Part shown: one piece after another, positions 1 through 64,000 of the stretch
Position numbering within the stretch: the first letter of the stretch is position 1
How the letters are laid out: every line of letters starts with the position of its first letter
Origin: Halanaeroarchaeum sp. HSR-CO
GTDB taxonomy: Archaea; Halobacteriota; Halobacteria; Halobacteriales; Halobacteriaceae
Assembly: GCF_024972755.1 (NCBI RefSeq)
Contig: NZ_CP087724.1
Coordinates: 1,798,001-1,862,000 of the forward strand
DNA length: 64,000 nt
Reading direction: 5' to 3'
Notes under the pieces: generated by a model
The model's database searches: none
The model's input: the letters and a program-made list of their open reading frames with translations, nothing else
Told to the model about the DNA's origin: nothing
Program-made: the position numbers and the translations under genes

Positions 1-1
1 C

Positions 2-151
2 AGTGTCATCATCGGCGACTCGACGATAACGACATCGGAGAAAATCGTCGATAGCCTCCTTGGCAGTGGGACGGTCATATCTACTGCTGAAGGCCTCAAG
101 CCAGAAGGGAAGCGACTGATCGTCGGGGAGAATTCGAACCTCAAATTGTAA
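2..151 (+). CDS. Glucose-1-phosphate thymidylyltransferase, C-terminal fragment (partial)
   Basis: Only the last 49 codons lie in the window; the gene starts upstream of base 1. The visible peptide holds hexapeptide-like turns (SVIIGDSTI) and a tail ending GENSNLKL, like the left-handed beta-helix C-terminus of long archaeal RmlA-type nucleotidyltransferases. That enzyme makes dTDP-glucose, the substrate of RmlB, whose gene is 1.1 kb away together with rmlD. The assignment rests on this short tail plus the neighbours. The symbol is withheld because the catalytic domain is outside the window. Confidence 0.6.
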   Translation, partial: SVIIGDSTITTSEKIVDSLLGSGTVISTAEGLKPEGKRLIVGENSNLKL

Positions 152-153
152 CG

Positions 154-333
154 ATGAAAATTTACACCACAACGTGTGAACAATGCGGTACCGTCGTCGC
201 AGGGAATATTCTCGAGAAGCGCCGCGAAATAAAGTGCCCCAGAATTACCTGTGACAACGTCCTCTCGTTTTCAGATCTGCCTGAAGAGGCGCAGAACCAT
301 CTCGAAGCCCATACAGATCGATACGCTGTTTAA
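154..333 (+). CDS. Small four-cysteine (zinc-ribbon-like) protein, 59 aa
   Basis: A 59-codon frame starts 2 bases after the stop of the upstream thymidylyltransferase, so it is probably co-transcribed with it. Cysteines come as CEQC near residue 8 and two more (KCPRITC) near residue 30, a plausible single zinc site. The C-terminus is rich in His, Glu and Asp. Its stop overlaps the stop of the convergent rmlD by 4 bases. I do not recognise the family. Tight spacing and AT-rich codon use matching the neighbours argue that it is real. Confidence 0.6.
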   Translation: MKIYTTTCEQCGTVVAGNILEKRREIKCPRITCDNVLSFSDLPEEAQNHLEAHTDRYAV

Positions 334-1220
334 TCGGACAGCGACCTCGCAATAAAGGACACATCAGCATCTACTGTCGGAACGGATTCAGTGAGTTCCT
401 GGGCGATCTTATCCGTCGCAAGACAGCTGTATTGTGGGCGTTCTGCGAGAAAATCTACAGCAGACATCGTCGATGAGTGGAGAGTGCCTTTCAAATTGAG
501 GGACTCCGTGAGAATCCGGCCGAGCTCCTTCGGAGTTACGCATGAAGAAGATGCCACGTGGAAGTGGCCAGACGCACCCCTTTGAATCAGTGAAAGAATT
601 GCCTGCGCAGCGAAGCCCACACGGGTCGGCGTGATTCGCTGATCGGTGAAGAGGGAAACCTCCCCTTCAGATTTCAGCTGGTCTCTGACCCAGGCAGGGA
701 ATCCATTCAATTGTCCGGTAAACCCATGAATTCCGTAATTGAATGACGTTCGAACGATTAGAGACTCCGAGTCCACCTCATGGACGCCAATTTCCCCGGC
801 TAATTTCGTTTGCCCGTATGCCTGTACGGGGTTCGGCGCTGATTCTTCGGTGTATGGGGTTTCAGTACCCCCATTGAAGACGTAATCAGTCGAGATCTGG
901 ACAAAATCAATCCCACGTACACGACACCGTTTGGCCATTTTACGTGGTGCCTGGGCGTTGATTTGGAAAGCCTCGTCACGATTTTGCTCACATCCATCCA
1001 CGTCCGTCATCGCCGCACAGTTGATAACGACATCAGGCCCGTAGCGATCGAGCACCCGTTCAAATTTGTCCCCGTCTCGGATATCCAACCGCTCGAACGT
1101 TCCTTCAGATTCTGGTGATTCTGAATGAAACGTGCCGACGACTTCCATCCCCGCATCCTGAGCAGAAGAAAAGATGGCACTTCCGAGAAGACCAGTCACA
1201 CCCATGACGAGGATTCGCAT
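330..1220 (-). CDS. rmlD: dTDP-4-dehydrorhamnose reductase
   Basis: The enzyme reduces dTDP-4-keto-L-rhamnose to dTDP-L-rhamnose with NAD(P)H, the last step of dTDP-rhamnose synthesis in the cytoplasm. The Rossmann glycine motif GVTGLLGS is at the N-terminus and the short-chain-reductase YxxxK appears as YGQTK near residue 140. STDYVFNGG is typical of RmlD. Length (296 aa) is normal. I start at the ATG of MRILVMG, five codons inside the longest frame, which leaves about 50 bases to the divergent rmlB for two promoters. Lower GC than the genes from 3.1 kb onward suggests that the cluster was acquired. Confidence 0.92.
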   Translation of the reverse strand: MRILVMGVTGLLGSAIFSSAQDAGMEVVGTFHSESPESEGTFERLDIRDGDKFERVLDRYGPDVVINCAAMTDVDGCEQNRDEAFQINAQAPRKMAKRCRVRGIDFVQISTDYVFNGGTETPYTEESAPNPVQAYGQTKLAGEIGVHEVDSESLIVRTSFNYGIHGFTGQLNGFPAWVRDQLKSEGEVSLFTDQRITPTRVGFAAQAILSLIQRGASGHFHVASSSCVTPKELGRILTESLNLKGTLHSSTMSAVDFLAERPQYSCLATDKIAQELTESVPTVDADVSFIARSLSD

Positions 1221-1270
1221 ACCCAATGAACACACCTTTATCCTACATAGGTGCTACTGACTCAAATAGA

Positions 1271-2194
1271 ATGAGAATCCTCGTCACAGGTGGAGCAGGA
1301 TTCATCGGCTCAAATTTTGTAAAGTACGTTTTGGAAAATCGGGATTACGAAGTAACTACCCTAGATTCTCTGACATACGCAGGAACCAGAGAGAATCTGG
1401 ATTTTGCCGTCGATGATCCGAATCATCGATTTGTAGAGGGAGATATTCGCGATGAAGAAGTCGTTGAAGACCTACTGTCCGAAGTGGATGCAATCGTGAA
1501 CTTCGCTGCAGAATCTCACGTCGACCGTTCTATCGATGGATCGAAACCCTTCGTTTCGACGAACATAGAGGGCACACGCGTGCTGCTTGACTTAGCTCTA
1601 AAGGAGGATATCGACACGTTCGTCCAGATCTCCACCGATGAGGTGTACGGGGAAGTACTAAAGGGGGTATTTTCGGAAACTGACCCCCTCGAACCACGTA
1701 ATCCGTATGCTGCGACGAAAGCGAGCGCGGACCTTTTGGCAATGAGTTATTTCACGACTCACGATTTGCCGGTGATCGTCACGCGGTCATCGAATAATTA
1801 TGGGCCCCGTCAGCATCCTGAAAAGTTAGTTCCAAAGTTCATTAAACGGGCAAATGAAGGGAAATCACTCCCCGTATATGGAGACGGAAGCCAGGTGCGA
1901 GAGTGGCTTTATGTCGAAGATAACTGTCGGGCAGTTCTTTCGGTTCTCGAGGCTGGCGAACCTGGTGAAATTTACAATATCGGAAGTGGAGTAGAGAAAG
2001 AGAATATCGAAATGGCAATAACCATCGTGGAAATGGTCGGGGCATCAGCAGACCTAATCGAATATGTTGAAGATAGACCCGGTCACGATCAACGATATGC
2101 CCTCGAAACAGAGAAGATTGAGGCACTTGGATGGCAACCCGAAGTAACGTTTCAAGAAGGGATGAGGCGGACCGTTGACTACTTCAGTCAGTAA
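1271..2194 (+). CDS. rmlB: dTDP-glucose 4,6-dehydratase
   Basis: The enzyme converts dTDP-glucose to dTDP-4-keto-6-deoxyglucose. GGAGFIGSN binds NAD at residues 7-15, STDEVYGE carries the Asp-Glu catalytic pair, and YAATK is the YxxxK motif. The in-frame ATG at 1271 (MRILVTGG) fits the family better than the earlier one at 1226, which would overlap the promoter space of rmlD. The gene is divergent from rmlD; a glycosyltransferase follows 23 bases downstream on the same strand. With the rmlA tail and rmlD, most of the dTDP-rhamnose pathway is here; no rmlC is visible in the window. Confidence 0.93.
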   Translation: MRILVTGGAGFIGSNFVKYVLENRDYEVTTLDSLTYAGTRENLDFAVDDPNHRFVEGDIRDEEVVEDLLSEVDAIVNFAAESHVDRSIDGSKPFVSTNIEGTRVLLDLALKEDIDTFVQISTDEVYGEVLKGVFSETDPLEPRNPYAATKASADLLAMSYFTTHDLPVIVTRSSNNYGPRQHPEKLVPKFIKRANEGKSLPVYGDGSQVREWLYVEDNCRAVLSVLEAGEPGEIYNIGSGVEKENIEMAITIVEMVGASADLIEYVEDRPGHDQRYALETEKIEALGWQPEVTFQEGMRRTVDYFSQ

Positions 2195-2217
2195 TTCAGG
2201 GACCAGATTTTGTTCCG

Positions 2218-3087
2218 ATGACAGACTTACAAAGCGAACTCCCCTCCGTTGCAATAATCACGCTCAACTGGAACAACTACGAGGATACGGCGGCGTGTCT
2301 TCGGTCGCTGCAGGAGGTCGAGTACTCCAATTTCGAGGTGTTCGTTGTCGATAATGGTTCGGAAGACGACTCGCTGTCAAAGCTCAAATCGGATTTTCCC
2401 GAAATTGCGTATATCGAAAGCGAAACGAATCGGGGCTTCGCAGCGGGGAATAATTTGGCTATTAAACGTGCAATAGAGGAGAATTTCGATTACGTTCTTC
2501 TTTTAAATAACGATACCGTCGTTTCGAAAAACTTTCTGACACCACTCGTGCTAGTGGCAGAAAATGAACCGAACGTAGGTATCGTGGGCGGAATCATCAA
2601 GGAATTCGACTCGGAGAAAATCTGGTATGGGGGAGCGCAATTTTTTTCACATGTTGCGCGTGCAAAGCACAGCAGAAATATCCAAAAGAATATCCCCTAT
2701 TCAACGGGGTACATCACTGGCGCGCTCATGCTAATATCAGCATCCGTCATTGATGACATCGGATACCTCGACGACTCCTACTTTTTCGGCATGGAAGATG
2801 TCGAATACTCTCACAGAGCAAAACGGAAAGGCTGGGAAATCCGAGTCGTGCCATCTTCACAGATTCAACACAAGGTCAGCGGGACCGCTGGACAAGACAG
2901 CCCGTTCTGGATCGAAAACCGGACGAAAAACAGATTCCACTACGCACAAACGTACCTCCATCCACTGTCGAGGATAATATTCTATAGTGCCTTCACAGTG
3001 GAGACAATCGCCAAACTCATCTTTTGGACGATACGTGGTGATGAGCCTGTCGCGAAATGTAAATCAATCCTGAGAGGAATATTGTAG
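2218..3087 (+). CDS. Family 2 glycosyltransferase (rhamnosyltransferase-like)
   Basis: This GT-A fold enzyme probably moves a sugar, perhaps the rhamnose made by its neighbours, onto a lipid-linked or surface glycan. The N-terminus ITLNWNNYEDT, the metal-binding LLNNDT near residue 99 and the acceptor-site GMEDVEYSHR near residue 190 are the usual GT2 blocks. Length is 289 aa with a hydrophobic stretch near the end that may touch the membrane. It sits 23 bases after rmlB, so they are likely one transcript. The exact donor and acceptor cannot be read from the sequence. Confidence 0.85.
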   Translation: MTDLQSELPSVAIITLNWNNYEDTAACLRSLQEVEYSNFEVFVVDNGSEDDSLSKLKSDFPEIAYIESETNRGFAAGNNLAIKRAIEENFDYVLLLNNDTVVSKNFLTPLVLVAENEPNVGIVGGIIKEFDSEKIWYGGAQFFSHVARAKHSRNIQKNIPYSTGYITGALMLISASVIDDIGYLDDSYFFGMEDVEYSHRAKRKGWEIRVVPSSQIQHKVSGTAGQDSPFWIENRTKNRFHYAQTYLHPLSRIIFYSAFTVETIAKLIFWTIRGDEPVAKCKSILRGIL

Positions 3088-3105
3088 AAGAGATTTTTGG
3101 CGAGA

Positions 3106-4299
3106 TCAGTCAACCAAAGCGTGCAGATTTGAACGGATATGACGTGATGACGCTTCCCAGGTGTATCTGTGAGTGGCAGTATTCCTCGAACTGGTACCAA
3201 TCTTCTGGCGTTTTCTTGGTGAGGCCGCAAGGTCGGAGATAGCATCTGAAAAATCGGAGATGCTTGCCAAGATTGCATCATTTCCCTCTTCAATGTCCGT
3301 CCCACGAACCCCAAACGGCGTCGACACCACCGCCAAACTCCTCGCAAAGTAATCGATGAGTTTGATATTCGTTCCACCACCGGAGATCATCGGATTGAGT
3401 GCAATGTCGGCGAGGTCGAAGTGGGCTTCGTAATCATCTTCTACATACCCAGCCACAGTGACGTTCTCTGGAATCTCCCGAAGCGAGAGCGCATTCCCGA
3501 CACTTCCCATTATGACGAACTCGACGGAGGGTAACTCCTTGGCCACCTTCAACACCTCCCCGGCAGCCTCAACGTTCGGCTTGTAGTTACTCCCCATGAA
3601 CAGACAAACCGTCGCGTCCTCGTCAATGCCGTACTCCCGCCGCAATCGCTGTGCTGCTGGAGATTCGGGCCGATGTTCGCGAATCGCGTCTTCGTACGTC
3701 CCGTTCGGGGCCACGATAGTCGGTACACTCGCACCGAAGTCCTCCTCGTACACCGTGGCGTCCCGCTCACTCGTGGTGATGATCGCGTCGGCGTGGTCAA
3801 CTGCATACTGTTCCAGCGTTCGAACCCATTCGATAGTTCGCTCCTCGAAAAGCGGTTGCTCGATGTCACCGAAGCGCTCCGTCTCGACGTTGTGACTCGA
3901 GAAGACGAGTGGCGTGTCATCAGGCACCATCTCGTGGACCGTCTTGAACTGCCACGGTTCGCGCGCGATTACTACGTCAGCCCACTCGATTCGATTAGCG
4001 AGTCCGTCGCTAGCCAGACGCAAACTATGTCCTGCGAGGAGATTTGGATAGCCGAGGAGCATCGGCACCTTCGTGGCTTCGTGAAGTGGGTGGAGATGGC
4101 GATATTCGACGTAGTCTTCGGCGATTTCGACGCGGCGGCGGACGTCCAGGTCTTTGTACATCCCCGGCGATCCTCCCTGGCAGTAGCGAAACACGCTGTC
4201 GCCGAACTTGGGAAATTCCTTCACGAGTCCATGGGACCGATGGTCGCCCCCCATACGGGGTGGATAGCTAACGTACGGAACGACCTGCAGGACGTTCAC
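3106..4299 (-). CDS. Family 4 glycosyltransferase (GT-B fold)
   Basis: A 397-residue GT-B glycosyltransferase. The N-terminal acceptor domain includes GGDHRSHG, and the C-terminal donor-binding domain contains LFMGSNYKPN, LADIALNPMISGGGTNIK and a stretch near 330 with the usual Glu-rich region reduced. The start is a GTG (VNVLQVVPY). It is convergent with the GT2 gene, 18 bases apart, and divergent from aglB. Context suggests a role in building the N-glycan that AglB transfers. GC content rises inside this gene, marking the right edge of the AT-rich sugar block. Confidence 0.85.
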   Translation of the reverse strand: MNVLQVVPYVSYPPRMGGDHRSHGLVKEFPKFGDSVFRYCQGGSPGMYKDLDVRRRVEIAEDYVEYRHLHPLHEATKVPMLLGYPNLLAGHSLRLASDGLANRIEWADVVIAREPWQFKTVHEMVPDDTPLVFSSHNVETERFGDIEQPLFEERTIEWVRTLEQYAVDHADAIITTSERDATVYEEDFGASVPTIVAPNGTYEDAIREHRPESPAAQRLRREYGIDEDATVCLFMGSNYKPNVEAAGEVLKVAKELPSVEFVIMGSVGNALSLREIPENVTVAGYVEDDYEAHFDLADIALNPMISGGGTNIKLIDYFARSLAVVSTPFGVRGTDIEEGNDAILASISDFSDAISDLAASPRKRQKIGTSSRNTATHRYTWEASSRHIRSNLHALVD

Positions 4300-4462
4300 G
4301 AGTTTTCCTTTTCATCGAATTTAGATGGGTCTTTCGAGTTTGGGTGATCTTATTGGCCGAGTCGAAAGGTCGAACTCTGTCTTCAAATGTAATTATTGTC
4401 CACCCACCGTCGAGATGAGAAGATGACAAGGCTTATTCGACTTCTGAAAGTGCCTACGACCA

Positions 4463-7400
4463 ATGAGCGACGACGCCGAGACAGACGCCGATTCTGCCGG
4501 CCTCGATACCGACAGAATCACCGCCCTCCTCGAAGATTGGTATCACCTCCCCGCGCTGGCCCTGATTTTCGCCTTTATGGTGTGGGTCAGACAGCGGTCG
4601 TGGTCGAACTTCGTCGTCGACGGCCAGGTGTTCCTCGGCGGCAACGACCCCTGGTACCACCTTCGCCAATCGACGTACACTGTAAACAATTATCCTGCAA
4701 CGAGCCCCTTCGATCCCTGGACTGGATTCGATACTGGAGTTCACTCTGGCCAGTTCGGAACACTATTCGATCAAGCAATTGCAACAGTTTCGCTGATCAT
4801 CGGCCTTGGAGATCCTTCAGGCCAGCTGATCGCCACGGTCACCGCCTTCACACCGGTAATCGTCGGGGCCTTGGTTGCCATCCCGACCTATCTCATTGGT
4901 CGCCGCCTCGGCGGACGAATAACTGGTGTCCTTGCGGCAATCGTCATGGCTCTCCTCCCTGGTCTCATCCTCTCTCGTTCTCTCGTCGGCACCGCGGACC
5001 ACAACATCGCCGAGCCACTGTTCATGTCTTTCGCGGTCTTCGCCCTGATGGCCGCAATCGGAGTGGCCCAGCGCGATAAACCTGTTTACGAGCAACTCCG
5101 TGAGTTCGAGTACGCATCACTGCGCCGTGTTCTCGGATATGGTGCCCTTGCCGGAGTCGCTACGGCGCTCTACATGTACGTCTGGCCACCAGGTATCCTC
5201 CTCGTCGGCGTCTTCGGCGTTTTCGTCCTCGTCCAGATGACCAGCGAGATGGCCGATGGCGAGAGCCCGGAGCACCTGGGCATCGTCTCGGCGGTCGCGA
5301 TGACAGTCACTGGCGTCCTGATGCTCGCGCGACTCGAAAGCGCGAGTTTCAGTGTTTCCGGCTACTCCTTAATCCAGGTCATCTTCCCACTCGCAGTCGC
5401 CGGCGGCGCGGTTTTCCTCGCCTGGCTCGCCCGCGAGTGGGACACAAAAAGAATTGACCCCTGGTACTACCCAGGCGCAGTCCTCGCCACACTCATAGTC
5501 GGCGCTGGTGTCGTCTCAGTCGCGATTCCCCGCCTCTTCTCGCTCGTTACGGGTAACCTCCTCCGCTTCGTCGGCTTCTCCGCCGGCGCGGCGACCCGCA
5601 CCATCGGCGAGGCCCAACCATTCCCCCTCTCCATGTCCCAGCAGTACGGGCTCAGTCAAACTGAAGTCCTCTTCCACGAGTACGGCTTCACGTTCTTCCT
5701 CGCGTTCGGCATGCTTGCCATCCTCCTGCTCGAACCCCTACTTCGTTCACAGAACAACAAAAAAATCGGCCTCGCCATCGCCCTCCCGGTCGTCACGGGC
5801 ATCTTCCTCGCGGCCCCCATCGTCCCGCAGTCCCTGGGCGGCCTCTTCGGCGTCGACCCCACGATCATAAGCATCGCGGTCGTCGGCTCCCTGCTCGCCC
5901 TGACCGCGGTCGCGGGCACCTACGACGGCGAGCGCATGCTGATCGTCGTCTGGACGGTCTTCATGCTCTCCGCCGCGTTCACCCAGGTCCGCTTCAACTA
6001 CTACCTCGCGGTCCCGGTCGCCGTCCTCTCGGCGTGGCTGCCGGTCTACGTCTTCCGCTCCATCGGATACACCATCGACCGCGAGAAACTCACGAAGCCG
6101 GACTGGAACGCCTACTTCGCCATCGCAACCGTTCTACTCTTGCTCATCGTCCCGCTCGCGGTCCCAGTAGGGTTAACAAACGACCAGGGCCAGACCCTGG
6201 AGAAGCAGACCGCCTGGCAGGTCGGCGACTCCACCGGCCCCGGGTCGGTGACCCTGTGGGAAGACACCCTCGACTGGATGGTCGACAACACGCCCGAGGA
6301 GGGGAACTACGGCGGCGCGGACAACGCCGACCAGTTCGAGTACTACGGGACCTACGAGTACACCGACGACTACGACTACCCAGAGGGAAGTTATGGCGTG
6401 ATGAGCTGGTGGGACTACGGCCACTGGATCACCGTCCTGGGCGAGCGCATCCCGGTCGCCAACCCCTTCCAGCAACACGCGACCGAGGCCGCCAACTATC
6501 TGCTCGCCGACGACGAGGAGACCGCGAACGAGCGACTCGCGGTCGTCGAGGAAGACGACGCCAAGGTGCGCTACGTCATGGTCGACTGGCAGATGGTGGA
6601 GGGCAAGTTCGGCGCGCCCGTCACCTTCTACGACGCCGGCGAACTCTCCCAGCGCGACACCCAAACCCAGATCTACCAGGTGAACCAGGAGACCGGGAGC
6701 GTCCAGCCCGCAGCCACGCTGCGTACCCAGCGCTACTACGAGTCGCAGATGGTCCGGCTGTACAACTACCACGGCTCGGCCACCGACCCGGCACCCATCG
6801 TCGTAAACTGGGACGTGGACACCGTCGAGACCGCCAACGGCCCGGTCCAGATCCCCGTCGTCCCCGAGGACGGCCAACTGGTCAGACAGGACTTCGAGAG
6901 CGTCCAGGAGGCCCAGCAGTACGCCGAGGAGGACGGCTCCGCACAGGTCGGCGGCTTTCAGGGCATCCCCGAAGAGCGCGTTACGGCCCTCGAGCACTAC
7001 CGCCTCGTGAAGGTCAACGACGGGCCCGAGAACGCGAATCAGCGCGCCGTCAAGCTCTTCGAGAAGGTCCCCGGCGCGACCGTCGAGGGCCAGGGCCCCG
7101 CCGATAGCGAGGTGACCGCCCAGGTCGAGATGGAGATTCCATCGCGCAACACCACGTTCACATACACCCAGCACGCTCAGACCGATTCGAACGGCGACTT
7201 CGCAATGACCCTCCCCTACTCGTCGACCGGCTACGACGAGTGGGGCACCGACGAGGGCTACACCAACGTCAGCGTCCGCGCGACGGGCGATTACCAGTTC
7301 AGCACGCCGCCGACCGCCGACGAGAACCTCACCGTCAGCAGCTACACCGCCACCGCGGACGTGACCGAAGGCCAGGTCATCGGTGAGGACGACTCGACAA

Positions 7401-7690
7401 TTACCGTCGACCTCGAAGAGGAGGTCCTTCAGGAGCCCGAGGGCGCCAACCAGACGGGCAACGAGACAACGACGACCGACGGCAACGAGACCATCACCGA
7501 CGGCAACGAATCGACCGGTGACGACACCGAGACCACGACAGACGGCGACTCCCTGACGACCACGACCGAGGGCGACACGCAGACCACCACCGCGAGCGAG
7601 TCGCTCGCACCGATAGCGCCAGCCGCCGTCACCGCACCGCTCGCCCCGACTGCCCTCCTCGCACCGATCACGAGCGCCCTCCCCGCATGA
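4463..7690 (+). CDS. aglB: Dolichyl-phosphooligosaccharide-protein glycotransferase (oligosaccharyltransferase)
   Basis: AglB moves the lipid-linked glycan to Asn in N-X-S/T sequons on the outer face of the membrane. About a dozen hydrophobic helices span roughly residues 30-570. The first-loop metal motif is in GGNDPWYHLR, the second in ADHNIAEP, and the catalytic signature WWDYG lies at about residue 650 (MSWWDYGHWI). The globular C-terminal domain follows, then a low-complexity Thr/Asn/Asp tail with several sequons and an Ala/Pro-rich end. A TATA-like ggcttatt about 30 bases upstream fits a leaderless message. It overlaps the DUF368 gene by ATGA. Confidence 0.95.
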   Translation: MSDDAETDADSAGLDTDRITALLEDWYHLPALALIFAFMVWVRQRSWSNFVVDGQVFLGGNDPWYHLRQSTYTVNNYPATSPFDPWTGFDTGVHSGQFGTLFDQAIATVSLIIGLGDPSGQLIATVTAFTPVIVGALVAIPTYLIGRRLGGRITGVLAAIVMALLPGLILSRSLVGTADHNIAEPLFMSFAVFALMAAIGVAQRDKPVYEQLREFEYASLRRVLGYGALAGVATALYMYVWPPGILLVGVFGVFVLVQMTSEMADGESPEHLGIVSAVAMTVTGVLMLARLESASFSVSGYSLIQVIFPLAVAGGAVFLAWLAREWDTKRIDPWYYPGAVLATLIVGAGVVSVAIPRLFSLVTGNLLRFVGFSAGAATRTIGEAQPFPLSMSQQYGLSQTEVLFHEYGFTFFLAFGMLAILLLEPLLRSQNNKKIGLAIALPVVTGIFLAAPIVPQSLGGLFGVDPTIISIAVVGSLLALTAVAGTYDGERMLIVVWTVFMLSAAFTQVRFNYYLAVPVAVLSAWLPVYVFRSIGYTIDREKLTKPDWNAYFAIATVLLLLIVPLAVPVGLTNDQGQTLEKQTAWQVGDSTGPGSVTLWEDTLDWMVDNTPEEGNYGGADNADQFEYYGTYEYTDDYDYPEGSYGVMSWWDYGHWITVLGERIPVANPFQQHATEAANYLLADDEETANERLAVVEEDDAKVRYVMVDWQMVEGKFGAPVTFYDAGELSQRDTQTQIYQVNQETGSVQPAATLRTQRYYESQMVRLYNYHGSATDPAPIVVNWDVDTVETANGPVQIPVVPEDGQLVRQDFESVQEAQQYAEEDGSAQVGGFQGIPEERVTALEHYRLVKVNDGPENANQRAVKLFEKVPGATVEGQGPADSEVTAQVEMEIPSRNTTFTYTQHAQTDSNGDFAMTLPYSSTGYDEWGTDEGYTNVSVRATGDYQFSTPPTADENLTVSSYTATADVTEGQVIGEDDSTITVDLEEEVLQEPEGANQTGNETTTTDGNETITDGNESTGDDTETTTDGDSLTTTTEGDTQTTTASESLAPIAPAAVTAPLAPTALLAPITSALPA

Positions 7691-8622
7691 CCACAGCCCG
7701 CGAACTCCTGGTAGTCTACCTCAAGGGGTTCGCGATGGGGGCCGCCGACGCGGTCCCCGGCGTCTCAGGGGGTACCATCGCCCTCATCACGGGCATCTAC
7801 GACCGCCTCATCAAAGCCATCGCCGCGCTGAACGTCGCGGATGGGCTGGCACTCCTCCAGGACCTGCGCCGACCACAGGACCCGGCTGCCAGAGCGTCTG
7901 CGCTCGACCGCGCCACCGAGTTGGACCTGTTCTTCCTCGCCGTCCTGGGCGTCGGCGTCGTCACCGCCGCGGTGACCGCCGCGAACGTCATCGAGTGGGC
8001 GGTCCACGCTCACGCGGGCCCGACGTACGCGTTCTTCTTCGGTCTGATCGTCGCCTCCGTCATCGTCCTGCGCGACGAGATGGTCCTCGACTCGCCCGCC
8101 GGCTGGGCGGTCGCGCTCGCTGGCTTCTTGCTCGCCTTCCTCGTCAGCGGCCTCTCGAACGGGGCAATCGAAGACGGCCCGGTCGTCCTCTTTTTCTCGG
8201 GTGTCATCGGTATCTCCGCGATGGTCCTCCCGGGCATTTCGGGCTCGCTCATCCTGCTCACGCTCGGCCAGTACGAAACCATCGTCGGGGCGGTGGAAGC
8301 ACTCACGAGTGCCGCGTTTGCCCTCGACCTCACAGTGGCCGTCGCACCGTTCGTGACCCTCGCTATCTTCGCGAGTGGCGCACTCGTCGGCATCCTCTCC
8401 TTTGCCCGGGTCGTCGCGTGGGCGCTCGAACACCATCGCGTCCAGACGTTGACCTTCCTCGTCGCGTTGATGGTCGGAGCGCTCAGAGCACCAGGCGAGC
8501 GAGTCTACGCTGCCACGCCCGAATGGACCGTGCTCGTCGCCGCCATCTTAATCGGCTGGGGCGTCCTCGGGGCCGTCGCGGTCCTCGGACTGGACGCGAT
8601 GACCGACGAGATCACGTATTAG
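7687..8622 (+). CDS. DUF368 polytopic membrane protein
   Basis: A 311-residue membrane protein of the DUF368 family, with about eight hydrophobic helices and the family's N-terminal GAADAVPGVSGGTIALITG and central MVLPGISGS motifs. Members of this family have been linked to polyprenyl-phosphate recycling, which would suit its translational coupling to aglB by an ATGA overlap, since AglB releases a polyprenyl carrier. That role is inferred. Its last 18-61 codons recur five times in the next 4 kb (see repeats), so this locus has served as a recombination or insertion site. Confidence 0.9.
   Translation: MTTARELLVVYLKGFAMGAADAVPGVSGGTIALITGIYDRLIKAIAALNVADGLALLQDLRRPQDPAARASALDRATELDLFFLAVLGVGVVTAAVTAANVIEWAVHAHAGPTYAFFFGLIVASVIVLRDEMVLDSPAGWAVALAGFLLAFLVSGLSNGAIEDGPVVLFFSGVIGISAMVLPGISGSLILLTLGQYETIVGAVEALTSAAFALDLTVAVAPFVTLAIFASGALVGILSFARVVAWALEHHRVQTLTFLVALMVGALRAPGERVYAATPEWTVLVAAILIGWGVLGAVAVLGLDAMTDEITY
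8440..8622 (+). repeat. Parent copy of the DUF368 3'-end repeat
   Basis: The final 183 bases of the intact DUF368 gene, ending in codons for GLDAMTDEITY and a stop. Diverged copies follow at 9485-9538, 10296-10478, 11214-11270, 12028-12081 and 12498-12572, all in the same orientation and all ending exactly at a stop codon. Each of these ends is followed by a different gene module. Confidence 0.9.
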
Positions 8623-8754
8623 CCCGATATCCGAACCGTTGAAAGATGCCGTCGAGAACGGTGAACAACCCGGGGTCCAGGTACTGACGGTACTACACGT
8701 TCGAACTAAGCGAAACTACATAAAGACGAGCCACTCGAAGACGGGGCCAAGCGA

Positions 8755-9096
8755 TCAGTCCAGCGCACCCAGGTGGGTAGCTGCCTCACGAGCAATTTTC
8801 TCGACAGTGTTCGCCGTCAATTCACCTTCAGTTTCGTGAATATCGGCGTGTTTGATCGTGACGAGGACCCACGGATTGATGTAACTCTCGCGTGGAAGTC
8901 CGCCACTCGTGAAGTCTGTGGCAGCGAGTGGAATCGCTGCCGAGCGTCGTGTAGTCGTGACGACGGCATAGACGGCTTCTTCGTCACGAAACGGCGGTGT
9001 GTCTGTACTCAGGCAGACGTATGGTCGATATTCGTGCGGGCCCAGGAGGTCCGGTCCTTTGACGACCGTTCCACGAGTATAGCGGGGCGCCGTCAT
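8755..9096 (-). CDS. MazF/PemK-family toxin (predicted endoribonuclease)
   Basis: A 113-residue protein with the SH3-like MazF/PemK layout: an N-terminal strand-rich RGTVVKGPDLLG, a central VYAVVTTTRRS and a C-terminal SYINPWVLVTIKH. Such toxins cut RNA. The gene starts inside the stop of the upstream HTH gene (ATGA overlap), so the pair is translationally coupled with the regulator first, the usual antitoxin-toxin order. It faces the DUF368 gene, with 132 bases between. In those bases I see no gene or clear remnant. Confidence 0.85.
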   Translation of the reverse strand: MTAPRYTRGTVVKGPDLLGPHEYRPYVCLSTDTPPFRDEEAVYAVVTTTRRSAAIPLAATDFTSGGLPRESYINPWVLVTIKHADIHETEGELTANTVEKIAREAATHLGALD

Positions 9097-9416
9097 TCGT
9101 CCGACTCACCGTAGTAGTCATCCGTCGTCGATGCGGAACTCGCGGCCTGCTGTGCTGCGTACGAGGCGAGGCGTTCATCGTCCCCAATCGCCCAGTAGCG
9201 CCCGTGATGCCGGACGAGTCCGCGATCTTCGAGACGGGAGAGGACGACCCCGACGCTCCCGCGAGGGATATCGGTTGCTTCGTGAATTTCGGTCTGTGTG
9301 AATGCTTGTTCGTTGTTTGTAGCTAAGAATGTGAGAACGATGTGAGGCTGTGTCCCTGCTTTGAGATCCAAAACGTCGTTGGGACCGTTCTCGAAACGAT
9401 CGATCCTGATCGGCAT
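9093..9416 (-). CDS. Winged-helix antitoxin/regulator partner of the MazF-like toxin
   Basis: A 107-residue protein with a MarR/Lrp-type winged helix (FTQTEIHEATDIPRGSV then LSRLEDRGLVRHHGRYW, residues 35-75). An Asp/Ser/Glu-rich tail follows, which could block the toxin as antitoxin tails do. Its promoter region (9417-9484) is AT-rich and backs directly onto the next DUF368-end repeat. It probably represses its own operon; that is inferred from the fold and gene order. Confidence 0.75.
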   Translation of the reverse strand: MPIRIDRFENGPNDVLDLKAGTQPHIVLTFLATNNEQAFTQTEIHEATDIPRGSVGVVLSRLEDRGLVRHHGRYWAIGDDERLASYAAQQAASSASTTDDYYGESDE

Positions 9417-9484
9417 ATGTAATAGATAGTTGTAAAATGTAATAAGTTGTTTGGTGGGGCGCCAAGGAAGACAATAAAGAACTA

Positions 9485-9538
9485 GCGGTGATCGCGGTCC
9501 TCGGACTGCACACGATGACCGACGAGATAACGTACTAG
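9485..9538 (+). repeat. DUF368 3'-end copy R1 (18 codons)
   Basis: Translates in frame to AVIAVLGLHTMTDEITY then stop, against GAVAVLGLDAMTDEITY in the intact gene. It is the closest of the short copies to the parent. It lies between the promoter of the MazF/HTH module and the HicBA module. No start codon or upstream DUF368 sequence remains. Confidence 0.9.
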
Positions 9539-9616
9539 TCTCAATTACTCGAGCGGCCTACAATACTCACGTGATGGGACCGAACACTTTTCTCCCGGTA
9601 TGAGGTAGTATAGTTC

Positions 9617-9895
9617 ATGAGTTCGAAGTCGGACGGGGATGGTGAGGAATATACCGCACCCACCCACATTTCTCTGGAACGCTCTACAGAGGGAGATGTC
9701 TGGCTCGTCCGAGACGAGGAAACTGGTGTTGCAACTGAGGGTGAGACACGCGAAGAGGCCCTCGAAATGCTCGACGACGCTGTTGCGGCCTTCAAAGACG
9801 AGAAGGGACGAGAGCCAACCGACGAGGAATTACGTGACGTAGGAATCGATCCGAGAGAAAATACGAGTGGCAATCTCCCAGACATTCTCAAGTAG
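9617..9895 (+). CDS. hicB: HicB-family antitoxin
   Basis: A 92-residue protein with the partial RNase-H-like HicB core: HISLERSTEGDVWLVRDE, then EGETREEALEMLDDAVAAF, and a charged tail ending near residue 92. HicB binds and neutralises HicA. Antitoxin-before-toxin order is the less common HicB-HicA arrangement. The hicA start follows 8 bases downstream, so the two are co-transcribed. The start is the ATG at 9617, about 80 bases after repeat R1. Confidence 0.85.
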   Translation: MSSKSDGDGEEYTAPTHISLERSTEGDVWLVRDEETGVATEGETREEALEMLDDAVAAFKDEKGREPTDEELRDVGIDPRENTSGNLPDILK

Positions 9896-9903
9896 TTCAA
9901 CGA

Positions 9904-10158
9904 ATGGTGACGAGAGATTTTTCGGGGGACGACGTCGTTTCTGTACTGGTGAATGTAGGAGGATTTCACTGGATCCGTACAACGGGGAGTCATATGATAG
10001 TGAAGTGGACTCCTCCGGAAGACCACGAGACGCCACCGCGTACTGTGAGTGTCCCTCGAAAAGATCGGCTCCGGATTGGGACGTTGCAAAACATCGCTGA
10101 GCAGGCCGGGGCGAAGGACTTCGACGAGTTTTGCCAGTGGATCGATCGAAACCGGTGA
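9904..10158 (+). CDS. hicA: HicA-family mRNA interferase toxin
   Basis: An 84-residue double-stranded-RNA-binding-like toxin. The HicA catalytic region is seen as GGFHWIRTTGSHMIVKW, where His31 of GSHMI is the family's active residue, followed by VSVPRKDRLRIGTLQNIAEQ, the conserved VPxHxxLxxGTLxxI block in which His is replaced by Arg. It is co-transcribed with hicB. About 140 bases follow before DUF368-end copy R2, and nothing recognisable is in them. Confidence 0.87.
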   Translation: MVTRDFSGDDVVSVLVNVGGFHWIRTTGSHMIVKWTPPEDHETPPRTVSVPRKDRLRIGTLQNIAEQAGAKDFDEFCQWIDRNR

Positions 10159-10295
10159 GCACTGTTCGGTATTGACCATCTCGAAGCCACATACCCGTTT
10201 GGCTCGTCCATACCGGTGTCTGGTTGGGGCAATTGCTCGGCCAGTGCACTCGCATTCGGAACACGAACTGGTGCAGAAAGGTAGTGGAATGTTCC

Positions 10296-10478
10296 GTCCA
10301 GACGTTGACGTTCCTCGTCGCGTTGATGATCGGAGCACTCAGGGCCCCGGGCGAGCGAGTCTACGCTGCCACGCCGGAGTGGACTCTCCTGGTCGCAGCG
10401 ATACTTGTCGGGAGGGGGATTCTCGGGGCAGTCGCCGTCCTCGGACTGGACGCGATGACCGACGAGATAACGTCCTGA
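10296..10478 (+). pseudogene. DUF368 C-terminal fragment, repeat copy R2 (61 codons)
   Basis: The longest copy: 183 bases align with the intact gene's last 183 bases without any gap, at roughly 80-85% identity by eye. The translation runs from VQTLTFLVALMIGALR to LGLDAMTDEITS with only a few conservative changes (and one Trp to Arg), so most base changes are silent. That pattern means the copy diverged while under protein-level selection, probably in another genome, before arriving here. An ATG 72 bases upstream would give an 84-residue frame; whether it is translated is unknown. Confidence 0.9.
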
Positions 10479-10498
10479 ATCGTGTGTAAACGGCTCTG

Positions 10499-10894
10499 TC
10501 AATAGGTTTCGACAGTCAGGCCGGGAATTCGTTCGAAGTGATCGACGTTCTTGGTCAGGACGGGTTCGTCGTGAACGACGCCGGTCGCACCGATGATCTC
10601 GTCGCCAGGATCTTGCAAGGCCCGACCGTCTGCGGTAAGCGAGCCAGCGATCCGGCCGGCTTTCCGTGCGATGGCCGGAGTCACGTCGTAGATTGCTTTC
10701 GTTCCGAGGACTGCATCGAGTCTGTCGATTTCCCTTCGGGGTTTCTCGACGTACCCCACACCCCAGTACAGTTCGTAAAGCGTCATCGTCGACAGCCGTT
10801 CGGGAATTCCTTCCTCACGGAGTGTGTCGGCCTTCGCGACCGCCGCGGGGTCGTTGCGCGCGACGTCCTCGACGAACGACGTCTCGAGGATCAT
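10499..10894 (-). CDS. vapC: VapC-family PIN-domain toxin (first copy)
   Basis: A 131-residue PIN-domain ribonuclease. The first acidic motif reads MILETSFVEDV, where nearly all relatives have LDTSF, so the first metal-binding Asp is Glu. The others are visible: Glu in TLYELYWG, Asp in GDEIIGATG, and Asp in KNVDHF. Its stop lies 20 bases after the end of repeat R2, convergent with it. It overlaps its antitoxin gene by ATGA. A diverged remnant of a similar gene sits at 12091-12154. Confidence 0.87.
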   Translation of the reverse strand: MILETSFVEDVARNDPAAVAKADTLREEGIPERLSTMTLYELYWGVGYVEKPRREIDRLDAVLGTKAIYDVTPAIARKAGRIAGSLTADGRALQDPGDEIIGATGVVHDEPVLTKNVDHFERIPGLTVETY

Positions 10895-11124
10895 TCGCTC
10901 AGCCGGTCTTCGGTGTTCGTCGCGTACGATTCATAACTCTCTCGACGGCGCGACCGAATGCGTTCTACCTCCTCGTCCGTGAAGACACCGGCGACGTCAC
11001 TGATCGGTCGGTCACTGGCGAGGCGCGTGACGACCTCCGAAAAGGTCTCCTCCTCGCGTTTTCGTCGCGCCAGAGTCTCGTATGCGTCCTCGGTCAACCG
11101 GACGCTCTTGTAATCGGACCCCAT
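10891..11124 (-). CDS. vapB: VapB-family antitoxin (first copy)
   Basis: A 77-residue antitoxin that starts with a ribbon/AbrB-like segment (YKSVRLTEDAYETLARR), followed by EETFSEVVTRLASDRPI and an Arg/Glu-rich C-terminal toxin-binding tail. This is the common archaeal VapB type beside PIN toxins. It comes first in the operon and overlaps vapC by 4 bases. Autoregulation with VapC is the family norm. The AT-rich promoter at 11125-11160 (tatacacttgtatac) contains a near-palindrome that could be its operator. Confidence 0.85.
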   Translation of the reverse strand: MGSDYKSVRLTEDAYETLARRKREEETFSEVVTRLASDRPISDVAGVFTDEEVERIRSRRRESYESYATNTEDRLSE

Positions 11125-11162
11125 CTGTATACACTTGTATACATCGTTTCATTACATAAGCA
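11125..11162 (-). promoter_or_regulatory. Promoter/operator region of the first vapBC
   Basis: The bases between the vapB start and repeat R3 include ctgtatacacttgtatacat, two gtatac-type half sites 10 bases apart. This is a plausible binding site for the VapBC complex overlapping an AT-rich promoter. It is seen only as sequence symmetry. Confidence 0.4.
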
Positions 11163-11213
11163 TGATGGAGGACGCGGCCAGCATCCGCAACGTTGGTACC
11201 GAGTTGAACCCCT

Positions 11214-11270
11214 CTCGGTGCGCTCGCGGTACTCGGGTTGGACGCGATGATCGACGAGATCACGTACTGA
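11214..11270 (+). repeat. DUF368 3'-end copy R3 (19 codons)
   Basis: Reads in frame LGALAVLGLDAMIDEITY then stop, closely matching LGAVAVLGLDAMTDEITY of the intact gene. The stop codon of the second vapC begins 4 bases further on, on the opposite strand. Confidence 0.88.
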
Positions 11271-11273
11271 GCG

Positions 11274-11687
11274 CTAGTACTCCGCCCAGTCGACCACGTC
11301 GACGTCGGCGATGCGTGAAAACTGTGCGACGTTACCCGTAAGAACCGGGAGTTGCTCCGTGCGCGCAGTCGCTCCGATATAAACGTCGTGCAAGTCGTTG
11401 AGAGAATTGCCGCCCCGACGAAGGCCGTCGATGATTTTCGCGGCAGACAGGGCGACCGGTCGAGACACGGGGACGAGTTCGAAGCGAGCGAGTAATCGTT
11501 CGAGTCCATCGACTGCGGCGCGGTAGCCGTCGGTCCCATCCGCGTATTGTTTCTCGACGCCCAATCTGAGCTCGGTCGCCGTCACTGCACTGATCGCGTG
11601 TCGACCTTCGGCGTCGAGTTTTGCAACGCGTTCGTCGACACCACCACGGTCGATATCGACCACGACCGACGTATCGAGCAGTTTCAC
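11274..11687 (-). CDS. vapC: VapC-family PIN-domain toxin (second copy)
   Basis: A 137-residue PIN-domain ribonuclease with canonical acidic residues: MKLLDTSVVVDI at the N-terminus, Glu in VTATELRLG, Asp in NDLHDVYIGATA, and Asn in TGNVAQF. The start is GTG and overlaps the stop of vapB (GTGA). It differs in sequence from the first VapC, so the two modules are not a recent local duplication. Its 3' end abuts repeat R3. Confidence 0.88.
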   Translation of the reverse strand: MKLLDTSVVVDIDRGGVDERVAKLDAEGRHAISAVTATELRLGVEKQYADGTDGYRAAVDGLERLLARFELVPVSRPVALSAAKIIDGLRRGGNSLNDLHDVYIGATARTEQLPVLTGNVAQFSRIADVDVVDWAEY

Positions 11688-11902
11688 GAGTCGAGGCGCT
11701 CCGCCGTCCCCTCACTCAACCGCGCGATGTCATCGGTGACCGCTTCGTAGGTCGACTCGTCCAATATCTGCTGGCCGGTGACCTCCTGAAGCGTCCCGCC
11801 GGCTTCCAGTTTGGCGGCGATTACTTCGCTGAAACTCCGGTCGCCCTTCTCCCGGACCAACGCTTCGTACACGTCATCCGAGAGGGAGATGTTCTTACTC
11901 AT
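11684..11902 (-). CDS. vapB: VapB-family antitoxin (second copy)
   Basis: A 72-residue antitoxin with the N-terminal KNISLSDDVYEALVREK and RSFSEVIAAKLEAG segments typical of the antitoxins next to archaeal PIN toxins, and an acidic tail. It is first in the operon and overlaps vapC by 4 bases. A TATA-like element lies in the AT-rich bases 11905-11930 upstream. Its sequence differs from the first VapB. Confidence 0.87.
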   Translation of the reverse strand: MSKNISLSDDVYEALVREKGDRSFSEVIAAKLEAGGTLQEVTGQQILDESTYEAVTDDIARLSEGTAERLDS

Positions 11903-12027
11903 ACGTTAGGTATGGGTATGTGTACGTAAAACCGATTCGGTGATCCACTCACACCATGGTACCACCGTTCCTGTAGGCCGTTCTCTGGGCGATCTTACGG
12001 TCGTCAATCACGTGGCTGGCCCCGTCT

Positions 12028-12081
12028 CTAGCGGCCACCGCATCTGGTCGAGACTCTTTGACCGACGAGATCACGTATTGA
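12028..12081 (+). repeat. DUF368 3'-end copy R4 (decayed, 18 codons)
   Basis: The last ten codons read DSLTDEITY then stop, against DAMTDEITY in the parent. Upstream codons (LAATASGR) align only loosely and need a one-codon gap. This copy is more decayed than R1-R3. It is followed within about 10 bases by a VapC remnant on the opposite strand, matching the layout of the R2-vapC and R3-vapC junctions. Confidence 0.78.
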
Positions 12082-12090
12082 ACGCGTCCT

Positions 12091-12154
12091 CGTTCTACCC
12101 AGGACGGGTTCGTCGTGAATGACGCCGGTCGCGCCGATGGGTTCGTCGTCTGGA
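12091..12154 (-). pseudogene. VapC C-terminal remnant
   Basis: On the minus strand the frame reads DEPIGATGVIHDEPVLGR, which matches DEIIGATGVVHDEPVLTK of the first VapC. The nucleotide match is strong over about 45 bases and then fades. No start, antitoxin or N-terminal PIN residues can be found, so this is a dead toxin fragment. Confidence 0.8.
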
Positions 12155-12304
12155 GCCCCACGGCGAGATTGCACACAAGCCTGTTCCATACCCGCGAGAG
12201 GGATGGTGTGGTAAACACACGTCGGCGAAATCCGTTCTTACTCGTGCATAGATCATCGAACCAACAAGGGGAATTTTGGTGTTCGAGACCACAGATTCAG
12301 GTCC

Positions 12305-12478
12305 ATGAGATCCATCCGGGCCGTCCCGATTCTTCGCGGGATATTCGGACGGTCGGAGCCAGACGAGACTCCATTTCAATGCGCGAGTTGTGGGACGCAA
12401 CTCGCCGTTCGCTACCAGCAATGCCCGGAGTGCGGGAGTTTCTCCATCGACCGGGCCGATTGGCTAGACGGTGAGTGA
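12305..12478 (+). CDS. Small double-CxxC zinc-ribbon protein, 57 aa
   Basis: A 57-codon frame from ATG at 12305. It encodes a basic N-terminus followed by FQCASCGTQLAVRYQQCPEC and GSFSIDRADW: two CxxC pairs about 14 residues apart, a classic zinc ribbon of the small archaeal CPxCG type. Such proteins are common in haloarchaea and mostly uncharacterised. It lies between the VapC remnant and repeat R5. Conserved cysteine spacing supports a real protein. Confidence 0.65.
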   Translation: MRSIRAVPILRGIFGRSEPDETPFQCASCGTQLAVRYQQCPECGSFSIDRADWLDGE

Positions 12479-12497
12479 ACGGCCCTGCACCGCCCGC

Positions 12498-12572
12498 GTG
12501 CTCGGCTGGGGCGTCCACGAGGTAACCGTGGTTCTCGAGCGGGACGTAGCGGCCGACGAGATACCGTACTGA
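12498..12572 (+). repeat. DUF368 3'-end copy R5 (most decayed, 25 codons)
   Basis: The in-frame translation LGWGVHEVTVVLERDVAADE then IPY and stop aligns without gaps to IGWGVLGAVAVLGLDAMTDE then ITY. About half the residues match. It is the farthest and most diverged copy from the parent gene, as expected if new units are inserted next to the parent and older ones move outward. Confidence 0.7.
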
Positions 12573-12689
12573 GCCAGTCGACGGCAGAGAGGAGATGTTG
12601 GGGACAGGGCAGAAGGAACGAGGAGGAAGGAATCTGGATTGGGTGACACGGTCCTCGTTGAGCGGCGACGCCGGGTGATCGCCCAACGC

Positions 12690-12827
12690 TCAGGCGACCG
12701 CCCGCCGTCGGATATCGACGCGATGGCGTTCTTTGCGGGCGTGGCGCTCGAGGGCGTCGGCGGCCGCCTCCTGATCGCTATCCTGGTACCGCCACGAACA
12801 GTCGGTACAGGTTGCAAGCCATTGCAT
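12690..12827 (-). CDS. Small Cys/His-containing hypothetical protein, 45 aa
   Basis: A minus-strand frame of 45 codons begins MQWLATCTDCSWRYQ and continues with an Ala-rich helix and ALERHARKERHRVD. A CxxC pair followed by a helix with spaced His residues resembles small haloarchaeal zinc-binding proteins. No partner gene is adjacent. I cannot name a family, and codon bias in GC-rich DNA makes short frames easy to find. Confidence 0.45.
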   Translation of the reverse strand: MQWLATCTDCSWRYQDSDQEAAADALERHARKERHRVDIRRRAVA

Positions 12828-13063
12828 GGGTGTTTGGGTTCGTCCTGGGGGAAGGGTGGTCGTCGCCACGATGCGATTGGGGAGTGGAGCCGATCGTCTC
12901 CCACAGGTGGTAGTTGTTCACCCATGTGGATAAATCGCATCCTACCGTGGTGAAAGTGAAACTGTCACGGACGGGTCGTCACGCGGGCGTTCACCCACCC
13001 TCGCTATCCCATAGAATCGATCATCGGGGCCACATTTTTGCGGCTCTCTCGCGAAGACCGGAC

Positions 13064-13273
13064 ATGGTCATCTCGGACGAACCGCTCTGGGGCGACGCCG
13101 TCGAGGACTTCGTTCAGGAGTACGACGATGTCATCGTGTACGGCGACAGAGAGGGCGAGACCGTCCTCCACGAGGGAGGGGGCCGGATCCTCGCGAACGG
13201 CTGGGTGATGCTTCCGACGGACCGACTGCTGTCGCCGGATGCGGTCCACGATATCGATACGGGACCTCGCTAA
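13064..13273 (+). CDS. Small acidic hypothetical protein, 69 aa
   Basis: A 69-codon frame from ATG at 13064 encodes an acidic protein (EPLWGDAVEDFVQEYDDV, later GGGRILANGWVMLPTDRLL). Codon use is GC-rich like its surroundings. It ends 48 bases before the nucleotidyltransferase gene and has no recognisable domain. The long in-frame extension upstream of this ATG looks non-coding. Confidence 0.5.
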   Translation: MVISDEPLWGDAVEDFVQEYDDVIVYGDREGETVLHEGGGRILANGWVMLPTDRLLSPDAVHDIDTGPR

Positions 13274-13287
13274 GCCCACCCGTCGCC

Positions 13288-13300
13288 CAGTATTTATCCC
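13288..13300 (+). promoter_or_regulatory. TATA box of the nucleotidyltransferase gene
   Basis: The bases cagtatttatccc place an archaeal TATA element about 28 bases before the ATG at 13322. That spacing predicts a leaderless transcript, and it supports choosing that ATG. Confidence 0.55.
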
Positions 13301-13321
13301 AGCATCCATCGAACTATCACC

Positions 13322-13924
13322 ATGGGTGGCATCGAAATCCGCGACGGAACGCTGGTGGTCGAGCGCGAACCGAACCAGCTGGACGCGCTGGCAATCGAAT
13401 TCTCGGATATCCTCGATACGTTCGATATCGCCCACGTCTACGTCTCGGGATACGTCTCCATACTCGCAGGACGCGCACGTTCGACGGAAGATGTCGACGT
13501 TCTCATCGAAGAGATCGACGAAGGAACCGCGAGCGAACTCGCAGATGAGTTGGCCACGCTCGACTTCTGGGGGCCGGCGATGCCACTGTCCTCCATGTAT
13601 GAAATGCTCGAGCGGGGAGACAACATCTGGGTGGCGAGAGACGATCAGGTCACACCACACCTAGAGGTGAAATTCGTCCACGACGAATTCGATCGGGCTT
13701 CCCTGGCAAACGCGATGCGGGCAACGATCGGAAATGAGAGCGTCCCGATCGGTCCGCTGGAGCTCCAGATCGCCTACAAACTTTACCTTGGTGCCCGCAA
13801 AGACGTCGAAGACGCGGTGCACCTCTATACCCTCTTCGAGGAAAGCCTTAGTGTCGGTCGGCTCGAACGATGGGTGTCACGACTCGACGTGAAAGACGAC
13901 TATGAGCGACTCAAACGTGCGTGA
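13322..13924 (+). CDS. Nucleotidyltransferase-fold protein (AbiEii/DUF6036-like, putative toxin)
   Basis: A 200-residue protein. VSGYVSILAGRARSTEDVDV near residue 42 has the Ser/Gly turn and D-x-D of the DNA polymerase beta-type nucleotidyltransferase fold, and YKLYLGARKDVEDAVHL near 155 matches the helical C-terminal block of AbiEii-like enzymes. Relatives act as toxins or abortive-infection factors that add nucleotides to tRNA. Activity here is inferred. A small helical protein overlaps its 3' end by 23 bases, and the gene lies beside the toxin-antitoxin array. Confidence 0.65.
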   Translation: MGGIEIRDGTLVVEREPNQLDALAIEFSDILDTFDIAHVYVSGYVSILAGRARSTEDVDVLIEEIDEGTASELADELATLDFWGPAMPLSSMYEMLERGDNIWVARDDQVTPHLEVKFVHDEFDRASLANAMRATIGNESVPIGPLELQIAYKLYLGARKDVEDAVHLYTLFEESLSVGRLERWVSRLDVKDDYERLKRA

Positions 13925-14159
13925 GGAACTCGACGAGAAGCACGAAGAGGATCGCGAGCGACGGCTCGAAGCGGTCAAACGGTGGGTCGAATACATCGAA
14001 TCTGCGCCACCCGAGACGTGGGGCCCACAGCAGAATGCGGTCGTCGACGGACAGTTGGAGGCCGCACAAAACGCCGGGATTTCGGCCGCACACCGAAAAC
14101 GGGTCGAAGACGCGGCATCGAGAATTCTCGATGCAAATACCGACGGAAATGACCGCTGA
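13902..14159 (+). CDS. Small charged helical protein, possible partner of the nucleotidyltransferase
   Basis: An 85-residue protein, nearly all predicted helix and highly charged (REELDEKHEEDRERRLEAVK), with a middle PPETWGPQQNAVVDGQLEAA. It overlaps the end of the nucleotidyltransferase gene by 23 bases, so the two are co-translated. I find no known domain. An antitoxin role is a guess from gene order and size only. Confidence 0.6.
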   Translation: MSDSNVREELDEKHEEDRERRLEAVKRWVEYIESAPPETWGPQQNAVVDGQLEAAQNAGISAAHRKRVEDAASRILDANTDGNDR

Positions 14160-14218
14160 AGCAAAGTTCTCCGGTCGCCTTACACTCGCCCCGTTAGACA
14201 GATCACTGAACGCTTCAG

Positions 14219-14632
14219 TCAGTCGTTGGCATCGCTGTCGTACATCGCCTCGAAGCGCTGCTCGCCGCGGATCAACTCGTCGACCCCCTGGGAGAGCACC
14301 ACCTCGCCGAAGACTGTCGCGCGGTAGTAGGTGTACAGGCCGTCCTGGCCCCGCTCGGTCCGCTGTCGTTTCTCGACGAGTCCCACGTCCAGGAGCGTGT
14401 TTAGGTGGTAGTGGAGCGTGCTGTCGTCGACGTCGAGACGAGAAACGAGTTCCGTGGGGCTCATCGGCCCGGCGTGAACGAGGCGATAGAGGATCTCGTA
14501 ACGCGTCCGGTGGCCGATGGCGGCGTGCATGTCGAGGTACTCGTCGAGCGAGAGGACGCTGTCCTCCGGGAGCAGGTCCGCCGGGTCGGCGGGGAACTCC
14601 CCGTTCGACGGCCGCGGTTGATTCGTCGCCAT
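14219..14632 (-). CDS. ArsR-type winged-helix transcription regulator
   Basis: A 137-residue protein with a winged helix at about residues 30-100: AIGHRTRYEILYRLVHAGPM, then PTELVSRLDVDDSTLHYHL and LVEKRQRTERGQDGLYTYY. This is the ArsR/HTH_20 class frequent in haloarchaea. I start at the ATG of MATNQPRPS because upstream residues run through the AT-rich promoter region shared with the divergent 14731 gene. The target is unknown; the adjacent divergent gene is a natural candidate. Confidence 0.78.
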   Translation of the reverse strand: MATNQPRPSNGEFPADPADLLPEDSVLSLDEYLDMHAAIGHRTRYEILYRLVHAGPMSPTELVSRLDVDDSTLHYHLNTLLDVGLVEKRQRTERGQDGLYTYYRATVFGEVVLSQGVDELIRGEQRFEAMYDSDAND

Positions 14633-14730
14633 CACGTGTCGGGATACGCACAGTGAATACTTAGTCCTTCTCGAGCCAGGAACTTTCGAAAACACCCCTC
14701 TTTAAGAATGTAGCGCGCGGGATGTTGCAT

Positions 14731-15351
14731 ATGTCGGCGTCCATCACGCGGGACCTGATCGCGGACCGACTGGGTGACGTCCAGTACGACCGGTTTCTGT
14801 TCTATATAATGGGTCCGTACAAGTCGTTCGACCTGAATTACGTCCTCGGCGAGGAGGAACGCCGACGGATCGACGTCGAGGACCTCCCTGGCCCGTTGCG
14901 CGCACTCTTTCGGAACGAGGGCAATATCGACGAGGCCCACGCGCTCCTCCGGCGGGTGCAGGGGGCACTTCGCGACGACCCGGGCGTGAACGCCTTTCTG
15001 GCCGTCGACGTGGACGTTGACGTCGATGACGTGGACGCGGTAACCCAGAGCATCGAGTTCACCCGCTGTAGCAACGCGACGGCGTTCGTGGTCCCGTTCC
15101 TCGGGCACAACTTCGGCGTCGGCGAGGAGGCGGGGAGCATCCTGGAGACACTCGCCGAATCCCACGGCGAACGCCTGGTTTTCGTCCACGAGGACGACGT
15201 GACCAGTGCGATGATCCGGTCGGCATCGGTCCGCTGGGACCTCCGCGTCGAGACCTACGGGTCGGAGGTGGAACTCGTCGAGACGCTCCGGCGGTTCGCC
15301 GCCGAGATCATGCACCGCGAACGGCGCGGCGACCTCGCCCGACTGGATTGA
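14731..15351 (+). CDS. Conserved haloarchaeal protein (DUF7509-like)
   Basis: A 206-residue protein without membrane segments. It resembles a haloarchaeal family I recall as DUF7509: FLFYIMGPYKSFDLNYVL near the N-terminus, ARLRRVQG-like LLRRVQGALRDDPGVNAFLA, and a C-terminal half that looks like a TIR/nucleoside-binding alpha/beta fold (ATAFVVPFLGHNFGVGEEAG). A TATA-like tctttaagaa lies about 27 bases before the ATG at 14731, preferred over the ATG at 14722. Its function is not known. It is divergent from an HTH regulator. Confidence 0.65.
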   Translation: MSASITRDLIADRLGDVQYDRFLFYIMGPYKSFDLNYVLGEEERRRIDVEDLPGPLRALFRNEGNIDEAHALLRRVQGALRDDPGVNAFLAVDVDVDVDDVDAVTQSIEFTRCSNATAFVVPFLGHNFGVGEEAGSILETLAESHGERLVFVHEDDVTSAMIRSASVRWDLRVETYGSEVELVETLRRFAAEIMHRERRGDLARLD

Positions 15352-15598
15352 TAGGGCGGTAATTTACGCGCGATAGGACCAGCAGACCCGTCTTGCCCGA
15401 CCGCCAGGGTCGTCAGCGAGAACGGGAATTTTATCTCACTCTCGTCGGGCCAGGGAACGTCCTCCGCCAGTGAACATCGATGATGTGGGGAGAAACGATC
15501 CGTCTCGGTGGTCGGCGAGAATAGTACGCCCCGTCGAACAGACGGGAAGCGGTGCACAAGAAGAAAGCCTTTGTCGGTGTGTCCCCGCAGAACGTGGT

Positions 15599-16807
15599 AT
15601 GAGTTCTTCGCTGGTCTGCTACCGCTGTGGGCAACGGTACGACGACGAAACGCGAGTCCGCTGTTCGTGTGGCGAACCGCTCTGGTTCGAGACGCCCAGC
15701 ATCGATTACACCTGGTCGGACGGCCAGGACGTCGACGGGATGTGGCGATACGAGGCCCTCTTGCCGATCGACCGGCCTGCAGGGGTCGCCCGGGCCGCCG
15801 GCGGCACCCCGCTGGTCAGGAGCGAACGACTCGACGACGCTGCCGGGGCCCGGGTCTACGTCAAAGACGAGGGCGAAAATCCGACCGGGGCGTACAAGGA
15901 CCGAGGGAGTGCGGTAGCGGTCCCCCACGCCCTCGTGGGAGGCGACGACGTCGTCGGGACCGTCTCCTACGGAAACATGGCGATCAGCACCGCCGCCCAC
16001 GCGGCGAGTCTGGGCCGAGAGTGCATCGTCCTGGTGCCCGACGACATCTCGTCGGTCCGGCTGGAGCTCATCGCCCAGTACGACTCGACCATCGTCCAGG
16101 TCAGTGGGGACTATGGTGCGCTGTACGACGACGCGATATCGCTCTCCCAATCGCTTCCCATCTCGATCTTGCTCAGCGACGCGCCCGCTCGCATCAGCGG
16201 CTACAAGACTGTCCTGTACGAGATCATCGAGTCGCTCGCACCGGAACCCCCCGACGCAATCGCCATTCCGGCGAGTTCCGGCGGCTTCGCCTCGGGGGTC
16301 TGGCGTGGAATTCGCGACCTCGAATCGATGGGCCTCCTCGAGGAGCCACCCCGGCTGTACGTCGTGCAGACCGCCAGTGCCGACCCGATAACGCGAGCGT
16401 TCGACGCCGGTGACGTGGATACGACGCCCCTGACGCCCGACCAGACGGAAGAGACCATCGCCCACTCCATCGGGAACCCGGATCCGCCCAGTGGCGGTCG
16501 AGCGCTCGCCGCGGTCCGCGACACCGACGGCGCCGTCGTCTCGGTCACCGACGAGGAGATCGAGACGGCGCAACGGCAGTTCGCCACCCTCGGCGGGTTC
16601 AGCGTCGAGCCAGCAGCGGCGACGCCGCTCGCGGGCGTCGCCCGGCTCACGGAGCGCGGCGAGATCGAGGCCGACGAATCGGTCGTCCTGATCCCCACCG
16701 GAACGGGATTCAAAGAGCTCGAGACTGGCGAGGCGTCGGTCGAAACTGAGCAGACGAGTCGCGAAGCGCTCCCGGAGTTGCTCGAAACCACACTCGACGC
16801 GCGATAA
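15599..16807 (+). CDS. thrC: Threonine synthase
   Basis: A PLP enzyme that converts O-phosphohomoserine to threonine. The N-terminus has a zinc-ribbon-like CYRCGQRY...CSCGEP, common in archaeal ThrC. The PLP lysine lies in ENPTGAYKDRGSAVAV near residue 100, and SSGGFASGVW and PTGTGFKE line the phosphate and cofactor sites. Length (402 aa) is normal. I start at the ATG of MSSSLVCYRC. The preceding 247 bases hold an AT-rich promoter region (gaattttatc) and no other gene. Confidence 0.85.
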   Translation: MSSSLVCYRCGQRYDDETRVRCSCGEPLWFETPSIDYTWSDGQDVDGMWRYEALLPIDRPAGVARAAGGTPLVRSERLDDAAGARVYVKDEGENPTGAYKDRGSAVAVPHALVGGDDVVGTVSYGNMAISTAAHAASLGRECIVLVPDDISSVRLELIAQYDSTIVQVSGDYGALYDDAISLSQSLPISILLSDAPARISGYKTVLYEIIESLAPEPPDAIAIPASSGGFASGVWRGIRDLESMGLLEEPPRLYVVQTASADPITRAFDAGDVDTTPLTPDQTEETIAHSIGNPDPPSGGRALAAVRDTDGAVVSVTDEEIETAQRQFATLGGFSVEPAAATPLAGVARLTERGEIEADESVVLIPTGTGFKELETGEASVETEQTSREALPELLETTLDAR

Positions 16808-16813
16808 CCCTCC

Positions 16814-17332
16814 TCAGGGACCCACGTAGGGCTTCTCGATGTCCTCGTCGACGGTCACGATGGCGTTGAGCCCGCGGGTGATCCAGTCGAAGAACGTGAT
16901 CAGTGGCGAGAGGACCCGCTCGACGGCCCGGAGGGGAACGGCGACCACCAGCGACCAGCGTTCGGCGTTGCCCAGGCCGTAGGCCTTCGGGACGATCTCG
17001 CCGAAGACGAGAACGAGGAAGCTGGTGAGCAGCGTCGTGACGAGAACGGCAGCGCCCGGGTCGAGAAAGCCAGCGACGATGACCGCCACGATGCTCGAGA
17101 TGGCGACGTTCACGACGTTGTTGCCGACCAGAAGGGTGACCAGCAGTCGGTGTGGGTCCGCGTGGAGATCGGCGAGGACGGCGGCCCGATGCTCTCCGGA
17201 TTGTGCCTGTTCGTCGAACCACGCGTCGGGCAACGAGAACAGGGCGATCTCCGAACTCGAGAAGAACGCGCTCACCAGCAGGAGGGCCACGACCGAGAGC
17301 CCGCCGACGGCCGCGAATGTCAGGTCGCTCAT
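16814..17332 (-). CDS. DUF21/CNNM-domain membrane protein without CBS or CorC domains
   Basis: A 172-residue protein that consists only of the CNNM transmembrane domain: FFSSSEIALFSLPDAWFDE, LLVGNNVVNVAISS and FGEIVPKAYGL, with about four hydrophobic helices. Full relatives carry CBS pairs and a C-terminal CorC_HlyC domain and act in magnesium or cation export. Here the frame stops after a short acidic tail (VTVDEDIEKPYVGP). The start is at MSDLTFAAVGG. It ends 6 bases from thrC, convergent with it. Confidence 0.8.
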   Translation of the reverse strand: MSDLTFAAVGGLSVVALLLVSAFFSSSEIALFSLPDAWFDEQAQSGEHRAAVLADLHADPHRLLVTLLVGNNVVNVAISSIVAVIVAGFLDPGAAVLVTTLLTSFLVLVFGEIVPKAYGLGNAERWSLVVAVPLRAVERVLSPLITFFDWITRGLNAIVTVDEDIEKPYVGP

Positions 17333-17457
17333 TCGTCCGAATACCACAAGAAGCCTATTCAACCCCTGGTCGAATCCCATCCTCCTCCAAGAGGACCGTC
17401 GGCGGCGAGTCGAGAGCGTTTTCACGGCAACGGCGGCAAGGTACACTGGATCGAACG

Positions 17458-18225
17458 ATGCCGCCCTCGACGTCGTCCGACACGAGTGCACCCTCTCCAG
17501 GGACGTCTCCGGAGAGCAATCCCGATACGAGTGACGGGACCGTCAGCTTCGGTCGTTCCGGACTTCGGGCTGGGTTCGTCATCGGGCTTCCCGTCGCACT
17601 CGGGGTCGGGGGCTACGGCATCGCCTTCGGCATCCTCGCCAAGCAGACGGGGTTCAGCGTCGCCGAGGCGGCGCTGATGAGCGCGACCGTCCTGGCGGGG
17701 GCCTCCCAGATCGTCGCGGTCGAACTCTGGACCGACCCGCTCCCCGTGGGTACCATTCTGGTGACGACGTTCGCTGTCAACCTCCGATACTCGCTGATGG
17801 GCGCGGCGTTGCAGCCCTGGTTCAAACACCTCTCTGCGCGACGGGCCTTCGGGAGCCTCTTCTTCATGGCCGACGAGAACTGGGCGCTGACGCTTCGCGA
17901 CCTACAAGCCGGGAACCGTCGGGGCGCATTCCTCCTCGGGAGTGGACTCGCCCTCTGGCTGGCGTGGGTGCTCGCGACGATCGTCGGTGCACTCGCCGGC
18001 GGCACGATCGAGGACCCGGCGGCGTACGGGATCGACTTCGTCCTCGCGGCCGTGTTCGTCGCCCTCCTCGTCGAGTTGTGGGACGGGACGGCCTCGATCG
18101 TGCCCTGGACGACCGCGCTCGTGGTCGCACTCGGGACAGCCCAGGTCCTTCCGGGTCGATGGTACATCCTCCTCGGTGGCATCGCCGCCGGCGTCGTCGA
18201 GGTGATCCGCTATGATCGGGAGTGA
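17458..18225 (+). CDS. azlC: AzlC-family branched-chain amino-acid exporter subunit
   Basis: A 255-residue membrane protein with the AzlC signature: GYGIAFGILAKQTGFSVAEA, LMSATVLAGASQIVAVELW and FAVNLRYSLMGAAL. A Ser/Thr/Pro-rich N-terminal tail precedes the first helix. AzlC and AzlD together export branched-chain amino acids; the large subunit comes first. It overlaps azlD by 14 bases. The ATG at 17458 is favoured because upstream in-frame sequence runs through the promoter of the divergent DUF21 gene. Confidence 0.88.
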   Translation: MPPSTSSDTSAPSPGTSPESNPDTSDGTVSFGRSGLRAGFVIGLPVALGVGGYGIAFGILAKQTGFSVAEAALMSATVLAGASQIVAVELWTDPLPVGTILVTTFAVNLRYSLMGAALQPWFKHLSARRAFGSLFFMADENWALTLRDLQAGNRRGAFLLGSGLALWLAWVLATIVGALAGGTIEDPAAYGIDFVLAAVFVALLVELWDGTASIVPWTTALVVALGTAQVLPGRWYILLGGIAAGVVEVIRYDRE

Positions 18226-18538
18226 GGCCCTCGCGCTGGACCCGCTCGTCGTGGGCGTCATCCTCGGGATGGCCGCGGTCACGGTCGTCGCCAAACTCGG
18301 CGGACTGTGGGTGTTGAGTCGATTCGAGGTGAGCGACCGCCTCGAGGCGGGCGTGTCGGTGCTTCCGGGCGCCATCGTCGTCGCGCTCCTGGGCCCCGAA
18401 CTCGCGAATGGCGGTCCCGCCGAGTGGGGCGCAGCGGCGGTGACGGGCGTGGTCATGTGGCGAACGGAGAACATCCTCCTGGCGCTGGTGGCCGGTGTCG
18501 CCGCCGTCGTCGCCTTCCGAGGTCTCTTTCCGCTCTGA
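18212..18538 (+). CDS. azlD: AzlD-family branched-chain amino-acid exporter subunit
   Basis: A 108-residue protein with three or four hydrophobic helices, the small partner of AzlC. Typical features are the N-terminal VVGVILGMAAVTVVAKLGG and the C-terminal ENILLALVAGVAAVVAFRG. The start lies inside the end of azlC, so translation is coupled. Size and position make the assignment firm; substrate range is inferred from the family. Confidence 0.85.
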   Translation: MIGSEALALDPLVVGVILGMAAVTVVAKLGGLWVLSRFEVSDRLEAGVSVLPGAIVVALLGPELANGGPAEWGAAAVTGVVMWRTENILLALVAGVAAVVAFRGLFPL

Positions 18539-18609
18539 TCGGGACGGCCGAGTCCGGGTGATCGTGAGAACGACTATGTGACTGTTCGGCGTATGTCGAT
18601 CTATCGACA

Positions 18610-19473
18610 ATGTACGGATCCATCCTCCTTCCGGTCGACGACAGCGAAGGTGCTGCCGAGATCGTCGACCACGCCGGCGCAATCGCACGAGAGACCGGAG
18701 CGACCGTCCAGGTGCTGTTCGTCGCGGACACGACTCGGGACAGCGTCACCGTCGTCGACGGGGAGGTTCTCGACGGGCTGGTGCGAGAGGGAGAGCGCGT
18801 CGTCGCAAACGTGGCGAGCAGGCTCGAAACACTCGACGTGAACTACGACACCGACGTCGTTCAGGGCAGGCCGGCACCGACCATCGTCGAGTACGCCAGG
18901 GATTTCGACTACGACCTGATCGTCCTGCAGACCCACGGGCGAACGGGTCTCTCCCACCACCTGCTCGGTAGCGTCACGGAGAAGGTCGTTCGTCTCTCCG
19001 AAGTGCCCGTACTTACCGCTCGAATGCGCCCGGACGAGCGGCTGATATTCCCCTACGAGAACGTCCTCATTCCGACCGACGGGAGCGATGGCGCACGGGC
19101 GGCCGCCGAGCACGGACTCGACCTCGCCGAGACCCTCGACGCCTCGGTCCACGTGCTCTCGGTGGTCGACGACACGTGGGTGGGACCCGAAGCCCGGGCG
19201 ACGCTCTCCGAGGACGCCCTGGAGCGACCGGCGAACGAAGCCATCGAGGACGTCGTGGAGGCAGCCGAGGGCTACGATATCCCCGCGGTCCAGACGTATC
19301 TCGAATACGGGTCGCCCGCGTCGGTGATCGCGGACGCCATCGAGTCGAACGACATCCACGCCGTGGTCATGGGAACCAGCGGTCGAAGCGGCATCGAGCG
19401 GGTCCTGCTGGGGAGCGTGGCCGAGAAGACGGTTCGAACCGCTCCGGTTCCGGTCGTCACGGTCGCTCCGTAG
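18610..19473 (+). CDS. Universal stress protein with two UspA domains
   Basis: A 287-residue protein made of two UspA domains in tandem, residues about 1-140 and 148-287. Each begins with a strand ending ILLPVDDSEGA or VLIPTDGSDGA and ends with the ATP-binding glycine block (HGRTGLSHHLLGSVTEKV and GTSGRSGIERVLLGSVAEKT). Such proteins bind ATP and act in stress survival. It stands alone 71 bases after azlD. Its target is not evident. Confidence 0.88.
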   Translation: MYGSILLPVDDSEGAAEIVDHAGAIARETGATVQVLFVADTTRDSVTVVDGEVLDGLVREGERVVANVASRLETLDVNYDTDVVQGRPAPTIVEYARDFDYDLIVLQTHGRTGLSHHLLGSVTEKVVRLSEVPVLTARMRPDERLIFPYENVLIPTDGSDGARAAAEHGLDLAETLDASVHVLSVVDDTWVGPEARATLSEDALERPANEAIEDVVEAAEGYDIPAVQTYLEYGSPASVIADAIESNDIHAVVMGTSGRSGIERVLLGSVAEKTVRTAPVPVVTVAP

Positions 19474-19495
19474 GTGATGAAGACGATTCCGCCAG

Positions 19496-20677
19496 TCACT
19501 CCTCGAAGAACTCGTACAGGCGGTCGTTCATCGCAGTCCGCGGGTCGATCGTGGCCACCAATCCGACGAGGAACAACTGTAGGAGCCACGTCGCCCCGTT
19601 CTGCCGGTAGAGAAACCGGATGATACCGAGGGTGTTCCCGAGGGTGTACCCCACGCGATTGGCGGTGAGAAGGGTTCTGTGGAGCGCTGGGGGACCCTCC
19701 ACGATCCGTTTCGAGATCGCCACCCAGGCCTGCACGGCGATTCGTCGGAGACCGGTCAACTCTCGGACGCGGGGGTCCGCCGCATCCTGGAAGAGCGGTA
19801 CGTGATCGAAGGCTCCGCTGTCGGAATCGTAGGTGACCAACAGGGAGGTTCGTGCCGTCGCTGGCCAGGTCTTCCGGGTCACCTCGGTCACGGGGTGGTA
19901 TCGCTTCGTCCGGTACTCGGCCGCGTAATCGGCGGGAACGTCCGCGACCGCGACGGGAGGTTTCAGGTGAAAGTCGGGGAAGAGAAAATTCCCGAGGGAG
20001 AAATACGCTCGTTTGGTGCCGTAAGCGGTGTAGCCCTGCACTCGGTGGGGGTGGGCACCGACGATGCCCGCGACCCGAGGATGGTCGAGGAGGTCCTGGG
20101 CCAACTCGACGACCGCGACTGGCGGGACCGAGACGTTCTCGATCCCCCAGTGGACGTAGAGGATGGCCCGCGTTCCCGGGTCGAGGTCCTGGAGGGATTC
20201 GTCGACGTGGTCCCTGGAGAGGGGATTCACGCCAGGCGAATCCGCGGTCGCGACCTCGATCTTCGTGAGCGACGGACTATCGAACGCACAGAATCCGAAG
20301 ACGACCAGGTCGTCGTCGATTCGATACGGTTCGGCCGCTTCCTCGAGGGTTCGACCGGCACCGAACCAGTCGATACCGCCGGCGTCGAGGTGTCGGATGG
20401 TCTCTTCGATACCCTCGGGTCCGAGGTCCTGCATGTGATTGTTGGCCAGCGAGACCGCGTCGATCGACAGCGCCTGGAGGTGGTCGACGGCTTCCGGTGG
20501 CGCGTGGAGCGTGGACTTCCGGGGAATCGGGTCGCCCGTGCCGATGGCGTGTTCGAGGTTCGCGATTCGGAGCGCAGCCGACCGGAACGTCGCCGACTCG
20601 ACGACGTTCGTGGGGGTCTCTCGCAGGAGTAACCCGCCAGTAAACAGGTCACCAGCGAAACAAATATGGCCGTTCAT
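19496..20677 (-). CDS. CapA-family metallophosphatase-like protein (surface polymer synthesis)
   Basis: A 393-residue protein of the CapA/PgsA family. The metal-site motifs are visible: FAGDLF at the N-terminus, IANLEHAIG, SLANNHMQDLGPEG near 115, YVHWGIE and IVGAHPHRVQG near 235, and SLGNFLFPDF. Relatives act in poly-gamma-glutamate or capsule synthesis. I start at MNGHICFAGD. It is divergent from the ATP-grasp gene across 83 bases that contain a plausible bidirectional promoter (gtgtaatcacatg, taatagtaatg). Confidence 0.82.
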   Translation of the reverse strand: MNGHICFAGDLFTGGLLLRETPTNVVESATFRSAALRIANLEHAIGTGDPIPRKSTLHAPPEAVDHLQALSIDAVSLANNHMQDLGPEGIEETIRHLDAGGIDWFGAGRTLEEAAEPYRIDDDLVVFGFCAFDSPSLTKIEVATADSPGVNPLSRDHVDESLQDLDPGTRAILYVHWGIENVSVPPVAVVELAQDLLDHPRVAGIVGAHPHRVQGYTAYGTKRAYFSLGNFLFPDFHLKPPVAVADVPADYAAEYRTKRYHPVTEVTRKTWPATARTSLLVTYDSDSGAFDHVPLFQDAADPRVRELTGLRRIAVQAWVAISKRIVEGPPALHRTLLTANRVGYTLGNTLGIIRFLYRQNGATWLLQLFLVGLVATIDPRTAMNDRLYEFFEE

Positions 20678-20760
20678 GCGGAAGTATCCTGTTAGTGTAA
20701 TCACATGTGGGGAGGACTAATAGTAATGGGTGACCCAACGGCCGCGAGGGAGCCGTCCGC

Positions 20761-22053
20761 ATGACGGCACTCGTGTTCAACTGCGCGTTCAACGGCCTCA
20801 GCATCATCCAGGAGCTGGGACGGCGGGGTATCGACGTCTACGCACTCGACAGTTTCCGGAACGTCGGGACCACGAGTCGGTACGCGACCTACCGCTCGTG
20901 TCCGAATCCGACGACCGACGAGGCGGGATTCGTCGAGTACCTGCTGGACATCGCCGACGAATTCGACGACAAACCCGTGTTGATTCCGACGAACGACCAC
21001 TGGGCCGCTGCGGTCGCCCATCATCGCGAAGAACTCGCCGAGCACTACCATACGGGCGTCGCCGATGCCGAGACCGTCGACCTGCTGATCGACAAGGACG
21101 CGTTCGGCGAGTGGGCCACCGAGCGGGACTATCCCGTTCCTCGAAGCTGGATGGGTGACGAGCTGGACGACGTCCCCGAATCGGCCTTCCCGGTCGCGGC
21201 GAAACCCAACGACGCGACCGGCGTGCCGGACATGATGTTCGACTCGACGGTCGCCCTCCTCTACAACAGACTCTTCGGCGACGGGTCGGGGCCGGAGTTC
21301 TCCGCGGAGGAGCAGGCGGTCGTCGAGGCGCTCTCGGAGAACCGCCTCGAGGTCTTCGAGACCCGGGACGAACTCGAGCGGTTCCGCCAGGAGTACGAAG
21401 ACGTCATCGAGCACTTCGTCGTCCAGGAGTACGTCCGGGGGATGTCGGACCAGATGTACACCGTCGGCGTGTACGCGAACGAAGGGGAGGTGAAAGGACT
21501 GTTCACCGGGCGGAAGGTTCGGGGGTATCCACCCGACATCGGCGACTGCAAGGTCGGACAGGCCCAGTCGGTCCCCGACCACCTCGTCGCGATGGTGAAA
21601 TCGATGAGCGAGGACCTGGGCTACCACGGCATCGGCGAGTTCGAGTTCAAACGAGACGTCGAGACGGGGGAGTACTTCCTCATCGAGGTCAACCCGCGTA
21701 GCTGGTCGTGGATCGGTATCACGCCAGCCACCGGGGTCAGTCTCCCGTGGATGGCGTACGCCGACCAGAAAAACACCTACACCTTCGACTACCAGGAGAG
21801 TTCGGTCCCCGACGGTTCGGTGACCTGGGTGAAGGCCTTCGAGGACCTCCCCAACAGTCTGTACTTCTACCGTCGCTCGCATCCCGAGTGGACGAAATCC
21901 CTCGGAGAGTGGTGGGCGTCGATCGATTCGGACACGCTGGTCGTCGCCGAACTGGCGAAAGACGATCCGCTACCGACGGCCTACGCGACAGTCCTGGTCG
22001 GGCGGCGACTGGTGAACGAGACGCTCGATGGCGTCCTCGAGAGATTAGCATGA
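20761..22053 (+). CDS. ATP-grasp ligase-like protein
   Basis: A 430-residue protein with a preATP domain (LVFNCAFNGLSIIQELGRRG) and an ATP-grasp core: PVLIPTNDHWAAAV, LLIDKDAFGEWATERDYPVP, FPVAAKPND, a conserved acidic FVVQEYVRGMSDQM, and a metal-binding end GEFEFKRD...FLIEVNPRSWSW. ATP-grasp enzymes join carboxylates to amines. Overlap by ATGA with a formyltransferase gene points to one pathway. The substrate is unknown. Confidence 0.85.
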   Translation: MTALVFNCAFNGLSIIQELGRRGIDVYALDSFRNVGTTSRYATYRSCPNPTTDEAGFVEYLLDIADEFDDKPVLIPTNDHWAAAVAHHREELAEHYHTGVADAETVDLLIDKDAFGEWATERDYPVPRSWMGDELDDVPESAFPVAAKPNDATGVPDMMFDSTVALLYNRLFGDGSGPEFSAEEQAVVEALSENRLEVFETRDELERFRQEYEDVIEHFVVQEYVRGMSDQMYTVGVYANEGEVKGLFTGRKVRGYPPDIGDCKVGQAQSVPDHLVAMVKSMSEDLGYHGIGEFEFKRDVETGEYFLIEVNPRSWSWIGITPATGVSLPWMAYADQKNTYTFDYQESSVPDGSVTWVKAFEDLPNSLYFYRRSHPEWTKSLGEWWASIDSDTLVVAELAKDDPLPTAYATVLVGRRLVNETLDGVLERLA

Positions 22054-22778
22054 CCGAGCGCTCGGAGCGGGATGACCCGCTACGGATCGTCTTCCTCGTC
22101 AATGCCACCTCGAACAAGAGTCGGACCACCATCGATCGATTCGCCGAGGAGTGGGACGTGGTCGATGCGTCGGTCGCCTGCGTGGTGAGTTCCGCGTCGG
22201 GGACGGCGGCGGAGGCGGCTCGCTCTCAGGGGTATCCGACGATCGTCTGCAGCGACTCCAGCGAGCAGGAAGGGGCGATCGAGCGGGCGACAGAGCGGAT
22301 CGGCGGCTGTGACTACCTCGTCTCGATCGGCTGGACCTACCTGGTGCCCGACGAGGCCCTCGAGATGCCGGAGCAGGCGGCGTTGAACGTCCACAGCAGT
22401 TATCTGCCGGCCTACAAGGGGTTGAGCGTCCACCGGGCGCAGTGGGCGAACGCCGAGCGGACGGGCGGCGTCACCGTCCATCGCATGACCGAATCGTTCG
22501 ACGCCGGGCGAATCGTCGCCCAGCAACGCTATCGGATCGGGCTCTTCGACACCCCCATCGCCATGACGAACACCATCGGTGCACTGTCTGCCGCCCTGGT
22601 CCGGGAGGCCATCCTCAAGATCGAGCAGGGGTACGAGGGAGAGCCACAACCCGAAGAAGGCAATTACTACTCGCTGTTGCCGTGGTCGACGGTGCTCCAG
22701 TACGGGCTCGTCAACCACCTCTATCGGGCACTCGGTAGCGAGAGTCGATTCCCGGTCCCCACTGACGACGATGACTGA
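22050..22778 (+). CDS. Formyltransferase-fold protein
   Basis: A 242-residue protein with the formyltransferase core. The substrate loop NVHSSYLPAYKG near residue 112 corresponds to the N-H-SLLP-YRG block of formyl-THF-dependent enzymes. GVTVHRMTESFDAGRIVAQQ follows, with the catalytic Asp in SFDAGRI. It lacks the C-terminal domain of methionyl-tRNA formyltransferase, so a sugar or amino group on a surface compound is a likelier substrate. It starts inside the stop of the ATP-grasp gene. Confidence 0.83.
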   Translation: MTERSERDDPLRIVFLVNATSNKSRTTIDRFAEEWDVVDASVACVVSSASGTAAEAARSQGYPTIVCSDSSEQEGAIERATERIGGCDYLVSIGWTYLVPDEALEMPEQAALNVHSSYLPAYKGLSVHRAQWANAERTGGVTVHRMTESFDAGRIVAQQRYRIGLFDTPIAMTNTIGALSAALVREAILKIEQGYEGEPQPEEGNYYSLLPWSTVLQYGLVNHLYRALGSESRFPVPTDDDD

Positions 22779-22954
22779 GACGACCGAATTGCGACCGTAA
22801 TGAGTCGTTTCCAAAATACCCCGACCGAGAACCGAACCGTGATGAGCACGATCGGATCGGGTCGCGCTGAACGCCGAGCAGTCGGACGACAGGGGCTACC
22901 CGGGGAAGTGAATCGGACCGGCCCCAGCCACTGCTCTCGGGGGGACGATCGACG

Positions 22955-23980
22955 ATGAGAATCTGGTTCGTCATCCTGCATCCGGCCCGGGTACACCTCT
23001 ACAGACACGCGATACGGGCACTGGACGACCGCGGCTGGGACGTCCGGGTGTTCACGCGGAATTCGGACTCGATCCGCGACCTCCTCGACGCATACGAGAT
23101 CGAATACACCGTCCTCGCCGACACTGGCGACTCGAAACTCGGAGTCATCCGCAGTCAGGCCAAATTCGAACTCGCGTTTGCCCGAGCGGCCCTGACCGGG
23201 CGACCGGATCTCGTCGTCGACGGTCTCGGATCGATGCTCGTGGGGAGAATGCTGGGCGCCACGACGGTCGCGTTCTGGGACACGGAACACAACCGGTTCC
23301 AGAAGCTCGTCGTCGGCCCGTTCGTCGATCGTATCTTCACGCCGGAGAGCTACCAGAACGACATCTCGGACAAACAGATCCGCTATGCTGGATTCCACGA
23401 CCTCGCGTATCTCCATCCGAACCGGTTCCAACCGGACCCGAGTATCCTGGACGACATCGGCCTGGAGCCGGGGGACCGGTTCGTCGTCGTCCGAACCGTG
23501 GCCTGGAACGCGACCCACGACATCGGCGATAGCGGATTCGAGGACCTGATCGACGTGGTCGACTCACTCGAGGCGATGGGCGTGGACGTCTTCCTCTCCG
23601 CGGAGGCCGACCTGCCCGATTCGCTTGCCGCACGCGAACTCGCCATCGAATCCGACCGGATCCACGACCTGCTGTACTACGCGGACCTGTTCATCGGTGA
23701 ATCGGGGACGATGGCCACGGAGAGCGCCATCCTCGGGACGCCAGCCATCTTCGTCTCGACCCTCGAAGCCGGCGTCCTGCAGGAGCTGGAGACCACGTAC
23801 GGGCTCGTGACCAACATCTCGGGGGCGAACCGGTCGGAGCGAGCGATCGAGGCGGCGAGACACATACTGGAGCGAGATCCGGCGATCTGGGAGCGTCGGC
23901 GAGCACGGCTCCTCAGCGACACGATCGACGTCACGGCGTTCATGCTCGACCAGTTCGAGGACATCGCGACCGAGGAGTGA
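22955..23980 (+). CDS. DUF354 family protein (GT-B/UDP-GlcNAc epimerase-like)
   Basis: A 341-residue DUF354 protein. The fold is GT-B-like: MRIWFVILHPARVHLYRHAI, FWDTEHNRFQKLVV, HPNRFQPD, and a C-terminal donor-site-like FIGESGTMATESAILGTPAI. DUF354 genes are common in archaeal and bacterial surface-glycan clusters. It comes 176 bases after the formyltransferase. Its likely job is transfer or epimerisation of a sugar in the same pathway, but no chemistry is proven. Confidence 0.85.
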   Translation: MRIWFVILHPARVHLYRHAIRALDDRGWDVRVFTRNSDSIRDLLDAYEIEYTVLADTGDSKLGVIRSQAKFELAFARAALTGRPDLVVDGLGSMLVGRMLGATTVAFWDTEHNRFQKLVVGPFVDRIFTPESYQNDISDKQIRYAGFHDLAYLHPNRFQPDPSILDDIGLEPGDRFVVVRTVAWNATHDIGDSGFEDLIDVVDSLEAMGVDVFLSAEADLPDSLAARELAIESDRIHDLLYYADLFIGESGTMATESAILGTPAIFVSTLEAGVLQELETTYGLVTNISGANRSERAIEAARHILERDPAIWERRRARLLSDTIDVTAFMLDQFEDIATEE

Positions 23981-23998
23981 CCGGGCAAGCCCTCGAAG

Positions 23999-25234
23999 TT
24001 AGTCGACGAGCGCGTCTCGCAGCAGTTCGAGCGGGTGCGACACGGAGACGTCACTTCCGTGTTCCATCTGCATCGCACACGTGGGACATTCGGTCACGCC
24101 GTCCCCACTCTCCGTCGCCTCGATCCCATCGAACAGCTCCTGACCGACGGCCATCGATGTCTCGTATCGCTCTTCCTTCCAGCCGTAGGTGCCGCTCATC
24201 CCCGAACAGGAATCGCCGACGTCGACCACCTCGACACCTTCGACCCCGATGAACGTGTCTGGCGTCTGCCCAGCGAGGCCCTGGTTGCGGGCGTGACAGG
24301 GAGCGTGATATGACAGGGTGCCGACGTCGAGCGAGGATTCGGCCAGTTCCGCTTCGAGTGGCTCGTTCGCCCGCAGGTACTCGAGGGCGTCGTAGGTGTG
24401 GTCGCTGACCATCGAGACGCCGTCCATCTCGAACAAGTCCGGGTACTCCGACCGGATGGCAAAGGAACACGAGGTGCAACTCGCGACGACGTCGTAGCCG
24501 TCCTCGACCAGTGGTGCGAGGCGGTCCACGTTGAACGACGCAACCCGTCTCGCGTCGTCCAGAAACCCGTTGGCGAACATTGGCGTCCCCGAACAGCGCT
24601 GTTCGGGCACCCGCACCTCGTAGCCGAAGTGCTCGAAGACCGCGACGAGGGCACGACCGACGGCGGGCGTGTGGTAGTTCGCGTAATCGCCGTGGAAGTA
24701 CGCGACGCGCTTCTCGGGATCTGCGACCTGCGCGCCGCCACGTTCGGCCCACCACTCCCGAAACGTCTGGGTGGCGAATGTCGGTGCGTCCCGCTCGGCG
24801 GTGATTCCGAGCAGGCGCTCGGCTGTCCAGCGGACCAGCCGGTTGTTCGCGAGTGCGTTCGAGAGGCGGGGGACGGCACTCCCGACCCGGGCGAGCAGGC
24901 CGTAGTTCGCCAGGAGCCGATCGCGAAGATGCTTCGCCGACAACGAGGACCGCGACGCCGCGTGTTCGGCCCGGGCCTCGTTGTGCAACTCGCTCATCGA
25001 GACACCCTCGGGGCAGGCCGCATCGCAGCGCAGGCAGTTCGAACACGCTTCGATAGAGGGATCGATCGGCGTCTCGTCGTCACGAAGGCGCCACTGTTCG
25101 GGCCCCTGGAACTTCGGGCCGGGGAAGGAGTCGTCGATCGGCGCGACCGGGCAGACCGTATCGCAGGTCGAGCACTGATAGCACGCGTCCGTCTCGACCC
25201 GTAGCTGCGCGATGCTCTGGCGCTGGTCGCTCAC
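23999..25234 (-). CDS. glpC: Anaerobic glycerol-3-phosphate dehydrogenase subunit C
   Basis: The iron-sulfur subunit that passes electrons from GlpA/B towards the membrane quinone. Two ferredoxin-type clusters are visible: CYQCSTCDTVCPVAP and CSNCLRCDAACPEG. Two cysteine-rich CCG domains follow (VASCTSCSF, CHARNQG, and CPTCAMQM). The start is GTG at 25234, overlapping the glpB stop as GTGA, and the gene ends the glpABC operon. Length is 411 aa. It is convergent with the DUF354 gene. Confidence 0.92.
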   Translation of the reverse strand: MSDQRQSIAQLRVETDACYQCSTCDTVCPVAPIDDSFPGPKFQGPEQWRLRDDETPIDPSIEACSNCLRCDAACPEGVSMSELHNEARAEHAASRSSLSAKHLRDRLLANYGLLARVGSAVPRLSNALANNRLVRWTAERLLGITAERDAPTFATQTFREWWAERGGAQVADPEKRVAYFHGDYANYHTPAVGRALVAVFEHFGYEVRVPEQRCSGTPMFANGFLDDARRVASFNVDRLAPLVEDGYDVVASCTSCSFAIRSEYPDLFEMDGVSMVSDHTYDALEYLRANEPLEAELAESSLDVGTLSYHAPCHARNQGLAGQTPDTFIGVEGVEVVDVGDSCSGMSGTYGWKEERYETSMAVGQELFDGIEATESGDGVTECPTCAMQMEHGSDVSVSHPLELLRDALVD

Positions 25235-26508
25235 GATCGTGCCTCCTGGGCCGCCCACCGGCCAGTTGCATAGCCCGTCGCGGTGGCGACGCCAGCACCG
25301 GATCCTTCGGCGACCGGGTCGAATCCACCGAGGACGTCACCAGCCGCGCGCAGGTTCAAAGGGTGGGGGTGCCCTTCTCCGTCGAGCGGTCGCAACTGTT
25401 CGTCGACCGAGACGCCAACGCTCGCGAAGGGCTGGACGTCGAACGGTCGATCCGCCGTCCAGTCCTGAGGGTCGCCGGGTGCAGTAACCGGACACCCGAA
25501 AACCGGTTCGACGATGGAATCGTGGGTCGCATGCAATCCCCCGCCGACGAGTCCGCCCGTCGCCAGGACGAACTGCCGGCCGCGGATCCACTCCGTGGCG
25601 CCGTCCCTGTCGATCTTGACAGCAGTGATTCGGCCGGCTTCGGCCCGATAATCGGCCACTCGTGGGCCCCGGGTAACTAGCGCGTCAGTCTCGGCTATCG
25701 CTTCCTCGAGGGCGTCGTCGAGACGAATCCCCAGCACGTTCGGTGGTCCCGTCGGAATCTCGAAGAGGGAGGCGTCGACGTGCTCGGCGACAGTTCGTCG
25801 AACCGCCCCGGGGTTGCTCACACCAAGCATAGCTGGCACTCCCACGCGGTCGTACCCCGAGGCGACTGCAGCCAGTTCCGCACCGAGTTCAGAGAGGACC
25901 GGTCGCTGTGCCGCCGGTCTCGACTGCTCTCGATCCAATCGATGAGCGAGTTCGAGCCGGTCTGTTCCTGGCGCCGACACTTCGGAAAGATTGATGCTGA
26001 CGGCGTCGACGTCGACAGCAGGGATGGAGCGGTCGAGATTCTCCGCGGCCATCGAGGCATCGAAGTCCTGCAGCGGATCGATATCGACCAATAGGATGTC
26101 GCCCCCCTTTGACAGAAGGCCGGGTCCGACCGACTGTGGATAGCCGAGTGCGACCGTCGGAATTCCCAGGGGGCCGACGAACAGCCCGTTCCTGGCGGTT
26201 TCCAGCCCGACGAAATCCGCGCCCACGGCCGACCCGACGTGTCGGAGCGCCTCCCGCACCGTCGATTCGCCGAGCAGTGAATACGGATGCTCCGCGGGGA
26301 GTTCCGAGAATCGGTCGAACGGGTGGCTTATCGGTTCGTCCGCCCCGGATGCATACCCGAGCACGTCGAAGAGCCCGCTCGAGTGCCGTAGCGCGTCCTC
26401 CGTCTCGGTGACGAGATGGACCGAGGCACCGGCAGCAGTCGCGGCGAGAGCGGCCATCCGTCCTGCGAGACCGCCGCCCACGACCACCACGTCCCACTCA
26501 CGAGCCAT
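25231..26508 (-). CDS. glpB: Anaerobic glycerol-3-phosphate dehydrogenase subunit B
   Basis: A 425-residue flavoprotein subunit of the GlpABC complex. The dinucleotide-binding motif VVVGGGLAGRMAALAAT is at the N-terminus and a second FAD block appears as LRAAGDVLGGFDP near the C-terminus. GlpB works with GlpA to oxidise glycerol-3-phosphate to dihydroxyacetone phosphate. It starts 11 bases before the glpA stop (overlap) and shares its stop with the glpC start. The start is at MAREWDVVV, since upstream residues lie inside glpA. Confidence 0.9.
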   Translation of the reverse strand: MAREWDVVVVGGGLAGRMAALAATAAGASVHLVTETEDALRHSSGLFDVLGYASGADEPISHPFDRFSELPAEHPYSLLGESTVREALRHVGSAVGADFVGLETARNGLFVGPLGIPTVALGYPQSVGPGLLSKGGDILLVDIDPLQDFDASMAAENLDRSIPAVDVDAVSINLSEVSAPGTDRLELAHRLDREQSRPAAQRPVLSELGAELAAVASGYDRVGVPAMLGVSNPGAVRRTVAEHVDASLFEIPTGPPNVLGIRLDDALEEAIAETDALVTRGPRVADYRAEAGRITAVKIDRDGATEWIRGRQFVLATGGLVGGGLHATHDSIVEPVFGCPVTAPGDPQDWTADRPFDVQPFASVGVSVDEQLRPLDGEGHPHPLNLRAAGDVLGGFDPVAEGSGAGVATATGYATGRWAAQEARS

Positions 26509-28153
26509 CGTGCTCGCCTCCCGCGAATCGCTCCAAGGTGACCTCACGAAATGCGGCAGGACCACGAGAACGATTGAACGTCCCGCCGTGGATGGAATAG
26601 AAGAGTGCGAGCTGGTCCAGATGGTCGCCGTCGGCCACGTATCGCTGCCCCCGCCAACGTTCCGCCGTCAGGTCCTCGAGGGCGTCGCGACCCGCGCGCG
26701 GGCCGTACTCGTCGGCGATCTCGCCGGCGAGACGGTGGGCGCACGTCGTCCCCTGACACGTCCCCATGGATGCTCGGGTGCGTTTTCTGACGGCCTGGAC
26801 GTCTGCTCCGACCGTCTCGATGGCGTCGCGGACCTCCGCGCGGGTGACGGCCTCGCACTCGCAGAGAACCTGGCGTCCAGCATCCTCGTGGCCGTCCAGG
26901 ACGTCCGTCGACCGGTCGCCCAACCTGTCGGCGGTCCGTTTCGCAATCGGGCTCCGGAGCCCGTATCGACGCATGATGGCCCGGAAATCCACGTCACCGT
27001 CGCTCCCCGGCAGTGGCTCGTCGGCCGTCCGCGACGCTGCGTCGATGCCGAGATGCGCTGCCACCCGGTCGGCGACCCGTTCGGCCATCAGGCGGTAGGT
27101 CGACAATTTCCCACCGACCACCGTCGTGAACCCATCGACGTCGTCACGCTCGTCGTGGTCGAGGACGGTGAACTCGCGGCTGAGGTCGGTCGGCGAATGG
27201 GGGTCGCCAGCCGGATCGTAGAGCGGGCGCACGCCCCAGTACGCACGGATGCGGCGGGCCTTCCGGAGTTCGGGCACCATCGACGCGAGTTCGTCGACCA
27301 GGAAATCGACGTCCGCCCGAGTTTCGTCGCGGTCTTCTGGGCCGGCCACATCGCGGTCGGTCGTTCCGAGGATGGCCGTCGTCTCGTGTGGCACGAGGAT
27401 GTCGCCACTCGACTTGGGGCGGCAGCGGTTGAGTACGGTGTCGACCTGGCGAACGTTCGTGACGACCATCGCGCCCGTGGAGAGACGCATCGGGACCTCG
27501 ACGCTGGCCATGTCGGCGATGGTGCCGGCCCAGGGACCTGCCGCGTTCACGACGTGGTCGGCCCGGAGGGTATCCCGGGGGTCGCCATCGGTCCCCGACA
27601 CCTCGACGCCGACCACCGATCCGTCCTCGCGACGGACGTCGGTCACGGTGGTGTGTGTCCGTATCGTCGCGCCGTGGTTCTCGGCGCTCGCCGCGTTCGC
27701 CGCGACGAGGCGGAACGGGTCGACCGCCGCGTCGGGAACCCGCAGGGCGCGTTCCACGTCGTCGGAGAGGAGGGGCTCTTCCTGGCGAGCTGCCTCCCCG
27801 GTGATCTCCTCGACGGGAATGCCCACGTCCTCGCAGGCGTCCCGTTTTCGCTCGAAGTAGTCGTCACTGTCGGCGGGTAGCTGGACGAACAGGCCGCCGG
27901 TCGCTTCGACGCAGTGGGTCGCTATCTCGCGGAGGATCCGATTCTCAGCGATACACTGTCGAGCGCTCTCGGGGTCGGAGACGGCATAGCGGGCGCCGCT
28001 GTGCAACAGCCCGTGCATTCGACCCGAGGTGCCCTCGGCGAGCGAGTCCTTCTCGAGGAGGACCACGTCGGCCCCACGCATGGCCAGGTCCCGGGCGATC
28101 CCCGTACCCGTGGCTCCACCGCCGACGACCACGACGTCCGCCCGCGATTGCAT
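26498..28153 (-). CDS. glpA: Anaerobic glycerol-3-phosphate dehydrogenase subunit A
   Basis: The catalytic FAD subunit, 551 aa. VVVGGGATGTGIARDLAMRG binds FAD, GRMHGLLHSGARYA follows, and a C-terminal BFD-type [2Fe-2S] domain has CECEAVTRAEV and MGTCQGTTC at residues about 430-470. First gene of glpABC. No glycerol kinase gene lies in the window. Haloarchaea use this complex to grow on glycerol. No regulator is adjacent. Confidence 0.94.
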   Translation of the reverse strand: MQSRADVVVVGGGATGTGIARDLAMRGADVVLLEKDSLAEGTSGRMHGLLHSGARYAVSDPESARQCIAENRILREIATHCVEATGGLFVQLPADSDDYFERKRDACEDVGIPVEEITGEAARQEEPLLSDDVERALRVPDAAVDPFRLVAANAASAENHGATIRTHTTVTDVRREDGSVVGVEVSGTDGDPRDTLRADHVVNAAGPWAGTIADMASVEVPMRLSTGAMVVTNVRQVDTVLNRCRPKSSGDILVPHETTAILGTTDRDVAGPEDRDETRADVDFLVDELASMVPELRKARRIRAYWGVRPLYDPAGDPHSPTDLSREFTVLDHDERDDVDGFTTVVGGKLSTYRLMAERVADRVAAHLGIDAASRTADEPLPGSDGDVDFRAIMRRYGLRSPIAKRTADRLGDRSTDVLDGHEDAGRQVLCECEAVTRAEVRDAIETVGADVQAVRKRTRASMGTCQGTTCAHRLAGEIADEYGPRAGRDALEDLTAERWRGQRYVADGDHLDQLALFYSIHGGTFNRSRGPAAFREVTLERFAGGEHDGS

Positions 28154-28192
28154 ACCAGGTCGTCCCGTCGGGGTGCACTTGGCTGTACCGTC

Positions 28193-28630
28193 TCACTCGG
28201 GCTCGTCGCTCGGTTCGACGGTGTCCCAGTCGACGTACTCCTGCTGGAGCAGGTCGCTCACCGTCTGGCCGAGTTCGTCCAGTCCGCGGGTGATCGCGGA
28301 CGCTTGCGAGTGTGTTTCGAGGTTGGGATGGACGTCACGCTCCGTCCAGTCCTCGGGGATCTCCGGAGGGTCGTACCGGACCTGCTCGTCCTCCGCATTC
28401 CACCAGAAGTCGAAGTCGTCGGTGAGGCCGAGGTCGGTGACGACCGCCCAGTCGTGCTCGGTGAGGTCGGTGTGTTCAGCCCACTCGCCGAACGCCCGCA
28501 CCCAGGCCCCGTCGCGGAGCATCGTCTCGATCTCCTCCCGATGGGCCGACTCCGGCCTGTCACCGACCTCGATTGCCGCGATGTTCGAGGTGATGTCCGG
28601 CGGTCGGGGTGGATCGGTGGAGAGTGCCAT
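28193..28630 (-). CDS. Acidic hypothetical protein, 145 aa
   Basis: A soluble acidic protein rich in Asp, Glu and Trp (FGEWAEHTDLTEHDWAVVTD, DDFDFWWNAEDEQ). I find no recognised domain. An AT-rich promoter (cagatgtaataatgg) sits just upstream at 28645-28660, supporting the start at 28630. It ends 39 bases from the start of glpA on the same strand, so it may be read through into that operon. Confidence 0.6.
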   Translation of the reverse strand: MALSTDPPRPPDITSNIAAIEVGDRPESAHREEIETMLRDGAWVRAFGEWAEHTDLTEHDWAVVTDLGLTDDFDFWWNAEDEQVRYDPPEIPEDWTERDVHPNLETHSQASAITRGLDELGQTVSDLLQQEYVDWDTVEPSDEPE

Positions 28631-28694
28631 ACCGATAACTTGTTGTTCAGATGTAATAATGGTTCCACCGTCCGGACAGCCCGGGAGGCACCGC

Positions 28695-28712
28695 CTAATT
28701 ATATGTAATTAG
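28695..28712. promoter_or_regulatory. Inverted repeat overlapping the promoter of the RHH-like gene
   Basis: The bases ctaatta-tatg-taattag form a perfect 7-base inverted repeat with a 4-base spacer, about 35-45 bases before the GTG start at 28744. It overlaps the only TATA-like sequence there. A ribbon-helix-helix dimer could bind it, which suggests autoregulation. Confidence 0.5.
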
Positions 28713-28743
28713 ATTTTTGTGGCTGGCGACAGACACCTCGACC

Positions 28744-28944
28744 GTGAGCGAGTACACCACGATTTCGTTCAAGAAGGAGTTCGTCCGGGACGTCGAAGCC
28801 TACATCGAGGACGAACCGTTCGGGAGTGCGAAGGAGTTCGCGAAGCACCTGCTGGTTCGCGAGATGGAAGCTGAGGGGGCCATCACCGACGAAGAGGCCC
28901 GTCGCATCGGGCGGAAACTCGAGGAGTTGGGCTACGTGCAATGA
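28744..28944 (+). CDS. CopG/ribbon-helix-helix-like DNA-binding protein
   Basis: A 66-residue protein. SEYTTISFKKEFVRDVEAYI is a beta strand followed by a helix, and GSAKEFAKHLLVREMEAEG the second helix, as in ribbon-helix-helix regulators. The GTG at 28744 gives the expected N-terminus. It overlaps the next gene by ATGA. A palindrome in its promoter region may be its own operator. Confidence 0.7.
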   Translation: MSEYTTISFKKEFVRDVEAYIEDEPFGSAKEFAKHLLVREMEAEGAITDEEARRIGRKLEELGYVQ

Positions 28945-29153
28945 CGGCAGCGAGCCATCGTCGGTCGATCGTCAAGGCAGCCAGCTATCGCCTGTTCGCG
29001 ACGTCCCTGGTGTTCCTCGTCGCCTACGTCTACACGGGGAGTGCCGGACCGGCGGCGAAGATCGGCGTGACGGCGGCCGTCGGCAAGACCCTTCTCTACT
29101 ACCTCTGGGAACGCGTCTGGAGTCGGATCTCGTGGGGCATCGAGACGGCCTAA
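28941..29153 (+). CDS. DUF2061 small membrane protein
   Basis: A 70-residue membrane protein of the DUF2061 family, recognised by SIVKAASYRLFATSLVFLVA and VGKTLLYYLWERVWSRISWG. Two hydrophobic helices. Function unknown. It is translationally coupled to the preceding RHH-like gene. Confidence 0.82.
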   Translation: MTAASHRRSIVKAASYRLFATSLVFLVAYVYTGSAGPAAKIGVTAAVGKTLLYYLWERVWSRISWGIETA

Positions 29154-29159
29154 CTCACC

Positions 29160-29612
29160 TCAGAGATCGACCTCGCTTTCGTTGGCCGCCATCGCCGCCT
29201 GGAGCAACTCCTCGCCTCGCTCGGTGGCAACCGTCAGGTCGGGCACTTCGACCGTGTTCCGGTCCTCGTCGATGGCGACGTAGACGAAGTACGACTCGCT
29301 CGTCAGTTCCCGCTCGCCGGTTCGGAGATTCTCGCGATATGCCCGCAGACGGACCTTCACGCTGGTCCGGCCCGCGTCGTAGACGTATGCCTGGATAAGT
29401 GCGGTGTCGCCGGTGCGGATGGGACGCTTGAAGTCGACGCTGTTCATCCGGACCGTGACACAGGTCTCGCCGGCGAAGCGCATCGCGGCCATCGCCCCGG
29501 CCTCGTCCATCCACTTGACGACGTTCCCCCCGTGGGCGGTCTCGACGATGTTGGCGTGATTGGGCTGGACGATCCAGCGGTTCTCGATGAAGGTGTCGAC
29601 GAGGTCGGTCAT
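29160..29612 (-). CDS. Acyl-CoA thioesterase (hotdog fold)
   Basis: A 150-residue hotdog-fold thioesterase of the YciA/BFIT type: NHANIVETAHGGNVVKWMDE carries the HGG and Asp residues of the active site, followed by VTVRMNSVDFKRPIRTGD. It hydrolyses acyl-CoA to free acid and CoA. The frame continues upstream as open reading without coding character, so I start at MTDLVDTF. Convergent with the DUF2061 gene, 6 bases apart. Confidence 0.85.
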   Translation of the reverse strand: MTDLVDTFIENRWIVQPNHANIVETAHGGNVVKWMDEAGAMAAMRFAGETCVTVRMNSVDFKRPIRTGDTALIQAYVYDAGRTSVKVRLRAYRENLRTGERELTSESYFVYVAIDEDRNTVEVPDLTVATERGEELLQAAMAANESEVDL

Positions 29613-29708
29613 ACCCAGGGTTTGACCGCTCCGAACAAAGAGTCCTCTGACACCCACTCCCACGATGGTTCGACACACGTAAGGGCCGCGGGCGGGTGAA
29701 ATCGGGTA

Positions 29709-31004
29709 ATGAGTGAGGGTACCGTCGGTGCGAGCGACTCCGGGGGATCGGTCCACGTCGTCGGGACCGCACACGTCTCCCAGGAGAGCGCCGACGAGGT
29801 GGAGCGCATCGTCGAAGAGCGCGACCCGGACGTGGTGGCGGTCGAACTCGACGAATCGCGGTTCAAGCAGTTGAAAGGGGAGGCCCCCGACGACATCGAC
29901 GCCCGCGACCTCCTCCACGGGAGCGTCGCCTTCCAGTTCCTCGCGTACTGGTTGCTCTCCTACGTCCAGGCCAGACTGGGTGATCGGTTCGACGTCGAAC
30001 CGGGCGCGGACATGCGCGCCGGCGTCGATACGGCCGAGCGCATCGGTGCGGACGTCGCCTTGATCGACCGGGACATCCAGATCACGATCCAGCGCTTTTG
30101 GGCCCAGATGCGGCTTCGTGAGAAACTGCGACTCGTCTGGGAACTGATCCTCGCGGTGGCCGGCATCGGTGGTGCTAGCGAGGACGAAGAGATAGACGTC
30201 GAGGAATTGACCGACGCCGACGTCGTCACGGCGATGCTCGAGGAGTTCCGACGGTTCAGCCCACGCGGTGCCGCGGCGCTCATCGACGAGCGCGACGCGT
30301 ATCTCGCACACAACCTCGTGGGCCTCCGCGAGCGGGGAGCGAACGTGGTCGCCGTCGTCGGCGCTGGGCATCGTGCCGGCATCGTCGAGTACCTGGACAA
30401 CCCCGAGACGCTCCCGCCCATGGAGTCGCTCACCGGTCGTTCCTCGGGGGGCTTTCCGTGGTTCAAGCTGATCGGGTACGTCCTGACCATCGGCTTTCTC
30501 GTCTTCTTCGTCCTGCTCGCGATGGCCGGAGTCGGCAACGCGGTCCTCTTTCGGGTCTTCGCCGCCTGGTTCCTGTTCAACGGCATCCTCGCGTTCTCGC
30601 TGGCGATGCTCGCCGGTGCTCACTGGACCAGTGCGGGGGTCGGCGGCCTCGTCGCCTGGATGACGAGTCTGAACCCCCTCTTGGCGCCGGGATGGTTCGC
30701 GGGCTTCGTCGAGTTGCGATACACGTCCGTGAACGTCGGTGACATCGGCTCGCTCAACGAGATCCTCGAGGACGAGGAACGGCCGGTACGAGAGCTGGCG
30801 AAGGACATGCTCGACGTGCCGCTGTTCAGACTCATCGCCATCGTGGCACTGACCAACATCGGCAGTATGATCGCGAGCGTCCTGTTCCCGGTCCTCGTTC
30901 TCCCGCTTCTGGGCGGTCCCTTCGATAGCGTCGCCGGCGTGACGAACGCGATGCAGACCGGGGCGTCCAACAGTGCCGAACTCATCTGGAGGGTGCTCAC
31001 GTGA
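29709..31004 (+). CDS. TraB-domain membrane protein
   Basis: A 431-residue protein with a TraB/GumN domain at residues about 15-245 (VHVVGTAHVSQESADEV, VVAVELDESR and VVAVVGAGHRAGI, conserved Glu/His residues) followed by several transmembrane helices. TraB proteins are metal-dependent peptidase-like proteins of unclear role; TraB of Enterococcus shuts off pheromone. It overlaps an M50 protease gene by GTGA, so the two may process membrane proteins together. Confidence 0.87.
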   Translation: MSEGTVGASDSGGSVHVVGTAHVSQESADEVERIVEERDPDVVAVELDESRFKQLKGEAPDDIDARDLLHGSVAFQFLAYWLLSYVQARLGDRFDVEPGADMRAGVDTAERIGADVALIDRDIQITIQRFWAQMRLREKLRLVWELILAVAGIGGASEDEEIDVEELTDADVVTAMLEEFRRFSPRGAAALIDERDAYLAHNLVGLRERGANVVAVVGAGHRAGIVEYLDNPETLPPMESLTGRSSGGFPWFKLIGYVLTIGFLVFFVLLAMAGVGNAVLFRVFAAWFLFNGILAFSLAMLAGAHWTSAGVGGLVAWMTSLNPLLAPGWFAGFVELRYTSVNVGDIGSLNEILEDEERPVRELAKDMLDVPLFRLIAIVALTNIGSMIASVLFPVLVLPLLGGPFDSVAGVTNAMQTGASNSAELIWRVLT

Positions 31005-31588
31005 GGTTCACCGGGCGAGAGCTCCGTGACCTCCTCCTCGCGTGGCTGGCGCTGGGACTGGCCTTCGCGCTGTTCTTCCAGCGGGTCCGGCCAGCCACCA
31101 TGTTCGACTTCCTCGGCTCGTCCGCGTTCGTCTCGGCGATGTTCGTCAGCCTCGTGACCGTCGGTGTCGGCTTTCTCCTCCACGAACTCGCGCACAAGGT
31201 GGTCGCCGTCCACTACGGTCAGTACGCCGAATTTCGCGCCGACTACTCGTTTCTGGCGCTGGCCATCGCCGGGGGCCTCGCCGGATTCATCTTTGCCGCC
31301 CCCGGGGCGGTCTTCCACCGCGGTCGTCTCACCGACGCCCAGCACGGCCACATCGCGGTCGCCGGCCCGCTCACCAACCTCGCACTCGCGGTGGTCTTCG
31401 CGCCGCTCGTCTACGTCGCGCCACTGATCGGGACCCGCGGCGTCCAGATCAATCTCCTGCTCGCCGGATTCAATATGATCCCCATCGGCGGTCTGGACGG
31501 CAAGACCGTCAAACGCTGGAGCACGCCAATCTACCTGGCCGTCGCCGTCCCGAGCATCCTCCTCGCGATCTCCGTCTTCCTCTTCTGA
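31001..31588 (+). CDS. M50-family intramembrane metalloprotease-like protein
   Basis: A 195-residue membrane protein with the zinc motif HELAHKVVAVHYG (HExxH) in an early helix and the matching FNMIPIGGLDGKT late in the chain, in place of the NxxPxxxLDG of site-2 proteases. The start is GTG inside the stop of the TraB gene. Size and motifs fit a minimal M50 core. The substrate is unknown. Confidence 0.83.
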   Translation: MRFTGRELRDLLLAWLALGLAFALFFQRVRPATMFDFLGSSAFVSAMFVSLVTVGVGFLLHELAHKVVAVHYGQYAEFRADYSFLALAIAGGLAGFIFAAPGAVFHRGRLTDAQHGHIAVAGPLTNLALAVVFAPLVYVAPLIGTRGVQINLLLAGFNMIPIGGLDGKTVKRWSTPIYLAVAVPSILLAISVFLF

Positions 31589-31639
31589 GCACCCGGAGAG
31601 ACCGCAGGGCTTAACGCCCGCGCCAGCGCGTATTCGTCC

Positions 31640-32623
31640 ATGACCGAAGAGGAGGACACGGAGATGACCTACTCCGACGCCGGCGTGGACATCGCCGAGA
31701 GCGAGGCGGCCACCGCCGCGCTGGTCGACGCCGTCTCGGATCTCGAGGGCACGACGGCCTACGCGGGACTGGTCGACATCGGCGATCGGTATCTCGGACT
31801 GGCAACGGACGGCGTCGGGACGAAACTGCTCGTCGCGGAGGCCGTCGAGGACTACTCGACGGTCGGCATCGACTGCGTCGCGATGAACGTCAACGACCTC
31901 GTGGCCAGTGGCGTCACGCCAGTCGCGTTCGTCGACTACTTGGCCGTCGACGAGCCGTCGGAACGGCTCTCCCAACAGGTCGGCGAGGGGCTGGCCGAGG
32001 GCGCGAGTCAGGCGAACATGGCGCTCGTCGGAGGCGAGACGGCCGTGATGCCGGAGGTCATCCAAGGGTTCGACCTGGCGGGCACGGTCGCTGGCCTCGC
32101 GACCGAGGACGAACTCATCCCCGGCACTGCCGAGGAAGGCGACGTCCTCGTCGGCCTCCCGTCGAGTGGCATCCACTCGAACGGACTCACGCTCGCCCGG
32201 AAAGCCGCGACGCGAGATCACGACTACACCGATCCCTTCCCGTACGACGAGGATCGAACCATCGGCGAGGTACTCCTCGAACCGACGCGCATCTACGCCG
32301 ACCTCCTCGGGCCGCTGCACGACCACGACGTCCACGCCGCCGCCCACGTCACCGGCGGTGGCTGGACGAACCTCCGCCGGATGGGCGAGTACGAGTACGA
32401 CATCACCGATCCGTTCGAGGCACAGGACGTCTTCGCGTTCGTCCAGAAGGAAGGAAGCGTCAGCGACGAGGAGATGCACCGAACGTTCAACATGGGGACC
32501 GGGTTCGTCGTCGCCCTGCCCGAGAGCGAGGCCGAATCCTTTGCCAGTGCCACCGGCGGCAGCGAGATTGGACGCGTCGAATCCGGTGCGAGCGTCGAGA
32601 TTCGCGGTCTGTCCCTGACCTGA
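31640..32623 (+). CDS. purM: Phosphoribosylformylglycinamidine cyclo-ligase
   Basis: The AIR synthetase of purine biosynthesis: it closes the imidazole ring of FGAM using ATP. MTYSDAGVDIAES opens the domain, and VGIDCVAMNVNDLVASG, ALVGGETAVMPEVI and GWTNLRRM are characteristic AIRS-family blocks. Length (327 aa) is normal. It is 51 bases downstream of the M50 gene, with a taacgc promoter-like stretch between. The start is the ATG at 31640; an internal ATG at 31664 is also possible. Confidence 0.92.
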   Translation: MTEEEDTEMTYSDAGVDIAESEAATAALVDAVSDLEGTTAYAGLVDIGDRYLGLATDGVGTKLLVAEAVEDYSTVGIDCVAMNVNDLVASGVTPVAFVDYLAVDEPSERLSQQVGEGLAEGASQANMALVGGETAVMPEVIQGFDLAGTVAGLATEDELIPGTAEEGDVLVGLPSSGIHSNGLTLARKAATRDHDYTDPFPYDEDRTIGEVLLEPTRIYADLLGPLHDHDVHAAAHVTGGGWTNLRRMGEYEYDITDPFEAQDVFAFVQKEGSVSDEEMHRTFNMGTGFVVALPESEAESFASATGGSEIGRVESGASVEIRGLSLT

Positions 32624-32653
32624 ACCGCGTTCTGTCTCTGACCTGAGCCGGCG

Positions 32654-33202
32654 TTAGCTGACCCGTGCCGCGACGTCCGCTTGCGTGATAATGCCCACTG
32701 TCGCTCCTTCGTCGGTCACCATGACGGCCTTGTAGTGATCGAGGAGACTGCTGATCTCTTCGAGGGTCGCGTCCTCCGAGACCGTCGGAAAACTCTCGCT
32801 CATGACGTCGCGGACCTTCTTCGAGCCGACGTCCTCCCCCGCGCTGACGACGTCGCTCTCCGAGATGGAACCGACCGGGACGCCACTCGTGATAACCGGC
32901 AACTGGGAGTACCCCTCTTCCTGCATGCGCTCGACGGCCACGCTCACCTCGTCGTCGGGGGAGACGCTCACTACCGTCTCGTGCATCAGGGTCCTGGCAC
33001 GGACGACGTCGCCCTCCGCCTCGTCGAGCGCCTCGACGATGCGTCGAAGCGTCGAGAGCCGAGGATCGACGTCACCGCCCTCGATCCGGGCGATGAGTGG
33101 CTGGGAGACGCCCGCTCGGTCCGCGAGCTCGCTCTGGGTCAGTTCCAGGGCCGTCCGACGCTCGCGGAGATCCTGCGGGGTGGGCAGATGCATGCCCGGC
33201 AA
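32654..33202 (-). CDS. XRE-type HTH protein with a CBS-domain pair
   Basis: A 182-residue regulator. An XRE helix-turn-helix lies at residues 8-60 (RRTALELTQSELADRAGVSQ, ARIEGGDVDPRLSTLRRIVE) and two CBS domains fill residues 65-182 (VVSVSPDDEVSVAVERMQEE, VRDVMSESFPTVSEDATLEE). CBS pairs usually sense adenosine nucleotides, so this looks like a nucleotide-responsive repressor. Convergent with purM, 30 bases apart. Targets unknown. Confidence 0.87.
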   Translation of the reverse strand: MPGMHLPTPQDLRERRTALELTQSELADRAGVSQPLIARIEGGDVDPRLSTLRRIVEALDEAEGDVVRARTLMHETVVSVSPDDEVSVAVERMQEEGYSQLPVITSGVPVGSISESDVVSAGEDVGSKKVRDVMSESFPTVSEDATLEEISSLLDHYKAVMVTDEGATVGIITQADVAARVS

Positions 33203-33240
33203 TTACCAACAGTTATCAATAAAGCTTCGGGCTCCGTCGA

Positions 33241-33597
33241 TTACTCGTCGTCGGCGTCCTCTTCGATGACTTCGATGACCTTCAGGGGGACGTCGCGGAG
33301 GGCGCCGCCGACCTCGCTCTTGGCGATGCGGGTGGCATGTTCCTCGCTGTCGGCGTTGAAGATGGTCAACTCGAGGACCAGGCCAACCAGGGCGGTGTCG
33401 GCGGCCAAAAAGGCCGCGTCCAGCGGTTCGCCACAGGCCGGACAGCCAGTGACGCCGACCTCGACCTCCACGTAATCCAGGTCCTGCTGGTTGAGGCGTT
33501 TGCCGGCCTCGCTCACCGCGACGCCGATAGCGTCGTCGGAATTATCCACGTCTCGCACGAGCCACGCTGCCTCCATCGCAACGACGTAGTTGGGCAT
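33241..33597 (-). CDS. DUF555 (UPF0212) family protein
   Basis: A 118-residue archaeal protein recognised by MPNYVVAMEAAWLVRDVD, a CxxC pair in GVTGCPACGEP, and the C-terminal TRIAKSEVGGALRDVPLKVI. DUF555 is widespread in Euryarchaeota and has no assigned function. The start at MPNYVVA is favoured by family length and by the AT-rich DNA upstream. Confidence 0.88.
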   Translation of the reverse strand: MPNYVVAMEAAWLVRDVDNSDDAIGVAVSEAGKRLNQQDLDYVEVEVGVTGCPACGEPLDAAFLAADTALVGLVLELTIFNADSEEHATRIAKSEVGGALRDVPLKVIEVIEEDADDE

Positions 33598-33924
33598 ACC
33601 GGACACTACAGGACGGGGGGACAGGTGGTTTGTGGTTTCGAGCCAGGAGCGGCCCAGCGGTCGCCCCGTCCCCCGAATCCCTCCATGAGGGTTCGATTTT
33701 GTCCACATATCTCCGATACAATTGGCAGTCCATGTAGTAATATTCCTTTAAGGGTTGAAGTACAGACACCATATCCGAATATATTTAATCGATTTTAGCA
33801 CAATTCTTATATGTGACCCTGTACCGTACACCAGTGTGCGATAATAGTGGGCATTCGAACGGTAAATGCGGTAGAAGAAATACATACGAATTACAAATAG
33901 CGATAACAGCATCCAATCAACAAT
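33598..33924. promoter_or_regulatory. AT-rich regulatory region before glnA
   Basis: This 327-base gap holds no gene. It has several TATA-like sequences (aatattcctttaag, atatatttaatcg, ttcttatatgtg) and a candidate glnA TATA at 33878-33890 (aaatacatacgaa), about 40 bases before the glnA start. Direct or inverted repeats for a nitrogen regulator are not obvious. The DUF555 gene reads away from it on the other strand. Confidence 0.5.
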
Positions 33925-35295
33925 ATGAGCACCGACGAAGACCTGTTCACCGACCCGCCGACGACCGCCGACGGCGTCATCGAGGCCGTCGCCGAAGCAC
34001 CCATCGACGCCGTCCGACTTCAGTTCACGGACATCCTGGGAACCGTCAAGAACGTCACCATCCCGCCAGACCAGATAAAGAAGGCCTTCGAAGAGGGTAT
34101 CTACTTCGACGGCTCGAGCATCGAAGGGTTCGTACGTATCCAGGAGTCCGACATGCGCCTGGAGCCCGATCCATCGACGTTCGCCGTCCTGCCGTGGCGC
34201 AAATCCGACGACGGCACCCACGCAGTCCGTCTCATCTGCGACGTCATCGACACCACGACGGGCAAGCCGTTCGAGGGCGATCCGCGATACGTCCTCAAAC
34301 GTGTCCTCGACCGCGCACGTGAGATGGGCTACGAATTCAACGCGGGCCCCGAACCCGAGTTCTTCGCCTTCGCGACCGACGAGGGAACGGCGACGCTCGA
34401 ACCACACGACACTGGCGGCTACTTCGACCTCGGCCCGAAGGACCTGGCGACGGACCTGCGCCGGGACGTCATCTTCAACCTGGAGGAGATGGGCTTCGAC
34501 GTGGAGGCGAGCCACCACGAGGTGGCCGAGGGCCAGCACGAGATCGACTTCAAATACGACGACGGGCTCACCACCGCCGACAACGTCGCGACGTTCCGCG
34601 CCGTCGTCCGGGCGACCGCTGCCGAACACGGCCTTCACGCCACCTTCATGCCCAAACCCGTCGCGGGGATCAACGGCTCGGGGATGCACACCCACCTCTC
34701 GCTGTTCACCAGCGAGGGCGACCCCGCGTTCTACGACGGCGACGACGAGTTCGACCTCTCCGAGACGGGCAAGCAGTTCCTGGCGGGGGTCCTCGAACAC
34801 GCGCCCGCCATCACGGCCGTCGCCAACCCGACGGTGAACTCGTACAAACGGCTCGTCCCGGGGTACGAGGCGCCGGTCTACGTCGCCTGGTCGGACGTGA
34901 ACCGCTCCGCACTCGTCCGCAAGCCCGCGGCGCGCACCCCTGCGGCCTCGCGCATCGAGTTACGCTCGCCCGATCCGACGGCCAACCCGTACCTCGCCCT
35001 GGCCGCCATCCTGCGGGCTGGCCTCGACGGCATCGAGCGCGACCTCGAAGCGCCAGCCCCAGTTCGCGAGAACATCTACGAGTTCGACGAGGACAAACGC
35101 GAAGCGTACGGCATCGACACGTTGCCCGGGAGTCTCGGCGAGGCCCTTGATGCTCTCGAGGCAGACGACGTCGTTCTCGATGCGCTGGGCGACCACGTCG
35201 CGGAGAAGTTCCTCGAGGCCAAACGCCAGGAGTTCGCGGAGTACAGGACGTCGGTCAGCGAGTGGGAACACGACCGGTACCTCGAGACGTTCTGA
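33925..35295 (+). CDS. glnA: Glutamine synthetase
   Basis: A type I glutamine synthetase, 456 aa, that assimilates ammonia into glutamine with [42 protein letters not shown] and the C-terminal [17 protein letters not shown] are signature blocks. It stands alone with a long AT-rich upstream region, consistent with nitrogen-dependent regulation. No lrp-type regulator is adjacent in this window. Confidence 0.95.
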
Positions 35296-35628
35296 GTCAT
35301 GCCCGAACCGAACCCTTGAACCGGTCCGCCCCACATCGAGCCAGCGTCGTGAAGCCGTCGGGTATCTGGCCGCACGCGCACGGATGGCCGTCGCATACTT
35401 CGAGGCGAACGTGACCCGGACGGGCGCGGACCTTCCGCGAATAGTCCGCATAAGGTATGCGAAGCCACGAGAACAGGATAGGCCCACCTACGACTTCCTG
35501 TCGGATAGTGCAAGCAACAGTGGAATCCGAGTAAACCTGCATTGAATCGCAAGCAGGCGGCGGGGTAGAGACGAGCCGCGGGGAGGAAGACATATATACC
35601 CGCATCGTGGAGAGAGGAGCCATACCCG
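35296..35628. other. Intergenic region between glnA and a small membrane protein gene
   Basis: This 333-base stretch has no gene that I can support. Open frames exist on both strands because of high GC content but lack start signals or recognisable motifs. A short inverted pair (tccgcataaggtatgcg) near 35447 may be part of a terminator for glnA. The right end carries the promoter described separately. Confidence 0.45.
35589..35601 (+). promoter_or_regulatory. TATA box of the 55-residue membrane protein gene
   Basis: The bases gacatatataccc lie about 30 bases before the ATG at 35629, the spacing of a leaderless archaeal transcript. The match to the TATA consensus is strong and supports a real small gene. 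Confidence 0.65.
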
Positions 35629-35796
35629 ATGATCGAACGGCTCACCTCCCTCGCAACGTTCGCGGCCTACCAGACGAGTGTCGCAGTCGGTATCGCACTC
35701 CTCCCACTGGCCATCATGGCCAGGCACCTCGGGGTCACCCTCCCCGTCCACCGACTCATCCAGCGGACCGAATCCGCGTACCAGCAGAAGCGTTAA
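35629..35796 (+). CDS. Small single-helix membrane protein, 55 aa
   Basis: A 55-codon gene with one hydrophobic helix (SVAVGIALLPLAIMARHLG) flanked by a charged N-terminus and a C-terminal VHRLIQRTESAYQQKR. A strong TATA box about 30 bases upstream and a clean stop argue for expression. It lies 82 bases before psmB on the same strand. I do not recognise a named family. Confidence 0.7.
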   Translation: MIERLTSLATFAAYQTSVAVGIALLPLAIMARHLGVTLPVHRLIQRTESAYQQKR

Positions 35797-35834
35797 CGAC
35801 ACTCGATTCGTCGGCCGGGACCGCCAGGAAACCC

Positions 35835-35853
35835 CGGAAAGCATGCTTTTATC
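35835..35853 (+). promoter_or_regulatory. BRE/TATA promoter of psmB
   Basis: The bases cggaaagcatgcttttatc carry an A-rich BRE-like segment and a TATA-like cttttatc centred about 28 bases before the ATG at 35879, predicting a leaderless message and fixing the psmB start. Confidence 0.65.
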
Positions 35854-35878
35854 TGTGCTCCAGCGTTACGAAACGCTA

Positions 35879-36613
35879 ATGCACGATTCACTCGACGGCT
35901 CCGAGTTCGCCCGTACTGCCTCGCGCCTCCAGGACTCCGTCGGGAGTCCGTACGAGCCCGAAGTCGGACCGCTCCCCGAGAACGACCTCTCCGACGAAGA
36001 CCTGGAGAACGTCACCAAGACCGGGACGACCATCGTCGGCATCACCACTGACGAGGGTGTCGTCATGGCCTCGGACATGCGAGCGAGCCTCGGCGGCCGT
36101 GTCGTCTCGAACAAGAACGTCCAAAAGGTCGAGGAGATTCAGCCGAACGCCGCCCTCTCGATGTCCGGGTCGGTCGGTGGCGCGCAGGCCTACATCCGAA
36201 CGCTACGGGCCGAAGCGAACCTCTACGAGGCACGCCGCGGCGAGTACATGTCGATCAACGCACTGGCCACGATGGCGAGCAATCTTCTCCGCGGGGGCCC
36301 CTTCTTCATGATCGTCCCCATCCTGGCCGGCGTCGACGACGACGGATCGCACGTCTACAGTTTGGACCCGTCTGGCAGTTCGCTTGCGGACGACTACACC
36401 GCACAGGGCAGTGGCATGCCCTACGCACTCGGTGTCCTGGAACAGGAGTACACAGCGGACCTCACGATGGACGAGGCGGTCACCGTCGGCGCGCAGGCCA
36501 TCCAGTCGGCCTCCGAGCGCGACACAGCGTCCGGAAACGGCATCCACGTGACGAAGATCACCCGCAACGAGGTCGAGATCGTCGGCCACCAGGACGTCGA
36601 GGACGTACTCTAG
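35879..36613 (+). CDS. psmB: Proteasome beta subunit
   Basis: The catalytic subunit of the 20S proteasome, 244 aa. A 49-residue propeptide ending VTKTG is followed by TTIVGITTDEGVVMASD. Thr50 is the nucleophile released on self-cleavage. SMSGSVGGAQAYIRTLRAEA and GSGMPYALGVLEQEY are typical. The start with MHDSLDGSEF is fixed by a TATA box 28 bases upstream; the earlier in-frame ATG would overlap the small membrane gene. No alpha-subunit gene is in the window. Confidence 0.95.
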   Translation: MHDSLDGSEFARTASRLQDSVGSPYEPEVGPLPENDLSDEDLENVTKTGTTIVGITTDEGVVMASDMRASLGGRVVSNKNVQKVEEIQPNAALSMSGSVGGAQAYIRTLRAEANLYEARRGEYMSINALATMASNLLRGGPFFMIVPILAGVDDDGSHVYSLDPSGSSLADDYTAQGSGMPYALGVLEQEYTADLTMDEAVTVGAQAIQSASERDTASGNGIHVTKITRNEVEIVGHQDVEDVL

Positions 36614-36692
36614 TCCGTTTTCTCCCGTTTCAGACCCGATACACACCGTTATACTGTTTGTTTCAGTGGCTAATATATGCATATATCCCCAA

Positions 36693-36707
36693 AACTTTAT
36701 ATATTAT
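36693..36707 (+). promoter_or_regulatory. TATA box of tfb
   Basis: The bases aactttatatattat form a strong TATA element about 60 bases before the tfb start, so this message likely has a leader of about 30 bases. Another AT-rich run (ctaatatatgcatatat) lies just upstream. Confidence 0.55.
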
Positions 36708-36762
36708 TCTCCCTAACATAAGGTTAGCGATAAGGGAGGCGACCCGTCTCCAGTCATCCACC

Positions 36763-37794
36763 ATGAGTGCAAATACCCACGCATACGACGGCGGACAGGG
36801 GCTGCAAACCCGCGATCCGTCGGTACAGAACGAATCGATCGAGAGCGAGTCGGACAAAGAGGAGACGACCGCTCGAATCCGAAACGAGTGTCCCGAGTGT
36901 GGCGGTCACCTCGAGCAGGACGCCGAACACGGCGAGACTGTCTGTGGCGAGTGTGGCCTCGTCGTCGAAGAGGACGGCATCGACCGCGGCCCCGAGTGGA
37001 GAGCCTTCAACAGCACGGAACGGACAGAAAAGTCCCGCGTCGGCGCACCGACGACCAAGATGCTCCACGACGAGGGCCTCTCGACCAACATCGGCTGGCA
37101 GAACAAGGACGCCTACGGCCGGTCGCTCTCGAGCCGCCAGCGTCGCAAGATGCAGCGGCTCCGAACCTGGGACGAGCGGTTCCGCACCCGAAACCACAAG
37201 GAACGGAACCTCAAGCAGGCCCTCGGCGAGATCGACCGGATGGGGAGCGCCCTGGGCCTCCCGAAGGACGTCCGCGAGACCGCCTCGGTGATCTACCGAC
37301 GGGCGCTTGCGGAGGACCTCCTGCCCGGGCGAACCATCGAGGGCGTGGCCACGGCCGCGCTGTACGCGGCGGCCCGGCAGGCCGACCGACCACGGAGTCT
37401 CGACGAGGTCGCTGCGGTCAGCCGCGTCGAGCGGATGGAGTTCAAGCGGACCTACCGATACATCGTCCGGGAACTCTCGTTGCCGGTCAAGCCGGCCGAC
37501 CCCCAGCAGTACGTCGCCCGCATCGTCAGTGCGGCCGACGCGAGCGACGAGACCGCCCACCGGGCGCGAGAACTACTCCGGACGGCGTCCGGGACGGGCG
37601 TGTTCAACGGAAAGAGCCCGGTCGGCCTCGCCGCGGCCGCCATCTACGCGGCCGGCCTGCTCACCGACGAAGGCCTGACACAGAGTGTCATCTCCGAGGC
37701 GGCAGACGTGAGCGAGGTAACGATCCGGAACCGGTATCAGGAACTGCTCGCCGTCGCCGAAGACGCCGACGACGCCGTCACGGCGAGCGCATAA
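36763..37794 (+). CDS. tfb: Transcription initiation factor IIB
   Basis: TFB binds TBP-TATA and BRE and recruits RNA polymerase. The N-terminal zinc ribbon is CPECGGHLEQD...CGECGLV at residues about 45-70. The B-reader/linker has RGPEWRAFN, and two cyclin-fold repeats follow (IDRMGSALGLPKDVRETA, and the second from about 250). Haloarchaea have many TFBs that select promoters. A 40-residue acidic N-terminal extension precedes the ribbon. Length is 343 aa. Confidence 0.94.
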   Translation: MSANTHAYDGGQGLQTRDPSVQNESIESESDKEETTARIRNECPECGGHLEQDAEHGETVCGECGLVVEEDGIDRGPEWRAFNSTERTEKSRVGAPTTKMLHDEGLSTNIGWQNKDAYGRSLSSRQRRKMQRLRTWDERFRTRNHKERNLKQALGEIDRMGSALGLPKDVRETASVIYRRALAEDLLPGRTIEGVATAALYAAARQADRPRSLDEVAAVSRVERMEFKRTYRYIVRELSLPVKPADPQQYVARIVSAADASDETAHRARELLRTASGTGVFNGKSPVGLAAAAIYAAGLLTDEGLTQSVISEAADVSEVTIRNRYQELLAVAEDADDAVTASA

Positions 37795-37821
37795 CGCATC
37801 GATCGTTCGACCACCGACCCG

Positions 37822-39345
37822 TTAGATTTCACTTTTCGTCTCGACCCAGTCGGCGAACGTCCCGGATAGCAGCGTCTCGCGCTGTTTCTCGAAGTACGTT
37901 CGCTGCATCGACTCGACGGCCTCGGTGAACTCCATGCCGTCGAAGAGGTTCGAACGAACGCGTTCTCGTTTCCACGAGGCCGGCGTGATGCCGTGTCTGG
38001 CCCGCCGACGCAACGGCCAGAGGTACTCCGCCGCCTGATCCTCGGTGAATCCACGACTGACGAGGCCCGCCCGCGCTTCGTCGAAGAGGTCGACGAACAT
38101 CGCCTCGTGATCGGTCGTCTTCTCGTCGTCGGCGGTGATGTAGGTGAGGTCGGCGTCGAGCCCATCTCGCATTGCATCGTAGAAGTTGGCCTTCGCCTCC
38201 CGCCAGTCCAGGAAGTAAAGCGGGTGGCGATGCTGGCTCATCCGTTCGAGGAGGCCGGCGTACATCGCCAGGAACGCGACGCTGTCTCTCACGGTCGGCT
38301 GCGCCGCGAGCGGGCGGAACTCGATGCGGGCGTTGGCCGACGACCGCGACGATCCATCGAAGACCGGGCGGATCCAGCGCCAGTACGTTCCGTGCTTGCG
38401 GCGGAAGTGTGCGAACGAATCGTCGAATCGGCCGGCCTCCGAGACCGGCATCGGAACCATCACGTCGTCCTCGACGATGTCCTCGATGGCGTCGTCGACA
38501 GTCGAGATGTCCTCGGGGAATCGGACCTTCTCGAAACGACCCGGTTCGTTCAGGACCGATTCGAAGACGGCGATCCGATGTTCCATCCAGCCCTCGGCGA
38601 GTATCTCCTCGGGGGCGACCTCGTCGTAGAGGTCCGGCGGGAAGAACGGAGAGTTGACGCCGAGTGCCAAAAGTGGGCCGGCGATGCGGAGTGCGTACTG
38701 GAAGTACTCCGGCAGGTCGGCCGCTTGAGCCACCTGGTAGTGGGGCTGGATCGACGTGATGAGGCTCTCGGGCATCACCGTGTCGGCGGAGAGCGAAACG
38801 TTGGGGGCCTCGATAGTGCCCGTCAGCGCCTCGTCCGAGTTGGCCATCGCGTGGTACCGCGCCGACGCGGACATGTTGGTCGCCAGACGGATACCATCCT
38901 GGCGGACGCTGTCGGTGAGGTAGTTGGCCGTCGACTCGCCGGCTGGCGGAATGGTCCACATCCCATCACTGACGAGATGGAGTCCCTCGGCGTCCATCGG
39001 CGTGGCGGCCGCTTCGAGACGGGACTCGACGCTCGCCTCCTGTGCGACGACCCCAGGGCGATTCAGGGGGTCGGGCGTCGTCGCCATCTCCCCGTTGTGC
39101 AGGCCGAGTTCCTTCTCGAACCCGACGTACTCGAGCAACCGTCGCGGGAGACGGGCCAGCGCACCGTCGTCGTTCACCGCGTAGAACTCGTACTCGAGAC
39201 CGACGATGGCCTGCGGGTTGTCGAAGGTCCCGTTTGCTATTTCCTCCCTGATCACCGTCGCATCTTCGCGGACGCGTTCCTGGAAGGTCTCCGGGTCGAC
39301 GGAGAGGACGTCGGACACGCGCTCGACGAGGTCGGAACCCGACAT
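37822..39345 (-). CDS. Glutamate-cysteine ligase (GCS2) family protein
   Basis: A 507-residue protein of the GCS2 family. The Glu-binding VGLEYEFYAV, LHNGEMATTPDP and the ATP-site-like ASARYHAMANSDEAL and SIQPHYQVAQ resemble gamma-glutamylcysteine ligases. Haloarchaea make gamma-glutamylcysteine as their main thiol. The chain is longer than the small bona fide GshA, so it may be a paralogue acting on another amine. It is divergent from ligA across 79 bases. Confidence 0.72.
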   Translation of the reverse strand: MSGSDLVERVSDVLSVDPETFQERVREDATVIREEIANGTFDNPQAIVGLEYEFYAVNDDGALARLPRRLLEYVGFEKELGLHNGEMATTPDPLNRPGVVAQEASVESRLEAAATPMDAEGLHLVSDGMWTIPPAGESTANYLTDSVRQDGIRLATNMSASARYHAMANSDEALTGTIEAPNVSLSADTVMPESLITSIQPHYQVAQAADLPEYFQYALRIAGPLLALGVNSPFFPPDLYDEVAPEEILAEGWMEHRIAVFESVLNEPGRFEKVRFPEDISTVDDAIEDIVEDDVMVPMPVSEAGRFDDSFAHFRRKHGTYWRWIRPVFDGSSRSSANARIEFRPLAAQPTVRDSVAFLAMYAGLLERMSQHRHPLYFLDWREAKANFYDAMRDGLDADLTYITADDEKTTDHEAMFVDLFDEARAGLVSRGFTEDQAAEYLWPLRRRARHGITPASWKRERVRSNLFDGMEFTEAVESMQRTYFEKQRETLLSGTFADWVETKSEI

Positions 39346-39424
39346 GGGCGCCGATTACGGACCCCTGCATAAAAACGTCGCGGCCTTCGCACCTTTTAAC
39401 ACCGAGAACGCGATACGACGGGTA

Positions 39425-41071
39425 ATGGAGTTCAGCGAGTTCGCCGACCAGGCGAGCGACGTCGAGGCCGCCACCGCGGACGGCGACATCGTCGACCTGG
39501 TAGCCGACCTGTTCGCCGCGGCCGGCGACGACCTCCCCATCGTCGCTCGATACGTCCAGGGACGGGTCTTCCCCGGCCACGACGAGACGAAACTCGACGT
39601 CGGCCCGAGCAACTGCTACGAGGCCATCGCCCGGGCGGCCGGCCAGAACGTCGACGCCGACGACGTGGAGTCGACGGTCGCCGACCTCGGAGACGTCGGT
39701 CGCGTGGCCGCCAGCTACGATTTCGGGAGTCAACAGGGCCTGGCGGCGTTCGGTGGCGGGTCCGACGACGGCCTGACCGTCGCGGCGGTCCACGACGAAC
39801 TCGAGACCCTCGCCGCCGCCAGCGGGACAGGAAGCACCGACGAGAAGGTCACCATCCTCTTCGGGTTGTTCAACCGATGTAACCCGGACGAAGCCCGATA
39901 TCTGGCCCGACTCGTCCTCTCGGAGATGCGTATCGGCGTCGGCGCCGGCACGGTCCGGGACGCCATCGACGAGGCATTCGACGTCCCAGCCGACGCGGTC
40001 GGGCGCGCCCTCCAGGTGTCGAACGACTACGGCCTCGTCGCCGAGACGGCCCGCGATGATCCCGCGGGCCTCGGGGACATCACCCTCGAGATGGGGCGAC
40101 CGGTCCAGGCCATGCTGGCCCAGGCCGGGACCGCCAACGACGCACTGGAGGAGTGGGGCGAGACGGCCTGTGAGACGAAGTACGACGGTGCCCGCGTCCA
40201 GATCCACATCGACGATGACGTCGAGATCTACTCGCGGAACATGGAGGACGTGACCGACCCGCTGCCCGACGTTGTCGCGGCGGTCGAGGGATCGATCGAC
40301 GTCCCCGCGATCCTCGACGGGGAGGTCCTCGCCGTCGACGATGCGGGCGACCCACTCCCCTTCCAGGCGGTCTTGCGCCGGTTTCGCCGGAAACACGACG
40401 TCGAGCGTGCGAGAGACGAGATCGAACTCCAGCTGGTCGTCTTCGACTGCCTGTACGCGGATGGTCGGGAACTCGTCGACGCGTCGCTGCTCGACAGACG
40501 CGAGCGACTCGAGGAAATCTGGGACGGCACGCTCGCCGAATTCTCGCTCGCAGACGACGCCGAGGCCATCGCCGACCTCGAAGCGGAGGCGCTCGCGGCG
40601 GGTCACGAGGGGATCATGTTGAAGAACCCGGAATCCGCCTACACCCCCGGACGGCGGGGGAAGAACTGGCTGAAACGGAAACCGGACGTGGAGACCCTCG
40701 ACCTGGTCGTCACCGGTGCGGAGTGGGGCGAGGGACGCCGGGCGAGTTTCCTCGGCACTTACGAACTCTCGGTCAGCACCCCCGACGGCTTCGAGACGGT
40801 CGGTAAGGTGGCCACGGGCATCACCGACGAGGAGTTGGCACGGCTCTCCGACCTCGTCGAGTCGAAGATCCTCACCGAGGACGGGCAGACGGTGGACGTC
40901 GAACCGTCGGTGGTCTTCGAGGTTGGCTACGAGGAGATCCAGGAGTCGCCCACCTACTCGTCTGGGTACGCACTCCGATTCCCACGGTTCGTCTCCGTTC
41001 GAGAGGACAAGTCACCGGAGGACGCCGATTCGCTAGAACGGGTCGAACGGTTGGTGCAGAAGCAGGGTTAA
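39425..41071 (+). CDS. ligA: ATP-dependent DNA ligase
   Basis: The replicative archaeal DNA ligase, 548 aa. Lys252 in CETKYDGARVQIH is adenylated, ILDGEVLAVDD, GIMLKNPESAYTPGRRGKNW and WLKRKPD are motifs III-V. The N-terminal DNA-binding domain starts at MEFSEFADQAS, which has an AT-containing promoter (acgatacgacgggtaatgg) close by. The integrated element begins about 210 bases after its stop. Confidence 0.95.
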   Translation: MEFSEFADQASDVEAATADGDIVDLVADLFAAAGDDLPIVARYVQGRVFPGHDETKLDVGPSNCYEAIARAAGQNVDADDVESTVADLGDVGRVAASYDFGSQQGLAAFGGGSDDGLTVAAVHDELETLAAASGTGSTDEKVTILFGLFNRCNPDEARYLARLVLSEMRIGVGAGTVRDAIDEAFDVPADAVGRALQVSNDYGLVAETARDDPAGLGDITLEMGRPVQAMLAQAGTANDALEEWGETACETKYDGARVQIHIDDDVEIYSRNMEDVTDPLPDVVAAVEGSIDVPAILDGEVLAVDDAGDPLPFQAVLRRFRRKHDVERARDEIELQLVVFDCLYADGRELVDASLLDRRERLEEIWDGTLAEFSLADDAEAIADLEAEALAAGHEGIMLKNPESAYTPGRRGKNWLKRKPDVETLDLVVTGAEWGEGRRASFLGTYELSVSTPDGFETVGKVATGITDEELARLSDLVESKILTEDGQTVDVEPSVVFEVGYEEIQESPTYSSGYALRFPRFVSVREDKSPEDADSLERVERLVQKQG

Positions 41072-41160
41072 CAGTCTGAGAGCGTAATCGACACCCATCG
41101 ACAGGCACACGGCAGGTCCGAATTTCATCTCGCCATTTCGAACAAACCACTACAAGCATT

Positions 41161-41259
41161 CGCGGCGCGAGTGGTCCGAAGGACCCGGAAGCGCCGCGAT
41201 TTTCCGAGCGCGAAGCGCTCGGGCCAAGGAGTGACCAACGCGACGGCTTTGCCGTCGCG
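41161..41259. repeat. Three consecutive perfect hairpins downstream of ligA
   Basis: Three stem-loops follow each other: cgcggcgc/gcgccgcg with an inner ggtcc-gaa-ggacc, then ccgagcgc-gaa-gcgctcgg, then cgcgacggc-ttt-gccgtcgcg. Loops are gaa, gaa and ttt. They belong to the GC-rich host flank. Similar palindromic runs are frequent between convergent haloarchaeal genes and may end transcription. Confidence 0.75.
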
Positions 41260-41282
41260 GCAGGAGCGACGCCGGCTTTTTC

Positions 41283-41289
41283 CCCAAGT
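41283..41289 (+). repeat. Left candidate attachment core (cccaagt)
   Basis: Seven bases identical to the right copy at 52958. Joining the left flank to the right flank through this core gives ctttttccccaagtttttgccaggg, which restores a typical haloarchaeal inverted-repeat intergenic sequence. Seven bases also occur by chance (a third copy at 49923), so this rests on position as well. Confidence 0.5.
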
Positions 41290-41354
41290 GAATAAAATCT
41301 AAATCTACAAAACTTCTATACATTATAAACCCCCATGGCTAAGCCAAGGCAAAC

Positions 41355-41918
41355 ATGCCCCAAGTAAATCTCCGTGTGGACGAGTCCACAAAGGCAGAAT
41401 GGAAGGAATATCTGGAAGAGTCTGGAAGAGTCCACACACTTACCGACTTAATCAAGGTAAGCGTGGATGAGAAGATATCCAGTGAAGAGGGGGAAGATGA
41501 CACGGCTGGAGTTTCACCGGCACTTGAGAATGATATTCAGGACTTGAAGGATGAGCTTGAGGATGTCCGAAAAGATGTGGCCTGGTTACGTGAGCAACAG
41601 CAGGAGGATGTGGACATATCCGACCTCGCCCAAGAGGTCTATGATAGCCTGGAAGTCCTGCCAGAGCCGACTGACTCCCTTCAGATACCGCAGGACCAAG
41701 ATGCTACTGAGTATCGCCAGCGAAGGGCAGCTGAGCTGGTAGTCAGGCCCGAAAATGCAGACGATGAACCGTCTCCTCAAACCGCAGATTCCATAGCAGA
41801 CCGCCTGGGCACCAAAAAGAAACGAGTCGAAGATGCTATAGAGCATCTGAACGACCAGTTCCTCCCCGTTGTCGAAGTCGAATTGGACGGAGATGTTCAT
41901 TACTTCCGGGAGGAGTGA
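41355..41918 (+). CDS. RHH/coiled-coil/winged-helix DNA-binding protein next to the integrase
   Basis: A 187-residue protein with a ribbon-helix-helix-like N-terminus (PQVNLRVDESTKAEWKEYLE, residues 1-40), a coiled coil at about 60-90 (DIQDLKDELEDVRKDVAWLR) and a C-terminal winged-helix-like region (ADSIADRLGTKKKRVEDAIE). It ends 3 bases before the integrase start, so the two are co-translated. The arrangement recalls integrase operons of haloarchaeal proviruses in which small partners control direction of recombination; that role is inferred. Confidence 0.7.
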   Translation: MPQVNLRVDESTKAEWKEYLEESGRVHTLTDLIKVSVDEKISSEEGEDDTAGVSPALENDIQDLKDELEDVRKDVAWLREQQQEDVDISDLAQEVYDSLEVLPEPTDSLQIPQDQDATEYRQRRAAELVVRPENADDEPSPQTADSIADRLGTKKKRVEDAIEHLNDQFLPVVEVELDGDVHYFREE

Positions 41919-41921
41919 CCC

Positions 41922-42878
41922 ATGCACGAGATATTTGACGACCATCTGGACCTCCTCCGAGGCCAAGACAAGGCGAAGGGGACGATAAAGCAATATCAGG
42001 GTGGGCTCAAAGCCTACTCCGAGTGGCTTGAAGAGCAAGGCATCGAGCCCGAGGGAGCGTCTACGAGAGACATTCAACGGTATCTTTCCTTTTTAAAGAA
42101 TGAACGGGAGTATGCTCCCGGAACAGTCCGAGGCTACTACAGCTGTATCAGTGGCTTCTACAAGAATCTCGACAACACCGGGGTTATCGAGGAAGACCCG
42201 ACAGAGGGAATCACCCTCTCCAACTATGCGAGTCGGGAAACTCGAAAGCAACAGGAAACCAAAGAGCGTCGAGTTTGGCTGTCTCAAGAGGAGATGAGCC
42301 AACTGGTGGAGAATGTACCTGCGCCAACCGTCCGAAACCGGCTCCTCGTTCTATTTCAATACTTCACAGGGCTTCGTCGTCAGGAGGTCGTGGACGTTAA
42401 ACTCGAGGACATCGACCGCAAGGAGCGGATGGTCAAGGTTCAAGGGAAGGGGAACGTACTGAATACGGCATTCTGGCAGCCCAAGATGGACGGTCTGCTA
42501 ACAGCGTGGTTGGATGGTGGATACCGTGGTTCATCCCCACATGCGGAAGAGAGCCCGTATCTCTTTCTCTCGCAAGCCGCTCCCCAACTCAGCGGGGAAT
42601 ATGTGAACCGAATCGTGAAAGAGGCGGCTGAGGAAGCTGGTATTCAGGAAGTGCTCTTTGAGGATGCGAGAGGTCGGTCTCATTATAAATATACCTCCCA
42701 CGCTCTCCGACATTCCTTTGCCATGCACTGGCTCCAGAATGGTGGCTCACTTGCAACGCTTTCCAAGCAGATGGCCCACTCGTCTATCACAACGACTGAA
42801 ATCTATGGCGAGATACTGGACGAGCGTGCTAAGGAAGAGTACGACCAGTATGCTCCCGATATTGACCTCTCGTTTTAG
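41922..42878 (+). CDS. Tyrosine recombinase (integrase)
   Basis: A 318-residue phage-type integrase. The N-terminal SAM-like core-binding domain spans residues about 1-95 (TIKQYQGGLKAYSEWLEEQG). The catalytic domain shows Arg in FTGLRRQEVVDV, Lys in KVQGKGN, HALRH near 267, His in MAHSSITTTEIY and Tyr in the last motif. It lies close to the left attachment core, as expected for the element's own integrase. It cleaves and rejoins DNA to insert or excise the element. Confidence 0.92.
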   Translation: MHEIFDDHLDLLRGQDKAKGTIKQYQGGLKAYSEWLEEQGIEPEGASTRDIQRYLSFLKNEREYAPGTVRGYYSCISGFYKNLDNTGVIEEDPTEGITLSNYASRETRKQQETKERRVWLSQEEMSQLVENVPAPTVRNRLLVLFQYFTGLRRQEVVDVKLEDIDRKERMVKVQGKGNVLNTAFWQPKMDGLLTAWLDGGYRGSSPHAEESPYLFLSQAAPQLSGEYVNRIVKEAAEEAGIQEVLFEDARGRSHYKYTSHALRHSFAMHWLQNGGSLATLSKQMAHSSITTTEIYGEILDERAKEEYDQYAPDIDLSF

Positions 42879-43134
42879 GTGGCGGCCTTTCGACCGAATT
42901 CGGGGTGGGTGGATTTGACTATGGTTGAAAATCCGGTCCGTATGTCGGCCATGTGGCCGTCGATTGATTTGCATGTGGTTTGGCCCACCCAATCATCGAA
43001 TGGATTCAGGGCCCGATATGACGGGATTTGACGGGGTTCGATTTGCTATTGTCTTGGGTGCAAAAGTCGGATATATGGGGAATAGAGCCTCAAATACAGC
43101 CCATCTCAATATACAGTTCTACAGATTACCCAGC

Positions 43135-44991
43135 TCAGAATAGCTTCATTATTCTATCCACTACCCCTGATAATCCATCAAGTATCCCAGAGACGAATCC
43201 TCCGCTTTCATCCTCGGGGGAATCTACAGTCTCTTCTGTCGTTTGCTCGTTATCCGTTTGCTCCTCTTCTGTTTGCCCGTCAGCCGTTTCTTGGGCTTCC
43301 TCTACCCCACCGGCCAGTATTTGCTTTCGCATGGAATCCCGCAATTCGGCCATCTGGTCCGAAACCATCCCTTGGGACTGTTCGGATAACTGGTCAAATT
43401 CGAGGTCGCCAGTCCGTTCAAGCTCATATACGACCAGAATCTTCCCTTCCGGCAGGTCCCCATCGACTCGGTTTGTAGATACAACCTCACCGACGAGCCG
43501 ATATTCTCCCTGTTGCGGAGTATTGGGTTCGTCGTAGTGGGTGGATGACAGACCTGTGACCAACAGCACATCGTCACTCGATTCAGGTGTCGAGGACCAA
43601 GCTACCCCCGTATCAACGACTGTATCCTGGACGATATTCAGGCAGACCGGCCCGCTGGGAGTCGGTATTTGGGCCTGAGTTTGACCGCAGGGAGTGCTAT
43701 GTTCGAGTGTTTCCTGGATGCTGATTGATTCGCCATACAAACTCGCTTCCACACTCACCACGTCACCGTCAGATGCGTCCTGTTTCACTGACTGAATATC
43801 TGAATATTGGGTGCTATCCATCTCGTCAGTGACAACATAGAGGAGCGGGTGCCCATTGCTACTCTGAGCAATGCCAGATTGGTCTACAGTGTTGATGAAC
43901 TCTCTTGCCTCGCTATTTGGAGAGAGGACGATTGCATTGATGGTCGCAGGCGCATCCGACCAGTAAGTCGTCTCGAAATTTGCCGTATACACTCGCTCTG
44001 AATCTTGCTCGAGTAATTTGGTCGCCGCTTCTTGACCGGATTGAGACGTATCGCTCGATGAGGTATTAACGACGAAAGAACGAGCTTGTTCTCCCGGTTT
44101 CTCAAATAAATCTTGGGCAGATGTAGGGTCGTCACTGAGAACGCCAATGGAGGTGACAGCAGTAATTTCCTCTCCTTGGTCTGTGTCTGTCAGTGTGGAT
44201 ATTTTTCGGTGATTAGCTGTGACCTCCACGAGGTCGAGTGAATAAGAATCCGAGTTTGAGGCGATTTCGCCAACTGTTGCCGGTGAGCCGTCTGTCTCAA
44301 TGGATACCGACTGTGCCAGAATCGCACTGAACGAAAGCCCATTGAATGACATCTCCTGATTGACGGACTGTCCTGTGACAGTTGCCAGTCCTTTTCGTGG
44401 GTCGTCCTCAGTGAAGACGATATACAGGTCATCTTCTGTAGCGAGGACGAAGGCATGGGGAGCCACTTCACCAGGTATTTGCTGGCGATACTCTTCGATG
44501 TCGTCCTCTAAGGATGCTGGAATAGCAAAGGCAGCTCCAGTCGTCGTGGTTTGGACCGATGACGAGGCTGTATCTTCTACTTCTTGCACATCAATAGGCG
44601 CTGAGGCAGAGTTACTGAACGTCTGTCCTCCAAATTCGACCTCTGCAGCAATCTCCACATCATTCTCGCCAGCACTCTCGAACGTGTGGGTGAAATCTAC
44701 ACCAATCTCCTCCCCAGTCCCCACCGTGACTGTTTCTGATGACACCTGCTCCCCATCAATCAACAGGGAGACGGTAAGGTCCGTTTCAACACTCCCCACC
44801 AAATCCGGTGTTGAAATTGAGGGAGAGATGGTGGTGGACTCCCCGACAGTCGTTTCAGCTGGCACTCCGGGATTAATGGATAGCTGGTCTTGTTGTGCAG
44901 CGACAGGGCTCGCCAGAAGTGGTCCACCAATGGCAGAAAGGACCACCAGCGAAATCACCACAATGGTGTGAATTTGCTTATGGTTCATCAT
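43135..44991 (-). CDS. Large secreted/surface protein with signal peptide
   Basis: A 618-residue protein. The signal peptide (HKQIHTIVVISLVVLSAIGG...SPVAAQQ) is followed by an Ig-like segment at about 50-130 (VSLLIDGEQVSSETVTVGTG, CARDB-like), a long Ser/Thr-rich middle, and an acidic region ending in a hydrophobic or amphipathic helix (FVSGILDGLSGVVDRIMKLF). It may anchor by that C-terminal helix. No known family. It reads against the integrase, and is the largest gene of the element. A role on the cell surface or a particle surface is plausible. Confidence 0.75.
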   Translation of the reverse strand: MMNHKQIHTIVVISLVVLSAIGGPLLASPVAAQQDQLSINPGVPAETTVGESTTISPSISTPDLVGSVETDLTVSLLIDGEQVSSETVTVGTGEEIGVDFTHTFESAGENDVEIAAEVEFGGQTFSNSASAPIDVQEVEDTASSSVQTTTTGAAFAIPASLEDDIEEYRQQIPGEVAPHAFVLATEDDLYIVFTEDDPRKGLATVTGQSVNQEMSFNGLSFSAILAQSVSIETDGSPATVGEIASNSDSYSLDLVEVTANHRKISTLTDTDQGEEITAVTSIGVLSDDPTSAQDLFEKPGEQARSFVVNTSSSDTSQSGQEAATKLLEQDSERVYTANFETTYWSDAPATINAIVLSPNSEAREFINTVDQSGIAQSSNGHPLLYVVTDEMDSTQYSDIQSVKQDASDGDVVSVEASLYGESISIQETLEHSTPCGQTQAQIPTPSGPVCLNIVQDTVVDTGVAWSSTPESSDDVLLVTGLSSTHYDEPNTPQQGEYRLVGEVVSTNRVDGDLPEGKILVVYELERTGDLEFDQLSEQSQGMVSDQMAELRDSMRKQILAGGVEEAQETADGQTEEEQTDNEQTTEETVDSPEDESGGFVSGILDGLSGVVDRIMKLF

Positions 44992-45114
44992 GAGTGACCG
45001 ACTCACTACCAATTGACAAAAGTGTTATTCTTTAAAGTGTGCTTTTCACCCATTCTGGTTGTAAATAGCGTGAGTATACCTATAATATCCGAATAAGAGA
45101 TAGCGGGAACAAAG

Positions 45115-45351
45115 ATGCTTTTACGACAAATGCCGGGAGATGAGCGTAGTGGTCCATTCGAGAAGCAAGTCTCAGACGAGGATATTCTGGAGTTTATTGA
45201 GGTAGAAGAAGTGGTTACAACGAAAGAAGTGGCCGACGAGTTTGATTATCATATTCAGACTGCTAGACGGCGATTGAAGGAACTACATCAAGAGGGGGAG
45301 CTTCGGCAGAAGGACGTGGGTAAGAGGTTCGTTTGGTGGATTTCCTCGTAA
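45115..45351 (+). CDS. Small winged-helix regulator
   Basis: A 78-residue winged-helix protein: DEDILEFIEVEEVVTTKEVA, then YHIQTARRRLKELHQEGELR. The shape is the DeoR/Lrp-like wHTH common in haloarchaeal plasmids and proviruses. It is divergent from the secreted-protein gene, so it may regulate that gene and itself. The start at MLLRQMPGD is uncertain; the ATG at 45130 is an alternative. Confidence 0.68.
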   Translation: MLLRQMPGDERSGPFEKQVSDEDILEFIEVEEVVTTKEVADEFDYHIQTARRRLKELHQEGELRQKDVGKRFVWWISS

Positions 45352-45398
45352 GGCGTCAATTTTGTGTTATGAGAGAATCTTAATGGGAATTTCTACCG

Positions 45399-45410
45399 GT
45401 ATATTTAGTA
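45399..45410 (+). promoter_or_regulatory. TATA box of the UDG-like gene
   Basis: The bases ggtatatttagta lie about 30 bases before the ATG at 45435. This supports a leaderless message and a start at MDGEDSL rather than the upstream TTG. Confidence 0.6.
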
Positions 45411-45434
45411 ATATTGATTGAATCCGTCTGTCAT

Positions 45435-46163
45435 ATGGATGGAGAAGATTCCCTGAGAGAAGTTGGATATACCATTTGGGAAAACTGGTATGATGGAAAT
45501 GGACCGTGTAGACACTGTCCCAATCGAGACGAGAAAGGCTATTTCAATCCGAAAAATATTGACCCAGGGCCTGAATCTGGCGATTCAAACGCTGAGGTCG
45601 TATTCGTTGGGATGGAACCGAGCGATGAGATTGACGGGACATCCAGAAAGAATCTATCTGTAGATGAAGTCCCGGAAAGTTGGTCTAGGAGGAACAGGGA
45701 CCCCGGATTTTCTAACAATCGAGATGGTGAAGATACAATACGTGAATGGTTATTCTACGAATCTGACGGCAAGAAACGAATAGACCCCATATTCGATAAG
45801 AAATTGGAGGGCTCAGTCTACTATACCAATTCAAAAAAGTGTGCGAATACTGGTGAGAGGGACGAGCTCGCAAGGTGTTATTGTCATGACTATCTCTTCT
45901 CTCAACTTGCTGCGATTGAGCCTACTATAATCGTTCCCTTTGGCGAGAAGGCTGTCAAATCCTTATCCTTGCGATATTTCATCCCAAAATATTCCAAATT
46001 TTCAGATGTAGTAGTTGAAGTTATTGGAGAGACTCAGCCTCATATTATACCATCGTACCACTGGAGCCGACCAAATTTTGTGAGCAATATCGAGAGAGCA
46101 GGCTATGAAAGTGTACCCGATTATTGGGTTGAGTTAGTGGATGAAATCAATGCACAGCTCTGA
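45435..46163 (+). CDS. Uracil-DNA glycosylase superfamily-like protein
   Basis: A 242-residue protein with a UDG-fold layout. AEVVFVGMEPSDEIDG aligns with the motif-1 GEAPG loop of Fe-S-type UDGs, SVYYTNSKKC with the central strand, IVPFGEKAVKSL with the glycine-rich turn, and HIIPSYHWSR with the His-containing motif 2. Cysteines in CRHCP, KC and RCYC could hold an iron-sulfur cluster. The catalytic acid of motif 1 is altered, so the activity may differ. It stands alone behind its own TATA box. Confidence 0.62.
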   Translation: MDGEDSLREVGYTIWENWYDGNGPCRHCPNRDEKGYFNPKNIDPGPESGDSNAEVVFVGMEPSDEIDGTSRKNLSVDEVPESWSRRNRDPGFSNNRDGEDTIREWLFYESDGKKRIDPIFDKKLEGSVYYTNSKKCANTGERDELARCYCHDYLFSQLAAIEPTIIVPFGEKAVKSLSLRYFIPKYSKFSDVVVEVIGETQPHIIPSYHWSRPNFVSNIERAGYESVPDYWVELVDEINAQL

Positions 46164-46443
46164 GTCCCGGATGACTCACTAGCAAAAATCGCAACCATCT
46201 CGGGATGTCTGGCTGATGTGGAATATAGTGCTAGAATCTGTCTGGACGGGGATTTTGAATTCGCAATTGACGACACCCGCTATATAACAGTGCAAGCGAC
46301 GTTGATGGCTTTGCGGGCCCAATCCCTACCCAAAGCCCTCGACCAAATCACGACGCCCTTGACGCCGATTTGACGGCGATATAATCGGTCGTCGACCCCG
46401 GTTCGACCCTGAATTTATTGCCGATTTTACCCTATGAATTCGC
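46164..46443. other. Intergenic region before the serine recombinase
   Basis: No gene is supported in these 280 bases. It contains ttgacgccgatttgacggcgat and a TATA-like gaatttattgcc about 25-30 bases before the recombinase ATG. Near-repeats of gacgcc/ttgac could be recombinase binding sites, but I see no clean resolution site. Confidence 0.4.
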
Positions 46444-47097
46444 ATGATAGTAGCGGTATACGTCCGAGTTTCCACAGCTGAACAGAATTTAGACAGGCAG
46501 TTAGATAGCACTCACGAATATGCCACATCTGAGCTAGGTGTGGAGCTGAGCGACGTTGAGACCTTTCGGGACAAATCCACGGGGACGAACACCCAGCGCT
46601 CTGGCTACCAAGAAATGATGGAACATGTCCAGGATGGGAATGTGGACCATGTGGTGGTCCACGAGATCAGCCGGTTGGCTCGGTCACTGCAAGACCTGGA
46701 GCGTACTGTTACAAGAGTCACTGAAAATGGGGCAGGAGTCCACTTCGTCCGAGATGGACTGTCCTTCGGTGATGGGAAGGACAGGCCGATGCACAGGCTT
46801 CAGATGCAGATGTTGGGGGCATTTGCTGAATGGCAGGCGAGAGTGAAGCAAATGAATACCAAGGAGGGGATAGCAGCTCGGCAAGCTGAAGACGACTACC
46901 ACCATGGGAGACCTCCGCTTGGATTTGAGAAAGAGAATGGGAGGCTGATTGAGGGAGTGAATTACGACCAGGTTTGTGCTATACTGGATATGGTAGCTAA
47001 AGAAGAGTTGTCAAAGCGAAAAGCAGCGGAGGAGTTGCAGTCATCCCGCACAACGATTAGTAGGGCACTCGACAGAGTCGAATTGTACGGGGTTTAA
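46444..47097 (+). CDS. Serine recombinase (resolvase/invertase family)
   Basis: A 217-residue small serine recombinase. VAVYVRVSTAEQNLDRQLD holds the catalytic Ser in VRVST, and EISRLARSLQDLERTV, FAEWQARVKQMNTKEGIAA and a C-terminal HTH (SKRKAAEELQSSRTTISRAL) complete the family pattern. It may resolve element dimers or invert a DNA segment. It is a second recombinase type in one element, beside the tyrosine integrase. Confidence 0.9.
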   Translation: MIVAVYVRVSTAEQNLDRQLDSTHEYATSELGVELSDVETFRDKSTGTNTQRSGYQEMMEHVQDGNVDHVVVHEISRLARSLQDLERTVTRVTENGAGVHFVRDGLSFGDGKDRPMHRLQMQMLGAFAEWQARVKQMNTKEGIAARQAEDDYHHGRPPLGFEKENGRLIEGVNYDQVCAILDMVAKEELSKRKAAEELQSSRTTISRALDRVELYGV

Positions 47098-47213
47098 TCA
47101 TCACCCTTCTCTTTTTTCGTGTCCTCCTCTGTCGCATAGTTCGTTATTATCTCTCCTGAAAGGGAGGGGCCATCATCCATCTCCTCCTCATCATCGTCGT
47201 CACTCATTGTCAT
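47094..47213 (-). CDS. Tiny charged protein 3, 39 aa
   Basis: A 39-codon frame, acidic at the start (MSDDDDEEEMDDGPSLSG) and Lys-rich at the end (EEDTKKEKGDD). It follows tiny protein 2 in the same operon; start codons at 47213 (MTMSDDD) or 47207 are possible. GPSLSGE corresponds to GPDLEGQ and EPDFEGQ in its two neighbours. Function unknown. Confidence 0.55.
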   Translation of the reverse strand: MTMSDDDDEEEMDDGPSLSGEIITNYATEEDTKKEKGDD

Positions 47214-47334
47214 TCTCCTCTTTAACCTTATCTTCACTCTTCCCTAACGCTTCGACTTGTCCCTCAAAATCAGGCTCCTTTGTCCTATAATCATCTGTTT
47301 TCTCCTTCTCATTGTCATCGCCCTTGTCGCTCAT
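47200..47334 (-). CDS. Tiny charged protein 2, 44 aa
   Basis: A 44-codon frame beginning MSDKGDDNEKEKTDD with EPDFEGQ in the middle and KSEDKVKEENDNE at the end. Its ATG overlaps the stop of tiny protein 1 by the ATGA arrangement, and its stop overlaps the start of protein 3 frame. This chain of overlaps supports translation. Function unknown. Confidence 0.6.
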   Translation of the reverse strand: MSDKGDDNEKEKTDDYRTKEPDFEGQVEALGKSEDKVKEENDNE

Positions 47335-47423
47335 TGTCCGTCATCATCCCCCTTGTCCTTTCTTTTCTTTCCTTTTGAGACTCTTTGCCCCTCTAAGTCA
47401 GGACCGTCCTCATCGTCAGACAT
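47331..47423 (-). CDS. Tiny charged protein 1, 30 aa
   Basis: A 30-codon frame, MSDDEDGPDLEGQRVSKG then a Lys/Arg/Asp run (KKRKDKGDDDG). It starts 8 bases after the stop of the membrane-protein gene and ends in an ATGA overlap with tiny protein 2. The same sequence lies at the end of a longer frame starting further upstream. That longer frame would overlap the membrane gene. Confidence 0.55.
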   Translation of the reverse strand: MSDDEDGPDLEGQRVSKGKKRKDKGDDDGQ

Positions 47424-47431
47424 AGCTATAA

Positions 47432-48094
47432 TTAATCCCTCCAGCAACAAATGCTTTTCAGCCTTTCCACAGGTTCCACCACTGTCCAATATCGATGAAG
47501 CTGATTGAACCACTCAGAAACATACGTGAATATCAAAAGGATTGCCACAATCAGCGAAAGCGTCCATATTCCCACACTGTTACTTAGAGCGTCAGCGATA
47601 CCCAGAGCTAAGAAACTGAGGGACCACACCAAAAGCGTAGTCGTAGTTGTGAAGTAGAAGGCCGAGATGGTGATAGTATCAGAATTAAAATCAATCCATT
47701 TCCCCATTACCTTGGCTAACGACTCTTTATTGCTGAGTTCAGAATACCCTCCATCAATCAGCTCAGAAATATCAGATTGTGATACGCCGACGTACAAATC
47801 AGAGGCAGTATATGTGAGAGCAGCAAATGCAATCGAACCGAGTAGCAAGACAAGTCCTATAATAGTAAGTCCATTAAAGCCATCTCCTTTTAATTGAATA
47901 CTCGAATCAGACAAAACGAATGACAGGCCGGATATTACAATCCCAAGGATTACTGTATTAATTCTGAGTAACTTTGCTGCTTTCGTATCAATATCTGTGG
48001 AGCCTTCAATTTGCTTATTTAGAGTTTCTCTAGCCTCAGATAGAGTTAAGTCCGCAATCTCAATCTCCTCATCATTATCGTCTCCCCAGAACAT
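47432..48094 (-). CDS. Four-helix membrane protein with SLATT-like N-terminus
   Basis: A 220-residue membrane protein with four hydrophobic helices. The N-terminus has SEARETLNKQIEGSTDIDTK followed by AAKLLRINTVILGIVI, a pattern like the SLATT/DIDxKAxKLLR membrane effectors seen in haloarchaea. Such proteins are suspected pore-forming defence effectors; here this is inference. First gene of an operon with the three tiny charged proteins. It is read from a promoter in the AT-rich 48095-48160. Confidence 0.65.
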   Translation of the reverse strand: MFWGDDNDEEIEIADLTLSEARETLNKQIEGSTDIDTKAAKLLRINTVILGIVISGLSFVLSDSSIQLKGDGFNGLTIIGLVLLLGSIAFAALTYTASDLYVGVSQSDISELIDGGYSELSNKESLAKVMGKWIDFNSDTITISAFYFTTTTTLLVWSLSFLALGIADALSNSVGIWTLSLIVAILLIFTYVSEWFNQLHRYWTVVEPVERLKSICCWRD

Positions 48095-48502
48095 ACAGAT
48101 TCACAGTTGAGTATTAGTGTAATAAATTTTTATCTATGGTGGAAATCGTGACATCCAATGATATTATAAGCAAACCAATTTTCGTCCACCCTGTACGAAA
48201 ACGAACGTTTTCGACCAACCTGCAATTGCTAAAACATCCCCCAACCCAGATGAATATCCATTATTGCAAGGCAGATTGATTTAAGAGTGTATCTCTTTCA
48301 GCCATCAATAGACGGCAATAATTTGCTGGTGAGCATGAAGGATATTTGCAGGTAGCCCAGCGTTCTGTGGTCCATGGAGTCAGTTGTGTGATTGTTGGGG
48401 AGTGTGCGAGAGTTACGTGTGGAAGGGTTACGAATTCCTGAGGATAGTGAATTGAGAACACACTTCCAAACACTGTTATGTGGGTGGTAGCGTATCTGAG
48501 AT
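48095..48502. other. Intergenic region with an 8-base inverted repeat
   Basis: A 408-base gap between the divergent membrane-protein and pilin genes. It contains cgaaaacg-aa-cgttttcg at 48196-48213, a perfect inverted repeat that could be an operator or recombinase site, and AT-rich promoter sequence at each end. I find no gene; short frames on both strands have no support. Confidence 0.5.
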
Positions 48503-49747
48503 ATGGCGGAGGACCGTGGCGTTTCAGAGGTTATGGGGACAATTCTGATGGTGGCTATAGTTCTCATTCTTGCCACAGCACTCGGAGGTGCAGCACTGAC
48601 GACGTTTCAGAATGTCTCGTCGGAAACACCGGTTCTCCAAGCGAGTTTCGATGTAACCACTGACTCGGTTAGCGTGCAGCATCGAGGCGGTGAGTCTATC
48701 GAAATAAGTGACCTTCAACTCGTGCTACGAAATGAAAGCCAGCAAGTGAGATACCAGCTTAGCCAAGACAATCTAAGCAACACGAGCGACTCATTATTCG
48801 AACCCGGCGAATGGTGGTCAAGACAGCACAGCTTGACCTTTCACGAAGGCAGTTCTGCGGCACTTTTAATTCATACACCTTCGGACAAAGTCCTCGCGGA
48901 ATGGGAGGGCAAACCCACCTCTCCAACCACCACGACGACACCGACATCCACCTCCACAACGACGACTACGACTACGACTACGACTACCTCGCAGCCAGCG
49001 ACACAAGCGTACGACGATGAAAATGGGAACGGTGTCTATGACAGTGGCGAAACAACCTATTCCAAGAGCGAATTGTACAGCTTTAACGAGCCGAGTGCCA
49101 ATCTCGTAATCCCGACCGCTGTTGGTGAGTTAAATCGAAATGCTGGAGTATCGATTACCGCGAATAGCATTACTTCTGAGGTAGATATTGGGGCGACGTG
49201 GGGAAGTGTCTCCCTGACGGCAAGCGGTGGCGAGGTCCAGACCAGCCAAATTGTTGAAAGCAATGCTAATGTGGACATTCGCGGAGCAACTGTTGACATT
49301 TCGAATGGTGAAATTCGCTCGAGCTACGGTGATATCACCATTTCAGCAACAGAAGGAGGCGGCGGACAACTCTCTGCAACGGGTGCCTTCATCGAGACGG
49401 GCTCCAATATCATCCTTGAATCTGAGGGTCATTTGTCATTATCGAGTGGGGAAGTCCACTCCAGCTACGGTGATATTACGATTTCAGCAACACGTGGTGG
49501 CGGCGGACAACTCTCTGCAACGGGAGCCTTTATCGAGACAAACGAGAATATAATCCTTGAGTCTAAGGGCGATATGATACTGGATAGCGCCACCGTCCAG
49601 ACCTCCTACGGTCAGATTACTGCTGACCTCGGTGGTTCCAACACAATTCATATTAGCGAAACTGATGTTATCGGAACCTCAGCCATCGAATACACCCCTA
49701 GTGGGGTAACCGAAGTTCCCGAGCGTAACATCGCACATCCTCAATAA
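48503..49747 (+). CDS. Type IV pilin fused to Thr-rich stalk, EF-hand-like loop and beta-solenoid-like repeats
   Basis: A 414-residue protein. Residues 1-30 (DRGVSEVMGTILMVAIVLIL) are a class III pilin signal with cleavage before GVSEVMG and a long hydrophobic helix. Then an archaeal pilin core, a Thr-rich linker of about 25 residues encoded by a hexamer run (ctacga type), DDENGNGVYDSGE like a dockerin/EF-hand calcium loop, and a region with two close repeats SSYGDITISA...GGGGQLSATGAFIET about 47 residues apart. It is likely a surface or pilus-tip adhesin. Codons are AT-rich like the element. Confidence 0.82.
   Translation: MAEDRGVSEVMGTILMVAIVLILATALGGAALTTFQNVSSETPVLQASFDVTTDSVSVQHRGGESIEISDLQLVLRNESQQVRYQLSQDNLSNTSDSLFEPGEWWSRQHSLTFHEGSSAALLIHTPSDKVLAEWEGKPTSPTTTTTPTSTSTTTTTTTTTTTSQPATQAYDDENGNGVYDSGETTYSKSELYSFNEPSANLVIPTAVGELNRNAGVSITANSITSEVDIGATWGSVSLTASGGEVQTSQIVESNANVDIRGATVDISNGEIRSSYGDITISATEGGGGQLSATGAFIETGSNIILESEGHLSLSSGEVHSSYGDITISATRGGGGQLSATGAFIETNENIILESKGDMILDSATVQTSYGQITADLGGSNTIHISETDVIGTSAIEYTPSGVTEVPERNIAHPQ
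49318..49600 (+). repeat. Two tandem coding repeats of about 141 bases in the pilin fusion
   Basis: The unit starting agctacggtgatatcacc at about 49320 recurs at about 49461 with few changes; both contain the same ggcggcggacaactctctgc run. They encode SYGDITISAT, GGGGQLSATGAFIET and IILES, a periodic pattern of a parallel beta-solenoid. A third, partial match (SSYGDI to TSYGQI) follows at 49604. Confidence 0.8.
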
Positions 49748-50164
49748 GAATACACCAAGTCATCGATTCAACAATATACATCCTCCTTCTTGTACAGGAG
49801 ATTGTTAATATTGGAGAACTGTTGCTGCTAAGTTGAAGACGGCAAAGGCACCGTGCCAGTGTTATCTGGCATAAATAACACCGAGATACGTGTGTTGCAA
49901 AATCGCTCGTAGCGACTGTTGCCCAAGTAATTAGTAACGGATGGAAACTCTGATTGCTATGTGAGAGTACCCACTACTATACCCCCTACACCGTCCCATC
50001 TGTGAACTCCAGAATTGGGGAAATAGGATTAGGTAATCTTGTATGAAGGCACGCTTAGGACGGTCCTTTAGGGATTGTCTCCACGAGATTAGACCCGATA
50101 TACGCCATCATTTAGCTTAGACCGACCCTGCGTTTTTGACCTTAGAAATCCTAAAAATTCCAAA
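49748..50164. other. Non-coding stretch with short hairpins
   Basis: These 417 bases hold no supported gene. Two small hairpins are visible: gtgttat/ataacac at 49859-49881 and tcgct-cgt-agcga at 49903-49915, followed by tgttgcccaagt, which contains a third copy of the 7-base cccaagt. An untranslated RNA or a degraded gene is possible, with no further support. Confidence 0.4.
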
Positions 50165-50479
50165 ATGACCCTATGGAAAACTGGGATTGAAATCTCGAGC
50201 CGAGCCGACTTCCACGACCTCTTAGCATGGGTCAAAGCATCCGAGCGGCGAGTTGGAATCATACAATCCCTCGAGGACAATCCCAAGAACTCGACCGAGT
50301 TAGCGGGACAATGGGACGTAACTAACGAAGCAATCCACTATCATTTGGACTTGTTACGTCGAGGCGGTCCGAACGGTGACTATCCTGACCTCGTTCGGAT
50401 AGTTACCCCAGACCGTGAGCGCTACCGACTATGGGGATTGACTCACCAAGGCCAAAAACTCGTGGAATATCTCGACTGA
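50165..50479 (+). CDS. Winged-helix regulator
   Basis: A 104-residue protein with an ArsR-like winged helix: RRVGIIQSLEDNPKNSTELA, then TNEAIHYHLDLLRRGGP and ERYRLWGLTHQGQKLVEYL. Single-domain regulators of this kind are common in haloarchaeal mobile DNA. No partner overlaps it. Its start is preceded by AT-rich promoter sequence. Confidence 0.72.
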   Translation: MTLWKTGIEISSRADFHDLLAWVKASERRVGIIQSLEDNPKNSTELAGQWDVTNEAIHYHLDLLRRGGPNGDYPDLVRIVTPDRERYRLWGLTHQGQKLVEYLD

Positions 50480-50534
50480 AAAGAGGTGAGTTATTTCGGC
50501 GTGTGTTTGCGTGGGGGTATGGGGTGGCGTTGGT

Positions 50535-50807
50535 CTATGCGTCCATGTACGCTTCCCAGTCGTCTTCGTCCAGTTCTAACCATTCCATGATGCCCGTCGC
50601 GTCGTCCTCGAACAAGACGGCGGCCAGGTGGGGCGTCAATTGCGCGTATAGCTCGTCAACATCTTCGACCCCTTCACGGATGCGACCCCCACGCCGGACA
50701 AGCTGATACGCCTCACGTTGCGTGTCTGACCCGTCACTGTTGAACTCGATGTACGTCTTGCTGGCGGTACTGCCGTCGTCGTCCTTCTTCAATTCGTGGA
50801 TGCTCAT
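50535..50807 (-). CDS. Acidic hypothetical protein, 90 aa
   Basis: A 90-residue acidic protein (KKDDDGSTASKTYIEFNSDG, then DATGIMEWLELDEDDWEAYM). GC content is higher than in its element neighbours. I find no known domain. It is convergent with the winged-helix gene, 55 bases apart. The ATG at 50807 is chosen because upstream codons run through poorly coding sequence. Confidence 0.55.
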   Translation of the reverse strand: MSIHELKKDDDGSTASKTYIEFNSDGSDTQREAYQLVRRGGRIREGVEDVDELYAQLTPHLAAVLFEDDATGIMEWLELDEDDWEAYMDA

Positions 50808-51190
50808 GGCGTTCACGCTCGCACACGTCCATGGTGCGAGCGAGGAGAGGTCTCCTGTGTGGGGTAATAAATGCAGTCTCAAGTTTCGAGTAAGAAATGG
50901 CGAGAATTATCCGCCCCATGCATTTGATACCTATTCGGTGATGCCCTAGAATCAGGAGTACGGGTGGTTTGAGTTACGATTCAAGGGGGATGTCGGCGAG
51001 AGTGGATTACCGTTAGCTGACGTGAAGAAACTCCTAGAGGAGCTGGCTAGCTGATATTTGATTACTAGCGAGATGACCATCATGTCATTAGACAAGGAGA
51101 AGGCTAGGTTGGAATATCGAAATACCCGGAGAAATTCACTCTTAGCACCTCTCTCATAACTTTCACCATATTAGATATGATTTCAACCAT
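50808..51190. other. Intergenic stretch with a short gene remnant
   Basis: No intact gene here. At 50950-51054 a plus-strand frame reads EYGWFELRFKGDVGESGLPL and ADVKKLLEELAS then stop, protein-like in composition. A nearby ATG is followed by CCC and an in-frame TAG, so it cannot start there. It is likely the 3' end of a dead gene. The rest is AT-rich with no signals I can name. Confidence 0.4.
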
Positions 51191-51673
51191 ATGATATACG
51201 GGGATGGGGGACAACTACCGGGTGCAATGCCAGAGGAAAACGACAACGACAACGAATGGGACGGAGACGCCTCTAGTTCCGAGAATCAGACCGAACTAGC
51301 AGAGGCTGAAGTAATTGACGCTGAAGAAGTAGACCACAATCCTGCTCTTTCCAAAGACGTGGAGGCACTAGCCACTTTCTCCGAGGAGGAAGGCCCGCTG
51401 TCCTTCCGCATTATGCCAGCAATTGAGGGAGGGCAGACTGACTGGAGACTCAATGTCTACTCTAGTGGAGTTCAGGGTCCCATCTATCAATCGAGGGATG
51501 GACTGACAGCTCAAGCTGTGGAGCAGTTCGGCATTAGCTCTATACTTCAGAGCAGGGTGAATGATGCCCTCCACTACGCCAAAAAGAACCTGGAAGTTCC
51601 AGATGGATTGGGAGACCAAAAGCGTGAGAAGCGCAGTCTCCACGAGCTAGAGGTCATGATGGAGGAGTCATGA
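51191..51673 (+). CDS. Hypothetical protein, 160 aa
   Basis: A 160-residue acidic protein (ENDNDNEWDGDASSSENQTE) with a more ordered C-terminal half (LSFRIMPAIEGGQTDWRLNV). A second in-frame ATG at 51227 is possible. It overlaps the next gene by ATGA, so the two are co-translated. No known domain. Confidence 0.6.
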   Translation: MIYGDGGQLPGAMPEENDNDNEWDGDASSSENQTELAEAEVIDAEEVDHNPALSKDVEALATFSEEEGPLSFRIMPAIEGGQTDWRLNVYSSGVQGPIYQSRDGLTAQAVEQFGISSILQSRVNDALHYAKKNLEVPDGLGDQKREKRSLHELEVMMEES

Positions 51674-51951
51674 GCTCTCCTGTACATACTAGCCCAGAGG
51701 CATCCCACTCGGACGATGAAATTCGTGAATTCATCCGGTCCAAAGAGACATTCACAGAACTTCTGAAGGAGTTTAACACCGAGAAATCCACTTACGAACT
51801 CGTGACTGCTGTCCAAGGGATAGGCCGAGAAATAATCGAGGAGGAGCGTCTGCATGACAGTTATCTGAGCCCGCTCGAGGTAGGATGGCTGAGGCTTCTG
51901 TGGGAGCAAGACGCAGAGGAGAATAACGAATTCCTCTCACAGTTCAAGTAA
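51670..51951 (+). CDS. Hypothetical protein, 93 aa
   Basis: A 93-residue mostly helical protein (DEIREFIRSKETFTELLKEF, then LSPLEVGWLRLLWEQDAEEN). It starts inside the end of the preceding gene. Possibly a partner of that protein. I do not recognise it. Confidence 0.58.
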   Translation: MSSPVHTSPEASHSDDEIREFIRSKETFTELLKEFNTEKSTYELVTAVQGIGREIIEEERLHDSYLSPLEVGWLRLLWEQDAEENNEFLSQFK

Positions 51952-52105
51952 GCAACATAACTAACGGAGACAAATCATCACCGAGAATCGGGTTCGGGAA
52001 CCCGACTACCCACTGTTCCCTTACCTGTAGTCGGCAATAAGGTTTGTGTCCCGACACAACCGAATTGTTGGCATACGGCTCGGTGGAGTCACCACAATCA
52101 CACTG

Positions 52106-52858
52106 ATGACCATCGAAGACTCAGAGAAAGCACAGTATCGCCTCGACAAAGACGCATACAATCTCATCAAGTATGAGATAGTCGAAGAGACGGATTTGGA
52201 TTCAGTCGCGGATTTTGTCCGTATCGCGGTCAGTCAACATGCGGGAAACCTAGCCCAAGAGGCCAAAGGAGGACGATTAGCACTCTCATTGACCAGACGA
52301 TTATCGAATATTCGCGGGATTGAGGAGTCTGTAAATCAGGAATCTGCGGATGCTATCACGTTTCGGGATAATGAACTAGAGAAGTCATTGACAGTAAATC
52401 TCTCCACGAAGAGCCTGAGCAAACTGGGAGAGTTACAGGACGAAACAGGCCTGACACTTTCCGAGGCTATCCGCGCCTGCGTGTACGCTCAACTAGGAAA
52501 TATGGCGGAGTCAGATGATATCCGAAAAGATGGCGATGCGTTAGAGGCAGTCAGAGCGTGGAGTGAGGTGAAAACGAGACTTGAAGAGCCAATTAACGGA
52601 TTTTACCATGTACTCTTCAAGCGGTTTGAATTGCAGCGCGCTCAGACCCGATACTTCATTGAGACTGATAGAGGTGCGTTCAATGATTTCGCTGAGATGT
52701 ACAAACAGGATTTCATCGACTCGCCAGGGTATGAGAAGATAGCCAACCACTACGGAGAAAGCACGCTGAATACAGTAGAGAATTTCGTTGGAGAACTAAC
52801 TGGTTATTCAACCAGCTCGGATTCTAGCTTCCTCGAAGAGTACCTTACTGAAGGGTAA
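52106..52858 (+). CDS. Double ribbon-helix-helix-like DNA-binding protein
   Basis: A 250-residue protein with two similar segments: AQYRLDKDAYNLIKYEIVEE...SVADFVRIAVSQHAGN at about 8-50 and LTVNLSTKSLSKLGELQDET...SEAIRACVYAQLGN at about 108-150. Each has a strand plus two helices like a ribbon-helix-helix unit, so one chain may form a whole RHH dimer. A helical C-terminal half follows. A regulator or partition-type protein at the right end of the element. I choose the ATG at 52106 over a GTG 60 bases upstream. Confidence 0.62.
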   Translation: MTIEDSEKAQYRLDKDAYNLIKYEIVEETDLDSVADFVRIAVSQHAGNLAQEAKGGRLALSLTRRLSNIRGIEESVNQESADAITFRDNELEKSLTVNLSTKSLSKLGELQDETGLTLSEAIRACVYAQLGNMAESDDIRKDGDALEAVRAWSEVKTRLEEPINGFYHVLFKRFELQRAQTRYFIETDRGAFNDFAEMYKQDFIDSPGYEKIANHYGESTLNTVENFVGELTGYSTSSDSSFLEEYLTEG

Positions 52859-52957
52859 CACCCCGTTTTGTCTACTACTACCCCGTGTAGTTTGTAGTCC
52901 AGTGGAATGGGTGCAACAATGTATGGTATATATTACGTATATAATTTACTCGCCCTT

Positions 52958-52964
52958 CCCAAGT
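52958..52964 (+). repeat. Right candidate attachment core (cccaagt)
   Basis: Seven bases identical to the left core at 41283-41289 and at the right compositional edge. It is the left arm of an inverted repeat (cccaagtttttgc against gcaaaaagtggg at 52997-53008) that surrounds a GC-rich hairpin, so the element would have inserted into the foot of this stem. Confidence 0.5.
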
Positions 52965-52972
52965 TTTTGCCA

Positions 52973-52993
52973 GGGCCGCGCTCCGCGCGGCCC
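52973..52993. terminator. GC-rich hairpin downstream of top6A
   Basis: gggccgcg-ctccg-cgcggccc forms an 8-base stem with a 5-base loop, flanked by ttttt on one side and aaaaa on the other. It lies just past the top6A stop and, read from either strand, ends in a T-run, so it could end transcription from both sides. Confidence 0.5.
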
Positions 52994-53010
52994 ACAGCAA
53001 AAAGTGGGTT

Positions 53011-54090
53011 CTAGAGGACGCCCATCTCGTCCAGTCGCTCCGGCAGGTACGTGTCCGTCACGAAGTCGAGACCGCGGGAGGCCAGTGCCTGCTGTTCTGC
53101 CTTCTTGTCGATGTCGAGTTGGATCTCGATCTGTTCTTCCCAGTAGTCCGTCTGGAACCGGGGATCCTCCAGTTCGCTCTCCAGGGCGTTGACGTCCGAA
53201 TCCGAGAGCGGGTCGGTCGGGAGGTCGTACTCGACGATGTCCTCCGGGCGGATGCCGATGAACTCCGCCTGGGGGGTCGCCAGATATTCGGAGAGGTGGG
53301 CGCTCTTGATGGACCCGTACGCCACCGACCCGTAGATGCGATACGACCAGGGGTCACCGTCTGTGAAGACCGTGACCGGCAAGTCGAGTTCGTCGTGGAG
53401 TCGCTTGGTGATGCGGCGGGTCGCCCGAGCTGGCTGTCCCTTCAGGTGGACGAGGATGGCGTTGTACTCGTCGTCGAAGCCGTTCTCGACGAGCCGGTCG
53501 CGCATACCACCGGTCTCGACAGCCAGGACGAAGTCGGCGTCGTGATCGAGAAAGTCGATGGTGTCCGGGTTATTGGGGATCTGATAGCCGCCCTCGCCGA
53601 CGTCGAGCTGGCAGTGGATCTCCCGTTCACCTCGTCGCGTCTGCTCGCGAAGGTGCAATGGACCCATCAGGGTAGCGCCGGACTCCTCGGGCCGCATGTG
53701 GAAGTCCTCGCGTTTGACCCCCGAGACGATCTCGAGGTCCTCGATGAGTTTGTCCGACTGGCTCTGATCGGAGAACTTCGCTTCGTCCTCGTCCCAGGAC
53801 TCCGAGAGGTAGTACAACTCCCGCAGGGTCGAGGAGCGGCCCTCGTCGAGTTGCTTGGCGAGGAACTCGATGGTGTAGACGGCCTTGAGGAGTTTCCGGG
53901 CGCCGCTAACCGTGTTCGCACTGCGGGTGCTCGTGCGGTCCCCGTAGACCCAGACGTTGCTGTCCTCGTCGTACTCGATGTTGGACTTCGAGCGCGTGGG
54001 GACCTCCATCGAGGGGACGTCGCCGAGGGCGAACTGGTCGTAGAACTGCGCCGCGAGATCGATGAGTCGAGATTGTGCGTCGTCGCTCAT
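53011..54090 (-). CDS. top6A: DNA topoisomerase VI subunit A
   Basis: The Spo11-like DNA-cleaving subunit, 359 aa. The winged-helix (5Y-CAP) domain carries the Tyr pair in [12 protein letters not shown] at 93-94, one of which attacks DNA. The Toprim domain has [13 protein letters not shown] (Glu) and [12 protein letters not shown] (Asp-x-Asp). It relaxes and decatenates DNA with subunit B. Translation is coupled to top6B (its start overlaps the top6B stop by ATGA). Confidence 0.95.
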
Positions 54091-57000
54091 TGGTTCACCG
54101 TGAGTTTCGCGTCCTCGACGCCCTGCACCGAGAGATCGTAGGTGGCGTCGCCGTCGACCTGGTACTCGAGTGTGGCCTCCTCGCCGCTACCGACGGTCGG
54201 ATTCCACTTGAGGAAGTACTCGCCGTCCATCTCGACGACGTTCGCCCCGGGGTCCTCGGGGTCGACGACGACGTCCGTCGGTTCCACCGAGACGATGTCG
54301 GTGATCTCCAGATCCGCGTTCGTCGAGTCGTTGTTCTCCACCACGACGCGGACGGTCTCGTCCTCGACGTCGCGTTCCACGAGGACGTTGTTCATGATGC
54401 GCGCCATGGAGTCGTTCACCTCGAGTGGTGGCTGGCCCGTCATCTCCGCGACCTTCGCCGCCATCTTCGGGAGAATGTCGGCGATGACCGTCTGCTTCTT
54501 GCGTCGCTTCTCCATCGACCGGCGCTTGTTGAGATACGATTTCAACTCGCGGGCGGCCTCCCGGACGGCCAGTTCGATTTCGTCTTCGATTTCGGGGACG
54601 TTCGCGAGCGCGTCTTTGGATTCGCTCGTGAACGGGACGTTCGTCGAGGCGACGTGGATCATGATCACGACGGGGCCGTTCGGGAGGCCCGAGCCCCCTG
54701 GCTGTTCGAGCCCGTAGTTGCGCCAGCCGATTCCCTTCACCACGTCCGTCGTCGCACACGCCCCGCGCTGGTAGACGAGCGGGACGCGGTTTGCAAAGCG
54801 CATGAGATCGGCGCTCCCCTCGTCGAGGAGGTCACCGCCGTAGGCGATACCGGCCTCGACGATGAACGGGTCGCCGCCGTGGACCGAGGCGTCCCTCGTC
54901 GAGGCGGCGTAGAACTCGGCGTCGACCTCCTTGCGGAGGCCCGCCTCGACGAGTTCGGCGGTGATGGGCGAGAGACAACTCGTCGGCGGCGCCATCACGT
55001 TGACCGCGTTCATCGCGTCGAGGAGCATTCCCGCCAGGTCGCGTTCCGCGCCGAGTTGCCTGGTCTTCGGGACCTCGCCGTCGATGCGCGCCATCGAAGT
55101 CCAGAGGCGTTCGATGACGTTCTCGCGGGCCGTCTCGCCCACGTTGGCGTCGTCCATCTCGACGGTCATCTCCGCGGCGCGGTCGACCACGTCGGCGAGA
55201 TCCGACCGCGTGAGTCGGTCGTTCGGGGAGTCGTCGAGTCTGCTGGCAATGCGTTCGGCCAGGCCGTGGACGGTCGCATCGTCTTTCTGGCTGGTCGTCG
55301 CCGCGTCGACGTGTTTGTACAGCGCCGAGACGCGATCGGCAGTCAATACGCTCCAGACGGCCTCGACGACGTTCTCCTGGACCGTCGTCCCGAAGGTCGT
55401 CCCCGTCTCCTCGCCGACGTTCTCGGCGACGTCCGCGACCGCCTGGACGAGTTCGTCGTGGCCGAGGGGCGAGCGCTTCTCGAGAACGTGGTCGAGTCGC
55501 TCCGCAAACGACCGTTTGTCCTGGGTCCGCTTGTTGGAGATCGCGGCAACGACCTCCCGTCGAAGGTCGACGTCCTCGTGATCCCTGGGGACCGGCCAGC
55601 GAAGTTCGCGACCGAAGTGTCGGTCGCGGAACTCGGCCAGGATATCGTCGGCGGTCTTGCGGCCTACGCGGGTGAACTCCTCCTGGAGGAACCCCCGTGC
55701 GGAGTGCGAATCGGTCCCCTGGAGCATCTTGATGAGGGTGCCGAGTTCGACGCCATGGGGGTGCGGACGGATTTCCTCGGTCTCCGTGGGGAGTTCCGCG
55801 TTCTCGACGCGTTCGGACTTGAGGTGGGCGTCCGGCTCCCGGAGTTCGATGCGGGCGTGCGGGTTGACCACCGCGGTGTGGCGGATGTAGTCGTGGAGTT
55901 GTGAGCGGGCCCGCATGTTGGCTTCCATCTCGAGTTCGATGCGCGTGCCGTGTCCACGATCCCAGGTGGTGGTCTCCTGTTTCCGGATCTCGGGTTCGTT
56001 CGTATCCGTGTCGATGACTAACTCGAAGTACCGCGCCTCGGATTGCCCCTGGGTTCGACTCGTGATCTTCGCCGGTTTCCCGCTGGTCAACTGGGAGTAG
56101 AGGACGGCCGCGGAGATGCCGATGCCCTGCTGGCCGCGACTGTTCTTCACGGCCAGTGCACCTTCGTTGACGACGACGAAGTTCTCGTCTCTACCCGTCG
56201 CTCCTGGCACGGAGATGTCGTAGACGTACTCTGGTGGATCAGTCTCCGTCACGTCGGTCACGGGAAGCAGGCTCATGTCCGACTCGGAGATCCCCTGCAG
56301 ATCCCGGATTGTAGAATAGAGGTCCCGAAGAGCCGCTGTGGGCTCCAGGTTTTCGTTTAACAGTCCCTTCTCTACGAGATTGTAAGAATACCGTGGGACG
56401 TCAGCTCTCCCCTCATCCAAGGCGGTCTCGATGACTCGCTGGTACTCGGCTGCGAATTCGGGGGATGAACCGACACCGGCCCCATAGAGGAGTCCGGGGA
56501 TAGTATCTGAGACCGTCGTCGCATCTACAGCGTCGACACGAACGTCGTCGAGGAGGGACACCGGAATGCGCTTGTAGCCCTGCACCCCCGATGGTTGCCG
56601 TTCACCATACGAGTCGAGGACATTCAGATCGTCCCCGTACACTTTCGTCCGATAGACCGTCGAACCATCATCGGCAAAGCCGCCATTGTGTTCCTGGCGT
56701 TCCGTACTCGCGAGGACTCCCTGCATGTTCCAGAGGATGGAGAGTTCCTGCGCGAGTCTCTGGCTGACCGTCGTATGCGAGAGTTCGTTACTCGGATGCG
56801 CGTCCGACCCGTCCCCCTGATAGACGGTCGTAAGGAATTGTCGCTGCGCGTCTGACGGCGCGTCGAAGACAAACGACGGAACGCGCTTTTCCTCAGCACC
56901 CGCCCCACAGACGTTCTTGAGGAACATGGCGATTGGCGATCCGAACGCCTTGACGCGCGTCGAATTGCGCTTTCGGGCGACAGTCGTCGTCTCACACCCC

Positions 57001-58193
57001 AGTTCTCCCGCCGCGGACTCGGTCGCCGCGATAAGGTCGTCTTCGTGGGACCCGAACGTAAATCCGACCTGACGGGGACCGGCATGCCCCTCCGCAACGT
57101 AGTATCCCAGAAGGCGCATGAACGAGTCCGTGAGCGGAATGGTTACAGGTATCGTGGTCTCATCACCGCCGACGCGATACGTTTTCAGGGTCCCGTCCGC
57201 GGCGACATCTTCCCACCCGAGTTCGATGACGGTCGAGGCGGGTAGATAGCCTTTTTCCAGGTAGTTGGTTTCGAGGCTATCTTTGAGGATGTTGACGCCT
57301 TCGTAGCGATAGTATGTGCGCTTGCGATCGCTGTCCGAAGACGGTTTTTTCCGAATCTTCTCACCGGTCTGGAGCTCCCCTAGTTGGTCCTCGTCGAAGC
57401 CATAGACGTAGAGCCGTCGGTCCTCGAGTTGCTCGGGACTAAGATGCTCGAGGAGATTTACCGACTCGACCGGGTCGGTCGCGGTCGGCAGCGACTGCGG
57501 CGAAAGAACGACGTCACCGGGTGACAACTCACCGGCCGCTACGTGTTCGACCGATCCATCACTCCTGAGCGTAAAGAGGCTATGATTACCCGTCACCTCG
57601 ACGGTTCGGCCCTTCTCAGTAGTGATTTCGAACGTTCTCTCATCGGTCTCGTGACGGATCGCGTGGGTGACCGGCTGCCAGGACATTTCGAGTGTTTCCC
57701 TGTTGAACGAGGGAACCTCGATATCGGCTTGGAGCGGTGCTTTGCCAGCCCCCTCATTCGGCAGGAATGCGTCGCACAGTACGCCAATGGGAACAGTCTC
57801 CACGACGCCGTTTCGACGGACGAGAAGTTCCTGATCTGGCGTCAACGACTGCTCGCGCTTGTGGAATCGGGAGCCGTAGAGCAGTTTGCCGAAGACCTTG
57901 GGCACCTCCGCCTCGGTGATCCCCGGCCCGTTGTCCTCGACGATGAGCCGATAGTACTCCCCCGCCTCCTGGATCTCGACGTAGATATCGGGAAGGTGGC
58001 CGGCCTCTTCGGCAGCGTCCAGGGCGTTGTCCACGGCCTCCTTGACGGCCGTGACCAGGCCCCTGGCACCGCTGTCGAAGCCCAGCATGTGCTTGTTCTT
58101 CTCGAAGAATTCGGCGATGGAGATCTCGCGCTGGCCCGCTGCCAGCTCCTCGGCGATGTCCTCCTCGCCAATCGTCGACTGGAAGGACGTCAT
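54087..58193 (-). CDS. top6B: DNA topoisomerase VI subunit B containing an intein
   Basis: A 1368-residue precursor. The GHKL ATPase domain opens with [37 protein letters not shown] and VEDNGPGI. At [12 protein letters not shown] the host protein is interrupted by a 569-residue intein (residues 116-684), then resumes at [19 protein letters not shown]. Removing the intein leaves 799 residues, normal for haloarchaeal Top6B. A transducer domain and C-terminal beta-sandwich complete it. It is divergent from gyrB over 145 bases. Confidence 0.95.
56142..57848 (-). other. Intein with LAGLIDADG-type endonuclease in top6B
   Basis: Residues 116-684 of the precursor. Block A starts with Ser1 ([14 protein letters not shown]), block B is GNHSLFTL, the two endonuclease motifs are [11 protein letters not shown] near 361 and [11 protein letters not shown] near 453, and block F/G ends [20 protein letters not shown] then EGALAVKN followed by +1 Ser. 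The penultimate residue is Lys where most inteins have His. It sits in the conserved ATPase motif that follows YGSRFH, a usual insertion point for inteins. Confidence 0.9.
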
Positions 58194-58224
58194 TCGATAC
58201 CGGCTCTACCGCAGTCCCGACTAA

Positions 58225-62711
<4,487 letters not shown>

Positions 62712-62732
62712 ACGGTCTACAGTCGATTCGTT

Positions 62733-63107
62733 CTACGAGAGATGGGCGGCGACGTCGCTGGAGGAGACCATGCCGACGAAGTCGTCGTCCACCACGGGGA
62801 GGTGTTTGATGCCGTACGTCGTCAACATTGCGGCGACTTCCTCCATGTAGAGGTCGGGCGTGACCGTCTCGACTTCCTTGGTCATCACGTCCTCGACCGT
62901 GAGTTCCGTCAGGTCCTTCCCGTCGGCGACGGCGGCGATGATGTCAGTACTCGTGATGATCCCGTGGCGGCTCGCCGTCACCACGAGGGCGGCGATGTCG
63001 TGTTCGCGCATGACCTCTGCTGCGGTCTGTACGGATTCGTCGGGAGCGATCATCTCCAGTGGTGTCGACATTACGTCTTCGACGCGTGTCGGTCCATCAG
63101 ATGCCAT
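62733..63107 (-). CDS. CBS-domain pair protein
   Basis: A 124-residue protein that is only a CBS pair: VEDVMSTPLEMIAPDESVQT...IAALVVTASRHGIITSTDII and LTVEDVMTKEVETVTPDLYM...IKHLPVVDDDFVGMVSSSDV. Stand-alone CBS pairs bind adenosine nucleotides and regulate other proteins. The start at MASDGPTRVED is set by family length; upstream frame is non-coding. Partner unknown. Confidence 0.88.
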   Translation of the reverse strand: MASDGPTRVEDVMSTPLEMIAPDESVQTAAEVMREHDIAALVVTASRHGIITSTDIIAAVADGKDLTELTVEDVMTKEVETVTPDLYMEEVAAMLTTYGIKHLPVVDDDFVGMVSSSDVAAHLS

Positions 63108-63195
63108 AGTGTGAACAGTGGGTCCGCAAACAATGGTGTTTCGACTTTTCCTCGGACGTTGATACGACGGCGCGGAGGTGACACGACCACTCGAC

Positions 63196-64000
63196 TCAGA
63201 GGATCCGCTTGCCGAGAGCGCTGGCCGCGAGTTCCGCGGCCATCTCCGCCGTCTGGTTGCGTTCGTCCAGGATCGGATTGACCTCCACGAGTTCCAGCGA
63301 TCGCAAGACGTCGTACCGGCGGTCGAGATCGGCGAGCAGTTCCATCGCGGCGTGGGCCTCGCGATAGGTGACGCCACCCCGAACCGGGGTCCCGACGCCC
63401 GGCGCTTCGTTGGGGTCGAGCCAGTCCAGGTCGAGACTGACGTGGATCCCCTCGACACCGTCTGCGGCGACCGCGAGGGCGTCCTCCACGACGGTGGTGA
63501 GCCCGCGTTCGTCGATGTCCGACATCGTGTAGGCCGTGACGTCGCTCGCCCGGATAGCTGCCCGTTCGCTCTCGTCCAGGTCGCGGAGGCCGACGAGTGC
63601 CACGTTCTCCTCGCTGAGCCCCGCTGCGGTGGCCCAGTCCATCTCCGCGAACTCGTCGAGGCCCAGAGCGGCCGCCAGCGGCATACCGTGGACGTTACCA
63701 CTCGGCGACGTCGAGGGCGTGTTGAAGTCGCCGTGAGCGTCGAACCACACGACGCCGGTAGGGTCGGTCCGGGCCGACCCGGCCATCGACCCGATGGCGA
63801 CGGAGTGGTCGCCACCGAGGACCAGCGGCACCTCGCCGTCCTCGATAGCTGCCGCGACGTCGTCGGCCAGACGGACGTTCACCTCCCTGACGGCGTCGAT
63901 GTGTCTGGCGTTCACGTCCGAGCCGTTCTCTCGTTCCTCCATCAGCGGTGCACGAACGTCGCCGATATCCGCACAGGCCGCTCCGGCCGCCCTTATCTGC
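63196..64000 (-). CDS. Arginase (partial, N-terminus beyond the window)
   Basis: An arginase/agmatinase-family enzyme whose 5' end lies past base 64000. The manganese-site motifs are visible: LVLGGDHSVAIGSMAG, VVWFDAHGDFNTPSTSPSGN, and HVSLDLDWLDPNEAPGVGTP. The frame continues upstream to the window edge as IRAAGAACADIGDVRAP, typical of the arginase N-terminal region, so the internal Met is not the start. Arginase is favoured over agmatinase by SPSGNVHG and the C-terminus, without certainty. Confidence 0.87.
   Translation of the reverse strand, partial: QIRAAGAACADIGDVRAPLMEERENGSDVNARHIDAVREVNVRLADDVAAAIEDGEVPLVLGGDHSVAIGSMAGSARTDPTGVVWFDAHGDFNTPSTSPSGNVHGMPLAAALGLDEFAEMDWATAAGLSEENVALVGLRDLDESERAAIRASDVTAYTMSDIDERGLTTVVEDALAVAADGVEGIHVSLDLDWLDPNEAPGVGTPVRGGVTYREAHAAMELLADLDRRYDVLRSLELVEVNPILDERNQTAEMAAELAASALGKRIL

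Follow-up and report, generated by a model that had tools for sequence, protein, structure and literature searches.

The window, by which we mean the whole stretch of 64,000 nucleotides that was analyzed, corresponds to positions 1798001–1862000 of the chromosome contig of a haloarchaeal genome (2.79 Mb), that of Halanaeroarchaeum sp. HSR-CO. It contains a gene for a modular protein composed of a pilin signal, an Ig-like head, a Ser/Thr-rich linker, a calcium-type loop, and a β-solenoid (Table 1), for which coordinates, strand, and length had all been given correctly in the initial annotation. The gene lies on an island that is conspicuous by its composition: GC content drops from ∼59–69% to 41–56% between 41.0 and 53.0 kb, and homology to the sister genome ends at 41049 and restarts at 53012. 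Beside two recombinases, the island encodes small regulators, a uracil-DNA-glycosylase-like protein, and membrane or secreted proteins. The distance between the flanking genes (for DNA ligase and topoisomerase VI subunit A) ranges among relatives from 0.28 kb (G031) over 1.3 (G005), 1.6 (G010), 2.4 (G001 and G008), 4.1 (G006), and 5.1 kb (G002) to 11.9 kb in the window's genome, which identifies this junction as an insertion hotspot. No direct repeats of at least 14 nt joining the island ends were found (short or diverged sites could escape at this length), and no tRNA genes in the 64-kb window; the left 7.9 kb of the island, when compared at the DNA level with plasmids and phages, gave one match of only 68 bases. 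The earlier description as an integrated element holds, by composition and content, for a genomic island, but does not extend to exact ends or to mobility, which is plausible.

Table 1. Features of the island and of the pilin-solenoid gene (positions refer to the window).
Feature	Position	Strand	Details
AT-rich genomic island	41050–53011		GC profile; flanked by genes for DNA ligase and topoisomerase VI subunit A
XerC/D-type tyrosine recombinase	41922–42878	+	PF00589, E 1.5e-29
Serine resolvase-type recombinase	46444–47097	+	PF00239, E 1.9e-35
Gene for modular pilin-solenoid protein	48503–49747	+	414 aa plus stop
Prepilin signal and hydrophobic helix	48503–48604	+	aa 1–34; TIGR02537, E 2.2e-9; predicted cut after G6
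Ig-like pilin head	48605–48913	+	aa 35–137; PF07790, 8fj5 match, full-length model
Thr/Ser-rich linker	48914–49000	+	aa 138–166, 29 residues; 79% Ser/Thr; low pLDDT at 139–162
EF-hand-type loop capping solenoid	49016–49051	+	aa 172–183; conserved ligand positions
Right-handed β-solenoid	49118–49657	+	aa 206–385; AlphaFold2 model of aa 165–414
First copy of 47-residue duplicated unit	49301–49435	+	DNA self-comparison, self-alignment
Second copy of 47-residue duplicated unit	49442–49576	+	81% DNA identity; dN/dS ∼0.25
C-terminal cap	49658–49744	+	aa 386–414; common to homologues (alignment)

The uracil-DNA-glycosylase-like protein (45414–46163, plus strand) is a divergent member of that superfamily (PF03167, E 4.6e-9) that scores far below the family-4 cut-offs; its gene neighbors one for a winged-helix protein. 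The pilin gene is preceded by a divergently transcribed gene for a small membrane protein (47432–48094, minus strand) with sub-threshold resemblance to DUF4231 (E 0.27); the gene at 43135–45012 (minus strand) specifies a secreted protein of 625 aa that has an acidic C-terminal part but no family match. Beyond the island, the ORF for topoisomerase VI subunit B (54087–58193, minus strand; 1368 aa) carries, judged from reading the translation, a large in-frame intein-like insertion.

The protein begins with MAEDRG, after which (G6) the cut is predicted, followed by VSEVMGTILMVAIVLILATALGG; the RG-type cut motif is also present in the host's own PilA-type pilins. The pilin signal proposed initially was recognized by TIGR02537 (archaellin/pilin N-terminal domain; aa 4–35, 36.6 bits versus a cut-off of 20) and PF07790 (Pilin_N; aa 5–78, E 3.7e-14, 53.8 bits versus a cut-off of 25.2), and phmmer found the solved Haloferax volcanii pilus subunit 8fj5 (aa 3–71, E 2.1e-5). 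By its defining sequence features, the protein is an archaeal type IV pilin. In the full-length model, the head is of moderate confidence, with strands at aa 45–136 and with FlaF, FlaG, and 8fj5 among the first, albeit weak, Foldseek rows; the linker and the first 42 residues, including the hydrophobic helix, are of low confidence. The linker, which is devoid of charged residues, corresponds to the Thr-rich stalk that had been described from the sequence. Contrary to what might be concluded from the assumption that most archaeal pilins have fewer than 200 residues, long pilins are a minority, yet not exceptional: about 20 of the 120 above-cut-off Pilin_N matches in 26 genomes of the family lie in open frames of at least 300 aa, lengths that were measured from stop to stop and are therefore upper bounds. 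The head is only 27–39% identical to the other pilins compared, and assembly into a PilA pilus is therefore not assured. Matches to the pilin N-terminus also came from three PHROG families of unknown function, among them phrog_16897 (E 9.5e-7 over aa 2–155); thus, some viruses in that collection have pilin-like genes.

Residues 172–183 (DENGNGVYDSGE) fit an EF-hand loop, as D172-x-N174-x-N176-G-V178-x-D180-x-x-E183 corresponds to its positions 1, 3, 5, 7, 9, and 12. Ligand residues are found at positions 1, 3, 5, 9, and 12 (D172, N174, N176, D180, and E183), and D172, G175, G177, Y179, D180, G182, and E183 are invariant in six aligned proteins, which substantiates the EF-hand-like segment recognized earlier. 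From the invariant ligands, the loop would be expected to bind Ca2+. The solenoid previously suggested from the repeats was likewise corroborated: AlphaFold2, run with a six-sequence alignment, yielded a confident solenoid model (pLDDT 89.6, pTM 0.89), and the full-length model contains the same solenoid. Within the solenoid gene segment, the two 135-nt repeat copies (spaced 141 nt) encode 36 identical residues out of 45. Because dN (0.14) is only about a quarter of dS (0.55), and because 14 of the 26 nucleotide differences fall on third codon positions, the duplication has been under purifying selection at the protein level. The best off-diagonal score of the self-alignment was 222, compared with a maximum of 50 among 100 shuffles.

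VIA-align returned 80 chains with Z of at least 8, and its top rows span the entire solenoid model. Best were right-handed β-helices (AlgE4, Z 15.7), the AlgE4 epimerase, PL6, pectate, and other lyases ranging between Z 13 and 16; further matches were tailspikes, a Ca2+-dependent antifreeze protein (Z 13.7), and tapirins (Z 11.2–11.3), so that polysaccharide lyases and phage tailspikes make up most of the fold matches. As a Foldseek search with the solenoid returned no significant match (the first rows were tapirins, E 0.5), only the β-helix fold class is claimed. Tapirins are surface adhesins; the C-terminal domains of those from Caldicellulosiruptor (6n2b, 6n2c) are β-helices and have only the fold class in common with the window protein, and tapirins lack its pilin head. 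A profile search for solved relatives of the loop-solenoid domain gave none that was convincing, and no Pfam or NCBIfam model covers this module in the window protein; matches to PF13332 or PF05594 (Fil_haemagg-type; best 2.7e-7) were obtained for a few homologues but not for the window protein. The high rank of the epimerase and the lyases would be in keeping with an enzyme that acts on surface or environmental polysaccharide while held on the pilus or cell surface. However, the β-helix is a common fold, identity to these matches is just 6–14%, coil number is freely variable, and the solenoid of the homologues contains neither conserved catalytic-type residues nor a conserved polar cluster of the enzyme type, the invariant acids being confined to the loop. 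With conserved polar residues absent from the solenoid, an enzyme is not favored and, in our estimate, highly improbable.

The pairing of a pilin with a β-solenoid is also encountered in ComZ of Thermus thermophilus. According to the parts of the source covered here, this pilin-like protein binds DNA and is proposed to be a DNA receptor at the pilus tip; its solenoid of ∼380 residues is inserted in the pilin fold with little flexibility, a rigid geometry favoring the tip (PMC6561018). Although both are type IV pilin-like proteins with a large β-solenoid, ComZ is bacterial and its solenoid is inserted, whereas that of the window protein trails a complete head and a linker and is capped by an EF-hand-type loop, to which those parts of the ComZ source make no reference. 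The absence of ComZ among the VIA-align matches listed is uninformative either way. Despite this resemblance, that the window protein would serve as a DNA receptor for uptake is extremely improbable, as its solenoid is strongly acidic (5 Lys/Arg versus 21 Asp/Glu), although acidity is general among haloarchaeal proteins.

A profile for the module (loop plus solenoid), derived from an alignment, matched 56 of 392 genomes of the order; a phylum-wide draw with a stricter cut-off yielded matches in 14 genomes from the order and in one from elsewhere. Full homologue ORFs possess the same loop, mostly a common C-terminal cap, and a variable number of coils, a variation for which the initial annotation had proposed to look. 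At least four kinds of N-terminus precede the module: Pilin_N, DUF7289-like (with a QxGAxLLF-type hydrophobic start, one member matching the DUF7289 model weakly), SipW-type (TIGR04088 in three members, the remainder assigned by resemblance), and TafC-like (weak matches, best E 1e-10, all far below the cut-off of the family, NF052521). Among 35 solenoid proteins, six were found by reading to have a Pilin_N head (seven at E ≤ 0.01): the window protein and those of G001, G010, G013, G015, and Halobellus captivus (L089). Additional domains can be placed between anchor and solenoid, as exemplified by PKD in L089. Homologues lacking the pilin N-terminus had been regarded as evidence against the original proposal; the head does recur in these six, but in the rest, other segments for secretion or anchoring take its place, and the solenoid is thus a portable surface module rather than a pilin domain. 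The nearest solenoid relatives of the window gene (34–41% identity) are of the SipW type and come from another family (G131, G093). The TafC family comprises proteins of haloarchaeal Tat-fimbriae; the window protein differs in its N-terminus from those solenoid carriers that start in a TafC-like manner. Among genomes of the host's family, another twenty loci for long pilins contained no additional solenoid tails, and some of them represent other pilin-like classes. In one genome (G142, L029:5932–8915), a DUF7289-like solenoid-tailed protein directly precedes, in the same orientation, a long modular pilin; a long pilin is paired with a DUF7289-like gene also in L024, L033, and L089.

When the neighbors of solenoid genes elsewhere were compared with the island proteins, only a resolvase-like stretch beside L084 was in common, which indicates that the solenoid travels without a fixed gene set. 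The location on an island with recombinases, and the fact that plasmid-encoded PilV tips determine conjugation partners in bacteria (PMC9045228), would fit a function in the island's own transfer or defense, either as a pilus part aiding mating or by blocking elements or viruses at the surface. However, no conjugation or pilus-assembly genes were recognized among the island proteins scanned, the same pilin-solenoid fusion occupies ordinary chromosomal loci in other genomes, and no relatives were found in phages, plasmids, or viral contigs. We therefore did not retain host contact or exclusion on behalf of the element, as suggested in the initial annotation, and consider it improbable.

Two chromosomal loci document what can happen to the tail of such a pilin. 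The first is common to the sister genome G001 (L024) and Halanaeroarchaeum sp. HSR-CO (L033, at 2.19 Mb), with flanking DNA mostly 80–90% identical. There, the heads are 61% identical over 166 aa, the tails (loop-solenoid in G001, Thr-rich linker and PKD-like tail in the window's genome) align no better than shuffles (34 versus 32). The G001 solenoid has no C-terminal cap and is directly followed by an ORF that appears transposase-like by eye (L024:7569–8096), which is why it may be truncated. The second locus is common to G004, G010, G013, and G015, with flanks mostly 70–90% identical; the tail is a solenoid in G013 (L028) and consists of 539 aa of other repeats in G004 (L025), whose protein does not match the solenoid profile. 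DNA identity between these two amounts to 87.5% from the upstream flank through head and linker to approximately codon 191, breaks there, and returns at 89.5% within 20 nt past both stop codons; the heads are 71% identical. The tails of G013 and G004 score 113 versus 64 for shuffles, which is read as common composition, but they may be remotely related; those of G010 and G004 score 59 versus 60. Both loci represent natural tail replacements, with breakpoints at linker and gene end.

Exchange of pilin tails is known from the PilV shufflon adhesins of the IncI-complex plasmids TP114 and R64, where it alters partner choice (PMC9045228). Like the pilins described here, PilV keeps its pilin N-terminus constant and has C-terminal recognition domains that can be exchanged, but its tails are swapped within the cell by a dedicated recombinase, whereas the archaeal exchange is seen between species. 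A PilV-type shufflon was rejected for the window pilin, as no silent tail cassettes were found: the host genome has only one match to the solenoid, and the island contains no inverted copies of the tail.

From these observations, we consider it probable that the gene specifies a modular pilin whose outer domain, serving adhesion or recognition, is displayed on a type IV pilus and replaced as a cassette. Against this reading speak the low identity of the head to other pilins, the occurrence of β-helices also in enzymes and in purely structural proteins, the prevalence of polysaccharide lyases and phage tailspikes among the fold matches, and the fact that the majority of module carriers have N-termini other than that of a pilin and may function away from pili. 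The host possesses one A24 prepilin peptidase, PilA-type pilins, and adjacent T2SSE and T2SSF (PilB/PilC-type) genes at four places (642–646, 1376–1379, 1679–1681, and 1874–1877 kb); thus, the island pilin can use this machinery in trans. It is also conceivable, but unlikely, that the protein functions as an individually membrane-anchored adhesin, with the pilin signal serving only insertion and processing and the solenoid remaining outside filaments. Such an anchor would agree with the occurrence of the module behind several other N-termini, which leaves surface display as the common factor, with the divergence of the head, and with a gene that stands alone on an island without pilus genes. 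In contrast, a complete Ig-like head kept through tail exchange exceeds the needs of an anchor, and pilus machinery is present in the host; the intact head and its conservation across tail exchange argue for incorporation into a filament.

If the protein is a displayed pilin, the prepilin would enter the membrane, and the host peptidase would, as the prepilin signal implies, cut ahead of the hydrophobic segment. Chromosomal PilB/PilC-type machinery would then assemble the protein together with PilA-type pilins, among which it would probably be a minor subunit. The head would be part of the filament, with the solenoid kept at a distance by the Ser/Thr linker, which may be glycosylated. The EF-hand-type loop would cap the solenoid, presumably locked by Ca2+ through its invariant ligands. 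Surface adhesion remains the best reading of the earlier proposal of an adhesin at the pilus end or on the surface, but placement at the tip is not supported, as a flexible 29-aa linker allows lateral display as well. The long, acidic, Ser/Thr-rich solenoid may bind a ligand, most likely glycans on other cells, S-layers, or the biofilm matrix. The analogy is with UpsA of Sulfolobales, in which a divergent pilin region sets cell–cell recognition, probably via S-layer glycans (PMC7064770), and it makes glycan binding the most likely use, although in UpsA the region is a short divergent stretch within the subunit, whereas the window protein has an added domain. Both cassette replacement of the tail at the linker and duplication of coils are seen in the sequences, and either might alter specificity. 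Via the island, the host would gain a solenoid-tailed pilin alongside its chromosomal PKD-tailed one.

The PilA adhesion pilins of Haloferax volcanii (8fj5; PMC4371748) have a Pilin_N signal and an Ig-like head, as does the window protein; the PilA-type pilins of the host (∼165 aa) end after the head, to which the window protein adds linker, loop, and solenoid. In its working, the window pilin resembles PilV tips and ComZ, yet it is built as neither. The literature, as far as it was covered (in part, so that absence proves little), describes neither a protein built from pilin, linker, loop, and solenoid nor archaeal pilins with replaced tails. The fusion alone is a modest variant; the new point is the modularity, that is, a conserved head with a replaceable tail, and it suggests that these archaea may alter what their surface filaments stick to by tail exchange. 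More tentatively, and with some doubt, the haloarchaea could maintain a cassette system between strains, in which head and linker act as a socket, unrelated tails (solenoid, PKD, Ig-like, or other repeats) are exchanged by recombination at linker and gene end, and islands move new tails between species. How archaeal pili discriminate between partners or surfaces is largely open outside the Sulfolobales, and natural orthologous pilin pairs that differ mainly in their tail make specificity directly testable by tail exchange. If such a cassette system exists, self-recognition or partner choice would be resettable in one step.
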